From Liolophura sinensis (lineage: Eukaryota; Mollusca; Polyplacophora; Chitonida; Chitonidae): a DNA stretch of 64,000 bases. The notes under the pieces were generated by a model that made no database searches, had not been told where the DNA came from, and worked only from the letters and a program-made list of their open reading frames with translations. The DNA is taken from assembly GCF_032854445.1 (NCBI RefSeq), contig NC_088300.1:63400984-63464983 (forward strand), given 5' to 3'. The stretch's first letter is position 1. The number at the start of each line of letters is the position of its first letter. Positions 1 through 64,000 of this stretch are shown here, piece after piece. The position numbers and the translations under genes are program-made.

Positions 1-21
1 AAGCTACATACTCAATTCTTA

Positions 22-283
22 CTGGCTCAGTCGGTTAGCGCGCTAGCGCAACGCAATGACTCTGGAGTCTCTCACCAATGCGGTTGCTGTGAGTTCAAGT
101 CCAGCTCATGCTGGCTTCCTCTCCGGCGATACGTGGGAAGGTCTTTCAGCAACCTGCGGATGGTCGTGGGTTTCCCCGGGCTTTGCCCGGTTTCCTCCCA
201 CCATAATGCTGGCCGCCGTTGTATAAGTGAAATATTCTTGAGTACGACGTAAAACACCAATCAAATAAAATAAATAAATCAAT
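22..283 (+). mobile_element. SINE family A, near full length
   Basis: tRNA-derived SINE in forward orientation. The head has an A-box-like ggctcagtcggttagcgcgc and a B-box-like gttcaagtcc at about 93-102. The conserved core contains the 'cataatgctggccgcc' stretch, and the tail reads 'gaaatattcttgagtacgac' followed by caccaatcaaataaaataaa. The short open frames that cross it are repeat shadows. Confidence 0.88.
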
Positions 284-774
284 TCTTACTGAACTCAAGA
301 ACTTTGCTAAGAGGTCACACTCCAAATTTTGAGCACCCATGTCACTTTAATATTGGTAAACCAAGAATCACGCAAAGTCCTCAAGTGCAATTACCTGTAC
401 ATTTACAACAGACAACTCTGAAAAATTACTTTTTTTTCAAAGGTTGCCAACATTCCATGTTAAATAACCCAGGTTAATTATGCTTTTGATTCTGTGGAGT
501 AAGTGAACCAGAACTCCTGCATGGCCTCAGCATGGAGGTGGAATATTTGTAGAGTGGAGGTGAAATAGAATAGCAGAATCATTCTATCCTGCATATACAT
601 GCATCTCCAGGGTTATGTGTTATATTGGCATATCCCCACTGTCAATAAATCCAATCCACCCAGATGTTTGGCCTTTTTATGCTGTAAGCTGTTACCAACT
701 TCAATGCCACGGATATCAGAACAGCCTTACAATTTTTCACAGAAAAAAACAACAGGATTCCTTGGGAGCCAAGT
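284..774. other. Sequence downstream of BBIP1, no gene seen
   Basis: AT-rich sequence between a SINE and the BBIP1 stop codon. It is probably BBIP1 3' UTR plus spacer, because BBIP1 is read toward it. No coding frame resembles a known protein, and no strong AATAAA signal is seen on the minus strand here. Confidence 0.4.
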
Positions 775-1023
775 TCAGCTGTCAAAGTCCCTCTCAGGCC
801 CAGAGAACATAGATTGTGCTTGCATCTGTGCTCCTTTCTCCATCTCCTTCACCTTCTCCTGAGCTTCTTTCTGCATCTTCTCCATTTTCTCCAGGGTTAC
901 ACTTTTCATGGGAAGCAGTTTAGGTTTGCACAAGACAAAGTTTGAGGCCTCTTCAGTATAAAGGGCTCCCTGCTTCGGTAAAACCTCCTTGAACCCAGTT
1001 TTTGTTTCCGGCATGCTGCTCAT
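775..1023 (-). CDS. BBIP1: BBSome-interacting protein 1 (BBIP1/BBIP10), BBS18
   Basis: Small subunit of the BBSome, the coat complex that moves membrane proteins into and out of primary cilia. The vertebrate protein is also linked to microtubule stability. The 82-aa product fits the family (72-92 aa). Diagnostic blocks are [13 protein letters not shown] at about residues 13-25, followed by [20 protein letters not shown], both closely matching the vertebrate protein. The C-terminal third is a charged Met/Lys/Glu helix. The frame is uninterrupted. The ATG at 1021-1023 follows a likely acceptor (ttgtgatttgtag, near 1030), so at least one upstream non-coding or short 5' exon probably exists. The next gene, CCNJ, lies 2.8 kb away on the same strand. 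The start is the least certain part; the identity is secure. Confidence 0.9.
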
Positions 1024-2307
1024 TCAAAACTACAAATCACAAAGGTACTATTAAAATGATGTGGATTTAATTTATTTAACTGGTGTTTTACATTATACAA
1101 AAGAATATTTTTATGTGGATTTTGTTTCACAATGAATAAATAGTATGGGCTCAAATACTACTGCAAATGCTTGGACCGGAAATGAGAGACTGTTACAGGT
1201 CTAAATGGATGTACACAGTTTCCTTATATAACATAATTAGAATGAACTACCATTAATGTTTCAACAGCTTCACCATCAGGCTGGTTTCAAGATCATACAT
1301 TGAAAAGAAATTTACGATTTCAGAAGATTTAGATTAATCTGTGAACTGTGGCAAGTTCCGACAGATGCTGTTTACAAGTTTTCTCTTAGTACATTCATGA
1401 ACTGATCTGACTTGCTTCTTATCCCTAGTGGTACATGTCAGTTTCATTCGTGGACGGAGCTATAGACAAAAGGCTAGAGGCAAGCCAGGCTCGCGTCAAC
1501 AGATCAACATGTTGTTCTAATCATTCCACGGTATTATACCTTGGCAGTTTACCTCAATTAACCAAACTGTGGGATAAATTACCTGTCTCTCGTCTTCCAG
1601 GATTATCTGTTTATTTGCTGTTGTTGGGCAAACACGGTTCGCTGAAGAGCGGGGCTAAAGGGGGATCACCAGAGGATATTTCGGAATTAACCAACCGCCA
1701 ATTTGGTTATCTCCCCTGATACTGTCTTCCCTATTACAATCTTGTACTCCATATATTATCTCACTTTTTGTTTCCATTATGTCAGCTGCCTGTTCTTCCA
1801 CATACATTTGTAAAGTTACACCTATTCAGTTATCCCACATTTTGAAATGGGTACCTTCCCGATTTGCAATCAGCTCATCAGCTTTATATATGCAAATAAC
1901 ACTAAAATATGAAGATGTTAAGTTACAAACTTTTTATCCCTAAACTTTTTTGACAGGTTAAAAACTTTCCGGGATCATGTCCCGATAGTGCATAGTTTTC
2001 GCCACTCAGACATTTGGCAAAACTATTAAGTTAACACAGTGCAGGTACTATAGATCTGTACTTACAGTTGTCCATCATTCAAGTTGGTATATACATCAAG
2101 TACATGTACACAAGTTCACATGATGATCGACATTTGATCATGATGATCAGTATTTGATAGATGTATTTCTGCTGGTACAAGACTTTGTGAATATGACACT
2201 AAGTTCCTCTTGGCTGGATAGATATAATATTTGAATCAACTTGAACTGATAATAAGTACTGTACCTTGTTTCACATAAAGTTTAGCGATGCATTTATTTA
2301 CTAATTT

Positions 2308-2500
2308 TTTTTTTTTTTTTTTTTTTTTTTTGATTGGTGTTTTACACCGTACTCAAGAATATTTCACTTATACGACGGCGGCCAGCATTATGGTGGGTGG
2401 AAACCCGGGGGAAACCCACGACCATCCACAGGTTGCTGAAAGACCTTCCCATGTACGGCCAGAGAGGAAGGCAGCATGGGCTGGTCTTGAACTCACAGCG
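2308..2500 (-). mobile_element. SINE family A, inserted copy
   Basis: Reverse-oriented SINE. It begins with a long poly-T run (the A-rich tail), then tgattggtgttttacaccg, the core, and head sequence ending at gaactcacagcgac. It stops abruptly where a second SINE tail begins, so it appears to be inserted into, or joined with, the copy at 2501-2740. Confidence 0.85.
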
Positions 2501-2740
2501 ACACTAATTTATTTGACTGGTACTTAAGAATTTTTCACTTATACGATCACAGCCAACATTATCATGGGACGAAACCAACCAGAGCCCAGGGGGGGAAACC
2601 ATGACCATCCGCAGGTTGATGGCAGACCGTCCCACATACCGCTGCAGAGGAAGCCAGCATGCATGACCTGGACTTGAACTCACAGCGATCGCACTGCACA
2701 GTGAGAAGATCCTGTGTCATTGTACCACGCTGTCGTGGAG
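2501..2740 (-). mobile_element. SINE family A, older neighbouring copy
   Basis: A second reverse-oriented copy directly adjoining the first. It starts at the tail (atttatttgactggtactta) and runs through the core to a degraded tRNA-like head (gatcgcactgcacagtgag). It is more diverged than its neighbour, as expected if it is the older target. Confidence 0.8.
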
Positions 2741-3830
2741 ATGCATTAAAGTTGTCTAATTATATCGCCTTCAGTCACCTTTTAGGCATACTGCCACTCA
2801 GATTTTTTTTTAGTGGAGTCTAATTACAAGTTTTCTTAGTGAAGTTTGATTAACTTTGACCCGAAAATATGCTGCCATTGAAAGTGTCATTTTAAAGGCC
2901 TTTATGTGCTTCTGAAAGGGCATTTTTAGATACCGACATCAGAATGTTAACATTTTTTGACAACATATGGGCAGAAACGAATTAATCGATAACAGAAAAA
3001 AATGGACTATACCGATCACAAGAAACATGAGGTGACAATTGAATCCTGGTTTTTCCAATGGAAGAGCCAATCACAGGTTGTAATGTGAAAAGTTTATTCC
3101 TATGATAAAGTGGTGACCAGTAAGTTACACCCAAAATAAAAAAAACCAACACTGACAGTTCATATTGTTATGAAAAAAACAGATGTTATTAAAAAATGAT
3201 ACGTATAATTTGCCATATCTACTTAATTCAGAAACAGTAGGATGTCCTCTTTGGTCTGATTTTAATCAGTATATATGTTTCATTCATGTTATTGAAAAAG
3301 TCTGATGAGTGTTTCTAGGAAAAAATATCATAGGTATACCCCAAAAAATGATTATTATTTAACAAAAAATGATGACTAAACAAACGCAAATAAGACTCAG
3401 AACTTCATTAATTAACACAGATGTAGAAACTTACCAAACAAGTAGGGGCCTGCGAAAAATCAAAATGCTATATAGCTTTCATGTAAGATGACCTCAAGAT
3501 AAATATACTCAACTTGGAAACAACGAGAACGATCTAGACTAGTATATATCAGTAACATTACTTACATGAAGTCAATTGTTTGGCATATAATAATAAAAAC
3601 ATATTTTAACATGCATAAAAAAATCATTTACATCAAGTATATAACTGTAATAAAAAGAGGTTTCAGTTTTGGCCGAAAATGTTAAAATGCTCACAAAAAC
3701 AAACAAACAAAAAGAAACAAAAGAAAGACTAGGTCATCTTTATGACTCAAAATAAACTTTGTGGTTGAGATTCACCCAATAAATAAACAACTCCTTGAGG
3801 TGAAGAAAAATGATGAATGACGAAGTGTTT

Positions 3831-6716
3831 TCAAGGCGTTTTCCTGGAGCCACCTTTCAGATCCTTGTCATGGATTCTAAAAAAAACAAAGCAACATAAA
3901 AAAAAACAAAGAAAAATGTGATACATGCATAATCACCATAACTTATCAGGCTTCACTACAAAGAAATCACAAGTATATGTGCAAAACTTTTTGCAAAAGG
4001 ATGGACAAAATAATGTAGCGTAACATTTTTAATGTGAATACTGGCCATTGCTACAAAGTGTGAATTTTTAATTACCACATTAGTGCAAGCTTTATATGAA
4101 AATTTGATCAATAGTGTATAGGTATAGCATGGGAATTTGATTACCCCAAACAGTCTTCAAATGAAAGCACATATACTGCCAATTTACTGTAGGAATTCCA
4201 AATTCCCTTAATGTCAGTACATGCATTTCAAATCTCAAATTTCTCACATGCCTATAATTATTCAAAATTCCTACCCTTTTTGACAGTTATCTTCAGACAC
4301 TTCTGCAAATTTCCAACTTTCTGCAAGTTTATTTGATATGTGTTTTATCTTCTCAGTTTTTTTCTACCTTGACACTGGTTTCTGTTATATAAGTGAAATA
4401 TTATTTTAATATCGCAAAAAACACCAATCAAATAAATAATTCAAACAGGTGTTTTATGTGATACACAACAATATGTTCACTTCTAGGTTGGCAGTGAGGT
4501 TTACAGGTGAAGAAAATAAATAAACTATGATGTGCATATTTCCCTGCACTCTTCGCAAACTGAGACTGATAGTTGTTTTTGGAATATCTTACCTGAGCAT
4601 AGCATGGACACATGGAAGAAGTTCCTCCAGGCAGTACTCAGTCAAGGTGTCCAGCCTGGCTGGCCAGGTGGGGGTCAGCTGTAGACAGACCCGTGAGGCG
4701 GCAATGCATGATGCCCCAACCATAGATGGGGAGTAACTCCGGAACATATGATCTGCAAATACATGCCAGTAACAATAATGGTGACTAAAAAGTGTTAAAG
4801 GCAAGAGTAAGAAATGCAAACATATCCCTGATTTACAAACACAAAGAAACATGTGTACTGGCCAATTCCTTAATGAAATAAATCTTTCAGAATGGAAGAG
4901 ACTGAGTGGGTCTTAAAGACATGGTAATATCATTTCCACAAAGTCATTTCCAACTTAAGTAAAAATGTGAAATTAAACTTTGGCCACCTGATCGATGCTA
5001 TCTTAATAAAGTTAAAACATTTTAAAACGATGAGGTTTTAAAATCTTACTTAAGTTACAAATGACTTTGTTTTCATTTTCACAACATTTTAACTTAAGGT
5101 GCTATAAGTACTTTCTTACAGCAACTTTACACTGTAACATGTCTGTAAGTCAGTATACTAGTGGTGTTTTTAACGTGTAGAAGTAGTTTATTGTAGCAGC
5201 AGAATATTTCACATTGTAATGGTTTATCTGTATTACAGTCTATATAAAGACACAGTACAGTAGACATCAATTTGATGGTGTTCTTCACTCATTGCACATA
5301 GTATGTCATTTGATTTACTAATTTATTTATTTATTTGATTGGTGTTTTAAGCCACACTCAAGAATATTAAACTTATATGAAGGCAGCCAGCATTATGGGG
5401 GGGAGGAAACCCACGACCGTCCGCAGGTTGATGGCAGACCTTCCCACATATGAACGGAAAGGAAAACACCATGAGCTGAACTCACAGCGACCACATTGGT
5501 GAGAAGCTCTCGGGTCATCATGCTGCGCTAGCGTGCCAGCAATCTGAGCCATGGAGGCCCCTAAGTCATTTGAGCAGGAAAATAAATTACACTGTAATGA
5601 TATGTCTTTGAAGTAATCTGCGTAGTTGTTCACATAGAGCGTCATGGCTTCTGTAGACTGTATGGGGATTCCCTCATACAGGTCTCCCGGGGCGACACAG
5701 CTGCTGCTGTAGTAAGGAACAAAGTGCGCTGTTGTTGGTTTAATCACATTCCATCTGAAGAAGTTCAGAATAGCAAGTTCCATCTCCAGGAACTCTGACT
5801 TGTGGTAGAAGGAAGGGAGTCCTGGCTTCATGGGAGGAGGGATGAATGAGTTCAGTACCTCCACACCTGGCACATGGTCACAACATTCTTCTATTTTAGC
5901 TGAAAAACAGAAAAAGATTTCACTGTAGATACATACATGTATATTTTTGTTGTTGTTAAATTCAGACGAAAAAAAAACCAAACACACACACACAAAAAAA
6001 AGAGAGACATGCAAATAATACTGCTCTAGATGATATTCATTATTTATACTGGAATGTTGATTTTTTCCTTTTTTTTCTGCTGTTGCTATATAATAAAGCC
6101 ATAATCAGGAACTTTTAACATAAGCGATGCCAGCCAGTATATTATGAGGTAAGTAAACTAGAGTAAAGTGTAGTTGTTTTTGATTCCACCCAAGAGAGTT
6201 TCACTCACACCTACATGATAGCAATAAGATTAATCAGTGAATGAAGGATACCTGATAGAACCATCACAATTTACCAAATTTGCCAAGATGGCTAGCCTCC
6301 CAGCGTGGCACAATGACCCAGGAGCCTCTCAACAGTGTGTTCACTGTAAGTTCAAGTCCAGCTCACGCTGGATTCCTACAGTGCATAGACACATGATTTA
6401 TAAAGTTTATATACAGATTTTTTGTTTACATACCAGCAATAGTTAGACAAGTTAAAGCTGCTAGGTGAAGCTGGCTGTACTTCAAATCAAAAACACCTTC
6501 CATGTAATAATCCAGCAGGTGAACTGCCAGGTGATACGTTGTCTGCTGAATGTTCAGCTTCTCACGGATGATGGCCAACCAATCCACTAGAAACGTCCGT
6601 GAAAAAATATGTGGGCTGAGTCCATAGTACGTGGGGATATTCTTTTCCTTCACCCTAAGCATGTTGTGGATATCTTGTGACAATGGGTCCTTCCACCACT
6701 GACCTGGCCCGGCCAT
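3831..6716 (-). CDS. CCNJ: Cyclin J
   Basis: Cyclin-box protein of the cyclin J family, presumed to regulate a cyclin-dependent kinase; in Drosophila it acts in the ovary. Four coding exons on the minus strand join in frame: 6716-6434, 5899-5591, 4752-4593 and 3876-3831 (798 nt, 265 aa). Exon 1 has the family start MAGPGQWWKDPL and, with exon 2, forms the N-terminal cyclin box (HLAVHLLDYYM, LHLAALTCLTIA). Exon 2 carries MELAILNFFRWN and TAHFVPYY. Exon 3 completes the C-terminal cyclin fold (SMVGASCIAASR, LTPTWPARLDTLT). The last exon encodes only IHDKDLKGGSRKTP, which matches vertebrate sequence just after the cyclin fold. The long tail of vertebrate cyclin J (human about 370 aa) is absent. 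All introns are GT-AG. A SINE sits 29 nt inside intron 2. Start chosen by homology. Confidence 0.92.
4383..4438 (+). mobile_element. SINE family A tail fragment
   Basis: Only the 3' end remains: tataagtgaaatatt, then caccaatcaaataaataa. It lies in CCNJ intron 3. Confidence 0.6.
5318..5562 (-). mobile_element. SINE family A beside CCNJ exon 2
   Basis: Nearly complete copy in CCNJ intron 2, in the same orientation as the gene. The tail is at 5318 (atttatttatttatttgatt), followed by the core and a tRNA-like head ending ctgagccatggaggcccc. Its head ends about 29 nt from the exon 2 donor at 5590, so it is the first sequence the intron contains. An open frame that runs from CCNJ exon 2 into it is an artefact. 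Confidence 0.88.
6296..6378 (+). mobile_element. SINE family A head fragment
   Basis: 3'-truncated copy in CCNJ intron 1: caatgacccaggagcctctc, then a B-box-like gttcaagtcc and agctcacgctgg. The core and tail are missing. Confidence 0.7.
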
Positions 6717-6754
6717 GGTCAGCCCATGATAATGTGCAAACCGTGTTCGGCATT

Positions 6755-7890
6755 CTGCAACAAAATAAACTACTGATAATTACACACACATGCAGTCATC
6801 AATAAACTAGAATGCATATGTATATATATATATATGTATATATATAGGTATCACTGGCAGTGGTGTATGCAATTAAAGGACATTTGAAAATCTGCCAGAT
6901 GAAGTCCACACCACTGACATTGCGAATGTAGCCTTCATTTATCTGATCTTCAAATATCGCCATAATTAATGTGGCAGGTAAATATAAGAAATTGTTGAAA
7001 ATAGACCTGAAAGTTTAACATAGGGCCTAACATTACTGAATTTGGTTCTATTTGTCTCAGATATAACTACTGTAATTCTTCAACCCTTTCACATATTTGC
7101 CAGGTGTATATTCAAGCATTCTTGTGTGTAGACTGACAAAATTATACTGAAATCTGCCAATGCAGTTTTTTTCCAAAATCAAATTAACGATATGCATAAA
7201 CTGCACTGAAAGCTGTTCATTCAGATGAGAAAAGGTTGAGGAATTAACCCACTATGCAACTATATCAGGTTGTTTGATATTGCTATGATCGACATTTTCA
7301 ATTATTCACCTGGGTTAGTGAAGTCAGTGGTCTAAAGAGACAGATGTATTTGTCCACACTGACACTTTTCGCATCTTTTTTTTTTCTTCTATTTAAGTAT
7401 ATTACCAGCCATAAATATTATTTTTTATGGCAAGTTATTTTTCTCAGGTCATCAATATCTATGTAATTATGAAAAAATCTACTTGTAACTGTTTTCTTCT
7501 CAAAGTCAAATAAATGCATACGGCATATGGCATACGGCCATCGATGAAATTACGCAACGTGTTATGTTTTTATGACCTACAAAGACGCGTGTACAGAAGA
7601 AAACTGACGACACATACAGTATTAAGAAATTCTCAGAATATATAAATTCTTCTTCACACCGTTCACGAACCATGCAGATCCAAAAAAGTTCTCTACAATC
7701 CGGGGACAATGAATCACTTTAACAATCCTTGTTGTGCAATACCGCTGAGAACAACTTCTGGCAACTTACTTTACGCATTTAGCGCCCTTTTCCGCGAAGA
7801 TAACTCGTCTTTCCCAAATGTTTTGAGATGGATAGACTGGCTTACCTCCCCTATTTCACTCAGCTTTGACTGAGAGCTCAACGAACTCAT
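6755..7890 (-). other. CCNJ: CCNJ 5' non-coding exon, leader intron and possible uORF
   Basis: The first coding exon of CCNJ is preceded by a good acceptor (tttattttgttgcag, ending at 6755). The best matching donor upstream is gggag/gtaagcc at 7846/7845. If these are joined, the leader contains a 26-codon uORF that starts at 7890 in the 5' exon, reads through the junction in frame, and ends with TGA at 6721-6719, two bases before the CCNJ ATG. The splice is inferred, not shown. The promoter should lie just above 7890, facing WDR1. Confidence 0.45.
7070..7248. mobile_element. Short inverted-repeat element (MITE-like), copy 1
   Basis: Begins ctgtaattcttcaaccc and ends gagaaaaggttgaggaatta, which are near-perfect terminal inverted repeats. 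The interior has no coding sequence. It is one of four similar intronic copies (others at 22901, 41300 and 47735). The layout fits a non-autonomous DNA transposon. This copy lies in the inferred CCNJ leader intron. Confidence 0.65.
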
Positions 7891-8965
7891 CGATGTGACC
7901 AGTGGGCCTACCTACGCCCGCAGTCTCTAGCCTTAGGAAATAAATTGGAAAACAAAAAGTTGGAAAAAGGTAAAAACCCTGGAAAAAATCTACCACATCG
8001 ACCGGGACAGTCATTAACATGTAAAAACAAGCCAAAGATACAACTTCACAATGTGTTAATTTACATCAGTATAAAGAATTATAATTAGCTATTTGCAAAT
8101 TGGCACCTTGTACATGATAGTGATTGCTTGGTATACACTTAATATGGCATGTATTATTGAAATTAGAGGCGCAATAAGAAAGCATGCATTTAAAGGTAAT
8201 TTAAAAATAAGATATTGAAAAAATGTCACACAGAATCAACCAATGCATGATGCGAGAAAAAACTTTTTATAAATTATGTTTTAGGGTTTATTTTACTTTT
8301 TTTATTTTTTAAATATATTTGCTAACTTTTATTATTTCTCTTATTATTTATATATGTTTATTGTTTAGCTAAAATGCCAAATTTAAACTTTTAGCTATAT
8401 TGCATTCGTATATTACCAAAGTAAATGGCATTTCAGAAAAAAATAATAATATGCACAAAAACTAAGGTTTTGTCACAAAAAGAATTACATCCATGTCACT
8501 GTAGTGTATTACTTTGTTCCCCTTTTCTATACAATAAATACGGGCCTTTATACGATGTACCTGTTACTCAGTTCACCTGTTCACTTTTTAAACACTGCTA
8601 CCTTTTGATTTTTGTCTTTTGATTTTAAACTGAATGCGTGGCAGCTATAAATAAATAGTGAACAACAAATGGTGACATCGATTCAAGAAAGGCAAAAATA
8701 ACCTCATGTCATATATGGGCAAATATGAAAACAAAGACAGAATAACAAAACAGCTGGGCGGTATCATCAGTGGCTTGACTATCTCCATATTTGGCAACCT
8801 GCGGGCAAGTGACATGCGCTCTGCATCAAGCAACTTACTCACTTCCGCGTTTAGGATTTGCCGGCAAACTCTATCAACAAATTAAGTTTACTGAACAAAT
8901 AAGGGCTTTTGGGTGGCTTCAGCTCTTCTTATCGTTTCGGCGCTTCAGACTGACCAGCTGCAAAG
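7891..8965. promoter_or_regulatory. Divergent CCNJ/WDR1 intergenic region
   Basis: About 1.1 kb separates the inferred CCNJ first exon from the WDR1 ATG, and both genes read away from it. It must hold both promoters. The middle (8040-8640) is very AT-rich; the two ends are more GC-rich and contain CpG, as expected near transcription starts. No TATA box or other element can be called with confidence. Confidence 0.45.
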
Positions 8966-11900
8966 ATGGGAGACACCGAAATCGTGCCAAGTATGTATAT
9001 CTTCACATATACCCCAACTTTCCTCCGGAACCTCCCTTTTTTCTGAGTCTCTCGCTGAACTCTCGTTACTCATTTGTACAAGGAGCTAAGCACTGTGTAT
9101 GAGTCTGTCTGGGATGCTACTGCTGATGTTGTTGTTGTTTCAGCGGTGATATATATATGTATATATATATTTATATATGAGCTGATATATGGTGTAGAGC
9201 TGGAAACATTTGTTATTATCATTTAGCTTAGTTCTATCGTGCGCCCAGCTTATCGGAAAAGCTGCCGGATTACGCACATTCTGAGCCAGCTTACCTGGCC
9301 TTGTTGATCCTCGGAAGAGCATTGGTTGATGTAATAAGGTGTTTATTTACGTTCAAGTTGAATGATTATCCCATTCAGAGTTAACTTTATTGAACTGTTC
9401 CCTTCACTCACCCGGTTCAGTGTACCCTGAATGTGCCTTTAATTACCTGTTTTAATTGAGAGCTTTTCTGCATTTATTTTTGCTATGTAATTACAGTCTG
9501 GTGTTGGTCGCGTTACTGTATCAGTTAGTCAAATTACATGCTGTTAGTTGAGTGAAAGGATTGGTAGGTCCGACAGCAGGCCCATTTGTACCTATAGTTA
9601 GACAAAAGGAGGCAGGATTTAAAGGAATAAATCCTGTATTTACAGTATTGACCCTGATTGGCTAATGGCTGTAGGGTTTTCTGGGATAAACCATGCAGCC
9701 TTGGTCACGCTTGAGTAAATCTGCCAAACCTAAAATTCAGCTTAGGCTAGACATTACCTAGACATGACTAGATCTTTCACAGATCAGAATCGACATCCGT
9801 ATTCCTTTAAATGAATGGAGAACACGGAGAGCCTTCATATGAAGGTCACCTAGTGTTTAAAAGTTTCTGATGACCACAAAACCCCAAAATTTCCAAGTTT
9901 ATGTACTGGTACTGTTGGTGGGAGGAATCCAGAGAGAGCCTGGGGGAATCCCATGGCCATCTACAGTTTGCTGAGAGACTTTCCCGCATATGACAGGTAA
10001 GGAAGCCAACATGAGGTGGGTTTGAACTCACAGTGACTGCATTGGGAAGAAGTTCCTGAGTCATAGTGCTGCCCTAGCATGCTAAGCACTCTGCCAAGCA
10101 CATTTACTTATATGACTCTTTAAGATGTCAGGATAGAGGAAACTGGTGAACTGTACCCCATGAAGTTACCGGAAGGAAACAGGCCGAGGTCTATGTCAGT
10201 CCAGTGCATTGAGCTTCATTGTTGAAGATGGACACGATCTTTATTCATTGTTCAACATGTTAAAGAACTTGCATGTAAGTCATCTGAATTGAGGCAGAAT
10301 TTAACAGACACTTGTGCTTTTCTTTTCTTTGCAGAATGCATATTTGCTGCCTTACCACGAACAGAGCGTGGAAGAGCGATAGTTATCTCCCCTGATCCGA
10401 AAAATAAAAACTACCTGTATACAAATGGAAACAGTGTCTATATCCGAGATATTGAGGTAGGCACTACATGTGTATGTTATACTATACAAAGCAGGTCTAT
10501 TGGAGTTCAGCACAGTTTACAAAGCACTTAAATATTGTTTATATCACAGGTTCATTCATAAGATTGCCATAGTATGGATGAAATATGGCTGACTTGGCAT
10601 TAGGCCGTAATCATTCATTCATAGGATTTATGTGATGTCCACATGCAAGAGTTTCTCTTTTATTCATTTACATTGGGTTATCATGTATTCATTCTCTTCT
10701 GTTTTATCTGAATAATATTATCAGCTTACTGAGGTCATGGTCTTATTGGACATGAACAATTCTGGTTAGCACAGTTTACAGTGGCAGTGTCCCCTCTAAA
10801 ATGAAGTATATATCAGATGTATTTCAAATTGCATTTATTGTTTTGTTTGTTTGGGGTTTTTTTGTGAGTAAAATTGTTAAAAGATCAGATTCTGTGGTGG
10901 TTTGTTGTGACCCACAAGGTACCAGTTGCGTCACATGATCTATGCTCAAGGTCAAATCAGCGAATGCATTCATAGATCTACATGTATTTTGAGTGATGAA
11001 ATGTAAGAGTATAATGAGTGTTAAGTAGCAAAGACCTTATGTGACGCCACTGGTCTTATTGTGGTCAGAAAAGGCCACCATAGAATATAATATTCCAATG
11101 CATTTTACTAGATTAAACAAATTGTTAAAATATAAATCCAGCCATTTTCCTGGACAGTTTTTAATGGTGTATCATTTGATACTTCATTTTAGTGTTTTCT
11201 TTGCCCTTAGAACAGGCCTTTGGCACCCCTTGTAAGAGATTCCCATGTACTGAGTCTAATGTACATTTGGGTGTATCCATTATTGATAACTGCTGGATTC
11301 TTCTGTCATGTGTCTGTGGCTTACAATTTGTGAAAGTCTGTCACATGTAAATGTTAATAATGTAAGAGTAGAAAATATAAAGATCAAATAATAAATAAAT
11401 GTATTCGTATGAATACTCATCAAAATCCGGTCTCATTTTCTTTGCAGTTAGCCCTGTATCTTTAGCCCTACGTGAATTCACTTAGCTAGCAAGAGTTATT
11501 TCTTTATGATATCTGTCCCAGACTGAATTATGTTATGCATTGTTTCTCCCCAGAACCCAGCGATTAGTGATGTCTACACTCAACACCCTGTCCAGGTCTT
11601 AGTGGCTAAATATGCACCCAGTGGGTTCTATATAGCATCTGGAGGTGAGTAGGTGTACTGAAATGTGTGATGTTAGAGGAATAGTGGCTGTTGAGATTAC
11701 ATTGGGGTTTAAAAGTGACCTGAGATTACCTTTGGCATTAAATGTGACCTGAGATTACCTTTGCTGGTAAATGTGACCTAAGTTTACCTTTGGCATTAAA
11801 TGTGACCTGAGATTGACTTTGGCATTAAATGTGATGTTAGACATATTAAGTATATTGTGTAAAATATTTGATGTTGTTGTGTGAGTAATGGTTAAAGGAT

Positions 11901-14900
11901 TACCTGAGAAATGTTTGTTGTGATGACCTGAGAAATGTTTGTTGTGATGACCTGAGGAATGTTTGTTGTGATGACCTGAGGAATGTTTGTTGTGATGACC
12001 TGAGGAATGTTTGTTGTGATGACCTGAGAAATGTTTGTTGTGATGACCTGAGGAATGTTTGTTGTGATGACCTGAGGAATGTTTGTTGTGATAACCTGAG
12101 GAATGTTTGTTGTGATGACCTGAGGAATGTTTGTTGTGATGACCTGAGGAATGTTTGTTGTGATGACCTGAGGAATGTTTGTTGTGATGACCTGAGGAAT
12201 ATTGAATTTGATGACCTTAGGAATGTTTGATGTGATCAGCTTAGTAATGTTTGATGTAATGACCAGAGTAATAATTTATGTTTTGACTGTGGTAATGTTT
12301 GAATTGATCAGCTTAGTAATGTTTGTTGTGATAAACTAAGTAATAATTGATTGTAATGTTTGAAACGATAACTGGAGTATTGTCTGATTTGATTTGATGA
12401 TGTAGGTAATGTTTTGAGGTTATGATCTGCGTAATGTTCAGTGTGATGACCTGAGTAATGTTTGATGTGCTAACTTGAGTAATAATTGATCTTTTGACCC
12501 GGGCAATGTTTGAAGCGATGAAAGAGTAATGTCAGATTTGATTATGTGGGTAATGTTTGAGGTGATGACCTGAGTACTGGTTGATGTGATGACCCAAATT
12601 ATGTTTAACGCGATGACCTGAGTACTAGTGGATGTGATGACCTTACCAATGTTTGATCCGATGAACTAGGTAATGTGTGATGTGATGACCTGAGTAATGT
12701 TTGATGTGATGATCTGGGTCATGTTTAATGTGATGATCTGGGTCATGTTTGATGTTATGACCTGAGTAATGTTTGATGTAATGACCTGAGTAATTTAATT
12801 AAGATAACGCAACTACTGTTTAATGTGATGGCTGGGGTAATGTGAAGACCAGAGTAATGTTTGGTGTGATGACCTGAGTAACGTTTGGTGTGATGACACT
12901 AGTAATGGTTGTTGTGTTGACCTGAATAATGGTTGATGTGATACCTCAGTAATGTTTGATGGACTGACCTGAGTAATAATGGATTTGGGCACCTGAGTAA
13001 CGTTTATTATGGTATATAATACAATATGTTGTATCATGACCATTAAGTTAACTATTATTCTGTTGTAAGCGAATAGAAACTGTCCTTCAAATTTTAACTA
13101 ACACAACTGGGTGGTGAGTCTGATGATAGATATATCTTATCCTGTGATTACATGTCCCTGTTTCTACTTTATTTTGCACAAGTAAAACATGACAGTTTGC
13201 ATGTTTCCTAAAATAGATGCCTACAAGTGTATGTTCTTTGTACCCTGAGAAAATGTTAGCTCTCACAATAGCACTGTTATTTATTGCTGCTAGATAGCAG
13301 GAAACAGGTTGACTCTGGCTGTAGCCATACACTGAATCTAGTTACACTGTAAGGAACTAATATGTATTAATGGTCCAGACCAAAATACATGTACACGGGC
13401 AACTGTGTGATTGGTACATGTAAGTAATCCAGTTTACATGAAGCTGACATAGGCCAAATGTAGTCGTTTAAAGTCCTGTGGCTTCAGCTAAAGACCTCCC
13501 CAAGCCCCCCCCCCTCCCCCCCAAAGAAAAAAAAAAACAATCTGCAAATCCTACCATGAGCTATTTTAGAACATTTACCCCTGCACCTGGGGAACACTAA
13601 TCAAAGTGTGTTCTTTCTCTTCTACTATCATGTGACTACTATACATGTACATGCATTTGACCTAAAATTTGACCAAAAAGCAATTTTAGAGGAAGACATA
13701 AAGGTTATTAATATTAGTTTTGGTGCTGAATTTGCTTTTCTTTCCCTGGGAGAAGATCATCCTTCCATAAAAAAAAGTGCCAAATGCCTTTCCAACAATC
13801 AGTAAAACTGTCAGAATAAATCAAAATGAGCAACTTAATCAAGGACTTCAGTTGAGGTCAGCCACAGTATGTAACACAATTTTTAGCCAGTAATAAAACA
13901 TAAAAGTTGTGGAGCGTCTGTTTCTCAGTTTGTTTATTAAAGTCTTTAATATACTTTGTATGACTATAATTAATGAACACTTTTCTAACATGATGTAAAA
14001 CTAGCTGTGAACAACGGGACATTACTGCGATCTGAAGTTGAAAAACACTGATCATTTTCCATGTGTTAATTATTATTTATTTTGTGTTATTTTTAAGTAT
14101 TATTTATTATTGGTAATGGGTTCAAATCTGAAACATTGCATTCATTTCTGACTCAAGGATCCGTGGGCAGATGTATTTTGTACAGGACATCTGTACATGT
14201 ACATGTGGCTTTTAGCACCATAAGATGACTCGATTTACAGGAGATAATAAGGCACAAGAAACTGAAGTTTGTGAAGTGGGACCCGATCAGCTGGTTTAAA
14301 TGACATTAATCTATCATGTCCACAGAAACATTACATTTATTTACATTGTACTTGATGAGGATGTTGATCTCAGAAAGTATTCATTGTCAGATTCTCGTGG
14401 GAAGATTCGTATCTGGGACACAACACAGAGGACCCACTTACTGAAGTATGAGTACCAGCCCTTGGGCGGGTCTATCCGGGACATAGCCTGGTCACCTGAC
14501 AGCAAGCGTATCGCTGTCGTGGGAGATGGCAGGGAAAAGTGAGTCGTAACCTCTGTGATGTTTTTCCTTGTTAATTTGCATAGACACATTGACGTATATG
14601 TTCATGTAATATGCAGTTATATGAGCTGTTACAACAAGGGTGTGACTGTCCTTTACTTACTGACCACATTGCTTTGAGGCAATTTTAACTGCAGCAGGTA
14701 TGCAGAATATAGAAAACTAATGAAACATGATTAGATTATTATTTGGAATTATATGTTCTTGTGTGGGTTTGGGTGTCAAAAATAATCAAAGTCTATGTTA
14801 GGTTTATCTGAAACAAATACTGCAGATACTGTAGGAAAGCAGACCCGGAGAGTTAAAGAGCAAAACAGCGCCTGGCGAAAATATACTTCAGTTGAAAGGA

Positions 14901-17900
14901 GGATAGTCAAGCTTTCTAAAAAATATCATACTTTGTTGTCTTAATGAGATTTCACGGAATAACATGTGGCACAAAATGACAATAGGGGCCTACTGCTCGA
15001 GGCAGCCATCTTGAGAACACGTTGCTATCAGACTGCGTGACCTAAGCTGTGTCGTAGCCTTTACCCATTCACTCCATGAAGTGACATAATATCACAGAAC
15101 TACTACATAAACCATGATTTTGAGATTGTTTACAATGATTTATTTACGTGTAGCCAAATGGCCATTTCACAGTTTTTGTGGGACAGGTCAGTGTCATTTG
15201 CCTACCGCCTCAGACCCAAACCACATTCATCTCCCCAGTAGACCTTTGGCCTACGTAGACACGCTGTTCAAATTATACCAGTGCCACAGATAAGGGGCAT
15301 TCAGGCATAAATACGCTTAAAAAATTAGATGATCACTTATTAAAACGGGGCATACTGTATACGGCCGAAGATTTTTGTGTAAGCCTAAGTTCCTGAAAGC
15401 AAGCGTACATGTGAGATTTAAACCGGACAGTCCTGTCAAAATCAAGAGTAAATCTCCACAGCGAATCATGCGCTGGACGTTTTCCACTATGTGTTAGTTT
15501 TTACACTTTCTAGACTACAGCAAAAGCTCATCTGCCACCACCCACAGCCATGGAGAATGCCTACCTTGACATTTGTATTTGTGAGTGTCTGCCACGAAGA
15601 AGATGTAGCAAAGGGTTAAAATTGTATTTTTGGTTACTATACTGCAGTTTCTGCTTCTGTATTGCATAAAATTATCCTAACATCGCTTCCAATTGTCTGC
15701 TTTCGATTCCCCAGTTCCTGACATACACGTACCTATGATTTCGTGAAGAGGGAAGCTAATGCAGTGGAATAAAAAATATCACCAGAACAGCGAGCAAGAT
15801 ATGCACAGAAACACTTTATATTTATACTATTTTCTTCCAAAAATTAAAGCACAAAATAATAAATTCTTCTTGTCTAATGTTAATTCTAAATTTGAATTTA
15901 GCCTATATCAGTAACCGTTTTATCCTCTTTTGATCCAAAGATGGCAGTTGTCAACAAGTTTGTACGGGCCAAGAAATGTTTAGACAGGTAAAAGAAAATT
16001 TACCGGCTGCATCAGGCAGGTTACCATAGAAAAAAATAATGCTGCATCCTCTGCTATCAAAGCATAAGGAATGAAAAGTGCAGAATAAAATTACCAGTGA
16101 GTGGGTTGTTGAAGTGAACCTCACACAGGTTGATGCGACATAAATGTATTAACTTCATTCAAATTTATTCCTGTAACTGAAGAGCTGAAATAATTCCAGT
16201 TATTACTGGTGACCCAAAATAGTGAAGCATGGAGTATTTGAAAAAGAGTACGTTCTGCAGTATCACTTACTTGGAAAGTCAGAAGTAACGTACTCTCTCT
16301 CTTTCGAGGTCGGGAGTACCATACTCCTTCTGACAAAAAGTTATCAGTAGCTTTGTATGCAGATACATTTTTTGTCGTTCATATTAGCGTTTAGTCAGCA
16401 TACAGTTGCAAAATAACGAATATCCAAGTCAGTGAAAAACTTTTTTAGGGATGCCGGAGGTTTATGAGAATGAGAAGACTGCATCTCATCAGACAATGCT
16501 TAAAATTAATTACATCGTATGATGCAATTTTTTTTCTCTGAATTTAGTTGAACTGAAGAATTTAAATTTTGTCCTTTGTCTTTCTCACATACAAGGGATG
16601 TTTTTTTTTAAATTTTCTTTTATAAAATAAAGTCACGGAAACGCCATGTTTAAGCCCAGGTACTTTCTCTGACATCCGAGATAACTAGGTCAGCCCAGCT
16701 GTCATCTTAGAAGCCAAGACAACAAAATTAAAGCATAAAATCCAGCGACAGTCACATGTCTAGATTAGTCTCAGTGGTGCTTAGATTTATTTCCATTTAT
16801 GTCAGGATTGAGCATGAATCCAGTTGTACAACATACAACAATCCTATAGTAACTCTCTAAGCATTTAATAGGGGTCAGAATTAACGGTACCAGCACTACC
16901 CCTCCAGAGGCTATAACCAAAACCAGTAATACCCCAGCAGTGCTTCTGCGGGCTACTCGTAAACTGTGTAGACGATATAGTAGGTCTATCGTATGAACAG
17001 TTCAAACAGTGGAAGAAATATCCTTCTATATGCAATTCTGAGAAAGCTATTTATCACTTGGTCCATGACTTTAATCTGCCCTAGCCTGTTGCTTAGACTC
17101 TTACACAGGAAATACCTTCAACGTTAGAGAGCTAGAACAAACGTGACATCACCATGCTGGCGATAATGGAGATGCGCTGAAGCTGTGACAGGATTTCACT
17201 AAACTTTTACTGAGTTGCAAAAAATGTATAAAAATGTTCAATGCCGGTTTAAGATACTTTGAATGGACATTTTTCAGTGGACATAAACATTAGTCAGGTG
17301 CTGTCTTTCACTTCAAGCTGCGACACAATTATTACTGTGAGATTGCTGTGTTTTCATAATGACGTAGTTCAAAAACTTGCATATTAATCTTCTAATTATG
17401 AATTAGCCAGTATATAATTGTGTTGTTTCTAAATTAGGCACTGTAAAAAGAGCATACATGTACGTATGATAGGTGGTATGGTATTCAGAGAAAAAAATTG
17501 AAGGTTCTGATCATAAATTTCGAAGATAACATTGTGATCTTGAAAATTTTTTTTTATATAATCTAGCTCAAAGGGATGCTTTGTTAAAGCTGCTAAGTCT
17601 GTGAAATTTGTGTAAACATAAAAACATGTTTTTTTGTCTAATTTAATACCGCTTGATTAGTTTAGCGTGCAAACATTTTGGAGCTTGAATATGTTCAGGA
17701 AGTAAAATGGCTCTGGGTATTGCCCTGGTATTGTACGCGGATGTACATTGAGGTGTTTTGTTTTCAGATATGCCAGTGTGTTCTTGTGGGACACAGGGTC
17801 GTCTGTGGGATCAATGGAGGGTCACTCAAAGCTCATTAACTCTGTGGACTATAAACCCACTAGGCCGTACCGAACTGTCACTGCCAGTGAAGACTTCAGA

Positions 17901-20900
17901 CTCTGCTTTTACGAGGGGCCACCCTTCAAATATAAACATTCCATGTCGGTAAGACTTCAGCTGTAAGATATCCCTCAATATGCCAGAATGTTAAATAAAA
18001 AGAAACAAACACAAGTCTGGCAGCAACCTGCAGATGGTTGAGAGTTTCCCTGGGGCTCTACCGGGTTTCTCCCACTTTAATGCTAGTGGTCATCGAATAA
18101 GTGAAATATTCTCGAGTATGGTGTGAAACACCAGTTAAATAAATAAAGCATGAATTTTCCAGATAATTTTCAGTATGGTTTCATCAGATTATTTCATTGC
18201 TTTAATACAATGATTGCCAAAAAAAAAAATAACAGCAGTCTCGTCCGATCCCAAACCAGTATCTGTGACCAAAGGGTCCATTATTCATTACCTGACCGCT
18301 GATCATTAGTTGTTGTTGCATGTTTACTGAGTTATTCTCTTTGAGGCATACTGATTTGCATGACTTATGACTACCTGTTCATTGTGTGACTGGGTCAAAC
18401 GTTGTTACCTACAGGATCACACAGCGTTTGTCAACTGTGTGAGATACTCCCCTGACGGAGAGAAGATCATCTCAGGTGGCTCAGATGGCAAGGTGAGTGT
18501 GTACATGTAAGTGTATAGCTGTAACTCTCTATATGGAGGAAGCCCAAATGTCAGTTAGGCTGTTAGAAAAGGGTGATCAAACTGTGAGGAAGGGTTCGGC
18601 ATTGCTGTCAGAAAATGGTATTAAAGCCACTCTGTCAGAAAAGGGGTAACAAAGCCACTCAGTCAGAAAAGGGTTACCATCTGTAAGAAAAAAGTTCCCC
18701 TGGATGTCATTAAAAGATTAGTGTCTAGATTGGTTATTTATTCATAATTAGCTACCCCTGTATACATTGTTAAATTGAGCGTAAAAAAAATATTAGTCAA
18801 AAGTACTGTAATTTGAGTAATATGGCATTAAAATAGCTAGATAATGAGGCTGGGTTTATACATTTTTTTCCGCCAACACTCGGTAGTTTCTACCGAATGA
18901 TATCATACAAGTCCAACCTTTCCTAGCTGTTAGAGATTCGCCATTTCCCACTAGCTGTGTCTCTTCTGGACCAATGAGTGAGCTTCTAACAAATGTAAGA
19001 TTTTTTTTCAGTATTGCCTTGGTTAAATGCAGGAATATTACTTCCCACAAACAAATTTTTGAAGTGAATCCACTTGGGGAATAGAATGATATTTATTGTG
19101 AAGAGGACAGAAGGAAAGAATAGGAAATATTAAATCTGATGAAATGAAATGTAGATACACAGTATAACACAGGATAAAGCTATAGCTTACCAGTATGTAT
19201 TGCTTTGTTGGAAATGTCTGGACAAAGATCAAAATTCAGTGTCTCAAAACTCGCATTCTGAAGTCGGGCCAGAGAAGTCAGTGTCATAAATCAGAACTTC
19301 AGCGTCGCACACTATGGGGTAAAATTGATGTTTGCAGTATATTTGCTTCTGTGTAGCTAGAATTCAGCTCAAAAGTGACATCGTTTTGATACGAATTCCC
19401 AGCTTATATAGACTAGCTAGTCTTGTGTTGGCCTCTTTGACGTCACCTGCTGAGCGTTACTAGGGGACTGGCTGGAGATCAGTTAGGGTAGTAAATCTTT
19501 TGTTTTGATGGATTTAAAATCATAATTACATTTCTCAGAGACTTTCCTGTTAAACTGGTTCCCCTCTCTGTGAGAAAAGGGTTATCTTCTGTAAGAAAGT
19601 GGTCAGCCTCGCAGTGAGTAAAAAGGTCAAACTCTGTGTCAGAACAGGACTGTCCTATGTAGGAAAAGGGTCAACCTCGGTGTCAGCAAAAAGTCCAACC
19701 TCTGTCAGAAAAGGGCTATCCTCCATAAGCTGGCAACCTGGCTGTCAGCAAAGAGGCGTCCTTCCTGTTGAATAAGGGTCAACCAGGTTGTTGCCTGATG
19801 TCAAGTATTATCTTACCACATGTCAGAGTTTATGTGCAAGCTGCAATAGTGTCATTAAATACATTTGCAGTCAAGTGGCCAGGAAGGCCCGCGTTTGATG
19901 TGTATAATGACGATACCATCTTAAGCTGTAACATTTTGTTGCTGTAAAAGTTACTTAGACTGAGGAAAGGAGGAAAGTAAATATGGACCAGATTTTACCA
20001 ATTCATTGATGGGAGATCATATTTTAAGTATGAAGAGCATTTATGGTTGAGTTCAGCTTGATCCAGATTGATTGACCAGATTTGGTCGCCTGTTCATTTC
20101 AAACTGAATGTCAAGAATTGTATTTAGTTATTTATTTATTTGATTGGTGTTTTACGCCGTACCCAAGAATATTTCACTTACATGACGGCGGTCAGCATTA
20201 TGGTGGGTGGAAACCGGGCAGAGCCCGGGAGAAACCCATGACCATCCGCAGGTTGCTGTCAGACCTTCCCACTTACGGTCGAAGAGGAAGCCAGCATGAG
20301 CTGGACTTGAACTCACAGCGACCGCATTGGTGAGAGACTCCTGGGTCATTATTATAATTATTATCATAAGAATTATAGGTTTCAACCAAGTACGTTTGAC
20401 GATAATTGACATGGATTAGGTGATACCCTGTCTTTATAGTGAACATGTACAGTCAAGTAATCCATGCCAAATATCATGACATCTAAATACTTGTTTTCCC
20501 ATCACTGCTGATGGTGTCATTGGTGAAGTGTACTTGATATCCTATAATCTTTTGCAATATTTCCAAGGGTATAAGATATCTAGATATTTAGGTATTCATT
20601 AATAACGTGTGATTTATTTATGTACAGAATGTATAAACTACCATATATACAGCTGTTTCTGATGAGACCATTATGCCTGTACAATCAAACCAGTGCTCTG
20701 TACAATCAAAACCAGTGCTCTGTACAATCAAAACCAGTGCTCTGTACAATCAAACCAGTGCTCTGTACAACTTGCACTCCCTTTAATGTGTGCCGTTTAT
20801 TTCAGGCTTTTGTGTATGATGGGAAGAGTGGAGAACGTGTTGGGGAACTGGGCAGTCCGGCACATAAAGGAGGCATATATGCTGTGAGTATATACACCGA

Positions 20901-23900
20901 TAGAACTCATATTGACCTCAATATGCACATTTTACCCTTTCAAATGTATATATAAGTATAGATAAGAACTGTTCAGTGTGAGTTTTTGTTTTTTGTGAGT
21001 TGTTCTCATGTACATTGCAAAGTTTGTTGAAGTGTTATAGCTTGAGGAAATACCATGTGTAATATAGTAGCTGGTAAATCATTTAACTGACCTACCCTTG
21101 ATGATCATAAATTTCGTCCATGACTAATTAGCCCATTTTACCTGACCCTGAGAGTTCTTTTTATTTTAGAAAAGTGTTTTGAGGTTTTCTTGGAGCATGG
21201 GGTAATATTTTATTGATTTTCACCGTCAAAAATAATATTTTGTGACATTTACTTGCCTCTAAAAATGCACTTTTATTGATGAACCAGGGTGACAAAAACC
21301 ACACTCCAGTGACACCTTCGCTTTATTACTAACGATTCAACCTGATTGACACTTAATGTGTGTTTATTTGAATTCCTGGAAACCTGAAGTGCAGGATCAA
21401 ACCCGGTCCAGAACAGAAAAGTGAACAATTCGTGAATGTGGTGTTAAACAATAATTAAATAGATAAATAATGAACTGTGTCCTGTTGTCCTTAAACTAAA
21501 AGTGATATTATGGTTAATACAGTTTTTGTATTCACATATTTCTTGCTTATGATTGTGTTTGTTTCACTACCAGGTGAGTTTCAGCCCAGACAGCAGCCAG
21601 GTGCTGACAGCCTCAGGTGACAAATCTGCCAAGATCTTTGATGTGGCCTCAGGGGAATGCGTTGTGTAAGTATGAAGGGACAGATTTCTGAATCAAGGGT
21701 GTTAAGCTTGTTCCCTGTTTCCTGTGTGCTCATCGATGAAGCATTTGCTTGAATTCCCAACTAGGGCCTCCGTGGCTCAGTTGGTTAGCGCGCTAGCGCA
21801 GTGTGAAACCCAGCATTCTCTCACCAATGCGGTCGCTGTGAGTTCAAGTCCAACCCAAGGCCTCTTCTTCTCGGGCCATAAGTGGGAAGGTCTGCCAGCA
21901 ACCTGTGGATGGTTGTGGCTTTCCCCCGGGCTCTGCCTTTGTTCCACCCACCATAATGCAGGCCGCCATCATATAAGTGAAATATTCTTGAGTACGACAT
22001 AAAACACCAACCATATAAATAAATACATTCCCAACCATTGAAAGAAAATATGCATGAAATAGATGGGTTATTAAGAAGTATAAAATGTATTGCAAAAGTG
22101 AGTTTTTTTGTCATTTTTTTCTTCATATTTTTCTTTCTTTATGTTTCTTAAATACTCTTTTTGTTTTATAGTACCTTTTCATGTACCCTTTAAACACATA
22201 TAAAGCAAATTAATAAATCAGTGTAGGGTTTAACACTTTCACCAACGATTCTATTCATGTGTATTATGTGGGGGTTTGCCAATTTCTATCCACGTCTGCA
22301 TGCTATTTGTGGATTGTCAAGGTTTTCTTCTCACTCTAATGCTGACCGCTGTCATAAGATAAAATATTTTTGAGTACACCAATCGGTTAATGAAATATAA
22401 TTTCCATGCTGTATGCTGAATTCTTTTTTCTTGTGCAGGGTTTTTCCAATGGGCACAGATCTGGAGTATCAGCAGCTGGGGTGCTTGTGGCAGGGGGAGT
22501 ACATGCTGACTGTGTCACTGAATGGTCAGATCAACTACCTGGACAGGAACAACCCCTCAAAGCCCCTCAGAGTCATCAAGGTAAGTCAGGGTACAACTTT
22601 CTCAAAGCTTTCCCATGAAAATATATTATCAACAGGAAAAATGGCCAAGACAGTAAACATTTACCACAAATAAGATTAATATTTTTTTTTTCATTTTTAT
22701 ACCCTCTAACGACATTGGGGAAAAGATTTATCCTGCCTGTAAAAATACAATTAAAATTGATGTCATCTTACCTTTCTTTTCCATCTTAGGCTTAAAAAAA
22801 TGATTTTTTTACTGATAATATAAGATAATCAGATAATATTTACCTAATTTTAGTTAAAAAGTATATATGTGATGCAAACTGTATCACATGTTATATACCC
22901 TAGTTCCTCAACTTTTTCTCGCATGAAAGAGCAAATTTCAGTGCAGTTTATGCACACTTATATTTCTATTCTTCTATTTCCATTCTTCACAAAAGTTTTA
23001 TTGCTTAACACAGATTAAAGCCTTCAGAATATGCTTGAATTAACAAGCTTGCAAACATGCCAAAAGGTTGAAGAATTACAGTAATTTCTCAAGTACATAT
23101 GTGATGCAAATAGTGCCATGTGTTATAGACTTGCTTGTAAAAGTTCATTCACCATTGACATAGAGATAAACTGAACATATATGTACAAGTATGTGTGTAT
23201 GACTAAAGGAGGATGACTAAGGAGGATTGCGTGTTTACAGGGTCACAGCAAGCCTATCACAGCCATGTGTATCCCAGAGGACAAGTCAACCATCTACACT
23301 GCCAGCAGTGATGCTCTCATCAATATCCTTGGACATTTCATTCAAATGCCCAAATACTATGTATTAGTGAGACAGCATAGGGCACCACCTGGCTGCAGAC
23401 CGCATGCCACTGTAGGCTACATTGTATTACCAATCAGCCTCTCAGTGTTTGCCACAAGTAATGTGAATAAGCTGTTGTATCATATTTTATTGTGACTGGT
23501 GTTTTTTTTTTTTTTTTTTTGTTTTTTGCAAGGTTTTCAAGATTATATCAGTGATTGCCTACAGACTAGTTGAACGAATTCTAGAAGCGTTCTGTAGAAG
23601 GGCAAGTGCCTAGGGGTGATCATGTAGTGAGAACCTTTACCTTGATTGGTACTTTCCATTCTCTATATTTCCATCTAGAATTGACACTGTAAATCAGGTG
23701 AACTCTTCCCAAGGTTCATGTCTACATGTCAAAGATCTGCTTTGTCATTCTCCTTAACATTCCCACATTACTGGGACCCAGTGACCGGAGAGTGTGAGAG
23801 CATAAAGGGCAAAGGTCACAGTAACCAGGTACAGGATATGGTCATCTCAGACGGGGTTCTCATCACTGTCTCCATGGACGACACAATTCGCTTCACGCAG

Positions 23901-26900
23901 GTTGATACCAAAGAATACGGGTAAGAAGGTTTTAATGTGCTAGATATTAATGGAAATACATCAATTCTTCATTAATACATTTGATCATGTACATAAACAC
24001 ATGGATGTAGTTACTGCTGCTGCCCAACCCAATCTGGACTCATTGAAATAAACACAAAGCCAGAATGTCAGATTTAATACACTGGTCTTGAGAGTGTGAT
24101 TTTTATTGATAATAAAGGGACCTCCATGGCCAAGGGGGTTAGCATCACCACAACAGCCTCTCACCAAAACAGTCATAAGGTTCAAGTTCAGCTCATCCTA
24201 GGTTCCTCTGCGGCTATGGGAAGGGCTGCCAGCAACCTGTGAATGATGGTGTGTTTCCCGCGAGCTCTGTCCGATTTCCTCCCACCATGCCTTTTAAATG
24301 AAATATTTTTGAGTATGGAGTAAAACATCTATCAAATCAATAAAGAAATAAAACTGAGACCCAAGACACAAAAACTGAGACCCAAAACAAAAACTGAGAC
24401 CCAAAACAAAAACTGAGACCCAAGACAAAAACTGAGGCCCAAAACAAAAACTGAGACCCAAGACAAAAACTGAGACCTGTCCTGTGTGCTACTGTCATTT
24501 CATGATATTCATGCGGTGACATTGCTAGCTTTGAAAATCCTGCTGGTGTAAATTATTCATTTATGAGCGTTGGATTATTATATAAGCTATATATGCGTGT
24601 TCTTTTTTTTCTCCTAGAACTGACCAGGTGAAACTGGACTCTCAGCCAAAGGCCGTAGCAGCAGCAGAAGGTGGGCTGGCTGTGGTTGCATGTATCAGTG
24701 AGGTCAGTTTTGACAGTGTGATATGTAATATATCAGTTTGATTAAGGACTGGGACTGGATCTTTCAGCTGAAGCATCACTCTCAGCCAGTTGGCTCATGA
24801 CCAGTGAGGTTTCATGTTTCAATCCAGCTTCTGCTGGTTTCTCTGAATATTTAAAGTATACATGGAAAGGAACCATATAAAACAAAGATTATGTTTCTTT
24901 ACCAAATGAAGAAAATTATCCCCTGGCATTTTTGTTAAAAAAATGTCATTTTGGTAGTATTTTTATACCTGTTAATTACCCCTCTGTATTATGCATATTT
25001 TCCATCCACAGTCAGATTTCTTCAGAAATTATGTTATCGTGGAACTCTGTGAGCCCCGTGAACTGTGTCGCCACAGTGTGGGCAAGATGACCTGAACACG
25101 CATACCTGATGGCTTCTTCGGGCCAGCTTAGCGCCCCCTCCGCACTCCTACACCTGCCCCCATTTGGTCTGTCCCCCACAAAGTTCATTTTAAACAGGGA
25201 TCATTGTTGACGTCACTGCTGCATGCACTTAATTTCCGGACTGACCAACTGGGCCTTAAGAAAACTGTACTTTGAAGCCATTTTTACCCCCAAAAGTGAA
25301 AGTTGAAAAAGTTGTCTGTACTGTTATGTTATTACAAAGGATAATCTGCACATTAAGAAATGAAACCAAAGAATTTCATGTATCCTTTTAATTATATGAT
25401 TCCCTTTGTGTAACTACTTGCACAAATTGAGAAAATTGAAAGTGCCATCATATTATCAGTTTGGATCAATCATGCATGAGTTATAACCCAAGAACGTACC
25501 ATTTTCCAAGTACGTTACCCTAACCCTGATATGCCTTCTAATGGGACATCATGTTTCCAGTTGCTTTAACATGGCGCATCTCAGGGTGTCTTCAGCATTC
25601 CAGATTAAAAGTTGATCAAAACACTTTGAAGATTAATGGGGATGAAATGTGGTCAGAAACAGTCAATATTACTGTAACTTAGCTCATCTTAGGTGACAAC
25701 TTTCATAGTGCTTTCTTTGTTGGTTTTTCTGTGGACATGTTAAGTACCTAATTGCCAAATCATTTAGTAAATAATAATGCACTCTGGTGGGAACTTGTGG
25801 TTATTCTGTAAATTTGTCTTTGTGTGGTAGTTCTGTTTCACCTGTACATCATCAGAAACAGTTCAGCGTTGTGGGTTCTTTTTGTGCTGGTTTCTATTTT
25901 GTTTTATCTATTTTGTTTTATCAGGTTGTAGTTTTCCAAAACAAAAGGAAGGTGTTTACCCAAAAGGTGCCTTATGAGCCATCCAGTGTGGCGATTCACC
26001 CTGGCAAGACAGAAGTGGTAGTAGGGGGTGGTCAGAAGGTAAGTGAAAAGGGGGATGTACCTACACCTGTTGTTAGTGTCTCACATCTCAGCCCACCCCA
26101 CCCAGACAGAACAGAGGGGTCATAGGTTAAGTGAAATGGGAGATATATCTACATCTGTGTTAGTGTTTCACATCTCAGCACACCCAGACAGAACAGAGGG
26201 GTCAGAGGGTAAGTGGTTAGGGGGGTGTACCTACACCTGTGTTAGTGACTCACATCTCAGCACACCCAGACAGAACAGAGGGGTCAGAGGGTAAGTGGTT
26301 AGGGGGATGTACCTACACCTGTGTTAGTGTCTCACATCTCAGCCCACCAGACAGAACTGAGGGGTCAGAGGGTAAGTGGTTAGGGGGATGTACCTACACT
26401 TGTGTTAGTGTCTCACATCTCAGCACACCCAGACAGAATAGATGGGTCAGAGGGTAAGTGGTTAGGGAAATATACCTACACCTGTGTTAGTGTCTCACAT
26501 CTCAGCCCAACCAGAGAGAACAGAGGGGTCAGAGGGTAAGTGAAAAGGGGGACGTACCTACACGTGTGTTAGCATCTCACATCTCAGCACACCCAGACAG
26601 AAGAGAGGGGTCAGAGAGTAAGTGAAAAGGGGGATGTACCTACACGTGTGTTAGCATCTCACATCTCAGCACACCCAGACAGAAGAGAGAGGTCAGAGAG
26701 TAAGTGAAAAGGGGGACATACCTACACGTCTGTTAGCATCTCACATCTCAGCACACCCAGACAGAAGAGAGGGGGCAGAGAGTAAGTGAAAAGGGGGACG
26801 TACCTACACGTGTGTTAGCATCTCACATCTCAGCACACCCAGACAGAAGAGAGGGGTCAGAGAGTAAGTGAAAGGGGGATGTACCTACACGTGTGTTAGA

Positions 26901-29377
26901 GTAAGTGGTTAGAGGGATGTACCTACACCTGTGTTAGTGTCTCAACATATCTTTGGAGGAGGTGACGTTGTGGAGGCTTTATTTGTCAGGGAGCACTACA
27001 TGCATGGCATTGATTAATTGAATATTTTCAACTTTGCTCTACCTCAGGAGTATTACAGTTATACATAGATTGTTTGGACATGGTATTCGTAAGGACAAAG
27101 CATAATGACAGGTCCCAAATTATAGCAGCTTGAAACATTTCCCGTTTTCACTTGAAGTGACCTAGTTCAAATGTCTGAAGAACACCTTCATGATCAAGCT
27201 CAGTTTGTATGTTCCACAGGTAAATGGTATTTGTTTTGTTACACTTTTAGGATATGGCTATCCATGTGTATGAGTTGAACAACAACACCCTGGTGGAGAA
27301 AACTGACGTGGAGTTGAAGATGGGAGGTCAGATAACCGATCTGAAGTATTCACCTGACGGTGCTTACCTGGCTAGCTGTGATACCAACAGACGCCTCACT
27401 GTCTTCAAGATGCCTTCCTATGAGGTAAATAAGAACTTGCTTGCCTGAGGGTAGAGGTAGACGAAGAAACAGGCAGCCTTGTTTCAGCATCACCTGTGTC
27501 TGACATTATGTATGTAATGTTAGGCATTTCGGTATTTGGGAAAAGCAGCGCAAGAATATACTGGTCATGCAATAACTGCTTTGAGTTGGTATCCATACTA
27601 TAACTGCTGCAAGCTGGTATCCATGCAATAACTGCTTCAAGTTGGTATCCATGCAATAACTGCTTCAAGTTGGTATCCATTCAATAACTGCTTCAAGTTT
27701 GTATCCATGCAATAACTGCTTCAAGTTGGTATCTATGCAATAACTGCTTAAGTTGTATCCATGCAGTAACTGCTTCAAGTTGGTATCCATGCAATAACTG
27801 CTTCGAGTTGGTATCCATGCAATAACTGCTTAAGTTGTATCCATGCAATAACTGCTTCAAGCTTTATCCATACAATAACTGCTTCAAGTTGGTATCCATG
27901 CAATAACTGCTAAAGTTGTATCCATGCTATAACTGCTGCAAGCTGGTATCTATGCAATAACTGCTTCAAGTTGGTTTGTATCTGTGTTATAACTGCTGCA
28001 AGCTGGTATCCATGCAATAACTGATTTAAGTTGGTAGCCATGCACTAGTTGAATCAAGTTGGTTTCCATGCTTTAAATTGCCTGATTTTGCCTAAATTTT
28101 AGGGGAAATTCATGCCGCTCAAATCAAGTTTGAAAACTGCCTTGCTCCTTGTATACTTCTGCATATTTAGTGTAGGATATAAATTATAGACTTTCTAAAA
28201 TTATATCTGTGTATTTTCTTGTATGTTCACTCAGATATATCTTTGGTAACAAGTTAACTTGGAGTCAAACAAGATATTTATTTATTTATTTGATTAATGT
28301 TTTATGCCATATGGGTACTCAAAAATATGTCACTTATATAACGGTGGCCAGCCTTCCTATGTATGGCCGGAGAGGAAGCTAGCATGAGCTGGACTTGAAC
28401 TTACAGCAATTGCATTGGTGAGAGTAAACAGGAAAGAGAATTGGCTTGTTTGAATATATCCTTAATATTGCACATGTATATTTACACAAATCTGTGTTTT
28501 GTAGCAATTTTACCAGGGCACTCATCACACGGCTCGCATCAACAGTGTGGCCTGGACCTCTGACTCGGCCCATCTAGTCACTGGCAGTCTGGACACTAAC
28601 ATTATAGTGTGGAACATGAGCAAGATGGCCTCTCCATATGTCATTAGAAGTAAGTCCAATACTCTGCATGCAGTCTACATTCCTCAGTGCCAAGCGTCAG
28701 AGTGTAATTTTGACAGAATATGAGGTTTCTAAGGTTACAGTATCATAGCAACATGTTGACATCCCCCTGTGGCATATCACTTCTTGTTTCAAGGCATATT
28801 AAGGCATGTTTGTAGTTCAACATATGCTTGAATTAAACAACAGTGAAAGTATCCTGTAAACTGGATCTGAATTATGTATTTCAGTATAATTTGGCAGAGT
28901 GCAAAATGGAGAAATACTGCTAGATTTTGCTGAACCTTAAGTGTAATACATGTATCTACAATATTATTGTGCGTCTCTCTCAAGAATTAAGTGTTTGCAA
29001 TACAGTCAATCCAATACATTGTATAATGAGGATGAGATGCGTTGGAGCTGTGTCCATTGTCCTGCTACACGTGCTACACTTTAACGTGACCCAATGTCTT
29101 AGTTATAAGTAGAATTAGCTTGGTTGTTGGTATTCTTATTCCAGTGCTCATTCCAGAAAGAGACTTAGGAGTATGAAGCTATTAGCTGGCAAGGACTGTG
29201 TTTGCCTTTATACTTCATTCATCTCCATGTCACAACTACGAATGTTTGAGTATTTTGTTTTCTGCTACAGGTGCTCACCTACAGAGTAACATAACCCGTG
29301 TGGCCTGGATAACGGATAACACAGTGGTGTCCGTGGCTCAGGATAGCACTGTGCGTCAGTGGGACATAGCCCACTAA
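8966..29377 (+). CDS. WDR1: WD repeat protein 1 / actin-interacting protein 1 (AIP1)
   Basis: Works with ADF/cofilin to sever and disassemble actin filaments in the cytoplasm. Sixteen exons join in frame (1818 nt, 605 aa; human protein 606 aa): 8966-8990, 10335-10456, 11554-11644, 14391-14538, 17768-17948, 18415-18492, 20806-20883, 21574-21665, 22439-22580, 23241-23322, 23767-23920, 24618-24702, 25925-26038, 27251-27424, 28505-28649, 29271-29377. The protein should fold as two seven-bladed WD propellers. Typical blade ends are [47 protein letters not shown] and the C-terminal TVRQWDIAH. Strongly conserved blocks include [21 protein letters not shown] and [12 protein letters not shown]. Fourteen introns are GT-AG; intron 10 is AT-AC (U12 class). 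The N-terminal 8 residues (MGDTEIVP) come from a short first exon and are less certain than the rest. Confidence 0.96.
9905..10090 (-). mobile_element. SINE family A, truncated
   Basis: Reverse-oriented core and head in WDR1 intron 1, with no recognisable tail. It contains ggtgggaggaatccagagag, ggaagccaacatgag and an inverted B-box-like region (tttgaactcacag). It is strongly diverged. Confidence 0.7.
11700..11840. repeat. 29-bp tandem repeat, WDR1 intron 3
   Basis: About five imperfect copies of a unit containing gtgacctgagattacctttg and gcattaaat. It shares the tgacctgag word with the longer 24-bp array that begins 40 bp further on, so the two may have a common origin. Confidence 0.75.
11880..13012. 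repeat. 24-bp minisatellite, WDR1 intron 3
   Basis: Unit gatgacctgaggaatgtttg plus ttgt (24 bp). About a dozen near-identical copies lie at 11900-12200, and the array then decays over another 800 bp into recognisable but mutated copies (gatgacctgagtaatgtttg and variants). The homogeneous left end and diverged right end suggest recent expansion on the left. Short open frames across it come from the period being a multiple of three. Confidence 0.9.
14539..17767. other. WDR1 intron 4, nothing recognised
   Basis: A 3.2-kb GT-AG intron between clear WDR1 exons. I see no SINE, no convincing inverted termini and no coding frame with known similarity. Its base composition in 14860-17200 is more mixed than that of the other introns, so an old unrecognised insertion is possible. 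Confidence 0.4.
18012..18148 (+). mobile_element. SINE family A, 5'-truncated
   Basis: Core and tail only, in WDR1 intron 5: cagcaacctgcagatggttg, then gtgaaatattctcgagtatg, then ttaaataaataaa. Confidence 0.78.
18550..19775. repeat. Degenerate gtcagaaaagggt repeat split by a spacer
   Basis: Two blocks in WDR1 intron 6, at about 18550-18700 and 19555-19775, consist of irregular copies of a unit with gtcagaaaagggt followed by variable pyrimidine-rich sequence. About 850 bp of unrelated sequence lies between them, as if an element had inserted into one older array. Confidence 0.55.
20122..20350 (-). mobile_element. SINE family A, WDR1 intron 6
   Basis: Reverse copy with tail tatttatttatttgattggt, a well-preserved core (cattatggtgggtggaaacc) and head down to ctcctgggtcattat. 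It is close to consensus and so probably young. Confidence 0.88.
20684..20772. repeat. 22-bp tandem repeat upstream of WDR1 exon 7
   Basis: Four copies of accagtgctctgtacaatca plus aa, ending about 35 nt before the exon 7 acceptor (20805). It therefore overlaps the region where the intron 6 branch point is expected. Confidence 0.85.
21767..22024 (+). mobile_element. SINE family A, full length
   Basis: The most complete copy in the window, in WDR1 intron 8. The head is gcctccgtggctcagttggt with tagcgcgctagcgcag, then B-box-like gttcaagtcc, core, and tail gaaatattcttgagtacgac with caccaaccatataaataaat. The tRNA-like promoter boxes show its RNA polymerase III origin. Confidence 0.92.
22305..22398 (+). 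mobile_element. SINE family A tail fragment
   Basis: Degraded 3' end in WDR1 intron 8: ctcactctaatgctgaccgc, then aaatatttttgagtacacca. It ends 40 nt before the exon 9 acceptor. Confidence 0.55.
22901..23081. mobile_element. Short inverted-repeat element (MITE-like), copy 2
   Basis: Begins tagttcctcaactttttctc and ends aaaaggttgaagaattacag, in WDR1 intron 9. It is flanked on both sides by related ~38-bp sequences (tatatgtgatgcaaact... at 22863 and catatgtgatgcaaata... at 23097). Confidence 0.65.
23323..23766 (+). other. WDR1: U12-type AT-AC intron (WDR1 intron 10)
   Basis: The 444-nt intron begins ATATCCTTG and ends TTCCCAC. The minor-spliceosome branch motif TCCTTAAC lies at 23751-23758, about 9 nt from the 3' end. 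All three match the U12 AT-AC consensus (ATATCCTT, TTCCTTRAC, YCCAC), with at most one mismatch each. The splice joins exon 10 (ending ...GATGCTCTCATCA) to exon 11 (starting ATTACTGGGAC) through a split Asn codon and gives [12 protein letters not shown], which matches the WD blade in other AIP1 proteins. No GT-AG pair restores this frame. Confidence 0.93.
24116..24352 (+). mobile_element. SINE family A, diverged
   Basis: Forward copy in WDR1 intron 11 with a degraded tRNA-like head (gggacctccatggccaaggg), B-box-like gttcaagttc, core and tail (tgaaatatttttgagtatgg). The A-rich end runs directly into the following 19-bp tandem repeat. Confidence 0.8.
24350..24480. repeat. 19-bp tandem repeat next to a SINE tail
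   Basis: About seven copies of aaaactgagacccaaaaca-like units. The array starts in the A-rich tail of the SINE at 24116-24352, and may have grown from it. Confidence 0.85.
26032..26935 (+). repeat. ~82-bp minisatellite containing copies of the WDR1 exon 13 donor
   Basis: About eleven units, each beginning with a version of ggtcagagggtaagtg and continuing with ggggatgtacctacac, ctcacatctcagcacaccc and agacagaacagaggg. The first unit is the real exon 13/intron 13 junction (ggtcagaag/gtaagtg at 26038/26039). Later units keep an intact gtaagt at about 81-83-bp spacing, except the second (gttaagt). Reading from exon 13 into the array meets a TAG within the first unit (near 26127). Confidence 0.92.
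27560..28075. repeat. 28-bp minisatellite, WDR1 intron 14
   Basis: About 18 imperfect copies of a unit containing gcaataactgcttcaagttg and gtatccat. Shorter variants (taagttgtatcc) are interspersed, which suggests unequal exchange. No coding value. Confidence 0.88.
28268..28428 (-). mobile_element. SINE family A with internal deletion
   Basis: Reverse copy in WDR1 intron 14. The tail (tatttatttatttatttgat) and head side (gaggaagctagcatgagctg) are present, but most of the core is missing between ggtggccag and ccttcctatg. Confidence 0.8.
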
Positions 29378-31260
29378 ACCCAGCACCATTACAAGCTGAC
29401 TCTCCAGACAATAGCCTTATTTCTAACACTAATAGTAACCTTGAACCAATTTATAAAGTAATCAAGGCTTGTCTCAACTCTCCATAATCATGACCTCACC
29501 CTTTTCTGCCAATCTCTGATATACGGCATGCTATGTTTTGGGGGTTTTAGCTTTTCAAATTAGTGAAAGAAATTTCATGAGTTAAAAGTTGATAATATTT
29601 CTGAGATCTCATATTTACTGATTTGTGTCTGGTTAGTTTTTTTCATTGAAATAAATGCAAATGGAACATGTTCACATTAGAAAAACATGCTTCTGGAGTC
29701 TTTCAGACCTGTTCAAAGGGTAGATATGCAAATGTTGCCTAGATTAATTTAAAAGCAGTTGAGTTTGGGCTGATAACCTAAATGAATTGCTGAAGAGCAG
29801 TAGTATGACTGAAAATCGAATATAAAATGTATTGCTATTTAATCAACTTGTTTAGTCTATGATAGCTTTGTGCAATCAGATCTTGGTATACCGACACTTC
29901 AGCACTCGAATTTCAGGCAAAGGGAAGTTCTCCATTACCACGTTGTACCATGTAAATTTTTAAGGTTTTATAGGTTTAGGACGATCACATACTGTTTCCT
30001 GCAGTATCACCAACAGGATTTGGCCAGAAAATGTCATATAAGTGCCCCAGCTAATACATCTGCTTCCGTATCTTTTTTTGTAAATTTTATTACTGTGTAT
30101 ATACAAATATATATATGGAGACTTAGCTGCCTGATGAACTTGTACATTTATGTATGGTTTATATAGAGGAGCTGGTGATGATTGTACCCGGATACATGTT
30201 TAGATATAAGCACTACTGTGTTTTCAGCTGCAGGGTTAGTAGTTATTTGTTGCTATTAAATAGTATATGCATTTTCAACTGTATTTATTTCCGAAATTTC
30301 CTGTATCATGATTATGATTGATTTGTATACAAATGTAAATGGTTGAAGACCACCATACTGGTTTTATGTACACAGTTGTATGCATGAGGAAGATCTAGGC
30401 GTAGTGGTTAACAAGCTAATTTAGTATGGATTAATTTGGGTCATCACTGAAAAATGGCAGTTAAGGACAAAATGAATTGCTGCAACTTCATCCTCCTTGT
30501 AGTGGGAGGTGTAAAAGTTTTCGATATGCAGTAGACATGACAGGAGGATGTTTGATCAAACGCTGTGTTTAATTGCATTCTTCATCATCTGTAGTGTAAA
30601 GATCGAATGTTCAGGAAATCAGACAAATGTTCAAGTTTTAATTTGCTAACAAGTGTTAAATGTTGAACACGTTTTATTGCTCTTTTTATAAAAGTAAGAC
30701 AAAATTCATGCTGAGCCTCATCTTCACAATCTGGGCTGCCAGCACCCCATTTCATGCTGCACAGGTGATGGTGTACACGTGTGATAACTATTGCTATCAG
30801 GATTGTAGACATAAGTTTAGCTTCAGTGAACTTTGTTCAAGGTTTCTGGGATGTCTAAATGGGGCTAACCAGCCATCTGCAGGGGGAAGCAAATCTTATA
30901 ACTGATGGGACAGCCATGCCCTCTGCTTACCTGAATAACAATATCAAGTGATTCATGATCATTGAATTGTTATTGAAATACTAGGCAATAACTTATTTAA
31001 GTAGGCAGAGGGCATTGCAATCCCAGCAGTTACTACCCTTTTTCTCCTTGATTTGTCTTCCTTTTCAGAGGGCTGGTGAGCCCAATTTAAGTTCCAGTCT
31101 GTCTAAGTACATGTATGCTGGGGGTTATTATGCTATTAAGGCTGTTTTAATAGTGTAACAGAGAGCACACAAACGTCCACAAAGCTTCATAAAAAACACA
31201 TGGAACTCGCTGTATTTTTATACAAAATAAACCAAGACCTTTAATACAGCCATGTTTTGT
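29378..31260 (+). other. WDR1: WDR1 3' UTR with alternative poly(A) signals
   Basis: There is no coding frame of note after the WDR1 stop. A proximal AATAAA is at 29650-29655 and an ATTAAA near 30256. A distal AATAAA at 31226-31231 is followed by T/G-rich sequence (catgttttgtgttttcactg), as expected downstream of a cleavage site. The 3' UTR could therefore be about 0.3, 0.9 or 1.9 kb. A long imperfect hairpin lies at 30906-31024. The choice between signals is inferred. Confidence 0.5.
30906..31024. repeat. Long imperfect inverted repeat
   Basis: The left arm tgggacagccatgccctctg and following cttacctgaataa pair with the right arm ttatttaagtaggcagaggg and following cattgcaatccca. About 33-bp arms with few mismatches enclose a ~50-bp AT-rich loop. 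Confidence 0.7.
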
Positions 31261-31334
31261 GTTTTCACTGTTCTGTTAAACAAGCCAATTGCCTATCATA
31301 GACCCTCCTTCCAGCCAGAAGATTGGCAATTATG

Positions 31335-31415
31335 AGCGAACAGAGGCCCTATCTGGCTCAGATAGTTGAAAACTAACTTGCTGCGACATTTGGGCGGTTG
31401 ACCTATCGGGTGTTC
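31335..31415 (+). mobile_element. tRNA-like SINE head fragment
   Basis: The phrase ctggctcagatagttgaaaa with the following ~50 bp resembles the head at 52650 (ctggctcagatgttcaaaag). It is probably a relic of a third tRNA-derived SINE family; no tail is seen. Confidence 0.35.
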
Positions 31416-32034
31416 TTGTCAAGAGACATGCCAAGGGACATAAGTCAAGATTCATTTTCAATATGCTTCCGGGACAGTGGTACATGTAGACACATAAGCA
31501 ATGAAGTTTGCGATGTAGTTTTGTAGATATAGCCATCTAGAAAACCAAACATCACAAAGGGGCACAGTGCTAATACTTTTGCTATTATGGATCCATATTC
31601 AATAGGGGAGTGACAAGGTCACTCTTTTGTTGCTAAATGTAAAAATAGTCTTTCTGAATCATGTAACTTGTGAACACTGTTGGTCATCTTTTGTGGACAT
31701 TAATTTAGCAATCACCTGTCCCACGATGTTCTGGATACACAAATGACTCCGCTTTCCTTCAGGAACTTGTTCACAAACTTGTTTCTCAACTTTCTTCATC
31801 ATTCGTCTAAACTTATAAAACTTCAGATACCCATGTAAATGTAATCAAAATTAGATGCCTATCATTTCTTGCAGGTCACATGGTATAAGAAGACATTTTT
31901 TACCTTCTGCAATAGGAGTCCAAATTTGAAACTATCGCTTTCTGAGCTAGTGGTAAATACAGAAGCACCTCAATTTCTGTGAACAAAGTGTTGATACACA
32001 AAGTTCACAGATGGACAATGCCATGCCATAATAT

Positions 32035-32395
32035 ACGTATGTATGCTTGGGGTTTAATGTGGTACAAAATTTTCCGACGAGCAGTCACTAATTACGTGTA
32101 CTTACATTGTTTCCTCTTGTGGCAGGGCAAGTCATGCCGCCAAAGTGCTGCTGCCACTGATGTATCATGCCGAAGACACCAAACATGACACCTCACCCAA
32201 TCACATTGTAATGACACTGGGTCAACAAGTCCTGTTTCCTTGCTCTAACCTCTCAGTCCGGAACACTAAGTGAGACAATATCAAGTACCATTTTTTAAAG
32301 TCTTTGGTATGACCTAACCCGGGTTTGATCCCAGGATCTCTCGACTTTGAGGCAGACATGGTCACCCTTAGGCCACCAAATCAGGCCCCATGCCA
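32035..32395 (-). mobile_element. SINE family B, near full length
   Basis: Reverse-oriented tRNA-derived element. Its tail end (tgcttggggtttaatgtggt) is at the left; the middle contains tgtggcagggcaagtcatgc and gacacctcacccaatcacat. The head at the right reads, on the minus strand, ggtggcctaagggtgaccat with a B-box-like gggatcaaaccc. It lies between the convergent ends of WDR1 and CLINT1. Confidence 0.78.
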
Positions 32396-32644
32396 TAATG
32401 GAAATACAATCGATCATTAATGACTTGAGTATGGCATTAACACTAAACTAACAAATAAACAATTAGGCAAAGTACTAGGCTGGCTGTTTTCTGTATACTG
32501 AGACAGAGGCACCTGTTAGTATGACATCGATCTTTGTTGGGCGACAAACTGGGTATCCTGTATTCTCAATGTCTGTACTTGATCTAAAACCAATGACAAT
32601 TCTGTGCTACTACAGCCCACAGTAATGAATAACAGCTACACATG

Positions 32645-34093
32645 TACAATTCTTCATATTTATCTTTATTCTGTAGAGACAATATATACATGTATACACA
32701 TATAAAGTCTTCAATCTGTACACAAGATTATTCCAAGGCTCATATACACCACAGAAAATACCTTTTTTTAGTATATATACACTAAAATAATCAGATATAT
32801 GTAACGCCTAACCTGTATACATGTGGATATAACAAGAATTAAAAATGTATTCTTGGTATAAATAATAGCATCACCTGTCTTAAGAGTTAGAGGAATGTTC
32901 AAAAATGAAATCCATGATTTTAAACCCATGAGGATGACATCAAACAGCGCAAGAGTGATCGCTATGCACTGTTTGGGTTAATATTGTGCATGGCTCTTTG
33001 ACTAGCTTCTGTCATGTCAAAAAAGAATGAAAGCCTGCACGAAATCCAGCCATACATTTTCATCTTTACTAATGTGGAAACTACTTGGTCCCTCAAGTCA
33101 ATAAGTCAATGGTAAGGCTTATGTCAATGTATTTGTACTTCTAACACGCCATTTATCTGCCAGACACTTGTGCTTAAACTTGTACAAGTGCCATTGCTGC
33201 TAAAACACTATATTATAGTCCTGATCAATAAAACTTTAGTCATCATTACCAATCCGGGATAACACCTCACACGCAATATGAGAGCCAAAACTGATTATTT
33301 CTGATACAACTAGAGAGTTCAAGAAAACTTTAACACAAAGCTTGAGAATAGGTGATTGGCATTTTGAAAACATGAAGTGGCAGTACCTATACCGCCGTAC
33401 TTCATATAAATAAAGTAGGGTTACTGGAGTAGAGAAATCTTGCTCCATTATTATTAAGCATAGACAACATCTGCCTTATCACTTCCTCAAAAGGGGTGTT
33501 ATCAAAAATATCAGGCACAGACTCTATCTTCAGGGTTGTAACATATGCACATTACATGCCCTTACTTTTTACATGAGCAACATGTTCAACAACATAATAC
33601 ATATACATGCAACATGCCTATAATGTTGTAAACTTGTCCTCAGTGCCGACACCATAACAGTCTAACTACCATACTTGTGGTCATTAATCAAAAACAGCTT
33701 TGTACGCAAAACATCCCAGGTGTAACATTTAACTTCATACTAAAAACTTTTTACAGCGGTAGATTACCCCCAGGGCTCCCGTAACTACCGCGACAACCAT
33801 GGCAGTTACTTGTTCTTAATGTTTGGAGGGCTTCATTTAATTTTTACCCAGGGTAGTTTTCTGATATGTCAGCACCTTCATGGTACAGAGGTGACCCGAA
33901 GTGAATTTGACCCAACTACCATCAACCTTGCACAGTGCTCGTGGCTAACTTCACTTTTACTGCAGAACAGACAGTATCTCTCCCAGAGACCATTAAGAAG
34001 CGTTGCCCACACATTTTCTATGTAAAAGAGATCACACCTCTCCTGTATCCTTCACGTCTAGGGTAAGCTGAACTAAGTGGCTATTGCGGGTAC

Positions 34094-34128
<35 letters not shown>

Positions 34129-34216
34129 GGTATGTAATGTGTCGTTTGGGTAAATGTCACCTGCGGTTCGATCACAGTAACTTTGGAGTGAAGGGTGGTT
34201 ATTAATGACTTGTGGT
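32645..34216 (-). other. CLINT1: CLINT1 3' UTR and poly(A) signal
   Basis: The minus-strand sequence after the CLINT1 stop has no further coding exon. A minus-strand AATAAA at 32670-32665 is the best polyadenylation signal, giving a 3' UTR of about 1.55 kb. A simple CA/TA repeat lies at about 34095-34130. Confidence 0.5.
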
Positions 34217-36095
34217 TCACTTCTGGAAGGATCCAAAGGAAGAGAAGGCTTGATCAGTTCTATGTTGCATGGAGCCTACCATGGTGGTCTGTAAACTCAT
34301 GGTACCGGTCTGCATACCCATATTGCTGCCCTGTCCCATACCACTCATGCTGCCCTGCCCCATACCACCCATCATTCCTTGGGTGGGCGAGGCCATCCCA
34401 GCCTGTGGGTGCTGCATCTGCATTCCTAGCAAAGCAAAACAAAAAAAATTTTTTACTTACATGAATGTACCTTAACCTGCACGCTTCTCAGGCCACAAAT
34501 ATCCACCAACTTCACAACATATATACATGTACATGTGGTAAGATATTACTCCATGCTCAGTACATATACATACAAGTAATGAGTCAACTCCTAGTGAAAG
34601 AAATCATTGGTTTACTGATGTTACGTTTGTTTATTTCCCTTAAAAGATATTTACCAGTGTTTAACACCACTGCTCAAGAATGGTGTTACAGGATGTAATA
34701 TCTTACTCAAAAATATTTCATTTACCCCACAGTGGACAGTGTCAAGGGTGGAGGAGACCCTAATGACCAGAGTAAAATGATTGGCCTTAGGCAAGTCAGT
34801 GTGAAACTTTCCAAGGAAATCCACATATTTTACCCACAGACCTAGCTTAATGTGGACATTATGATGGTGGATGGTACACAATCTACAGTGAACTTCATGC
34901 AAAACCACCTAAAAAGACCTACAACAGCAGTATCCAGTTGTCCGGCAGGTTTCCATGTAATTGTAACATTAAAGAGCTACCACAGACCTAAATGTCTTAA
35001 AAGCAAAGTTAAACGATAAGACTCGAGATTGTATTAACATTTCAATTGCTTTCCTAAACTGTACAAATACTGCGATTTATTCGAACTGCTGTTGTTAGTT
35101 TCTGAGGATGACACAGAAACAAAAGTTTGTCATTTCCGATTTTGCCAGGTGTGACGTCCTGCAAGAACATGTGGCGTTACCCATCACTGAGGTATAGCAA
35201 CAAATGATGTCGTATTTTCAAATGGGCATGACATCAGTCCAGCACAACTGTGTTACTCAACGTCACATCTACCTGATTTAGCGTCACATAAGGAATATAT
35301 CACATCACATAAGGAAAATTTTACAGAATCTGCCAAAGATATTGTTTCTGAGGACACTTCACTTATGGGAGCTAAATAGTGTTATTCATTGTAAGTCTTT
35401 TTGAACCATGGTTTTTAGCTATATTCCCTAGGTATCCTTCATATCATTTTAATATTTTCACCTAGTTTCTCTCAAGACTAAAGTAGCACTGTAACAGTTC
35501 AGTTTATTCTGTAAGATTTAGACTGAACTACAGCCAGTGGAAATCCTGAACAGACCACTTCACCTAAGACTAAAAGCATGCCACATTTGCTGGGGTCTTA
35601 TCTGTCAAGCCAGTCCACGTGCTAACAAACTTAATAGTGCTGCCTCACTGGAACACCAACCCAAAGAAAACAAGACATGGCGCCCTGCACACCACCTAGG
35701 TATTCTGACAACAGCCCATCAGTACTATCCTCTTTACGCAGAGCACCAATCAAACATTTGGTGTGATCTGGCATGACAAGACAGCTTCAGCTGATCTTAC
35801 CCATGGTCTGTCCCATCATTGATCGCTGTCCCATCATGTTTGCCTGTGGACTGGCAAGGGTCATGCCTGCCATGCCCTGGTTGATCTGGCCCATGCCTGT
35901 GTTATCCATATACATCTGCTGATTCTGGGGGTACATGTTAGGTGAGTTCTGCATTCCTCCCATTGTGTTAGCTGTAGGTGAAAGAAGAGAAGAAATCTGG
36001 TCAGGATAGATAACTATATGTAGACAGGAATATGTCCATTTGTCCAAAGAAGAACAGACTACAATCACTGTGGTAATAATGGTTATGACAAAAAA

Positions 36096-36126
<31 letters not shown>

Positions 36127-39100
36127 CTGCAGGAACACAGGCACATTTTTAAGGACAGAATGCTGTATGATATCTAGCATAGATATATTTATTTATTTTA
36201 CTGGGTTTTTTTATGCCACACTCAAAAGTTCCACTTAAATACCACTGTGTTCAGGTTTATAACAGCTAGCAGTAGGAGCTTTGGTCAGGTTATGGGCCAA
36301 ACATTCCCACTTGACACCGCAAACAAACAAACAAACAAACAGACAGACTATACAGAGAACTTGATCATAAACATCAATCGGAAAGACCAACACTATAGCT
36401 GGATGACTGCATCACTAGACTTGTTGGTATTACACAATGGTTGGTGTGTTCTTTGCAAATGAATAATTCTAAAATCTTCATTAAATAAATGTATAAATGG
36501 AAATCCAGGTACCAGTTTTCTCACTGATGACTTTCTTAAACCTGTAACCAAGGGGACAAATATGTTGAAGAGCAATATCAGATGTGGCCACTATCAACTA
36601 GGTCAGATTGAATATCACCCAGGCCAAGCCATTATCAAGCAGGTCAAACTGAATATCACAGAAACGTAGCCAATATCAAGCAGGTCAGATTGAATATCAC
36701 CCAGACTGAGCCAATGTCAAGCAGGTCACGGTCAATTTCACCCAGACATAGCCAATGTCAAGTAGGTCACGGTCAATTTCACCCAGACATAGCCAATGTC
36801 AAGTAGATCACGGTCAATTTCACCCAGACATAGCCAATGTCAAGTAGATCACGGTGAATTTCACCCAGACATAGCCAAGGTCAAGCAGGTCACGGTGAAT
36901 TTCACCCAGACATAGCCAACGTCAAGCAGGTCACGATGAATTTCACCCAGACATAGCTAACGTCTAGCAGGTCACGGTGAATTTCACCCAGACATAGCCA
37001 ACGTCAAGCAGGTAACGATGAATTTCACCCAGACATAGCCAACGTCAAGCAGGTCACGATGAATTTCACCCAGACATAGCCAACGTCAAGCAGGTCACGA
37101 TGAATTTCACTCAGGCATAGCCAATGTCAAGTAGGTCACGGTGAATATCATCCAGTATGAGTCAATATCACACAGACTAAACCAATGTCAAGCACACTAC
37201 AGTCAATATGACCAATACTGAGCCAATATTAACAAGGCATGGGCCAATGTCTCCCAGATATGGCATATACAGTATCTATTTGAGTCAAACAAAGGCGCAG
37301 TGATTTCGAGCTACTGTACTGTCAGAGAAGGTAAGCCGACACCATACAATATGCCATATACATAGGTGTATCACGAGGGCCAGGTGCAAGAGGAGCAAGA
37401 GGAGCAAGAGCTCAAACTGTTTCATTCCCCAAGTACCAAATGTAATTAGAACTGCAACTTTCCACAAACCATTCAATAACAATATCAAAAGTGCCTGAAG
37501 ATCAAAACTGACAAGGCAAATCATGATCATCACATAATCACCATCTACTACAACTTGTACATAATTAGCACAGTTATTTCTTTTACAAAATGAAAAGTTA
37601 CGCCATACTAAAGACAAGCTCTTTTATTCTGTACCAACAAAAATCTCATCTCTTTCGACTGGTTGTACATGCATCTCATGTCAAACAGCAAAAGATATAC
37701 AACAACATTATTGGGTGGATTGAAAAAAATCAACAACTACAATGTACATGTGTCAATAGCAGGTTGCCTGTATCAGACGTGCCCACTACCAAGTAGGTCA
37801 GATTGAATATCACCCAGATGTAGCCAATGTCAAGCAGGTTGCCTACATGTGTCAACAGCAGACTGTCTACAAGTATCAACAGCAGGTTGCCTACATGTAC
37901 ATTTGTCGACAGTATGTTGCCTACATGTGTCAACAGGTTGCCTAATGTATCAATAGCAGGTCGCCTGCATATGTCAGTAGCAGGCTGCCTACATGTGTCA
38001 ATACCAGGTTGCCTACATTTGTCAACAGCAGGGTGCCTACATGTGTCAATAGGTTGCCTACGTGTGTCAATACCAGGTTGCCTGCGTGTGTCAATACCAG
38101 GTTGCCTGCATGTGTCAATACCAGGTTGCCTGCATGTGTCAATACCAGGTTGCCTGCATGTGTCAATACCAGGTTGCCTGCATGTGTCAATTCTGGTGAA
38201 GTTTAACCTGGATTCCAATTAAAGCAAAATCAAATTAAATAGCACGAAATCAGTCTACTGATCCAACCCAATGCATTTTAAAGTGAATGTTTTTCATGTA
38301 AACAAAGCTACAGCATTATAGTAGCTCAAGTCCGATAAAACTTCCTTCATCACACTTTTTGTGCTCAAACGCTGATTTCGAGACTGAGAGGTACAAAATT
38401 TGAATTGTGCTTGTGTTTATTGTTGTGCTAAGAATGCATTGCTATTTTTTAATTTATGCCAATGACTACATGTAGTTTCAGGAATCGATACTTTGAGAAC
38501 AGACACCTCCCAACGGTCCTAAGATATGTTTCCTATACATGTAGCTACAGCTACAAAAGTTAAATGTAAATGAGGAAAAGGACATTGTCAAGAAAAAAAA
38601 AACACAAGTGCAAGACCAGAATGTGTAGGCACAACATAGTCTCTGATCATCTTGTCAACATCAACATGGTCAAGTCAGAAATAAAAAACTTCCAACTGTA
38701 ATGTACCCATATATAAAACATTAAAACTAGACTGGAATTAAACAAAGATTTTTTCCTGAGTTGCTGTCAGGCCACTGGAAGAAAGCATTTTACAATATAC
38801 TTAAAATCTGAACCAATGTTAGAGAAAGTAACATGTACACAAAACATGCAACTGTGGAACATACACGTGATAGTAAGTCATGCATGCTAATAGTAGGGCA
38901 TGCCTCTGTTAGCAATTAAAGGAGAAGAAAACATGACACTATAGGCTGAAAAGAGCACATTTTTTTCTATCTGGTGGTGCCTGCTGCATAATTTTGTTAC
39001 TTTTCCTCACCATACACGTAAAGTTTGAATACGGCAAAGCTGGAATAAATCGCCGAGTCTATCGCGTCCTCCATCATTAACACCCTGTAATTTATGCTGG

Positions 39101-42100
39101 GGGGTGTGTTGCCTCTCAGCCAATGAGGGTCGTTAAAACTGCCGGTTTGTTCGTGTAAACTCGGACCCTATGTCCAACAGTCCGGTTTCGCAATCGTCAA
39201 GCGAAAAACGAACTGTACTGTTTGCTACTTTCTGGGAAGAAGAGTGCTACCGGAAATGTACGAACTGCACTTCTCCTAACACAGAAGACTTCAGGACTAG
39301 TTCTTAGGCAAAATGGAGTCGCCCACAGCAGATGCTGGCGTGGACTTTATTTATAATTTATCAACTTGAGGTACATATTAGAAATATTTTTATGGCATGC
39401 ACCTGCGAGGAAATGCATACTCTTTTCAATGTTATTTGATTGATATTTAAATTTTCTTCTCCTTAAAAGTCATGGTTGTTAGTACACATACTGTTTGATG
39501 TGGCCAGTTAGTACCAAATGTACATGCAAATGAGTTAAAGCATTTATGTCATGCGATAACATCCCAGACAGTAACATCAACACCAGCCTCCTAACATGCA
39601 AAAACTGACAACATCAGTGTGGAGAAGACACCTGGATGTTTGGTTTCTACAAACCTGCATATCCCATCCCCAGCTCTGGATACCACACTGTTACACGACC
39701 AAACAGCGTAAAGCAGACATTAGTTCACTGCATTTCAGTTAATACAGCATGGCTACACAAATAGGGTTTCTATAGCTATATTCTGGCATAAACTCATAGT
39801 GTTAGTATTAATTATGTTTGTATATATATATTAGGACGGATATCATACAGTTCCTCATACAATATGACGTTGAGAATAAATACTGGAAACAAAACAAAAT
39901 GCATGTACAAGAAGTATTAATTTAAAAAAATTTTTTAAAATTTTAAATGTACTTCGTTAACGTTTTCCTACATCATTAACAAGTTAAGCTACAACTTTTG
40001 TCATGATACACAGAGGTTTAATGAGTGAGACAATAAAAATCTACACAGAATAAAATTGATTGTCCCTTAACCTTAGTCCAATCTCTTCTATTTGGTGAGT
40101 CACTAATATTCTGCCTACCTACATTCAGCATATGATAAACAATGCCTTACTTTCTTCTCATACAGTATACATATATGTTTGTTAAGTACAGGCCAAGTGC
40201 CCTAGATCTGCTGGTGTACGTACCTTGCTGTTGTAACTGTTTCATTGTGGGTGGAGCCTGCTTCTGGTAACGGTTGGCTGGGTTCAGGGTGTCCAGGCTG
40301 ATATCTACCCCAGAGACAGAAGACCATGTGTTTGGACCCTAATTGAACACATGGAAACATTTGTATCATATTTCAGAAATACAAAGTCTCTAGATACAAT
40401 GTTGAGAGAAAAGATGATGTCATATGATGATTTCAGGTGTTTGGAATTTACTAGGAGTGGATCAAAAGCAATGGTTTTTGTGGGATAGCATTAGACGTAA
40501 AATTTTGCTCTCTTTTGTGCCATTAATAACTCATAAACTTGATTTCCAACTTAATTCACTGACTGGCATAATTAATTCTTATACAGGCAAAGTGTACAGA
40601 CAATATATCATAAAACAATAATATGTTACAAAATACAACAATAAAGTGACTGTAATTGTAAAAAAACAAATTACATGTGACCCATCTAATACAGTGGGGA
40701 AAAAAAGCAGCAAAATAATGGGCAAAGAAAAGAAAGCAAAACCAACCTTTGCAGCTGGTGACTTTGTGGTTGTGACAGTACTGACATTGCTGGATGTGGT
40801 CTGAAGGAGAAGGGTATATATACGCCATGAAGATGTGCTGGGGTGCAGGACATAAACAAAGCCTGGGTGGGATATGATTCAAAGATTTCCACATAAATAT
40901 ATATATGTATTTTTACTATTACGGTTCCCTTCCAATCCAGAATACTTCTCATGCCATTACCGTTCACCACAAATATGGACAAAAAAAGTCTGTCATAAAA
41001 CGGTAAATAAATACAGAGGCAAAGTAAAACAGGTGTAATACCACAACAAAAGACAACTAGATCAGAAAACAAAACATACAGGAAAATCTGCCTTAGGTTT
41101 AAACAACATAACCACTGACATTAAGACTCTTTGGTAGTATTCTTGTGGTACATCCACCATGACCAGGCCTCATGCACACGTCATGTATACTGTATACAAA
41201 CATGTATCTACGAACTGAAACCATTTAAGAGTTTACTGTTAGAAGCAGTGCAAGATCTACATGTCAGTAATTTATGATAGAAGTCCATTTCACGCAGTTC
41301 TGTAATTCTTCAATCTTTTCGCATGTCTGCAAGGTGTTTATTGAAGAATATTCTGAAGGCATTATTCTGTGTTCACTGATAAAATTATACCCTTTGTGAA
41401 GCTCTGAAATTGACCCATCCAGTCAATGTACTTTTGTACATAAATTGCAGTGAAAGTTTCTGTTATATGCGAAAAGGTTGAGGAATTAGGGCATACCTGA
41501 GACAGATTCCTACAATGGTGGCCACTGCATAACAAGCATTTGAATTAGTATTAAGATGACTCTACAGCACACTTTGTGAAACAACCTACTGAAGCTGGGC
41601 CATGTTCCTTACTCACCTTATTGGCAGAGAAAGCAGAAGTAGTGGGTATATTGGCGAGGCTAGAGGGTGGGATGGCAGTGGGGGAGCTGGGGCTCACCAC
41701 ACCCTGTGTCATCAGGGGGGAGTTAGGATACATCATGGGCTGTGGGGTGGTCAGAAAGCACAGTGTACAGGACCGAGAAAAGGTGATCCTATAGTACATC
41801 TACCTCTACTTTACAAGGAAGAAGTGTATCTTTTTAATACTTAATCTGAACACTTGACATAATCTTCTTCATAATTTTCACATATAATCTGGTTGATCTT
41901 AAAATTGAATGTAGGAACTAACTGAAAAAGTCTTTTTATACATTTGATTTGAAACATTGTTGTCTTCTTGTTATGCGGGGTGTTTAAATAGCCATTAGAT
42001 CTGCCAGCCCATTACCATGGTTAATAAATAAGCTTGAAGAAATTGTCAGTTTGCTACAACTATGAAATATCATGCTGTTGTAAGCTGTAAGAAATAGCAT

Positions 42101-45100
42101 ATCTACTTCCAACACCAGATAATAAATCCACACGTGTTTTTACAATGTAAATGTGCAGACTTGTGCAAAATGCTGTGTTCATAGGCTGTACTACTATGAA
42201 TTCTAGTCAAACGTCTGTTCTGTAAAATGTTAAAATGTTACATGATGTGTATGATGAGTTAAACTATTAACTAGTTGATTTAGTAATGGATTAGCCCTTA
42301 AAACTTAAAAAGAAGCCACGCCTGTATACCATAAAGGTTACATTATTTTTTGAGATTTTCCAAAAACATTAACACATACTGCATTCAGGTATCTTATCTT
42401 ACTTCAGGCACTCACTACAAGAACATAACCTACAGACGCTTGCATTCTCTCAGGCTAATGAGTGGTGTACCTACCTGTGACATTCCCATGACTGGCTGTT
42501 GGGGAGTCATCACAGGACCTCCCATCTACAACACAAACAGCAACAATATCAGCTTTAATGAGGTGGATATGCCTAAAAACAACATGCTGTGCGCAGACTT
42601 GAGTACAGATGAACACAGGATTAGGCAGAAAAGTGAAACAGGCTAAAAAAAAAGAAAAAAAGAGTTCATGTCACATCCATCTGGACAAAACTTTACTGAT
42701 CTTCTTTATACACCCAAGTTGTGAATAAATTGTACTCACTGGTTGCATTCCCATTTGTGTGGGTTGCATTGGCGCCATCCCCATCATATTCATTGGCTGC
42801 CCACCTGCTTGAATTCCTATGGGTTGTGCTCCTGGTTGCATTCCCATAGATTGCGTTCCCATGGGCTGTGCTCCCATTTGCTGTGTGCCCATAGCCTGAG
42901 GTGTCATAGGCTGGGCACCCATTGGAGACATTCCCATTTGCTGTTGTGTTCCCAAGGGCATCATGCCCATTGGTTGCATTCCCATTGGCTGACTATTCAA
43001 AGTCTGTGCACCCACTGGTTGCATAGGAGAGGAGTTAACTGGCTGTGTGGTAAGCCCTGGAGATGCCCCAAACACATCAAGCAAATCGCCCGAGGAGGAT
43101 CCACCCGCTGTGCTGGCTGGACTTGTAGTACCTCCAGATGGAAACTTGGAGAAGTCGGCAAAATTGCCTTGCCTGGAAAAGCCGTCAAACTAATTTTCGA
43201 TTGTGCATGTTGTAGACAAACCGAATGTAGTGTAACAGCTGTTTAATGGTGGAGTGGCATTCAAACATATGCTCCCATGGCTTCCTTATGACTTTTTCAT
43301 TCCATACAATATCGTTTAATCCATGAATTTCCATAGCCAAATGCTCATGACAAATATTTCTCGACCTCACTAGAAATATTGTATTTCACAATCAGTTTTG
43401 CGATTTTTGATGGATTCTGATTTTAGAAAAAAGTTTTGAAGCTTGTTTGGGAGGTATAGAAGAGACCCTACTGGGAAAATGCAAGTTTCAGCACCAAATG
43501 CACCAAAATTTTAGGTCAAATTCAGTTAATATTTACTGTAGTTAAGATCTCTTTCTGAAAAATATCAGATAAAAAACAATCTCTCAGACTGAGATACAAA
43601 AACAATTTGAATATGTTCTTTATGAATAGCTAAACCAGGAGCCTTTAACCACCAACAGGAAAAAGGACTGCAAACACAGTCTAATACTCACCCTTGAGAT
43701 GGAATTGCCTGAGCACCGGACTGGAATTGTGCAAAGTCCCCAAATTCCCCCTGACCTGAAACACAAATGGAAACAACTAATCTCTCTCTGTTCTTCATAC
43801 ACATTTGGACAAGTTAAAAAATCCAGTGATTTACTCAGAATTTCTTATTGATGTGCACACTGTTACATATAAATATTAAACCTTATTCAGGAACAAACCA
43901 GGCCTTCAGTCTAACATGATGAAACAAACGAGGCATTCAGTATAACATGACAGGACAAACGAGGCATTCAGTATAACATGACAGAACAAACATGGCCTTC
44001 ACTATAACATGACAGAACAAACAAGGCATTCAGTATAACATGACAGAACAAACAAGGCATTCAGTATAACATGACAGAACAAACAAGGCATTCACTATAA
44101 CATGACAGAACGAACAAGGCATTCAGTATAACATGACAGAACAAACAAGGCCTTCAGTCTAACAAGATGGAACACATAAGATTCAAGAGCTAAAAATCTA
44201 GAAAGTAATCCTTTTGATATAATACAACTTCTTAGACATCTTGTTTAGGATAGCAACTTTTATCCCTCACCCTCCCACCTCAGAGTATTAGAATAAATAT
44301 CTGATTTACTCATTTTATTGCCGCACTCAAGAATATTTCACTTACATGACACAAGAAATCTGGCATAGACAGGGGGAAACCCACAACTGTCCACAAGTTG
44401 CTGGAAGAACTTCCCACATACATGTACAACCGGAAAGAACACTAGCATATTCTGGACATAAACTCACAGCGCTGGTATGGGCGAGAGCCTCCTGGGTCAT
44501 TACTCTGTGCTGGCATGTTCATCACCAGGCCACATAGGCCCCTCCCAGAAGAAATAATAGCCAATGTGTTTACCTGGTGAGGTGGCAGCAGTTCCTCTGG
44601 GGTTGAAGTCATCTCCATTAGACACAGACGTGAAGTCAGCAAAGTCTCCCATGGAGTTCTGAGATTTAATACTTGAGTTTGGAGTTAGACCACCAGTGTC
44701 TATAAGGCCGGATACTTTATCACTGGACTGCAGAAAGAAGTAAACTATTATTCAAATAACTGAATTTAAACACGCTACGAAAGGCTATACCACAAATTTT
44801 TGGCAAAAAATCTATCAGAGCAAATTTAATCCGATTTTTGGGATTATTTTAGAATAGGCCAAATGATTACCTTTCACAAACTAGGCAATAGTTTGAGCTA
44901 TTATTGATATCAAATACAAAAAAAATATGATTTTGCAAAAAAAATCACCAGTATAGCCTCTTTAATTTTTCAAAGGCCTCTATCATCCTTTTGCATACTC
45001 AATGCATAGTTTAATCAGTTCATGGGTGCTATTCCACGCTTTCTTTGAGAACTGTATTATTGTTATTTGTGATTTACCTCTTCTAAGTATAGCACAGATT

Positions 45101-48100
45101 CTTTAGTTCTGAATACTAGATCCACCACTAGGCTGAAGTGTATCAGTTTGTGCGAGACCTGTTTTTCAGAATGGTCTAGATGGATGACATTCACTGTCTG
45201 ACTCTGAGGTCAATGGTTCAAACCTTGGGGTGGTCACAGCCAATTTTCAGCAGAACCCAGGAAGTGTAAATCCCACATAATGTTAACGTTGTTAGATCAC
45301 AATCATAATAAAACAATTCCACTCACATCTTCCTTGCCATAGTTTGTTGCCGCCCCAAGATCTATCTTCCCCTTCGGTGCTCGCCCAGAGGAGCGCCTGT
45401 TGGTTGTGATTTTCTCTGTGCTTGTTGTATGCGTTCTTTCCACAGAGGTGAATTCATCATCATCCCTGAACTCGTCCCTGAACCGACCACGATCTCGATC
45501 CCGGTCTCCTCTGTCAAAATCTCCACGATCGCTCCTCTCACCACGATCGCTCCTCTCACCACGATCGCTCCTCTCACCACGATCTCTCCTCCATTCTCGG
45601 TCATCATCATATCGATAATCAAGGTCATCACTGAAAACAACAAAACATGACATGAAACCGTTGCACACCATCCCAGGTCATGAGGGTGTTTACCTTGGTG
45701 AACGCAGCATCAAAAACTGCAAAATGATCAAATCTAATTAAGCAAAACCAAGGTTGACAACATGACATCTAACTATTGTCCAACACTGTAGGATATATGG
45801 GTGTTTCACATCGGTGAATTCAGCACAAGAAATCTGCAAAATGATCAAACAAAATTCTGCAAAACCGTGACTAAGAATGGTGATTTACCAGTAGTGCAGC
45901 ACACTTTTTAGTTCCATGCATTCTTTCTTCTGTATGTATGTACACTACTGGAAACTCAGAATTAGTGCATTACATGTAGCAACCTCAATTCATTTAACTA
46001 ACAGAAGTGTCACTCTCACAAGGCTTATCAGTCTGTGACCAGTTTACGAATGTATGTATGCTTGAGGCTTTAAATAACATCATATTTAATAATTTTTCAG
46101 TCAGATGACGATGAGGAATCATTTGGTGTGTATATTTACTGTGTCTTCTTATGGTACGGCAAGTCTATGCTGCCACTGACGCATCATGGCAAAGATACTT
46201 GACATGACTTGCACAAATCAAAAGGGTGCAGCGCCCCGTCCCTCTCAAAATGCGTCCTCCCCTCTAGAGAGCCATAAATATCCGCCCTGCCCCAAGGGGA
46301 AAGGGCTGATGAGCACTATTGTTTATTTATTTATTTATTTATTTGATTGGTGTTTTACGCTGCACTCAAGAATATTTCACTTATACGACGGCAGCCAGCA
46401 TTATGGTGGGAGGAAACTGGGCAGAGCCTGGGAAAACCGAAAACCATCCGCAGGTTGCCGCAGATCTTCCCATGTACGACCGGAGAGGAAGCCAGCATAA
46501 GCTGGACTTAAACTCACAGCAATCGCATTGGAGAGAGGGTCCTGGGTCATTATGCTGCGCTAACGTGCTAACCAACTGAGCCACGGAGGCCCCCGATGAG
46601 CTTTATCACCCAGCAGAGCCATTTCCAGCCAGACAGTAGTAATGCCTTCAAAACCTTGCAAACATGAGAAGGTTTTAAGAATTACAGTATATACATGTAG
46701 ATCAAAGAAAATTATTGAATATTTACTTGTAGTCTGAGGCATCATCTATTCCTCTCCTGCCATGGGCTCTGTTCCAAAAATCTTTGACTTTGTCTAAAGC
46801 CTCACTAGCTACAGACTTTTTCTTATCCCAGTCTTCTAAATCATCCAGTCGCCCTTCATTTCTTGGCCTGGGATCTTCATCGTAACGATCACCTTCAACA
46901 AATGGTATAGATTTAGGATTAGTTTTTCAACACTTTTTATACTTATCCTATTGCTCCAACATTAATTATTCACCCTTGACAGATAAAAAATATTACTGGT
47001 GTCAGATGAACAATCCTTCCAGGAATGTCAAGAACAAATCGTATTATTTAAGCGCATAAACAGCATTCTAATTTGACTTTTTAATAATCCAAAACATGCT
47101 TGTAAGTAGCAAGTGATAGCAACAACATTTCCACCTGGAGAATAGCAAAGGTAGGGGTATCTAACATGTCCTATCCGACCCAGTGACTAAACCAACACCA
47201 TATGTGTTCTGATATAATATTAAAGACTGTAAAAGAGCATACAACTCACTGTATCTGTAGTTTGATGTGGCCAATTCTCCTGACATTCCTACATATTTGT
47301 CCTTGTTTTTCTTGGCTTTCTTCCTCTCTTCTCTTAACCTGTCATCGTTCTGTACAAATTCTATCAAATCTTTGGCTTTTTGTCGCACTAAAACACAAAC
47401 ACATATTTGCCATTATTTCATAGAACATTCACAGACATGATTTGTGCACATTTTGAAAAAGATACTGGCAAATTTTGAACAAATGAAATCCACCACACAT
47501 ACTGTTACAACAGTACCATTAAGTTATCATTTGATGCAAGTACAATGTAGTAGGCAATTAGACCAAAGCTTAAGCATGTGTTGAGATATTTATACAACAA
47601 AAACATCAGTAGCAAGTTGATGGAAATGTACATGAATTCAGATTTAAGCCCACAAATAACTTTAATCAGATTCACTTTACTATTGGGATAAGAGTTAATT
47701 ACATGTAATTAATAATATTTAAGTTTGACTTGCCTTAATTCCTCAACCTTTTCGTATATGTAAGACCAACTTCCAATTCAATTTATGCACATTTTTAATT
47801 TGATTTTGGAGGCAAAACTACATAGGTTGGATTGGCCAATTTTAGGGCTTCACAAAAACTATAATTTTATCAGTCCACACAGAATAATGCCTTCAAAATA
47901 AGCTTGAATAAAAACTTCGCAATCGGGCGAAAACGTTGAAGAATTACAGTAACCATAACCTTCCATACACTTTCAAAGAACTTGCTCTGGGTACCAGTAC
48001 AACATCATTAATGAGCCCTAACTTAGCAAAGTCCATGGACATTTTTCTCCCTTGAAAATGGAGTAATTAACCTGTGTGAACAATAGACCCATCAATCACT

Positions 48101-51100
48101 AAGCAACAGAAACTGACAGTTCCTACCATTTAGACCTTGGTCTTTGCCATGTTCGTCTGTAAATGTGTAGTTTTCTAGTTGACGTAGATCATACAGATGT
48201 TCCCTGGCACTTGTTACAACACGTTCAGATCCATTTCGCACCAAATAAGACAGCAATAGTAAGGACTACAAAATAAACAGTACAAACATGTCAAACAGAT
48301 AGAAAGAAAATTCCCAAAACTGCTTTGGAGGTCTCTCAATAAACAGGTTAACAGTGAGAAATGATAGATCCAGATGTGGATGTATACCCAATTATTAGGA
48401 CTACCTCATTTTTTGTACAGTTTTTATTGCTTGAAGGTATGGTAAATACTTGACAGGAGCATGTCTTGTTTGTGAAATTACACCCATGCCACAGCCCCCC
48501 CCCCCCCCCTCCCCATTTCAACCCTGTTGGTTCCAAACTCAAAAAACCGATCACACTGAAAGACGGGCCACAGGTGCCTGCCCTTTTCCCTGTTTCGAAT
48601 CAGGTGCTGACCACTTTGTTAGTTTTATTTAACTGGTGTTTTATGCCGTACTCAAGAATATTTCACTTATATGGCAGCAGCCAGTATAATGGTGGGAGGA
48701 AACCGGGCAGAGCCCAGGGAAACCCACAAGCATCCGTAGGTTGCTGACAGACCTTCCCAAATAGAACCGAAGAGGAAGCCAGCATGAGCTGGACTTGAGC
48801 TCACAGCAACCAGGTGCTGAACCAGTCTGTATCACGAACAGTTAACCTTTAAATTGTCTACAAGTCTGGATGAACACACAATAATAAAATATGAAGACAC
48901 ACCTTGAATGTGTTAACATGGGGCAGATGAAAACAAAATGTCACAAAAAAATTAATTATGTATTTAAAATTGACTAGCTTTACACTTACTTGCATGATAC
49001 AACAAAGTGTAACAAATTGGGGGAAAAAAGAGCGACCTTTGTGTCTTTGCGTAGTCAGGAGAAACATGGTGTTCCTCTAAAGTGGTTAAGCAACAGCTGA
49101 AAGGTTTCACTCCATAACATTACCAAAAAGCAGGGTATGTTTTCATCTACAAAATTCATTTGGTTTGTTACTGGACTTGTTTTTCAACAACACCAATTTC
49201 GTATATTTTACAGCTGGAATGCAAGATACAAGGGCAGGCGTCTGTGGATGGGCTTGTCATGGAATTTATTACATGAATGTCTTTTCCAATCTTGACACTT
49301 TATAGCACTAGTTTAATAAGCATGAATTTTTAACTGTCATGAGCTAAGAGTTCTTAACTTGATTCTTACAAAACTTGAACTTGATTCTCGGTGAGTCAAA
49401 CTCAAGATGCTTTCATATCAATCTCCTGGTGGCCTGAGAATCATGGAATAAGATATTTTAATCTCGAGTTATAAATATAGAACAATTTTTATTGCAATTT
49501 CATACAAACTAGTATGCATACCTTGTAGACCCTCCGCCAGTTTTTTCTGTTTTCGTGTAACAACCGTTTCCACAGCATACCCATGACTTCAGGAAAATGT
49601 TCATATGTGAAGGTGTACTGGCCAATCTCATTCATCAAGCTGCCATGAGGTCCCCAAGCCTCATCATTTGTTGCCTCTCGGACTTTGGCCTCCACTTCCG
49701 AATAGTTCATCACCACATTGGTGCTGTAATGAGACAAAGCAATACAAAAGTGAATATTGAAGGAGGTTTAACGTAAAGCATAATTTTCCCAATCTTCCAA
49801 AATAATATAGTGATGGTACATGTAAATTCACATCATATTGATATCTCAGGGTCTGGGGCCACTTTCACAAAGCGGTGTATGACATTTATTTATCTATCGT
49901 ACATTTGTTGTACATCACTATTAACGTACCATTGTTCTATATGTGCCATATCATACAAATACCACATCTTTGTGACGGTGGCCCCAGATAACTACACAAC
50001 CAACAGTATTTGAATAACTAGACAATGCTTGGATTGCCTACTGTGTTTTTAATTTTTGTTTTCTTTACTTTTATTTTAGCAGTCAGGCCTTTATATTCCC
50101 TCCAAATCAGGGTGGTAAATGCTGTGTCGAAAATAAAATCCGCCAAAATTAAGCTTAACTTAAAAAAAATCTTAGAAATCAGCGATTAAATAATTAAGAA
50201 ATGTTTTTCATGTCTTCCCAGTGTAACTCATACATCAGTGTGACAGGTAGGGAATGACAAAGCACGTGTGATTCAACAGGTAGAGAATGATAGATGGGAA
50301 AGGTACCAGTTGCCGAAAACTGACTGGAGTTAACGACACTGTGCGAGCACAGTACAACAAGAACAGCAATACATAAGCACGAAGCATACAAGCGTAAACG
50401 ATGAGTCTCCACTGACGTTTTCACACACGCGGGAAATCGCAGTAGGGCAGCTCAAAATACGCACCTAAAAGAAAAACATGCTCTCTCCAACTGTGTGCCT
50501 TTTAAGGAAGGAAAGACCTTATTTCCATCTTTTTTTTTTACACAATTTTTACGATTTTCTGTTCATTAGGTGTGTGTACATATACTGTGTCTTCTTGTGT
50601 CTTTTAACATGTAAACTATACACCAAGCTCAATTATTCATGATGAGAAAAATGGGTTTATTAAGTTTGGTACCATATATATAGAGTTCCAACACTAGATA
50701 TGAGTTGTGGACACAGTGTCGCAATGAAAGATAGTGAGCTATAAATGCATTAGCTTTCAAGATTAAACAGGTAAGTGGAATTAGTGCAATATGAGATCAG
50801 GATGTGACACAACTGTTAACTCCCAAGTCCTGAAGTTCTTTATACAAAACTCTGTATAGAAATTTGACTTCATGAGTAAGTTGCTTTAAGGGCTGGACTG
50901 TATAGAGATATACAGATGACACCATCAGGTCAAAAATACTATGTCAATAAACATTTATTGTATTTATTTATTTATTTATTTGTATTATAAAATTCAGTTA
51001 TGGATGTGAAGTATCACATATGCAGTAAGCTTTGCCTATGGGGTAGCTCATAATGAAATAATGTATTAATCAGGTGCACAAGTCACCCTGGCTACGATTT

Positions 51101-52263
51101 ATTATAGCCATGAAGGCTTCCACGGTATACACTCCTCAGCAAATGCCGCCATGTTGAGCAGCTATGTGCATGTCCTGCTTTGTAGTGGAGGAGTGGGAGT
51201 GAGTGAATGAGTGAGTGAGTGCTTGGGGGTTTAACGTCGTACTTAAAATATGACGAAGGAATCCTTAGAGTGCATGTAATGTGCCTCCTTGTTGCAGGAC
51301 GGATTTCCACCGCTCTCTTAACCAGTGCTGCTTCACGGAGATGCCTTACCGAAGGAAAGTAAGCTGCCCATTCTACTGATACTGGTCAACCAATCATTAC
51401 ACTACCCCCTTCATGCTGAACCCCATATGAGGAAGTTACAACTTCCTCTTTTAAGGTCTTAGGTGTGACTCAACCCAGGATTGACCCTGGATCTACTGTT
51501 CCCGAAGCAGATGCTCTACAGACTGTGCTATCGGGGCCGGTTGGTGGAGTGGGAAGACGTTGGCATTTGTCGATGGGCGTACACTGTGGAAGACTTCATG
51601 GCTATAATAAATCTATGCTAAATCAGGGTGTATGGTGGTGATGCGGTGGATGCAGAAAGCAGGTCTTTAGGTTGGTGTCTTATTTGCACAAGACTTGTTC
51701 GAAACAAAGACAACCGGCCTGGACCTTCGTTCAGTACGAAACTAAGAATATGATAAGACAAGGTGTTGCGAGTCTTTCGGGGCTAGACTAACATGTACAT
51801 GTATCGGAATGTAATCCTTGTTTACCGAATTAACACCTTTGTTATGATATCACATAATAGACAACATAATTTCATAGTCATGCATATCATTTGTGAGTAC
51901 AAGTCACAAAAGAGGTGTAAACTGCCGAAAAGATGTACGCAACTGTCAAGCTAGCATCTGTCAAATTGCATGGGGCTTGCCACTCAAGAGATGTATTCCA
52001 ATGTATGTCCACCTGATTATTTGGATTTACAGATATTTAGATAATATACGCTTCCCAACAAATTGTGGTTCGCAACCCTAAATATTTTGTGCGAAGTAGT
52101 GGCTTATTTATCACAAACACGATAGCTGACGTGTAGTGTTTTCTAAATAGGTCACTGCATTAGGGACATTTGCAACAACAACGCGGGCCGGAACAGGCAG
52201 TCGTTAGTGACCGGCAAAGTGAGATACTTACACTTTATCCGTTATTTCGCGTAGTTTCCACAT
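34217..52263 (-). CDS. CLINT1: Clathrin interactor 1 (epsinR / enthoprotin)
   Basis: Adaptor that binds PI4P, clathrin and AP-1 and helps form vesicles between the trans-Golgi network and endosomes. Fifteen minus-strand exons join in frame (2355 nt, 784 aa; human 625): 52263-52232, 49723-49522, 48265-48127, 47387-47250, 46892-46727, 45630-45327, 44727-44574, 43755-43692, 43172-42740, 42525-42475, 41739-41617, 40800-40747, 40338-40224, 35971-35801, 34425-34217. Residues ~5-150 form the ENTH domain (TNVVMNYSEVEAKVREATND, NWRRVYKSLLLLSYLVRNGS, RLREERKKAKKNKDKYVG). Three FADF/FGDF motifs (residues ~355, 383, 404), the usual gamma-ear ligands, and a clathrin-box-like DLLDVF (429-434) follow. The tail is rich in Met, Gln, Gly and Pro, and ends AFSSFGSFQK like its vertebrate counterpart (AFANFANFSK). 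All introns are GT-AG. The start MWKLREITDKV is set by homology. Confidence 0.95.
36183..36256 (-). mobile_element. SINE family A tail fragment
   Basis: Reverse tail piece in CLINT1 intron 13: atatatttatttattttact, then ttatgccacactcaaaag. The core is lost. Confidence 0.5.
36590..37260. repeat. 41-bp minisatellite, CLINT1 intron 13
   Basis: About 15 copies of a unit containing gtcaagcaggtcacggtgaa, tttcacccagacatagccaa and variants. The central copies (36720-37130) are the most alike and the ends are diverged. There is no coding potential across units. Confidence 0.92.
37735..38200. repeat. 24-bp minisatellite, CLINT1 intron 13
   Basis: About 18 copies of a unit gtgtcaataccaggttgcct plus gcat or acat. 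Because the period is a multiple of three and lacks stops, it gives long open frames on both strands, which are artefacts. One unit of the neighbouring 41-bp array (37792-37838) is embedded near its left end. Confidence 0.93.
38921..39466. mobile_element. Possible inverted-repeat-bounded insertion
   Basis: The left boundary attaaaggagaagaaaac and right boundary ttttcttctccttaaaag are inverted copies (13 bp perfect, a few more with mismatches) about 545 bp apart in CLINT1 intron 13. The enclosed sequence is richer in GC and CpG than the intron around it. It could be a non-autonomous DNA element; a second copy was not seen. Confidence 0.4.
41300..41488. mobile_element. Short inverted-repeat element (MITE-like), copy 3
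   Basis: Best-preserved termini of the family: ctgtaattcttcaatctttt with cgcatg at the left, and atgcgaaaaggttgaggaat at the right. It lies in CLINT1 intron 11. The interior has no coding sequence. Confidence 0.72.
42740..43172 (-). other. CLINT1: CLINT1 exon 9: Met/Gln-rich repeat domain
   Basis: A single 433-nt exon holding residues ~400-544. It starts with the motif QGNFADFSKF and the clathrin-box-like SGDLLDVF, then becomes a long low-complexity stretch of repeated QPMG, GTQ and MGMQ words. DNA repeats of cccattggttgcattcccat type underlie it. This exon accounts for a large share of the extra length relative to human CLINT1. An open frame on the opposite strand is a shadow. Confidence 0.9.
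43885..44170. repeat. 31-bp minisatellite, CLINT1 intron 7
   Basis: About nine copies of a unit acagaacaaacaaggcattc plus agtataacatg. Copies differ at a few sites only, so the array is fairly young. It lies between exons 8 and 7. Confidence 0.92.
44300..44543 (-). mobile_element. SINE family A, CLINT1 intron 7
   Basis: Reverse copy, diverged but complete: tail side ctcattttattgccgcactc, core agggggaaacccacaactgt, head ccaggccacataggcccctc. It ends 31 nt from the exon 7 donor (44573). Confidence 0.82.
45327..45630 (-). other. CLINT1: CLINT1 exon 6: charged Arg/Asp repeat
   Basis: Exon coding for residues ~226-327. An 18-bp DNA repeat (gatcgtggtgagaggagc) in three to four copies encodes RGERSD hexapeptides, followed by an RDRDRGRFRDEF-type stretch. 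The exon ends in the conserved IDLGAATNYG, which aligns with vertebrate IDLGAAAHYTG. The RGERSD array has no counterpart in the human protein as I know it. Confidence 0.85.
46045..46220 (-). mobile_element. SINE family B, partial
   Basis: Tail and middle part of family B in CLINT1 intron 5: tgcttgaggctttaaataac, gatgacgatgaggaatcatt, then ggtacggcaagtctatgctg. The tRNA-like head is missing. It is followed 100 bp later by a family A SINE. Confidence 0.65.
46318..46592 (-). mobile_element. SINE family A, full length
   Basis: Near-consensus reverse copy in CLINT1 intron 5: tail tttatttatttatttattta, core, and complete head ending ctgagccacggaggccccc. Its low divergence suggests recent insertion. 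Confidence 0.92.
46638..46689. mobile_element. MITE-like element, right-end fragment
   Basis: The sequence cttcaaaaccttgcaaacat and gagaaggttttaagaattac matches only the right terminus of the 7070/22901/41300/47735 family. Confidence 0.5.
47735..47949. mobile_element. Short inverted-repeat element (MITE-like), copy 4
   Basis: Begins ttaattcctcaaccttttcg and ends gcgaaaacgttgaagaatta; CLINT1 intron 3. It is the longest copy (about 215 bp). Confidence 0.68.
48483..48516. repeat. C-rich homopolymer tract
   Basis: A run of 13 C, then t and more C, in CLINT1 intron 2. Tracts of this kind are prone to sequencing error in length. Confidence 0.8.
48615..48815 (-). mobile_element. SINE family A, CLINT1 intron 2
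   Basis: Reverse copy with tail gttttatttaactggtgttt, good core (ataatggtgggaggaaaccg) and a truncated head ending gagctcacagcaacc. Confidence 0.85.
50535..50612 (-). mobile_element. SINE family B fragment
   Basis: Only the middle word set remains (ttaggtgtgtgtacatatac, tgtgtcttcttgtg), shared with copies at 46045 and 56190. CLINT1 intron 1. Confidence 0.45.
51185..51548 (-). mobile_element. SINE family B, divergent subfamily
   Basis: Tail at left (tgcttgggggtttaacgtcg) and tRNA-like head at right: on the minus strand ggccccgatagcacagtctg, tagagcatctg and B-box-like gggtcaatcct. The middle differs from the other B copies, so it may represent a second subfamily. CLINT1 intron 1. Confidence 0.75.
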
Positions 52264-52649
52264 TATTGATCTCCTGACACAATACTGATAACTTTTAAAT
52301 TGTCAAAGGGGCAACTCAGTGCCTAGATGGTCGACGATGTGATCACCACCCTTCTCACAATCTGTTCTGCTCTAAGTAATATGGCGCGTGGTCACGTGAT
52401 CAGATTGACCTCTCATCAATGAGACCGTGTAGTGACATTCCCACGAAAGGAGATTAGATACAAAGTCACAAATTTGACAAGTGAAATTTTTCATGCTTCT
52501 CGATAATACGACCAATATGTAGCCCGCAGTGGCTTCTATCAAGGTGCATCATGTAACAGCAATCCTAAACAAACAGTGCACATACATGGCTGGCGAAAGG
52601 CCACAAGTCCACTTATATACATGTTAGGTGTGTATTTATGTCCACAGAT

Positions 52650-52770
52650 TGCCTGGCTGGCTCAGATGTTCAAAAGCGTTGGCTTACTGCCACTATAATC
52701 AGACACATGATGAATGAGGTCGCGCGTTCGAATCCAGCTCTCGCTGTTTTGGCTGAAGCCTAAGGTCAAA
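52650..52770 (+). mobile_element. tRNA-derived SINE head, third family
   Basis: A-box-like tggctggctcagatgttcaa and B-box-like cgcgttcgaatcc about 60 bp apart form a tRNA-like head, followed by gctgaagcctaaggtcaaaa and tttgttaggtatctga. The last word recurs at 54147 (atttgtcaggtatctgacta). It is not a tRNA gene, because the arms do not pair as a full cloverleaf. Confidence 0.5.
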
Positions 52771-52874
52771 ATGTTTGTTAGGTATCTGATTTAGTTCTTA
52801 TTTCTTAACTGATTCGACCTGTAAAACTGATCGCTGTTATATACAGACACAGCATATATAGCTAGGAATTCGTC

Positions 52875-53165
52875 GCTGAGAGTGCAAGTCCAGATCATGC
52901 TGGCTTCCTCTCCGGTCGTACATGGGAAGGCCTGGCGTCAACCTGAGGATCGAATGTCGTGGGTTTCCCCCGGCTCTGTTGGGGTTCCTCCCACCATAAC
53001 GCTGGCTGCCGTCGTATAAGTGAAATATTCTTGAGTACGGCATAAAACATCAATGAAATAAATAAATAAATCAAATATATAGACAGGCCAATATACTCAT
53101 AAGTGAAATTAATATTCTTGACCACGACATTAAGCAACAATCGAATATGAATAAATAAATAAATA
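52875..53165 (+). mobile_element. SINE family A copy followed by a second tail
   Basis: Forward copy from the B-box region (gtgcaagtccagatcatgct) through the core to tail gaaatattcttgagtacggc and aataaataaataaatc (53070). A second, diverged tail follows at 53100-53165 (tattcttgaccacgacatta, then aataaataaataaata), as if two copies overlapped. Confidence 0.82.
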
Positions 53166-54534
53166 TATTGTATATACGTGAACAGTGCCTAAGGTGTGGA
53201 AAGGAGTTTTTCTGGTTTTACTTAACCTTTTGAAAATTCTTGTGTTTTAAGCTTTAATTATTTGCAACCATGATCTATCAAGCAAATTTTTGTCAAGCTT
53301 ACACATTTTTAAGCTAGCATACATGTACTTGTAAGCTTTGTAACATGTTGATGGTGCACATATAAAAACAAGCTATTCCAATAATAAATAGATGATGCTT
53401 GGGGTGAAAAGGCCTTTCTGGCACGATCAGCACACACATGTATAATTTATGTAACTAATAATAATAAAAATCATGCCTATAGACCTATATTAATTATGTT
53501 CGTTCAATCATTTGACTGACATTTCTTCATTCAAAAAATAATAAATAAATAATAATCTGCAAAGTAAACGTGGTTTGACATGTCAGCTAGTCTGACAGAC
53601 AGGTATGGACAGGTATGTATATAGGCCTATAGGCCTTTCTGGAGACTAAGAATATAGTTTATGATTTTCAAAACTTACAGATGTAAATCTGTTAGTGCTT
53701 GTGTAATCTGCCTATTCGCTCTTGCAATCATGCTCCCGATGGGTGTAGTGCTAAAGCACATATAGCCCCGGAAAGCTGCTATAGAAACCCCCTCTGCCCG
53801 AATCAAGATTGTCCATAGCTGTGACCTTATCTGTTTTTTTTTCTTTCTTTTATTAGGTCACAATTGCGGGTGTATCTGTGCTCATGCAGACATGAAGTGC
53901 ACACGCACTGAAACGTCACAGAGGAAAACGTTGGGTTCTACTGCCATTTGGGCCGTCTGTGTAGTTCGTTCTCGAGTCTCCCATTGGGGCTATACATTTT
54001 TAAAGATCTATGATTTGTTAATAATGTATATTTATAACCACACGTGGAATCAGTGTATGCATGCATGGGTAGGCTCCCATCTTGACGATTGTTCAGATGG
54101 TCAGGAACTATAGTGGGCAAATCGTGCATGCCTATTTTAAGTGGTTTAACATTTGTCAGGTATCTGACTAGGTGGGGTTACCTTACTAGTTTCAGTTTTC
54201 ACCAACCACGAAGTTATTCTCTAAATATAATTCTCTAAATATAACCACCGTCACATACTGTTGAGTATATGGGCCAAGGAATTAAGGCATCGATATAGAT
54301 ACAGGGATTGGTACAAGGATATGTCTTAACACTGTAAAATGCTGGCAAAGAGAGGTAATGTGAGAATTCTTCTATACTAATTGCTTGATTGATTGGTGAC
54401 GTTGTACAAATTTTTATTCATATATGACGGTGGGCAGGTTTATTTTTCGAAGAAACCAGAGTGAAACCGTTAGTAAACCACAGCCTTTCGACAGGTATAC
54501 TTTGCCAACCTCCTGACGTAAAGCCGAAGTCATT

Positions 54535-55325
54535 AAGTGTGAAATACGTGTACTGTGACTTGGCGAGTCCATGCCCCCTTGGGTGCCTCCGCGACTTAAG
54601 TATTATGGCGAAAACACCAGACATGACACCTCATCCATGCACATTATACTGACACCGGGGCCAAACAGACCCGTTTGCTTGCACTAAACTCTCCGTGCTG
54701 AGTGACTACACTCGCAGAAATCTTGGTTCTTCATGGTTTTTCAGAGAACTACGTGGTACTTTGCTCTCATAATTGGTTCTCTATGGAACCTGTTGGTATA
54801 TATGTAATATAATCCAAACCATTTCATTGCTACTGCATAGGTAAGCAATAAACGTCTGTGGAAATAAGTGGGAAATCTAAGCGTTAGTGTTGGCTATAGG
54901 TACTCTTGCGGTCGTTAGTTGGCTCTGGTTCAGCCTAAATGGCGCTCTGGTGGTGTGGGTCTAAAAGGATCAACAGTGCGGAAAGACACAGTGCAGGCCA
55001 GTGACGATTCACTTTATTGGTCTATAGACCAGCCGTGTTTGCGCGTGGCTGCAGGTGAAAGAACTCGGTGCAGCGAAAAAAAAAAGATTTACATTTGGTT
55101 CTTTGTTTGGTTCTAACTTTGGTTCCAACTGTGTTGCATACCAAAGAACGAAGTCGGGTGCCTCGAAGAACTGTCCTTTCTTAGAGTGTAGTGAGGCAGC
55201 AAGAAGTACTATTTCTAAGTCTTTGGTATTACACGGGCGGCTCGGGTTTGATCCGGCCAGGTATTCAGGCTTCGAGACGGAGGCTCGAAGCATTAGGCCA
55301 CCGAAGCGGTCTAATTCCGACAGTT
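54535..55325 (-). mobile_element. SINE family B split by an insertion
   Basis: The left half (54535-54704: ttggcgagtccatgccccct, gacacctcatccatgcacat, ctccgtgctgagtg) and right half (55193-55325: aggcagcaagaagtactatt, tctaagtctttggtattaca, tRNA-like head) form one family B element when the 488 bp between them are removed. The order matches the intact copy at 32035-32395. Confidence 0.75.
54705..55192. mobile_element. Inverted-repeat element inserted in a family B SINE
   Basis: Left end actacactcgcagaaa and right end tttcttagagtgtagt are inverted copies (14 of 16 bp). The interior is rich in ggttct/agaacc words and has no coding frame. It interrupts the SINE cleanly, so its borders are well defined. 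Probably a non-autonomous DNA transposon; the superfamily is unclear. Confidence 0.72.
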
Positions 55326-55589
55326 CAATGCATATACATCTGTAATGTTTTAAATAGGCCTCTTTCCTAATCCTTTAATTTTTTAACTCCAACTTAAACC
55401 ACCCTACCGATTAGTTTCAATTTTATTGGGCTTGGGCGACATGTATCTGCATGTCAGTCAACGTGAAGAACAATCCATGTAGTGAAGGTATTTCGTATAT
55501 GTAAATACGGACTCGTATGTGAGAGAATAGGTGCTAGGAACTAATCAGGATATAACTATATATGCTCTACTATATGTGTTTTAGGCTTT

Positions 55590-55722
55590 GCTGTACATGG
55601 TCGTGGGTTTTGCCCGGGTTCTGCCCGGTTTCCTCCCACCGTAATGCTGGCCGCCGCCATGTAAGGAAATGTTCTTGAGTACAGGGTAAAACAACAATCA
55701 AATAAATAAATAAAATAAATGT
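55590..55722 (+). mobile_element. SINE family A, 5'-truncated
   Basis: Core and tail upstream of FAM221A: catggtcgtgggttttgccc, cgtaatgctggccgccgcca, ttcttgagtacagggtaaaa, caaataaataaataaaat. Confidence 0.82.
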
Positions 55723-55939
55723 AAAGATGTCCCTCTCGGTTGAAGTGACCCAAATAAGTGATCGAATCACCGGCCGCCAAGCCGCCGTATGGCCTAGCCA
55801 AGACGTCCAGGCATGTGTTGGTATAAACAACTCCCTGGCAACTGTGATATAGAGGGAGAAGTACACAATGAAAGAGTGAGGTGGAAAATCTATACACGTA
55901 CCTGTGTATATACCTTATATATAGTGTTATGTGTTCATC

Positions 55940-58900
55940 ATGGCGGACCGACAATATCATCTGAAATTTGACAGTTCCAAAGCGGCTTCTGTGGATGATT
56001 ACCTCGAGTATAGAAGGTCAGCTTTGTACCTCACATAACAGATCAAATCTAGAGGACTGTGTTATTAAAACGGTTGTAATTAATTGTTTATTATTTTATC
56101 ATAAGTTAATAATGAGGCTTTGTAGGCCTACCAGTACAGGTATATTACGATTTATGATGTGTCGTGTATATACATCTGTGTAGGCTCACTTACATATGTC
56201 AGTGAATGAATGAATGAACGTTTGGGGTTTAACATCGTACATAACAATTGTTTAGTCAGATAGCGACAAGGAATCATTAGGTGTGTGTACATATACTGCA
56301 TGTGTCTTGTGGCAGGGCGAGTCCATGCCGCGAAAGTGCCGCCGCCACATAAGTATCATGCTTGAGGACACCATGCAGACATGATACCCCACACAGTCAC
56401 ATTATACCGACACCCGGCGAACCAGTCCTGTTTCCTTCATCTAACCTGTCGGTGTTGAGGCAGCAACAAACACCATTTTTAAAGTCGTTGTATGACCCAA
56501 CCCGGGCTTCGAAGCAGATAACATATCTCAGTGATGTACGGGTAAATGTTGACCAGTTTCCCTCAGTAATAACTATGCGAAAGTTATTAAAATTTAAAAT
56601 CTGTCGCATAACAAAAGTCTTTTTGTGTTGAAAGGTCAATGTAAAATAAAATAAGCCTGTGTACATGTCATATGCGAAGGTCAGGCGGTATAGATACATG
56701 AATGATGACGTTTTTGTTGGCCCTTGTTTTTTGTTACCTTGACCGTATAATACAATAAGTGTCTGGGTCAATAGGCGCTGGGTTAACAATATTTCAGCAA
56801 CATGTATAGTATTCCCAAAATATGGAGCCTGCTTAACGATGGGCGCAAGTTCTTTTTTTTTTTTAAAGTGTAGAAAATGACATTATGCATTTCGTCGATA
56901 AATCTTTGTCAGAAGTCGTTGTCATTGACTGGTAAAAGAAGGTAGGCGCATGTTTATAGATCCAATCTGTAGGCCTAATACCGTTTCAATGATACCAGCT
57001 GACAACAATTTTTGTTGATTTATTGGCAATCAAATTGTACAGTTAACCATCATAATTATAACAAGGCACGAATATGAACACTTAGGCAGGCGTGTTGACG
57101 AAGATTTGCAATAGTAGCATTACATTTAAAACCAGCATTTCTGAATGTTCCTCTAACTTTTCGCTTTCATTACTAGAAATTTTTCCCTGTCAAAGGAATT
57201 TTCATCGCATATAATAGGCCTATAACACTAATGTACTCTACTCCACATTTGTTCCCTGCGTGCTGATGGTCTATTGAATTTAACTTGTATCAATCAGGTA
57301 TTGATTTTTGAGTTTCTTGACGTTATACTGGGAGTTTGATAACCAAATTCAGCTTGTTTGCAACTCGTTCAGGTACCTGTTTTTTTCCTCCTCACAATTA
57401 TATGTGTAGAGTAGCCTCCCTCGCAATGCGCTGCATGACTGGATTACTGGTTGCTGTTTATTGACTGCAGGATTGTTGGTGACGATGATGGTGGAAAACT
57501 GTTCACTCCCGAAGAATACGAAGCCTACAAGAAGAAAGTACTGCCCATGGTAAGCAGCTTAACACTTGCAGCAAATCCCGATTGTGTAGAAATGTTATCT
57601 TCTGTATTGCAATGGTTGCATTCAAACCCGCAAAGGACCTGTCGTCTCTATACGAGCTCTAGCTCTCCAGCTGTAGCTCACTGACTCTCTATATACCACT
57701 CGCCAGCACTGCAGCTAATTTCCAAGTCACTTTTGATACACAAAAGCTTGTACTCAAAACACAACATTTATAACCATTTGATTGGTGTTCTACGCCGTTC
57801 TCACGAATATTTCACTTGTACGACGGCGGACAGGAAAACCCACGACCATCCGCAGGCTTTTGCCTGACCTTCCCATCGTACACGTGTGTGTAATGCTGAG
57901 GCAAACCACTCTTGACAGTAATAATAATTCACGGCTCTATATAAGGTAGCTTATATACAGGTGAAAATGTTTTTAATATGCAACCACGAACATACCTCTG
58001 AATTTCAATAATTCGCATATAAAACATGGTGATGAACTGGCTGTCTCTGTACGCCGAGACGTAGAATTAGAATTATTTATTAGAAGTAGAATCAATTCTC
58101 CGCCATTTCCGGGAATTAACCACGGTGACGTCACCGCCCTTTGTTTCAAACGCAAGGCAGATGGTACTAAATTTTCTGGCCTCTGAAGATCAAGGTAATT
58201 TTTTTTAAAATTTGAACTAAAGACGTCATATGGTAACAGCAGGTCAAAGTTCTGGCATGGAAAGAATTATCCAAGTTGCACTTTTCGATGGTTACATGCA
58301 AATGAATGTACCATTAGAATTGAAATGATGATCGAGTGCTGCACGTTTAGATTGTACCCTTGGAATCATTGTCCACCACTTCCTGGTACGAATGTCTGCC
58401 GTTATCGGACTAGTTAAACATGAATATTGATTCTAGCCGGCTAAAGAAAATTATTTGTCTAAGGCATTTTTATGCAGAGAACTTTTCCATCTGGTTTCTT
58501 CAACAGCGGGAAAAGAATCGGTTGTTTACCAGCTGGTCGTCATCCACTGGTATGGACTGTAAGATGATTGGACCGGAGACCCTCTGCTTTTGTAAACACA
58601 GGTATGATTGGTTCGATCCGTGGCTACATGTATCTGCTTCTGTAACCACAGGTAAGACTGGCTCGGTGGCTATCTTTATTACTCTTGTCTGAATGACTGA
58701 AAGGCTTTAAAGTCCATAACCTTAAAAAACGCGTTTCGGAAGGTAGGTATAGGGCGATATAGGATTGGTCACATGTAGGCACGTCCTGTACTTCGTTTTT
58801 TTTCTTTTTTTTTTGTTTATTTTTGTTTGTTATGTTTTTTTTATTAACAACAGTCTTTTTTTTACAGGTGATGTATTATAAGTCTGGGCATATATAAGAT

Positions 58901-61900
58901 CGACGACAATACAGTACAATATGTCATCACTATTTCACCTTAAGGCTGTTGAAATGTAAACAATTGTGTTAACAATTCTATTAAATGCCAGTTCTTTCCT
59001 TGTACATTAAAATTATACCTTTTATTAGCAATACAGACATGTATGAGATTGATTACAATACAATACAAAAGTACAATATTTTTTAATAGATCATTATTCC
59101 ACTAAGCCGGTTGAGATGCGAACAACTGTGTCCAAAGTTTCCATCGTCTGCCAAAGACTAGTCTTTTGCTTAAACATAAAAAAGATACCCTTTCGATCTC
59201 CCAGTATTGTCTATGAACATATTTGAAAGCTGAAGCTTTTGGTATTTGTTTTCTAATGTTACATTGATAAACATACAATTTAGCCAAAATTAACGTAGTG
59301 TGTGCCGTTCATTCTCAGAAGAACTATACATTCCTTTAAATTCACTGGGCCACGTGAGGAAGTTTTGAACCACGGGTGTGACCCCTAAAACCCCACAATT
59401 CTTTCTTATCCTTATTTAGACTATCTAACCACATTATTTTGCATTTATCTAAATTGACGTGTAGTCCGGAAATCCGGCTGAAGAGGTCTGAAACGAAAAC
59501 TGTAAGCCGTAATGAAGTTTCAGAACCATTTAACACATACTTGTATCATCTGCAAATTCATTAATTTTGTATTGTGTCTCGCGTACTGTAATTCCTTTTA
59601 AATCTGAGTTATTTTTTATTAGTGTTCCTGAAATTTCTACACATATTATTAATAAATATGGTGATAGAGGGTCCCCTTGTCGACAACCTCTTAAAATACA
59701 GAATTTGTCACTTAAAAAAACACACTGTATATACAGAGGAGGAAATGTTGTTATATAGTGAGCTGATCCATTGTAACATTGACTCCCCAAAATTGAAAAA
59801 TTGTAAAACATTTTTCAAGAATGACTAAGGTATTGTATCAAAAACCTTTTTAAAATCAAATACAAACAATAATCCTGGTAAGTCAACCCTTTCTGTTCTT
59901 ACTAAGCAGTTTTCTCCAAGTATTTTTTATTCTATTAGCTATGCAAGAGAATCCCCTTTGGAGATACGGGATATTATATCCATTGTTTGGTTTATAGTGA
60001 GTTCAACTTTTTCGTACGCTTAATTGGCACTTTTGATCGAAAAATAATTTAAGTCTAACTAAAACGATTGAAAAAATCAGCATTGAATCCATCAGATCAA
60101 AGATTTTTGCCTCTTTTAGAATTTTTTGAGTGCATCTAGTATTTCAGTTTTAGTGACTGCGCCTTCAGACTGTTAATTTAGCTTAGGAATACTGTCGGTG
60201 ATTAACATGTTCAAACTCATCTCTTATACTGGCTTTTCGTGGTATAATATTGAATAGAACGGCTATACCGCCTCTGGTATATCATTTTGATTTGTTATTT
60301 TATTTGTCGCCAGTTTGAATACATAGAACAGTTTTGTTAACATAATTCTTTTTTCTAACCCACAGAAATAACTTGTAGTTATTTTCTCCCTCTTCAAGAT
60401 ATTGTGCAATAACCCTCACAATTGCACCCTCCGTTTTCACTTTCCGAATTTTCTCTAATTGATATTTAATTCATGTAATTGTTTTATCTTTATATAGTCA
60501 CATCTTTGGATTTCTCTCTCAACTTTCTCAATTTCTTCTTGATATTTTTGTTTTCTTCCTGCTTTGCTGCTTACGTTTTTCTCCTAGCATGCCTAATCCT
60601 GTTCCGTCGAATCTGCATTAGTATAACATCCAGGAGTAGTTATGGATTAATTTAAGTAAAATTTAACACTTCTAGTCTAGTTCTGTCAAAGTATTCGCAT
60701 ATATCGTTTCCGCTGAATATTGTTTTATTGTTTCCAATTTTGTTGATTTCATCAAGTTAACATATTCTATATCTTTAAGTAAGAACTCGTTGAATGTCCA
60801 AACACCCTTGACCCCTTCAAAATCCAAAAATTTATATTCTGAAATCACCATGGAGTGATCTGAACTATAAGCAAGTTTGAGAAAAACATCTCTAATAAAG
60901 GTAAGACATTCCTCTTTTATTAAAAAGAAATCTAACCTACTCTGTTTAATCGTCGCCAAGCAAAGGCTGGGTTTGATCCACGAAACATTATAGAAACATC
61001 TGCAAGTTTTTCCGATTGCATAAGCTGCTGTGCTAATTCTCTTGCTTTGGATTATTTACAGTGTTAGAAAATTGACATGAGTAACAGGGTTTAACACTAA
61101 ATTCCAATCTCTGCATATCACATAGAGTTCATTATTAAAATCTTTAACAACTTGTTTGATTTGATCCTAAAAACTCGGCACTATGTCAACACTCAAAGCA
61201 ACGAAGTTGCCATCATCGGCTTGTTTTATTTTTCTGACATTGAAATCAAAGTTATCTCTAAAAAGTATGCCTTCTAGTCTGGCACAAGATAAAAAGGATG
61301 AAAAATAACAGTAAGTATTGCCCCATTCGGATTTAATAACATCCTCATGTTGTAATGTTTGTCCTTCAACATACTGAACAAATCCTATCTATTCATAAAG
61401 TCAGCAAGACCCCTACAATTGGCAGAGATAATTTGTATATTATTACCCAACATCTTTTCCTGTATTTGTTTCCTGATAAATTTTATAAACACTTGCCTTT
61501 CTGGTTATCTTCATGATGGTAAGACATGTCGTTATTTTTTTTCCAAACATGAAACGCATGAGATTAAAATAAAAAACATATGTAATATATGAATGTCATA
61601 TACTAAGTAAATAATGCATCTATTATACAATGAAGACTGGCATTCATACGATGCCAAAACCCAATAGGTTGAATATGAAGTTTAAAATGTACTTAAATAC
61701 TTCCATGATCTTGTAAAGATTCTTACATACTAAGGCGAAGAGAGCACAACTTTATGCCCAAGACTACGTCCCCAATAAACAGAAAAAAAAAAACAATAAA
61801 TCAAATACCGGCAGAGTGTTTTCACTGTGAGAAAAAATTGTGGGTTCCCAATTTCGTGCCAGTTTCATCTTATACGCAGAACCCTATAAACAGCACTTGT

Positions 61901-64000
61901 TGACAGCATTCTATAAGACGTATACAACCCTGGTAAGTAAGTTATATACTAAATAAATAATGCATCTATTATACAATGAAGACTGGCATTCATACGATGC
62001 CAAAACCCAATAAGTTAAATATGAAGTTTAAAATGCAATCGAATACTTCCTTGATCTTGCAAAGATTCTTACATATTAAGGCGAAGAGAGCACAACTTTA
62101 TGTCCAACACTACGTCCCTAAATAACAGAACCCCGCTCCCCCCCTCCCCCCAAAAAATTGTGGGTTCCCAATTTCGTGCCAGTTTCATCTTATACACAGA
62201 ACCCTATAAATAGCACCTGTTGACAGCATTCTATAACACGTGTGCAACCCTGGTTAGTGCGAACAATTCTCTTTGACTCAGTCTTTGGTCAACTTGACCT
62301 GATATAAAAAAAATAGGCATATCAAGTCTTACAAACATGTTTATGTAATAGGATCATTGCAACTCCACAAACCGACCACAAACATTCCTCTACATCAATG
62401 TCAAGGAAAAGAATTACCTTTTCCTTAAGCCACACTGCTCAAGAACTATATGTTTGATTGTTCTGCCCCATTCACTGTTGCTTAATGTTATAGAAACATT
62501 TATTTACGTCTAAAAGGAAAGCCACTTGCCGTTTCTCTCAACTTCCAACACTAGCTCCACTCCCACTAGTTTGATGCGTGTCTTACTCAGGTCAGTTTTC
62601 CGGATTTCGTAACCTTACCCAGCCTGTTCGGTCCGTTTGATTTTCAGTCTGTTCGCCAAATCTGTACGAATGGAAATACGACCTCCTTTCAGACTGCGTA
62701 TACATCCTGTCAGCATATCGTACAAAAGCTACAATGTCTGTATGTGGAGGGGTGGAGGGGGGAGTGTGTGTTTGTGGGGGGGGGGGGGGGGGGCGGTCAT
62801 CATCATTACTTCGTTGGCACAAACAGTACTGCTTGATCTGTCATCAACAGCTGAAAATGTGTGATTGATATGAGAAGACTAGTTGTGCCTCACTGAATAA
62901 AAGTAGGTACATGTACGTCTAGTGCATACTCGAAGAACTGAATCTGTGGTGTAACTGGCTAAATCTTGACTTCGTGCAAAATTTCAATTTTCCGAACTTT
63001 TGTGGTTTGCGTTTTTCTCATTCTGGACAACCTTCTGGATGAGCCTCTGGAAGAACTTGAATATGCTCCAAAAGTACCTCCATGAGAAATTTTATTACTA
63101 AATGCAATGATGATCTTTGAATCAGCTGGAAAATATTTAGGGCACGAGCAGAGCCCTTGTGTTATGTATTAATGCCAGTGTTCTGATCTCTAATTGCTTA
63201 TATGTCACCCTTTCAACAGGTACAAACAGCACAAGACGGACTTTGAGACGTTAGGGGAGACTCGGCCCATCCTATTACCTTGCAGGGTGAAGGGTTGTAA
63301 ATGTGTGAGTTACCACTATGTTCCCATGAACGGTAGTCAACCAATCAGATGTACGTGTAAACATACGTCAGAGGATCATCTGGAGGTAGCGCCATTCCTC
63401 TGTAAAAAGTGTAAGTGGACCACTCCGGCATCGGCAAACTCAAAAAATCTGTTAATTTTTACAGAAAGTCTGTTGTCTGAGTGATGCTAGAATGTATTCT
63501 GTTATTTTAATATAATACTGTTTCATATTGTCTATAATATGCTGTTAATCTATAAGAATCTTTATGTTGAATGTTTAATTAATGTGTGTTATATTTAACA
63601 GAATCATCTGTTGCAATAGTAGAATGCATTCTAGCGTCACTTTGATAACAAACTTTCTGTTAAAATTGACAGATGAATGTTTGAGTGCATCTATACACGT
63701 CCCGTGATCTGTCTAACTGGGTTAATGGTGTTCGCGAAAGAATACTTTGAATGTGTTGAATTATATAATATTAAATCGACGAAAATTTGAAAGTAAGAAA
63801 CCCGAAAAACTAAAACTTTTCTTAAATAACACTATAATATTGCTTTTCGTAATCTGCACTAACACAGTTCCAAACACATGCATGAAGTGTAAAGGGTTCT
63901 ACAGTGCCTTTACATGTGGGTGTGGCGAGCCAGTGTACGGGCACTCTACCGTGGTGGAAACTGCTGCGGAGAGGGAATCTCGTGGGCACCCGGTGGGGCA
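55940..64000 (+). CDS. FAM221A: FAM221A family protein, 5' part of gene
   Basis: Function is not established for this family; the protein is Cys/His-rich and may bind zinc. Five exons join in frame up to the window edge: 55940-56016, 57471-57549, 58507-58601, 63220-63410 and 63868-64000 (191 residues so far; human protein about 300). Conserved blocks are VDDYLEYRRIVGDDDGGKLF (exons 1-2), EEYEAYKKKVLPM, LFTSWSSSTGMDCKMIGPET with LCFCKHRYKQHKTD across exons 3-4, YVPMNGSQPIRCTCKH, and the Cys cluster TCMKCKGFYSAFTCGCGEP with HSTVVET in exon 5. All introns are GT-AG. The start MADRQYHLKFD is the first ATG in an open exon and is supported by the following EYRR motif. The gene is cut by the window, so its C-terminal third is missing. 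Confidence 0.93.
56188..56525 (-). mobile_element. SINE family B, FAM221A intron 1
   Basis: Tail gaacgtttggggtttaacat, middle tgtggcagggcgagtccatg and gataccccacacagtcacat, and part of the head (gacccaacccgggcttcgaa). The extreme head is truncated. Confidence 0.75.
57772..57888 (-). mobile_element. SINE family A, partial
   Basis: Reverse copy in FAM221A intron 2, tail to mid-core: atttgattggtgttctacgc, cacttgtacgacggcggaca, aacccacgaccatccgcagg. A stretch of the core is deleted. Confidence 0.8.
58905..61430 (-). pseudogene. Decayed non-LTR retrotransposon (LINE)
   Basis: Antisense relic filling much of FAM221A intron 3. On the minus strand it has, in order, the endonuclease N-terminus (IISANCRGLADFMNR near 61425-61385), the endonuclease C-terminus (SRLDFFLI and SSDHSMV, 60956-60840), a reverse transcriptase core (GCRQGDPLSPYLLIICVEIS and FADDTS, about 59720-59540), and the following region (SGLHVNLDKCKIM, around 59460). 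These pieces are in different frames with many stops, so it cannot encode a working protein. The GCRQGDPLSPYL wording suggests an L1/Tx1-like clade, but that is uncertain. The 3' end (58905-59140) contains an imperfect ~140-bp-spaced duplication. Confidence 0.8.
61597..62245. repeat. 346-bp direct tandem duplication
   Basis: Sequence from about 61597 (tactaagtaaataatgcatc) recurs 346 bp later (actaaataaataatgcatct), and the match continues through atgccaaaacccaataggtt, ggcgaagagagcacaacttt and cgtgccagtttcatcttata. The two copies differ by scattered substitutions and a variable A/C-rich tract. FAM221A intron 3, next to the LINE relic. Confidence 0.88.
62744..62796. repeat. G-rich tract
   Basis: ggaggggtggaggggggag is followed by an uninterrupted run of about 20 G (62777-62793 region). 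It could form a G-quadruplex on the plus strand; its exact length is unreliable. Confidence 0.75.
62797..63219. other. End of FAM221A intron 3, nothing recognised
   Basis: Unique AT-rich sequence leading to the exon 4 acceptor (ccctttcaacag). No repeat or coding frame is supported. Confidence 0.4.

Follow-up and report, generated by a model that had tools for sequence, protein, structure and literature searches.

Organization of the WDR1 gene and its surroundings

The window, by which the whole 64-kb stretch of DNA analysed here is meant, carries on its plus strand the WDR1/AIP1 coding region (8966..29377), which extends from ATG to TAA over 16 exons encoding 605 amino acids. The exon edges and the start codon of this gene model were placed by eye and by homology, without RNA. 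The identity of the gene as WDR1, already proposed in the preliminary description, is supported by a phmmer match to the WDR1 chain 9qfq_P (E 1.7e-207, residues 7-604 of 605) and by a further match to the AIP1 chain 1nr0 (E 5e-135), homology to known AIP1 proteins being found along the full length of the 605-amino-acid model. These two chains are presumably those of human WDR1 and of C. elegans AIP1, respectively. The model comprises 15 introns, 14 of which have GT-AG ends, and the remaining one, intron 10, has AT-AC ends.

Intron 10 occupies positions 23323..23766 of the plus strand (444 nt), as established from the sequence, the gene model and the scoring of junctions. Read directly from the sequence, it opens with ATATCCTT and closes with CCCAC, giving the terminal dinucleotides AT...AC, and contains TCCTTAAC close to its end. 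The opening octamer corresponds to a candidate U12-type 5' splice site (23323..23330, plus strand) and the internal one to a candidate U12-type branch site (23751..23758, plus strand), both assigned by pairing with snRNAs, whereas the 3' splice site CCCAC (23762..23766, plus strand) is assigned from the sequence. In the gene model, exon 10 (23241..23322, plus strand, 82 nt) ends in ...GCTCTCATCA, encoding ...SDALI followed by base 1 of Asn347, while exon 11 (23767..23920, plus strand, 154 nt) begins with ATTACTGGGAC and supplies bases 2-3 of Asn347, followed by YWDPVTGE. The intron is therefore in phase 1 at codon 347, dividing the Asn of INYWD 1/2, and the alignments show that INYWD at this junction is common to the mollusc protein and chain 9qfq_P, in which this Asn is residue 352. 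There are three registers in which the intron could be cut to yield an identical mRNA, only one of which provides AT...AC ends together with ATATCCTT. The intron boundaries and terminal sequences given in the preliminary description are thereby confirmed, as is its exact in-frame join through a split Asn codon. Its claim that TCCTTAAC lies 9 nt from the intron end holds for the motif but not for the distance, since 8 nt separate the motif from the end and it is the second A of the motif that stands 9 nt from the last base of the intron.

Several other features were observed around this intron. Tandem-repeat-like stretches were recognized by eye in WDR1 introns 3, 13 and 14 (window positions 11880-12230, 26040-26900 and 27590-28050), and look-alike dispersed repeats, likewise recognized by eye, occur in WDR1 introns at 20130-20345, 21760-22020, 24115-24330 and 28270-28430, some of them carrying a CAGCATTATGGTGGG-like core. 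On the minus strand of the window, an open frame at 6426-6779 contains a Cyclin N-terminal domain and may resemble cyclin J, and another at 49489-49767 contains an ENTH domain, perhaps belonging to an epsin-like gene. The same strand holds a Met/Gln-rich frame at 42671-43189, which matched no Pfam family at E 0.001, as well as a weak reverse-transcriptase fragment at 59530-59814 (20.2 bits against a Pfam cut-off of 29.6). Elsewhere in the genome, at G000:C8:37880506-37891931, eight consecutive matches to the hemocyanin domain PF14830, each over the cut-off, were found in open frames of 429-529 amino acids, with none of the 14 control genomes being positive. The PF14830 domain is not known outside molluscs, and eight units in a row is the arrangement of an eight-unit molluscan hemocyanin gene; on this basis the animal is regarded as a mollusc.

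Signals of intron 10 and the minor spliceosomal snRNAs

The published U12 consensus consists of /RTATCCTTT at the 5' splice site and UCCUUAACU at the branch site, with the scoring of the latter covering positions -40 to -5 (PMC2846911). The 5' site of intron 10 at 23323 conforms to RTATCCTT of this consensus, and TCCTTAAC provides the UCCUUAAC pattern near the 3' end. The animal's own U11, U6atac and U12 snRNAs proved complementary to the intron, as read from both U11 matches, both U6atac matches and the three strongest of the five U12 matches. The AAGGA of U6atac pairs in full with positions +4..+8 of the intron, the 5' end of U11 pairs with the same positions with one U-G at +4, and nucleotides 18-24 of U12, numbered from the Rfam match, pair fully with TCCTTAC of TCCTTAAC, leaving one A bulged out. 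The sequence signals, the gene model, the snRNA genes and the base pairing of intron 10 are what the analysis shows.

Searches of the whole genome with Rfam models, in which 40-49 candidates were scored per search so that the counts are lower bounds, returned at least five matches to U12 (four over the Rfam cut-off), at least two each to U6atac and U11 (all over the cut-off) and at least one to U4atac (over the cut-off). For each of these four models, none of the 14 control genomes was positive; the controls, of which the one named is an archaeon, serve as a specificity control only. The same approach applied to the 64-kb window gave no match at gathering cut-offs. Among the protein components, the PDCD7 (U11-59K) domain was found in two pieces in the genome and in none of the 14 controls, while the zf-U11-48K model gave four matches in the genome but also one positive among the 14 controls, for which reason it is less specific, weak evidence for a minor spliceosome and is given little weight. 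The searches indicate that the host possesses a minor spliceosome, and a relative enrichment of minor introns in molluscs has been reported (PMC10639083). With textbook sites in the intron and minor spliceosomal snRNAs in the genome, the AT-AC U12 signals recognized in the preliminary description are borne out. Four of the five U12 matches are located within 18 kb of one another (G000:C1:65318678-65336263), and two members of this cluster are far weaker (54.0 and 52.2 bits, compared with 127-132), perhaps as decayed copies.

The description of AT-AC introns as a small minority even among U12 introns was overstated, as in human approximately 26% of the minor introns belong to the AT-AC subtype (PMC10639083) and the ratio of GT-AG to AT-AC ranges from 3:1 to 1:1 across the U12DB genomes (PMC2831892). 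Compared with U12-type AT-AC introns, intron 10 displays no departure that was found except a fairly pyrimidine-rich 3' end, pyrimidines accounting for 75% of positions -23..-4, a stretch that is partly the branch site itself, and for 62% of positions -45..-17, whereas U12 introns are said to be without a pyrimidine tract (PMC2846911). Across five of the 15 WDR1 introns, intron 10 included, the pyrimidine content at -23..-4 varies from 40% to 85%.

AT-AC introns spliced by the major spliceosome do exist (PMC2831892), and intron 10 might have AT-AC ends while being spliced in this manner, like SCN4A intron 21. However, the sodium channel AT-AC introns of the major spliceosome have a G at +5 (PMC2831892), whereas the +5 position of intron 10 is a C that forms part of a complete ATATCCTT, and the intron also possesses a complete U12 branch site 8 nt from its end. 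Splicing of intron 10 by the major spliceosome was rejected on account of the C, instead of G, at +5, and is considered highly improbable.

Taken singly, the two octamers are not rare in the window. ATATCCTT occurs three times on the plus strand and once on the minus strand, and TCCTTAAC once on each strand, the Markov-1 expectation for either being 1.5 per strand. The full set, in which ATATCCTT is followed by TCCTTAAC no more than 5 kb on and by AC 3-14 nt later, occurs once on the plus strand and not on the minus strand, compared with a chance expectation of 0.05 per strand derived from 60 Markov-1 simulated 64-kb sequences. This sole set sits exactly at the junction fixed by protein homology, and the scan of both strands for AT-AC sets revealed no second one in the window. 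Other U12-like donors and branch motifs are also present in the window, including ATATCCTTAATATTGCAC in WDR1 intron 14 (28456-28473), where a U12-like donor overlaps a U12-like branch motif in mid-intron, probably by chance.

Placement of the junction between exons 10 and 11

All in-frame, stop-free junctions between exons 10 and 11 with GT-AG, GC-AG, AT-AC, AT-AG or GT-AC ends were enumerated, with donors at 23242-23599, last intron bases at 23400-23920 and introns of at least 60 nt. Among the 586 junctions obtained, the AT-AC junction 23323/23766 received the top score against the human WDR1 segment (191), the runner-up (177) being another AT-AC pair that entails four extra residues. Scores of 162 and 149 were obtained for the best junctions of the GC-AG and GT-AG types, respectively, both of which insert or replace residues; nearby junctions of these two types were rejected on the basis of their lower scores and altered residues.

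The junction could nevertheless be wrong, either because a nearby GT-AG pair is used or because the assembly contains an error, and the enumeration formally leaves 585 alternatives that are likewise in frame and free of stops. No support for such a reading was found, and the lower-scoring GC-AG and GT-AG options argue against it. It is further opposed by the rest of the WDR1 gene model, which is open and matched end to end, and by a 701-base query, which was located at one place in the assembly with 100% identity, the only other match reaching 73% and covering part of the intron. A wrong junction, of either origin, is scarcely credible. A protein search of the genome with exons 10-11 (E <= 0.001, with 13 of 13 candidates scored) matched only the two exons of WDR1, so that no further copy of the region, whether a paralogue or one lacking the intron, came to light, an absence that does not amount to proof. 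A 21-base pattern at the intron 10 donor has a single occurrence in the genome, the absence of others again not being proof, and the exon 10-11 segment matched no NCBIfam family. As judged from the sequence, WDR1 intron 10 is almost certainly a genuine AT-AC intron of the U12 type.

Predicted consequences of splicing and comparison with human and mouse WDR1

In the proposed mechanism, U11 and then U6atac would bind ATATCCTT of intron 10, and U12 would pair with TCCTTAAC in such a way that the branch adenosine bulges, after which the minor spliceosome would remove the intron and exons 10 and 11 would be joined inside the Asn347 codon. Splicing of intron 10 in vivo, its execution by the minor spliceosome and the age of the intron are points that we infer.

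Retention of intron 10 leads to a stop at 23493 after 403 amino acids, even though its length is a multiple of three. Among the five exon skips tested, four (exon 10, exon 11, exons 10+11, and exons 9+10) produce early stops, while skipping of exons 9-11 together is the sole in-frame bypass, keeping the frame and leaving 479 amino acids. Given the early stops that follow retention and four of the five skips, full-length WDR1 mRNA should need the intron 10 splice. The main consequence would be the dependence of this mRNA on the minor spliceosome, because an early stop follows whether the intron is retained or one or both of exons 10 and 11 are skipped.

These early stops can also be taken in favour of a regulatory function, according to which intron 10 would act as a brake whose slow, U6atac-limited removal sets the WDR1 level and couples minor-spliceosome activity to actin turnover, an explanation that accepts the U12 identity of the intron and differs on its function. 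In the preliminary description, too, splicing of this intron was proposed as a possible limit on AIP1 output and so on actin turnover. In human cells, hundreds of genes with minor introns are suppressed when U6atac is limiting, and p38MAPK raises the U6atac level (PMC3728624); a rate-limiting removal of minor introns was suggested by Patel et al., as recounted in PMC3584512. Mice carrying a splice-donor mutation in intron 9 of Wdr1 show lowered amounts of the protein as well as defective turnover of actin (PMC5023164), and Wdr1 splicing can therefore be limiting when damaged. On the other hand, the sites of intron 10 match the consensus perfectly and give no hint of weakness, and the normal level of U6atac is sufficient for another group of minor introns (PMC3728624). 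The preliminary description attributed slow splicing to U12 genes in general. In human control cells, minor introns differ in this respect, 81 of them (36%) being poorly spliced and others sufficiently (PMC3728624), so that slow splicing of any single intron cannot be taken for granted. A regulatory brake is regarded as unlikely, and the more probable reading, held with reasonable confidence, is that of an old intron which is constitutively spliced. Very doubtful is the broader proposal of an ancient switch conserved in animal WDR1 at INYWD, in which U6atac-limited removal would tune the AIP1 level together with actin turnover, while the autoinflammatory rd mutation of the mouse would damage the donor of the same intron.

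The rd allele of mouse Wdr1 carries a T>A change at base 2 of the donor of intron 9 and concerns the same gene as intron 10, with the damaged splicing of Wdr1 lowering the protein and impairing actin turnover (PMC5023164, PMC6698799). The designation of the mouse intron as intron 9 is numbering alone, implying neither orthology to intron 10 nor U12 type.

Literature searches for WDR1 together with the minor spliceosome yielded PMC12637451 as the sole relevant paper among the matches listed, and those for actin-interacting protein 1 together with U12 yielded nothing relevant; exon positions of human or mouse WDR1 were likewise not found among the matches listed. Text matches to WDR1 in PMC11039992 and PMC8531310 were rejected, as the words found there were WDR11 and WDR19, which share the same beginning, and none of the terms WDR1, WD40 and actin was matched in PMC2426677.

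Human WDR1 is included among U12-intron-containing genes in Table 2 of PMC12637451, a preprint on lupus neutrophils (FDR < 0.2), where it appears in parentheses and, according to the flattened column order, belongs to the MXE entries for HC NDG versus SLE NDG. This listing goes part of the way towards answering the question of the intron's age raised in the preliminary description. It is the same gene as that of intron 10 and, by label, has the same class of intron, although the entry in this table is a gene label only, without intron position, subtype or sequence. Shared ancestry of intron 10 with the U12 intron of human WDR1 is likely, and intron 10 is probably old. Because human WDR1 is already listed among minor-spliceosome genes, intron 10 is real but ordinary, and it enlarges the set of catalogued minor introns by one clean molluscan case. 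Should the U12 intron of human WDR1 turn out to occupy the same codon, this position would be older than the split between molluscs and vertebrates, and defects of the minor spliceosome would be predicted to affect actin turnover throughout the animals.
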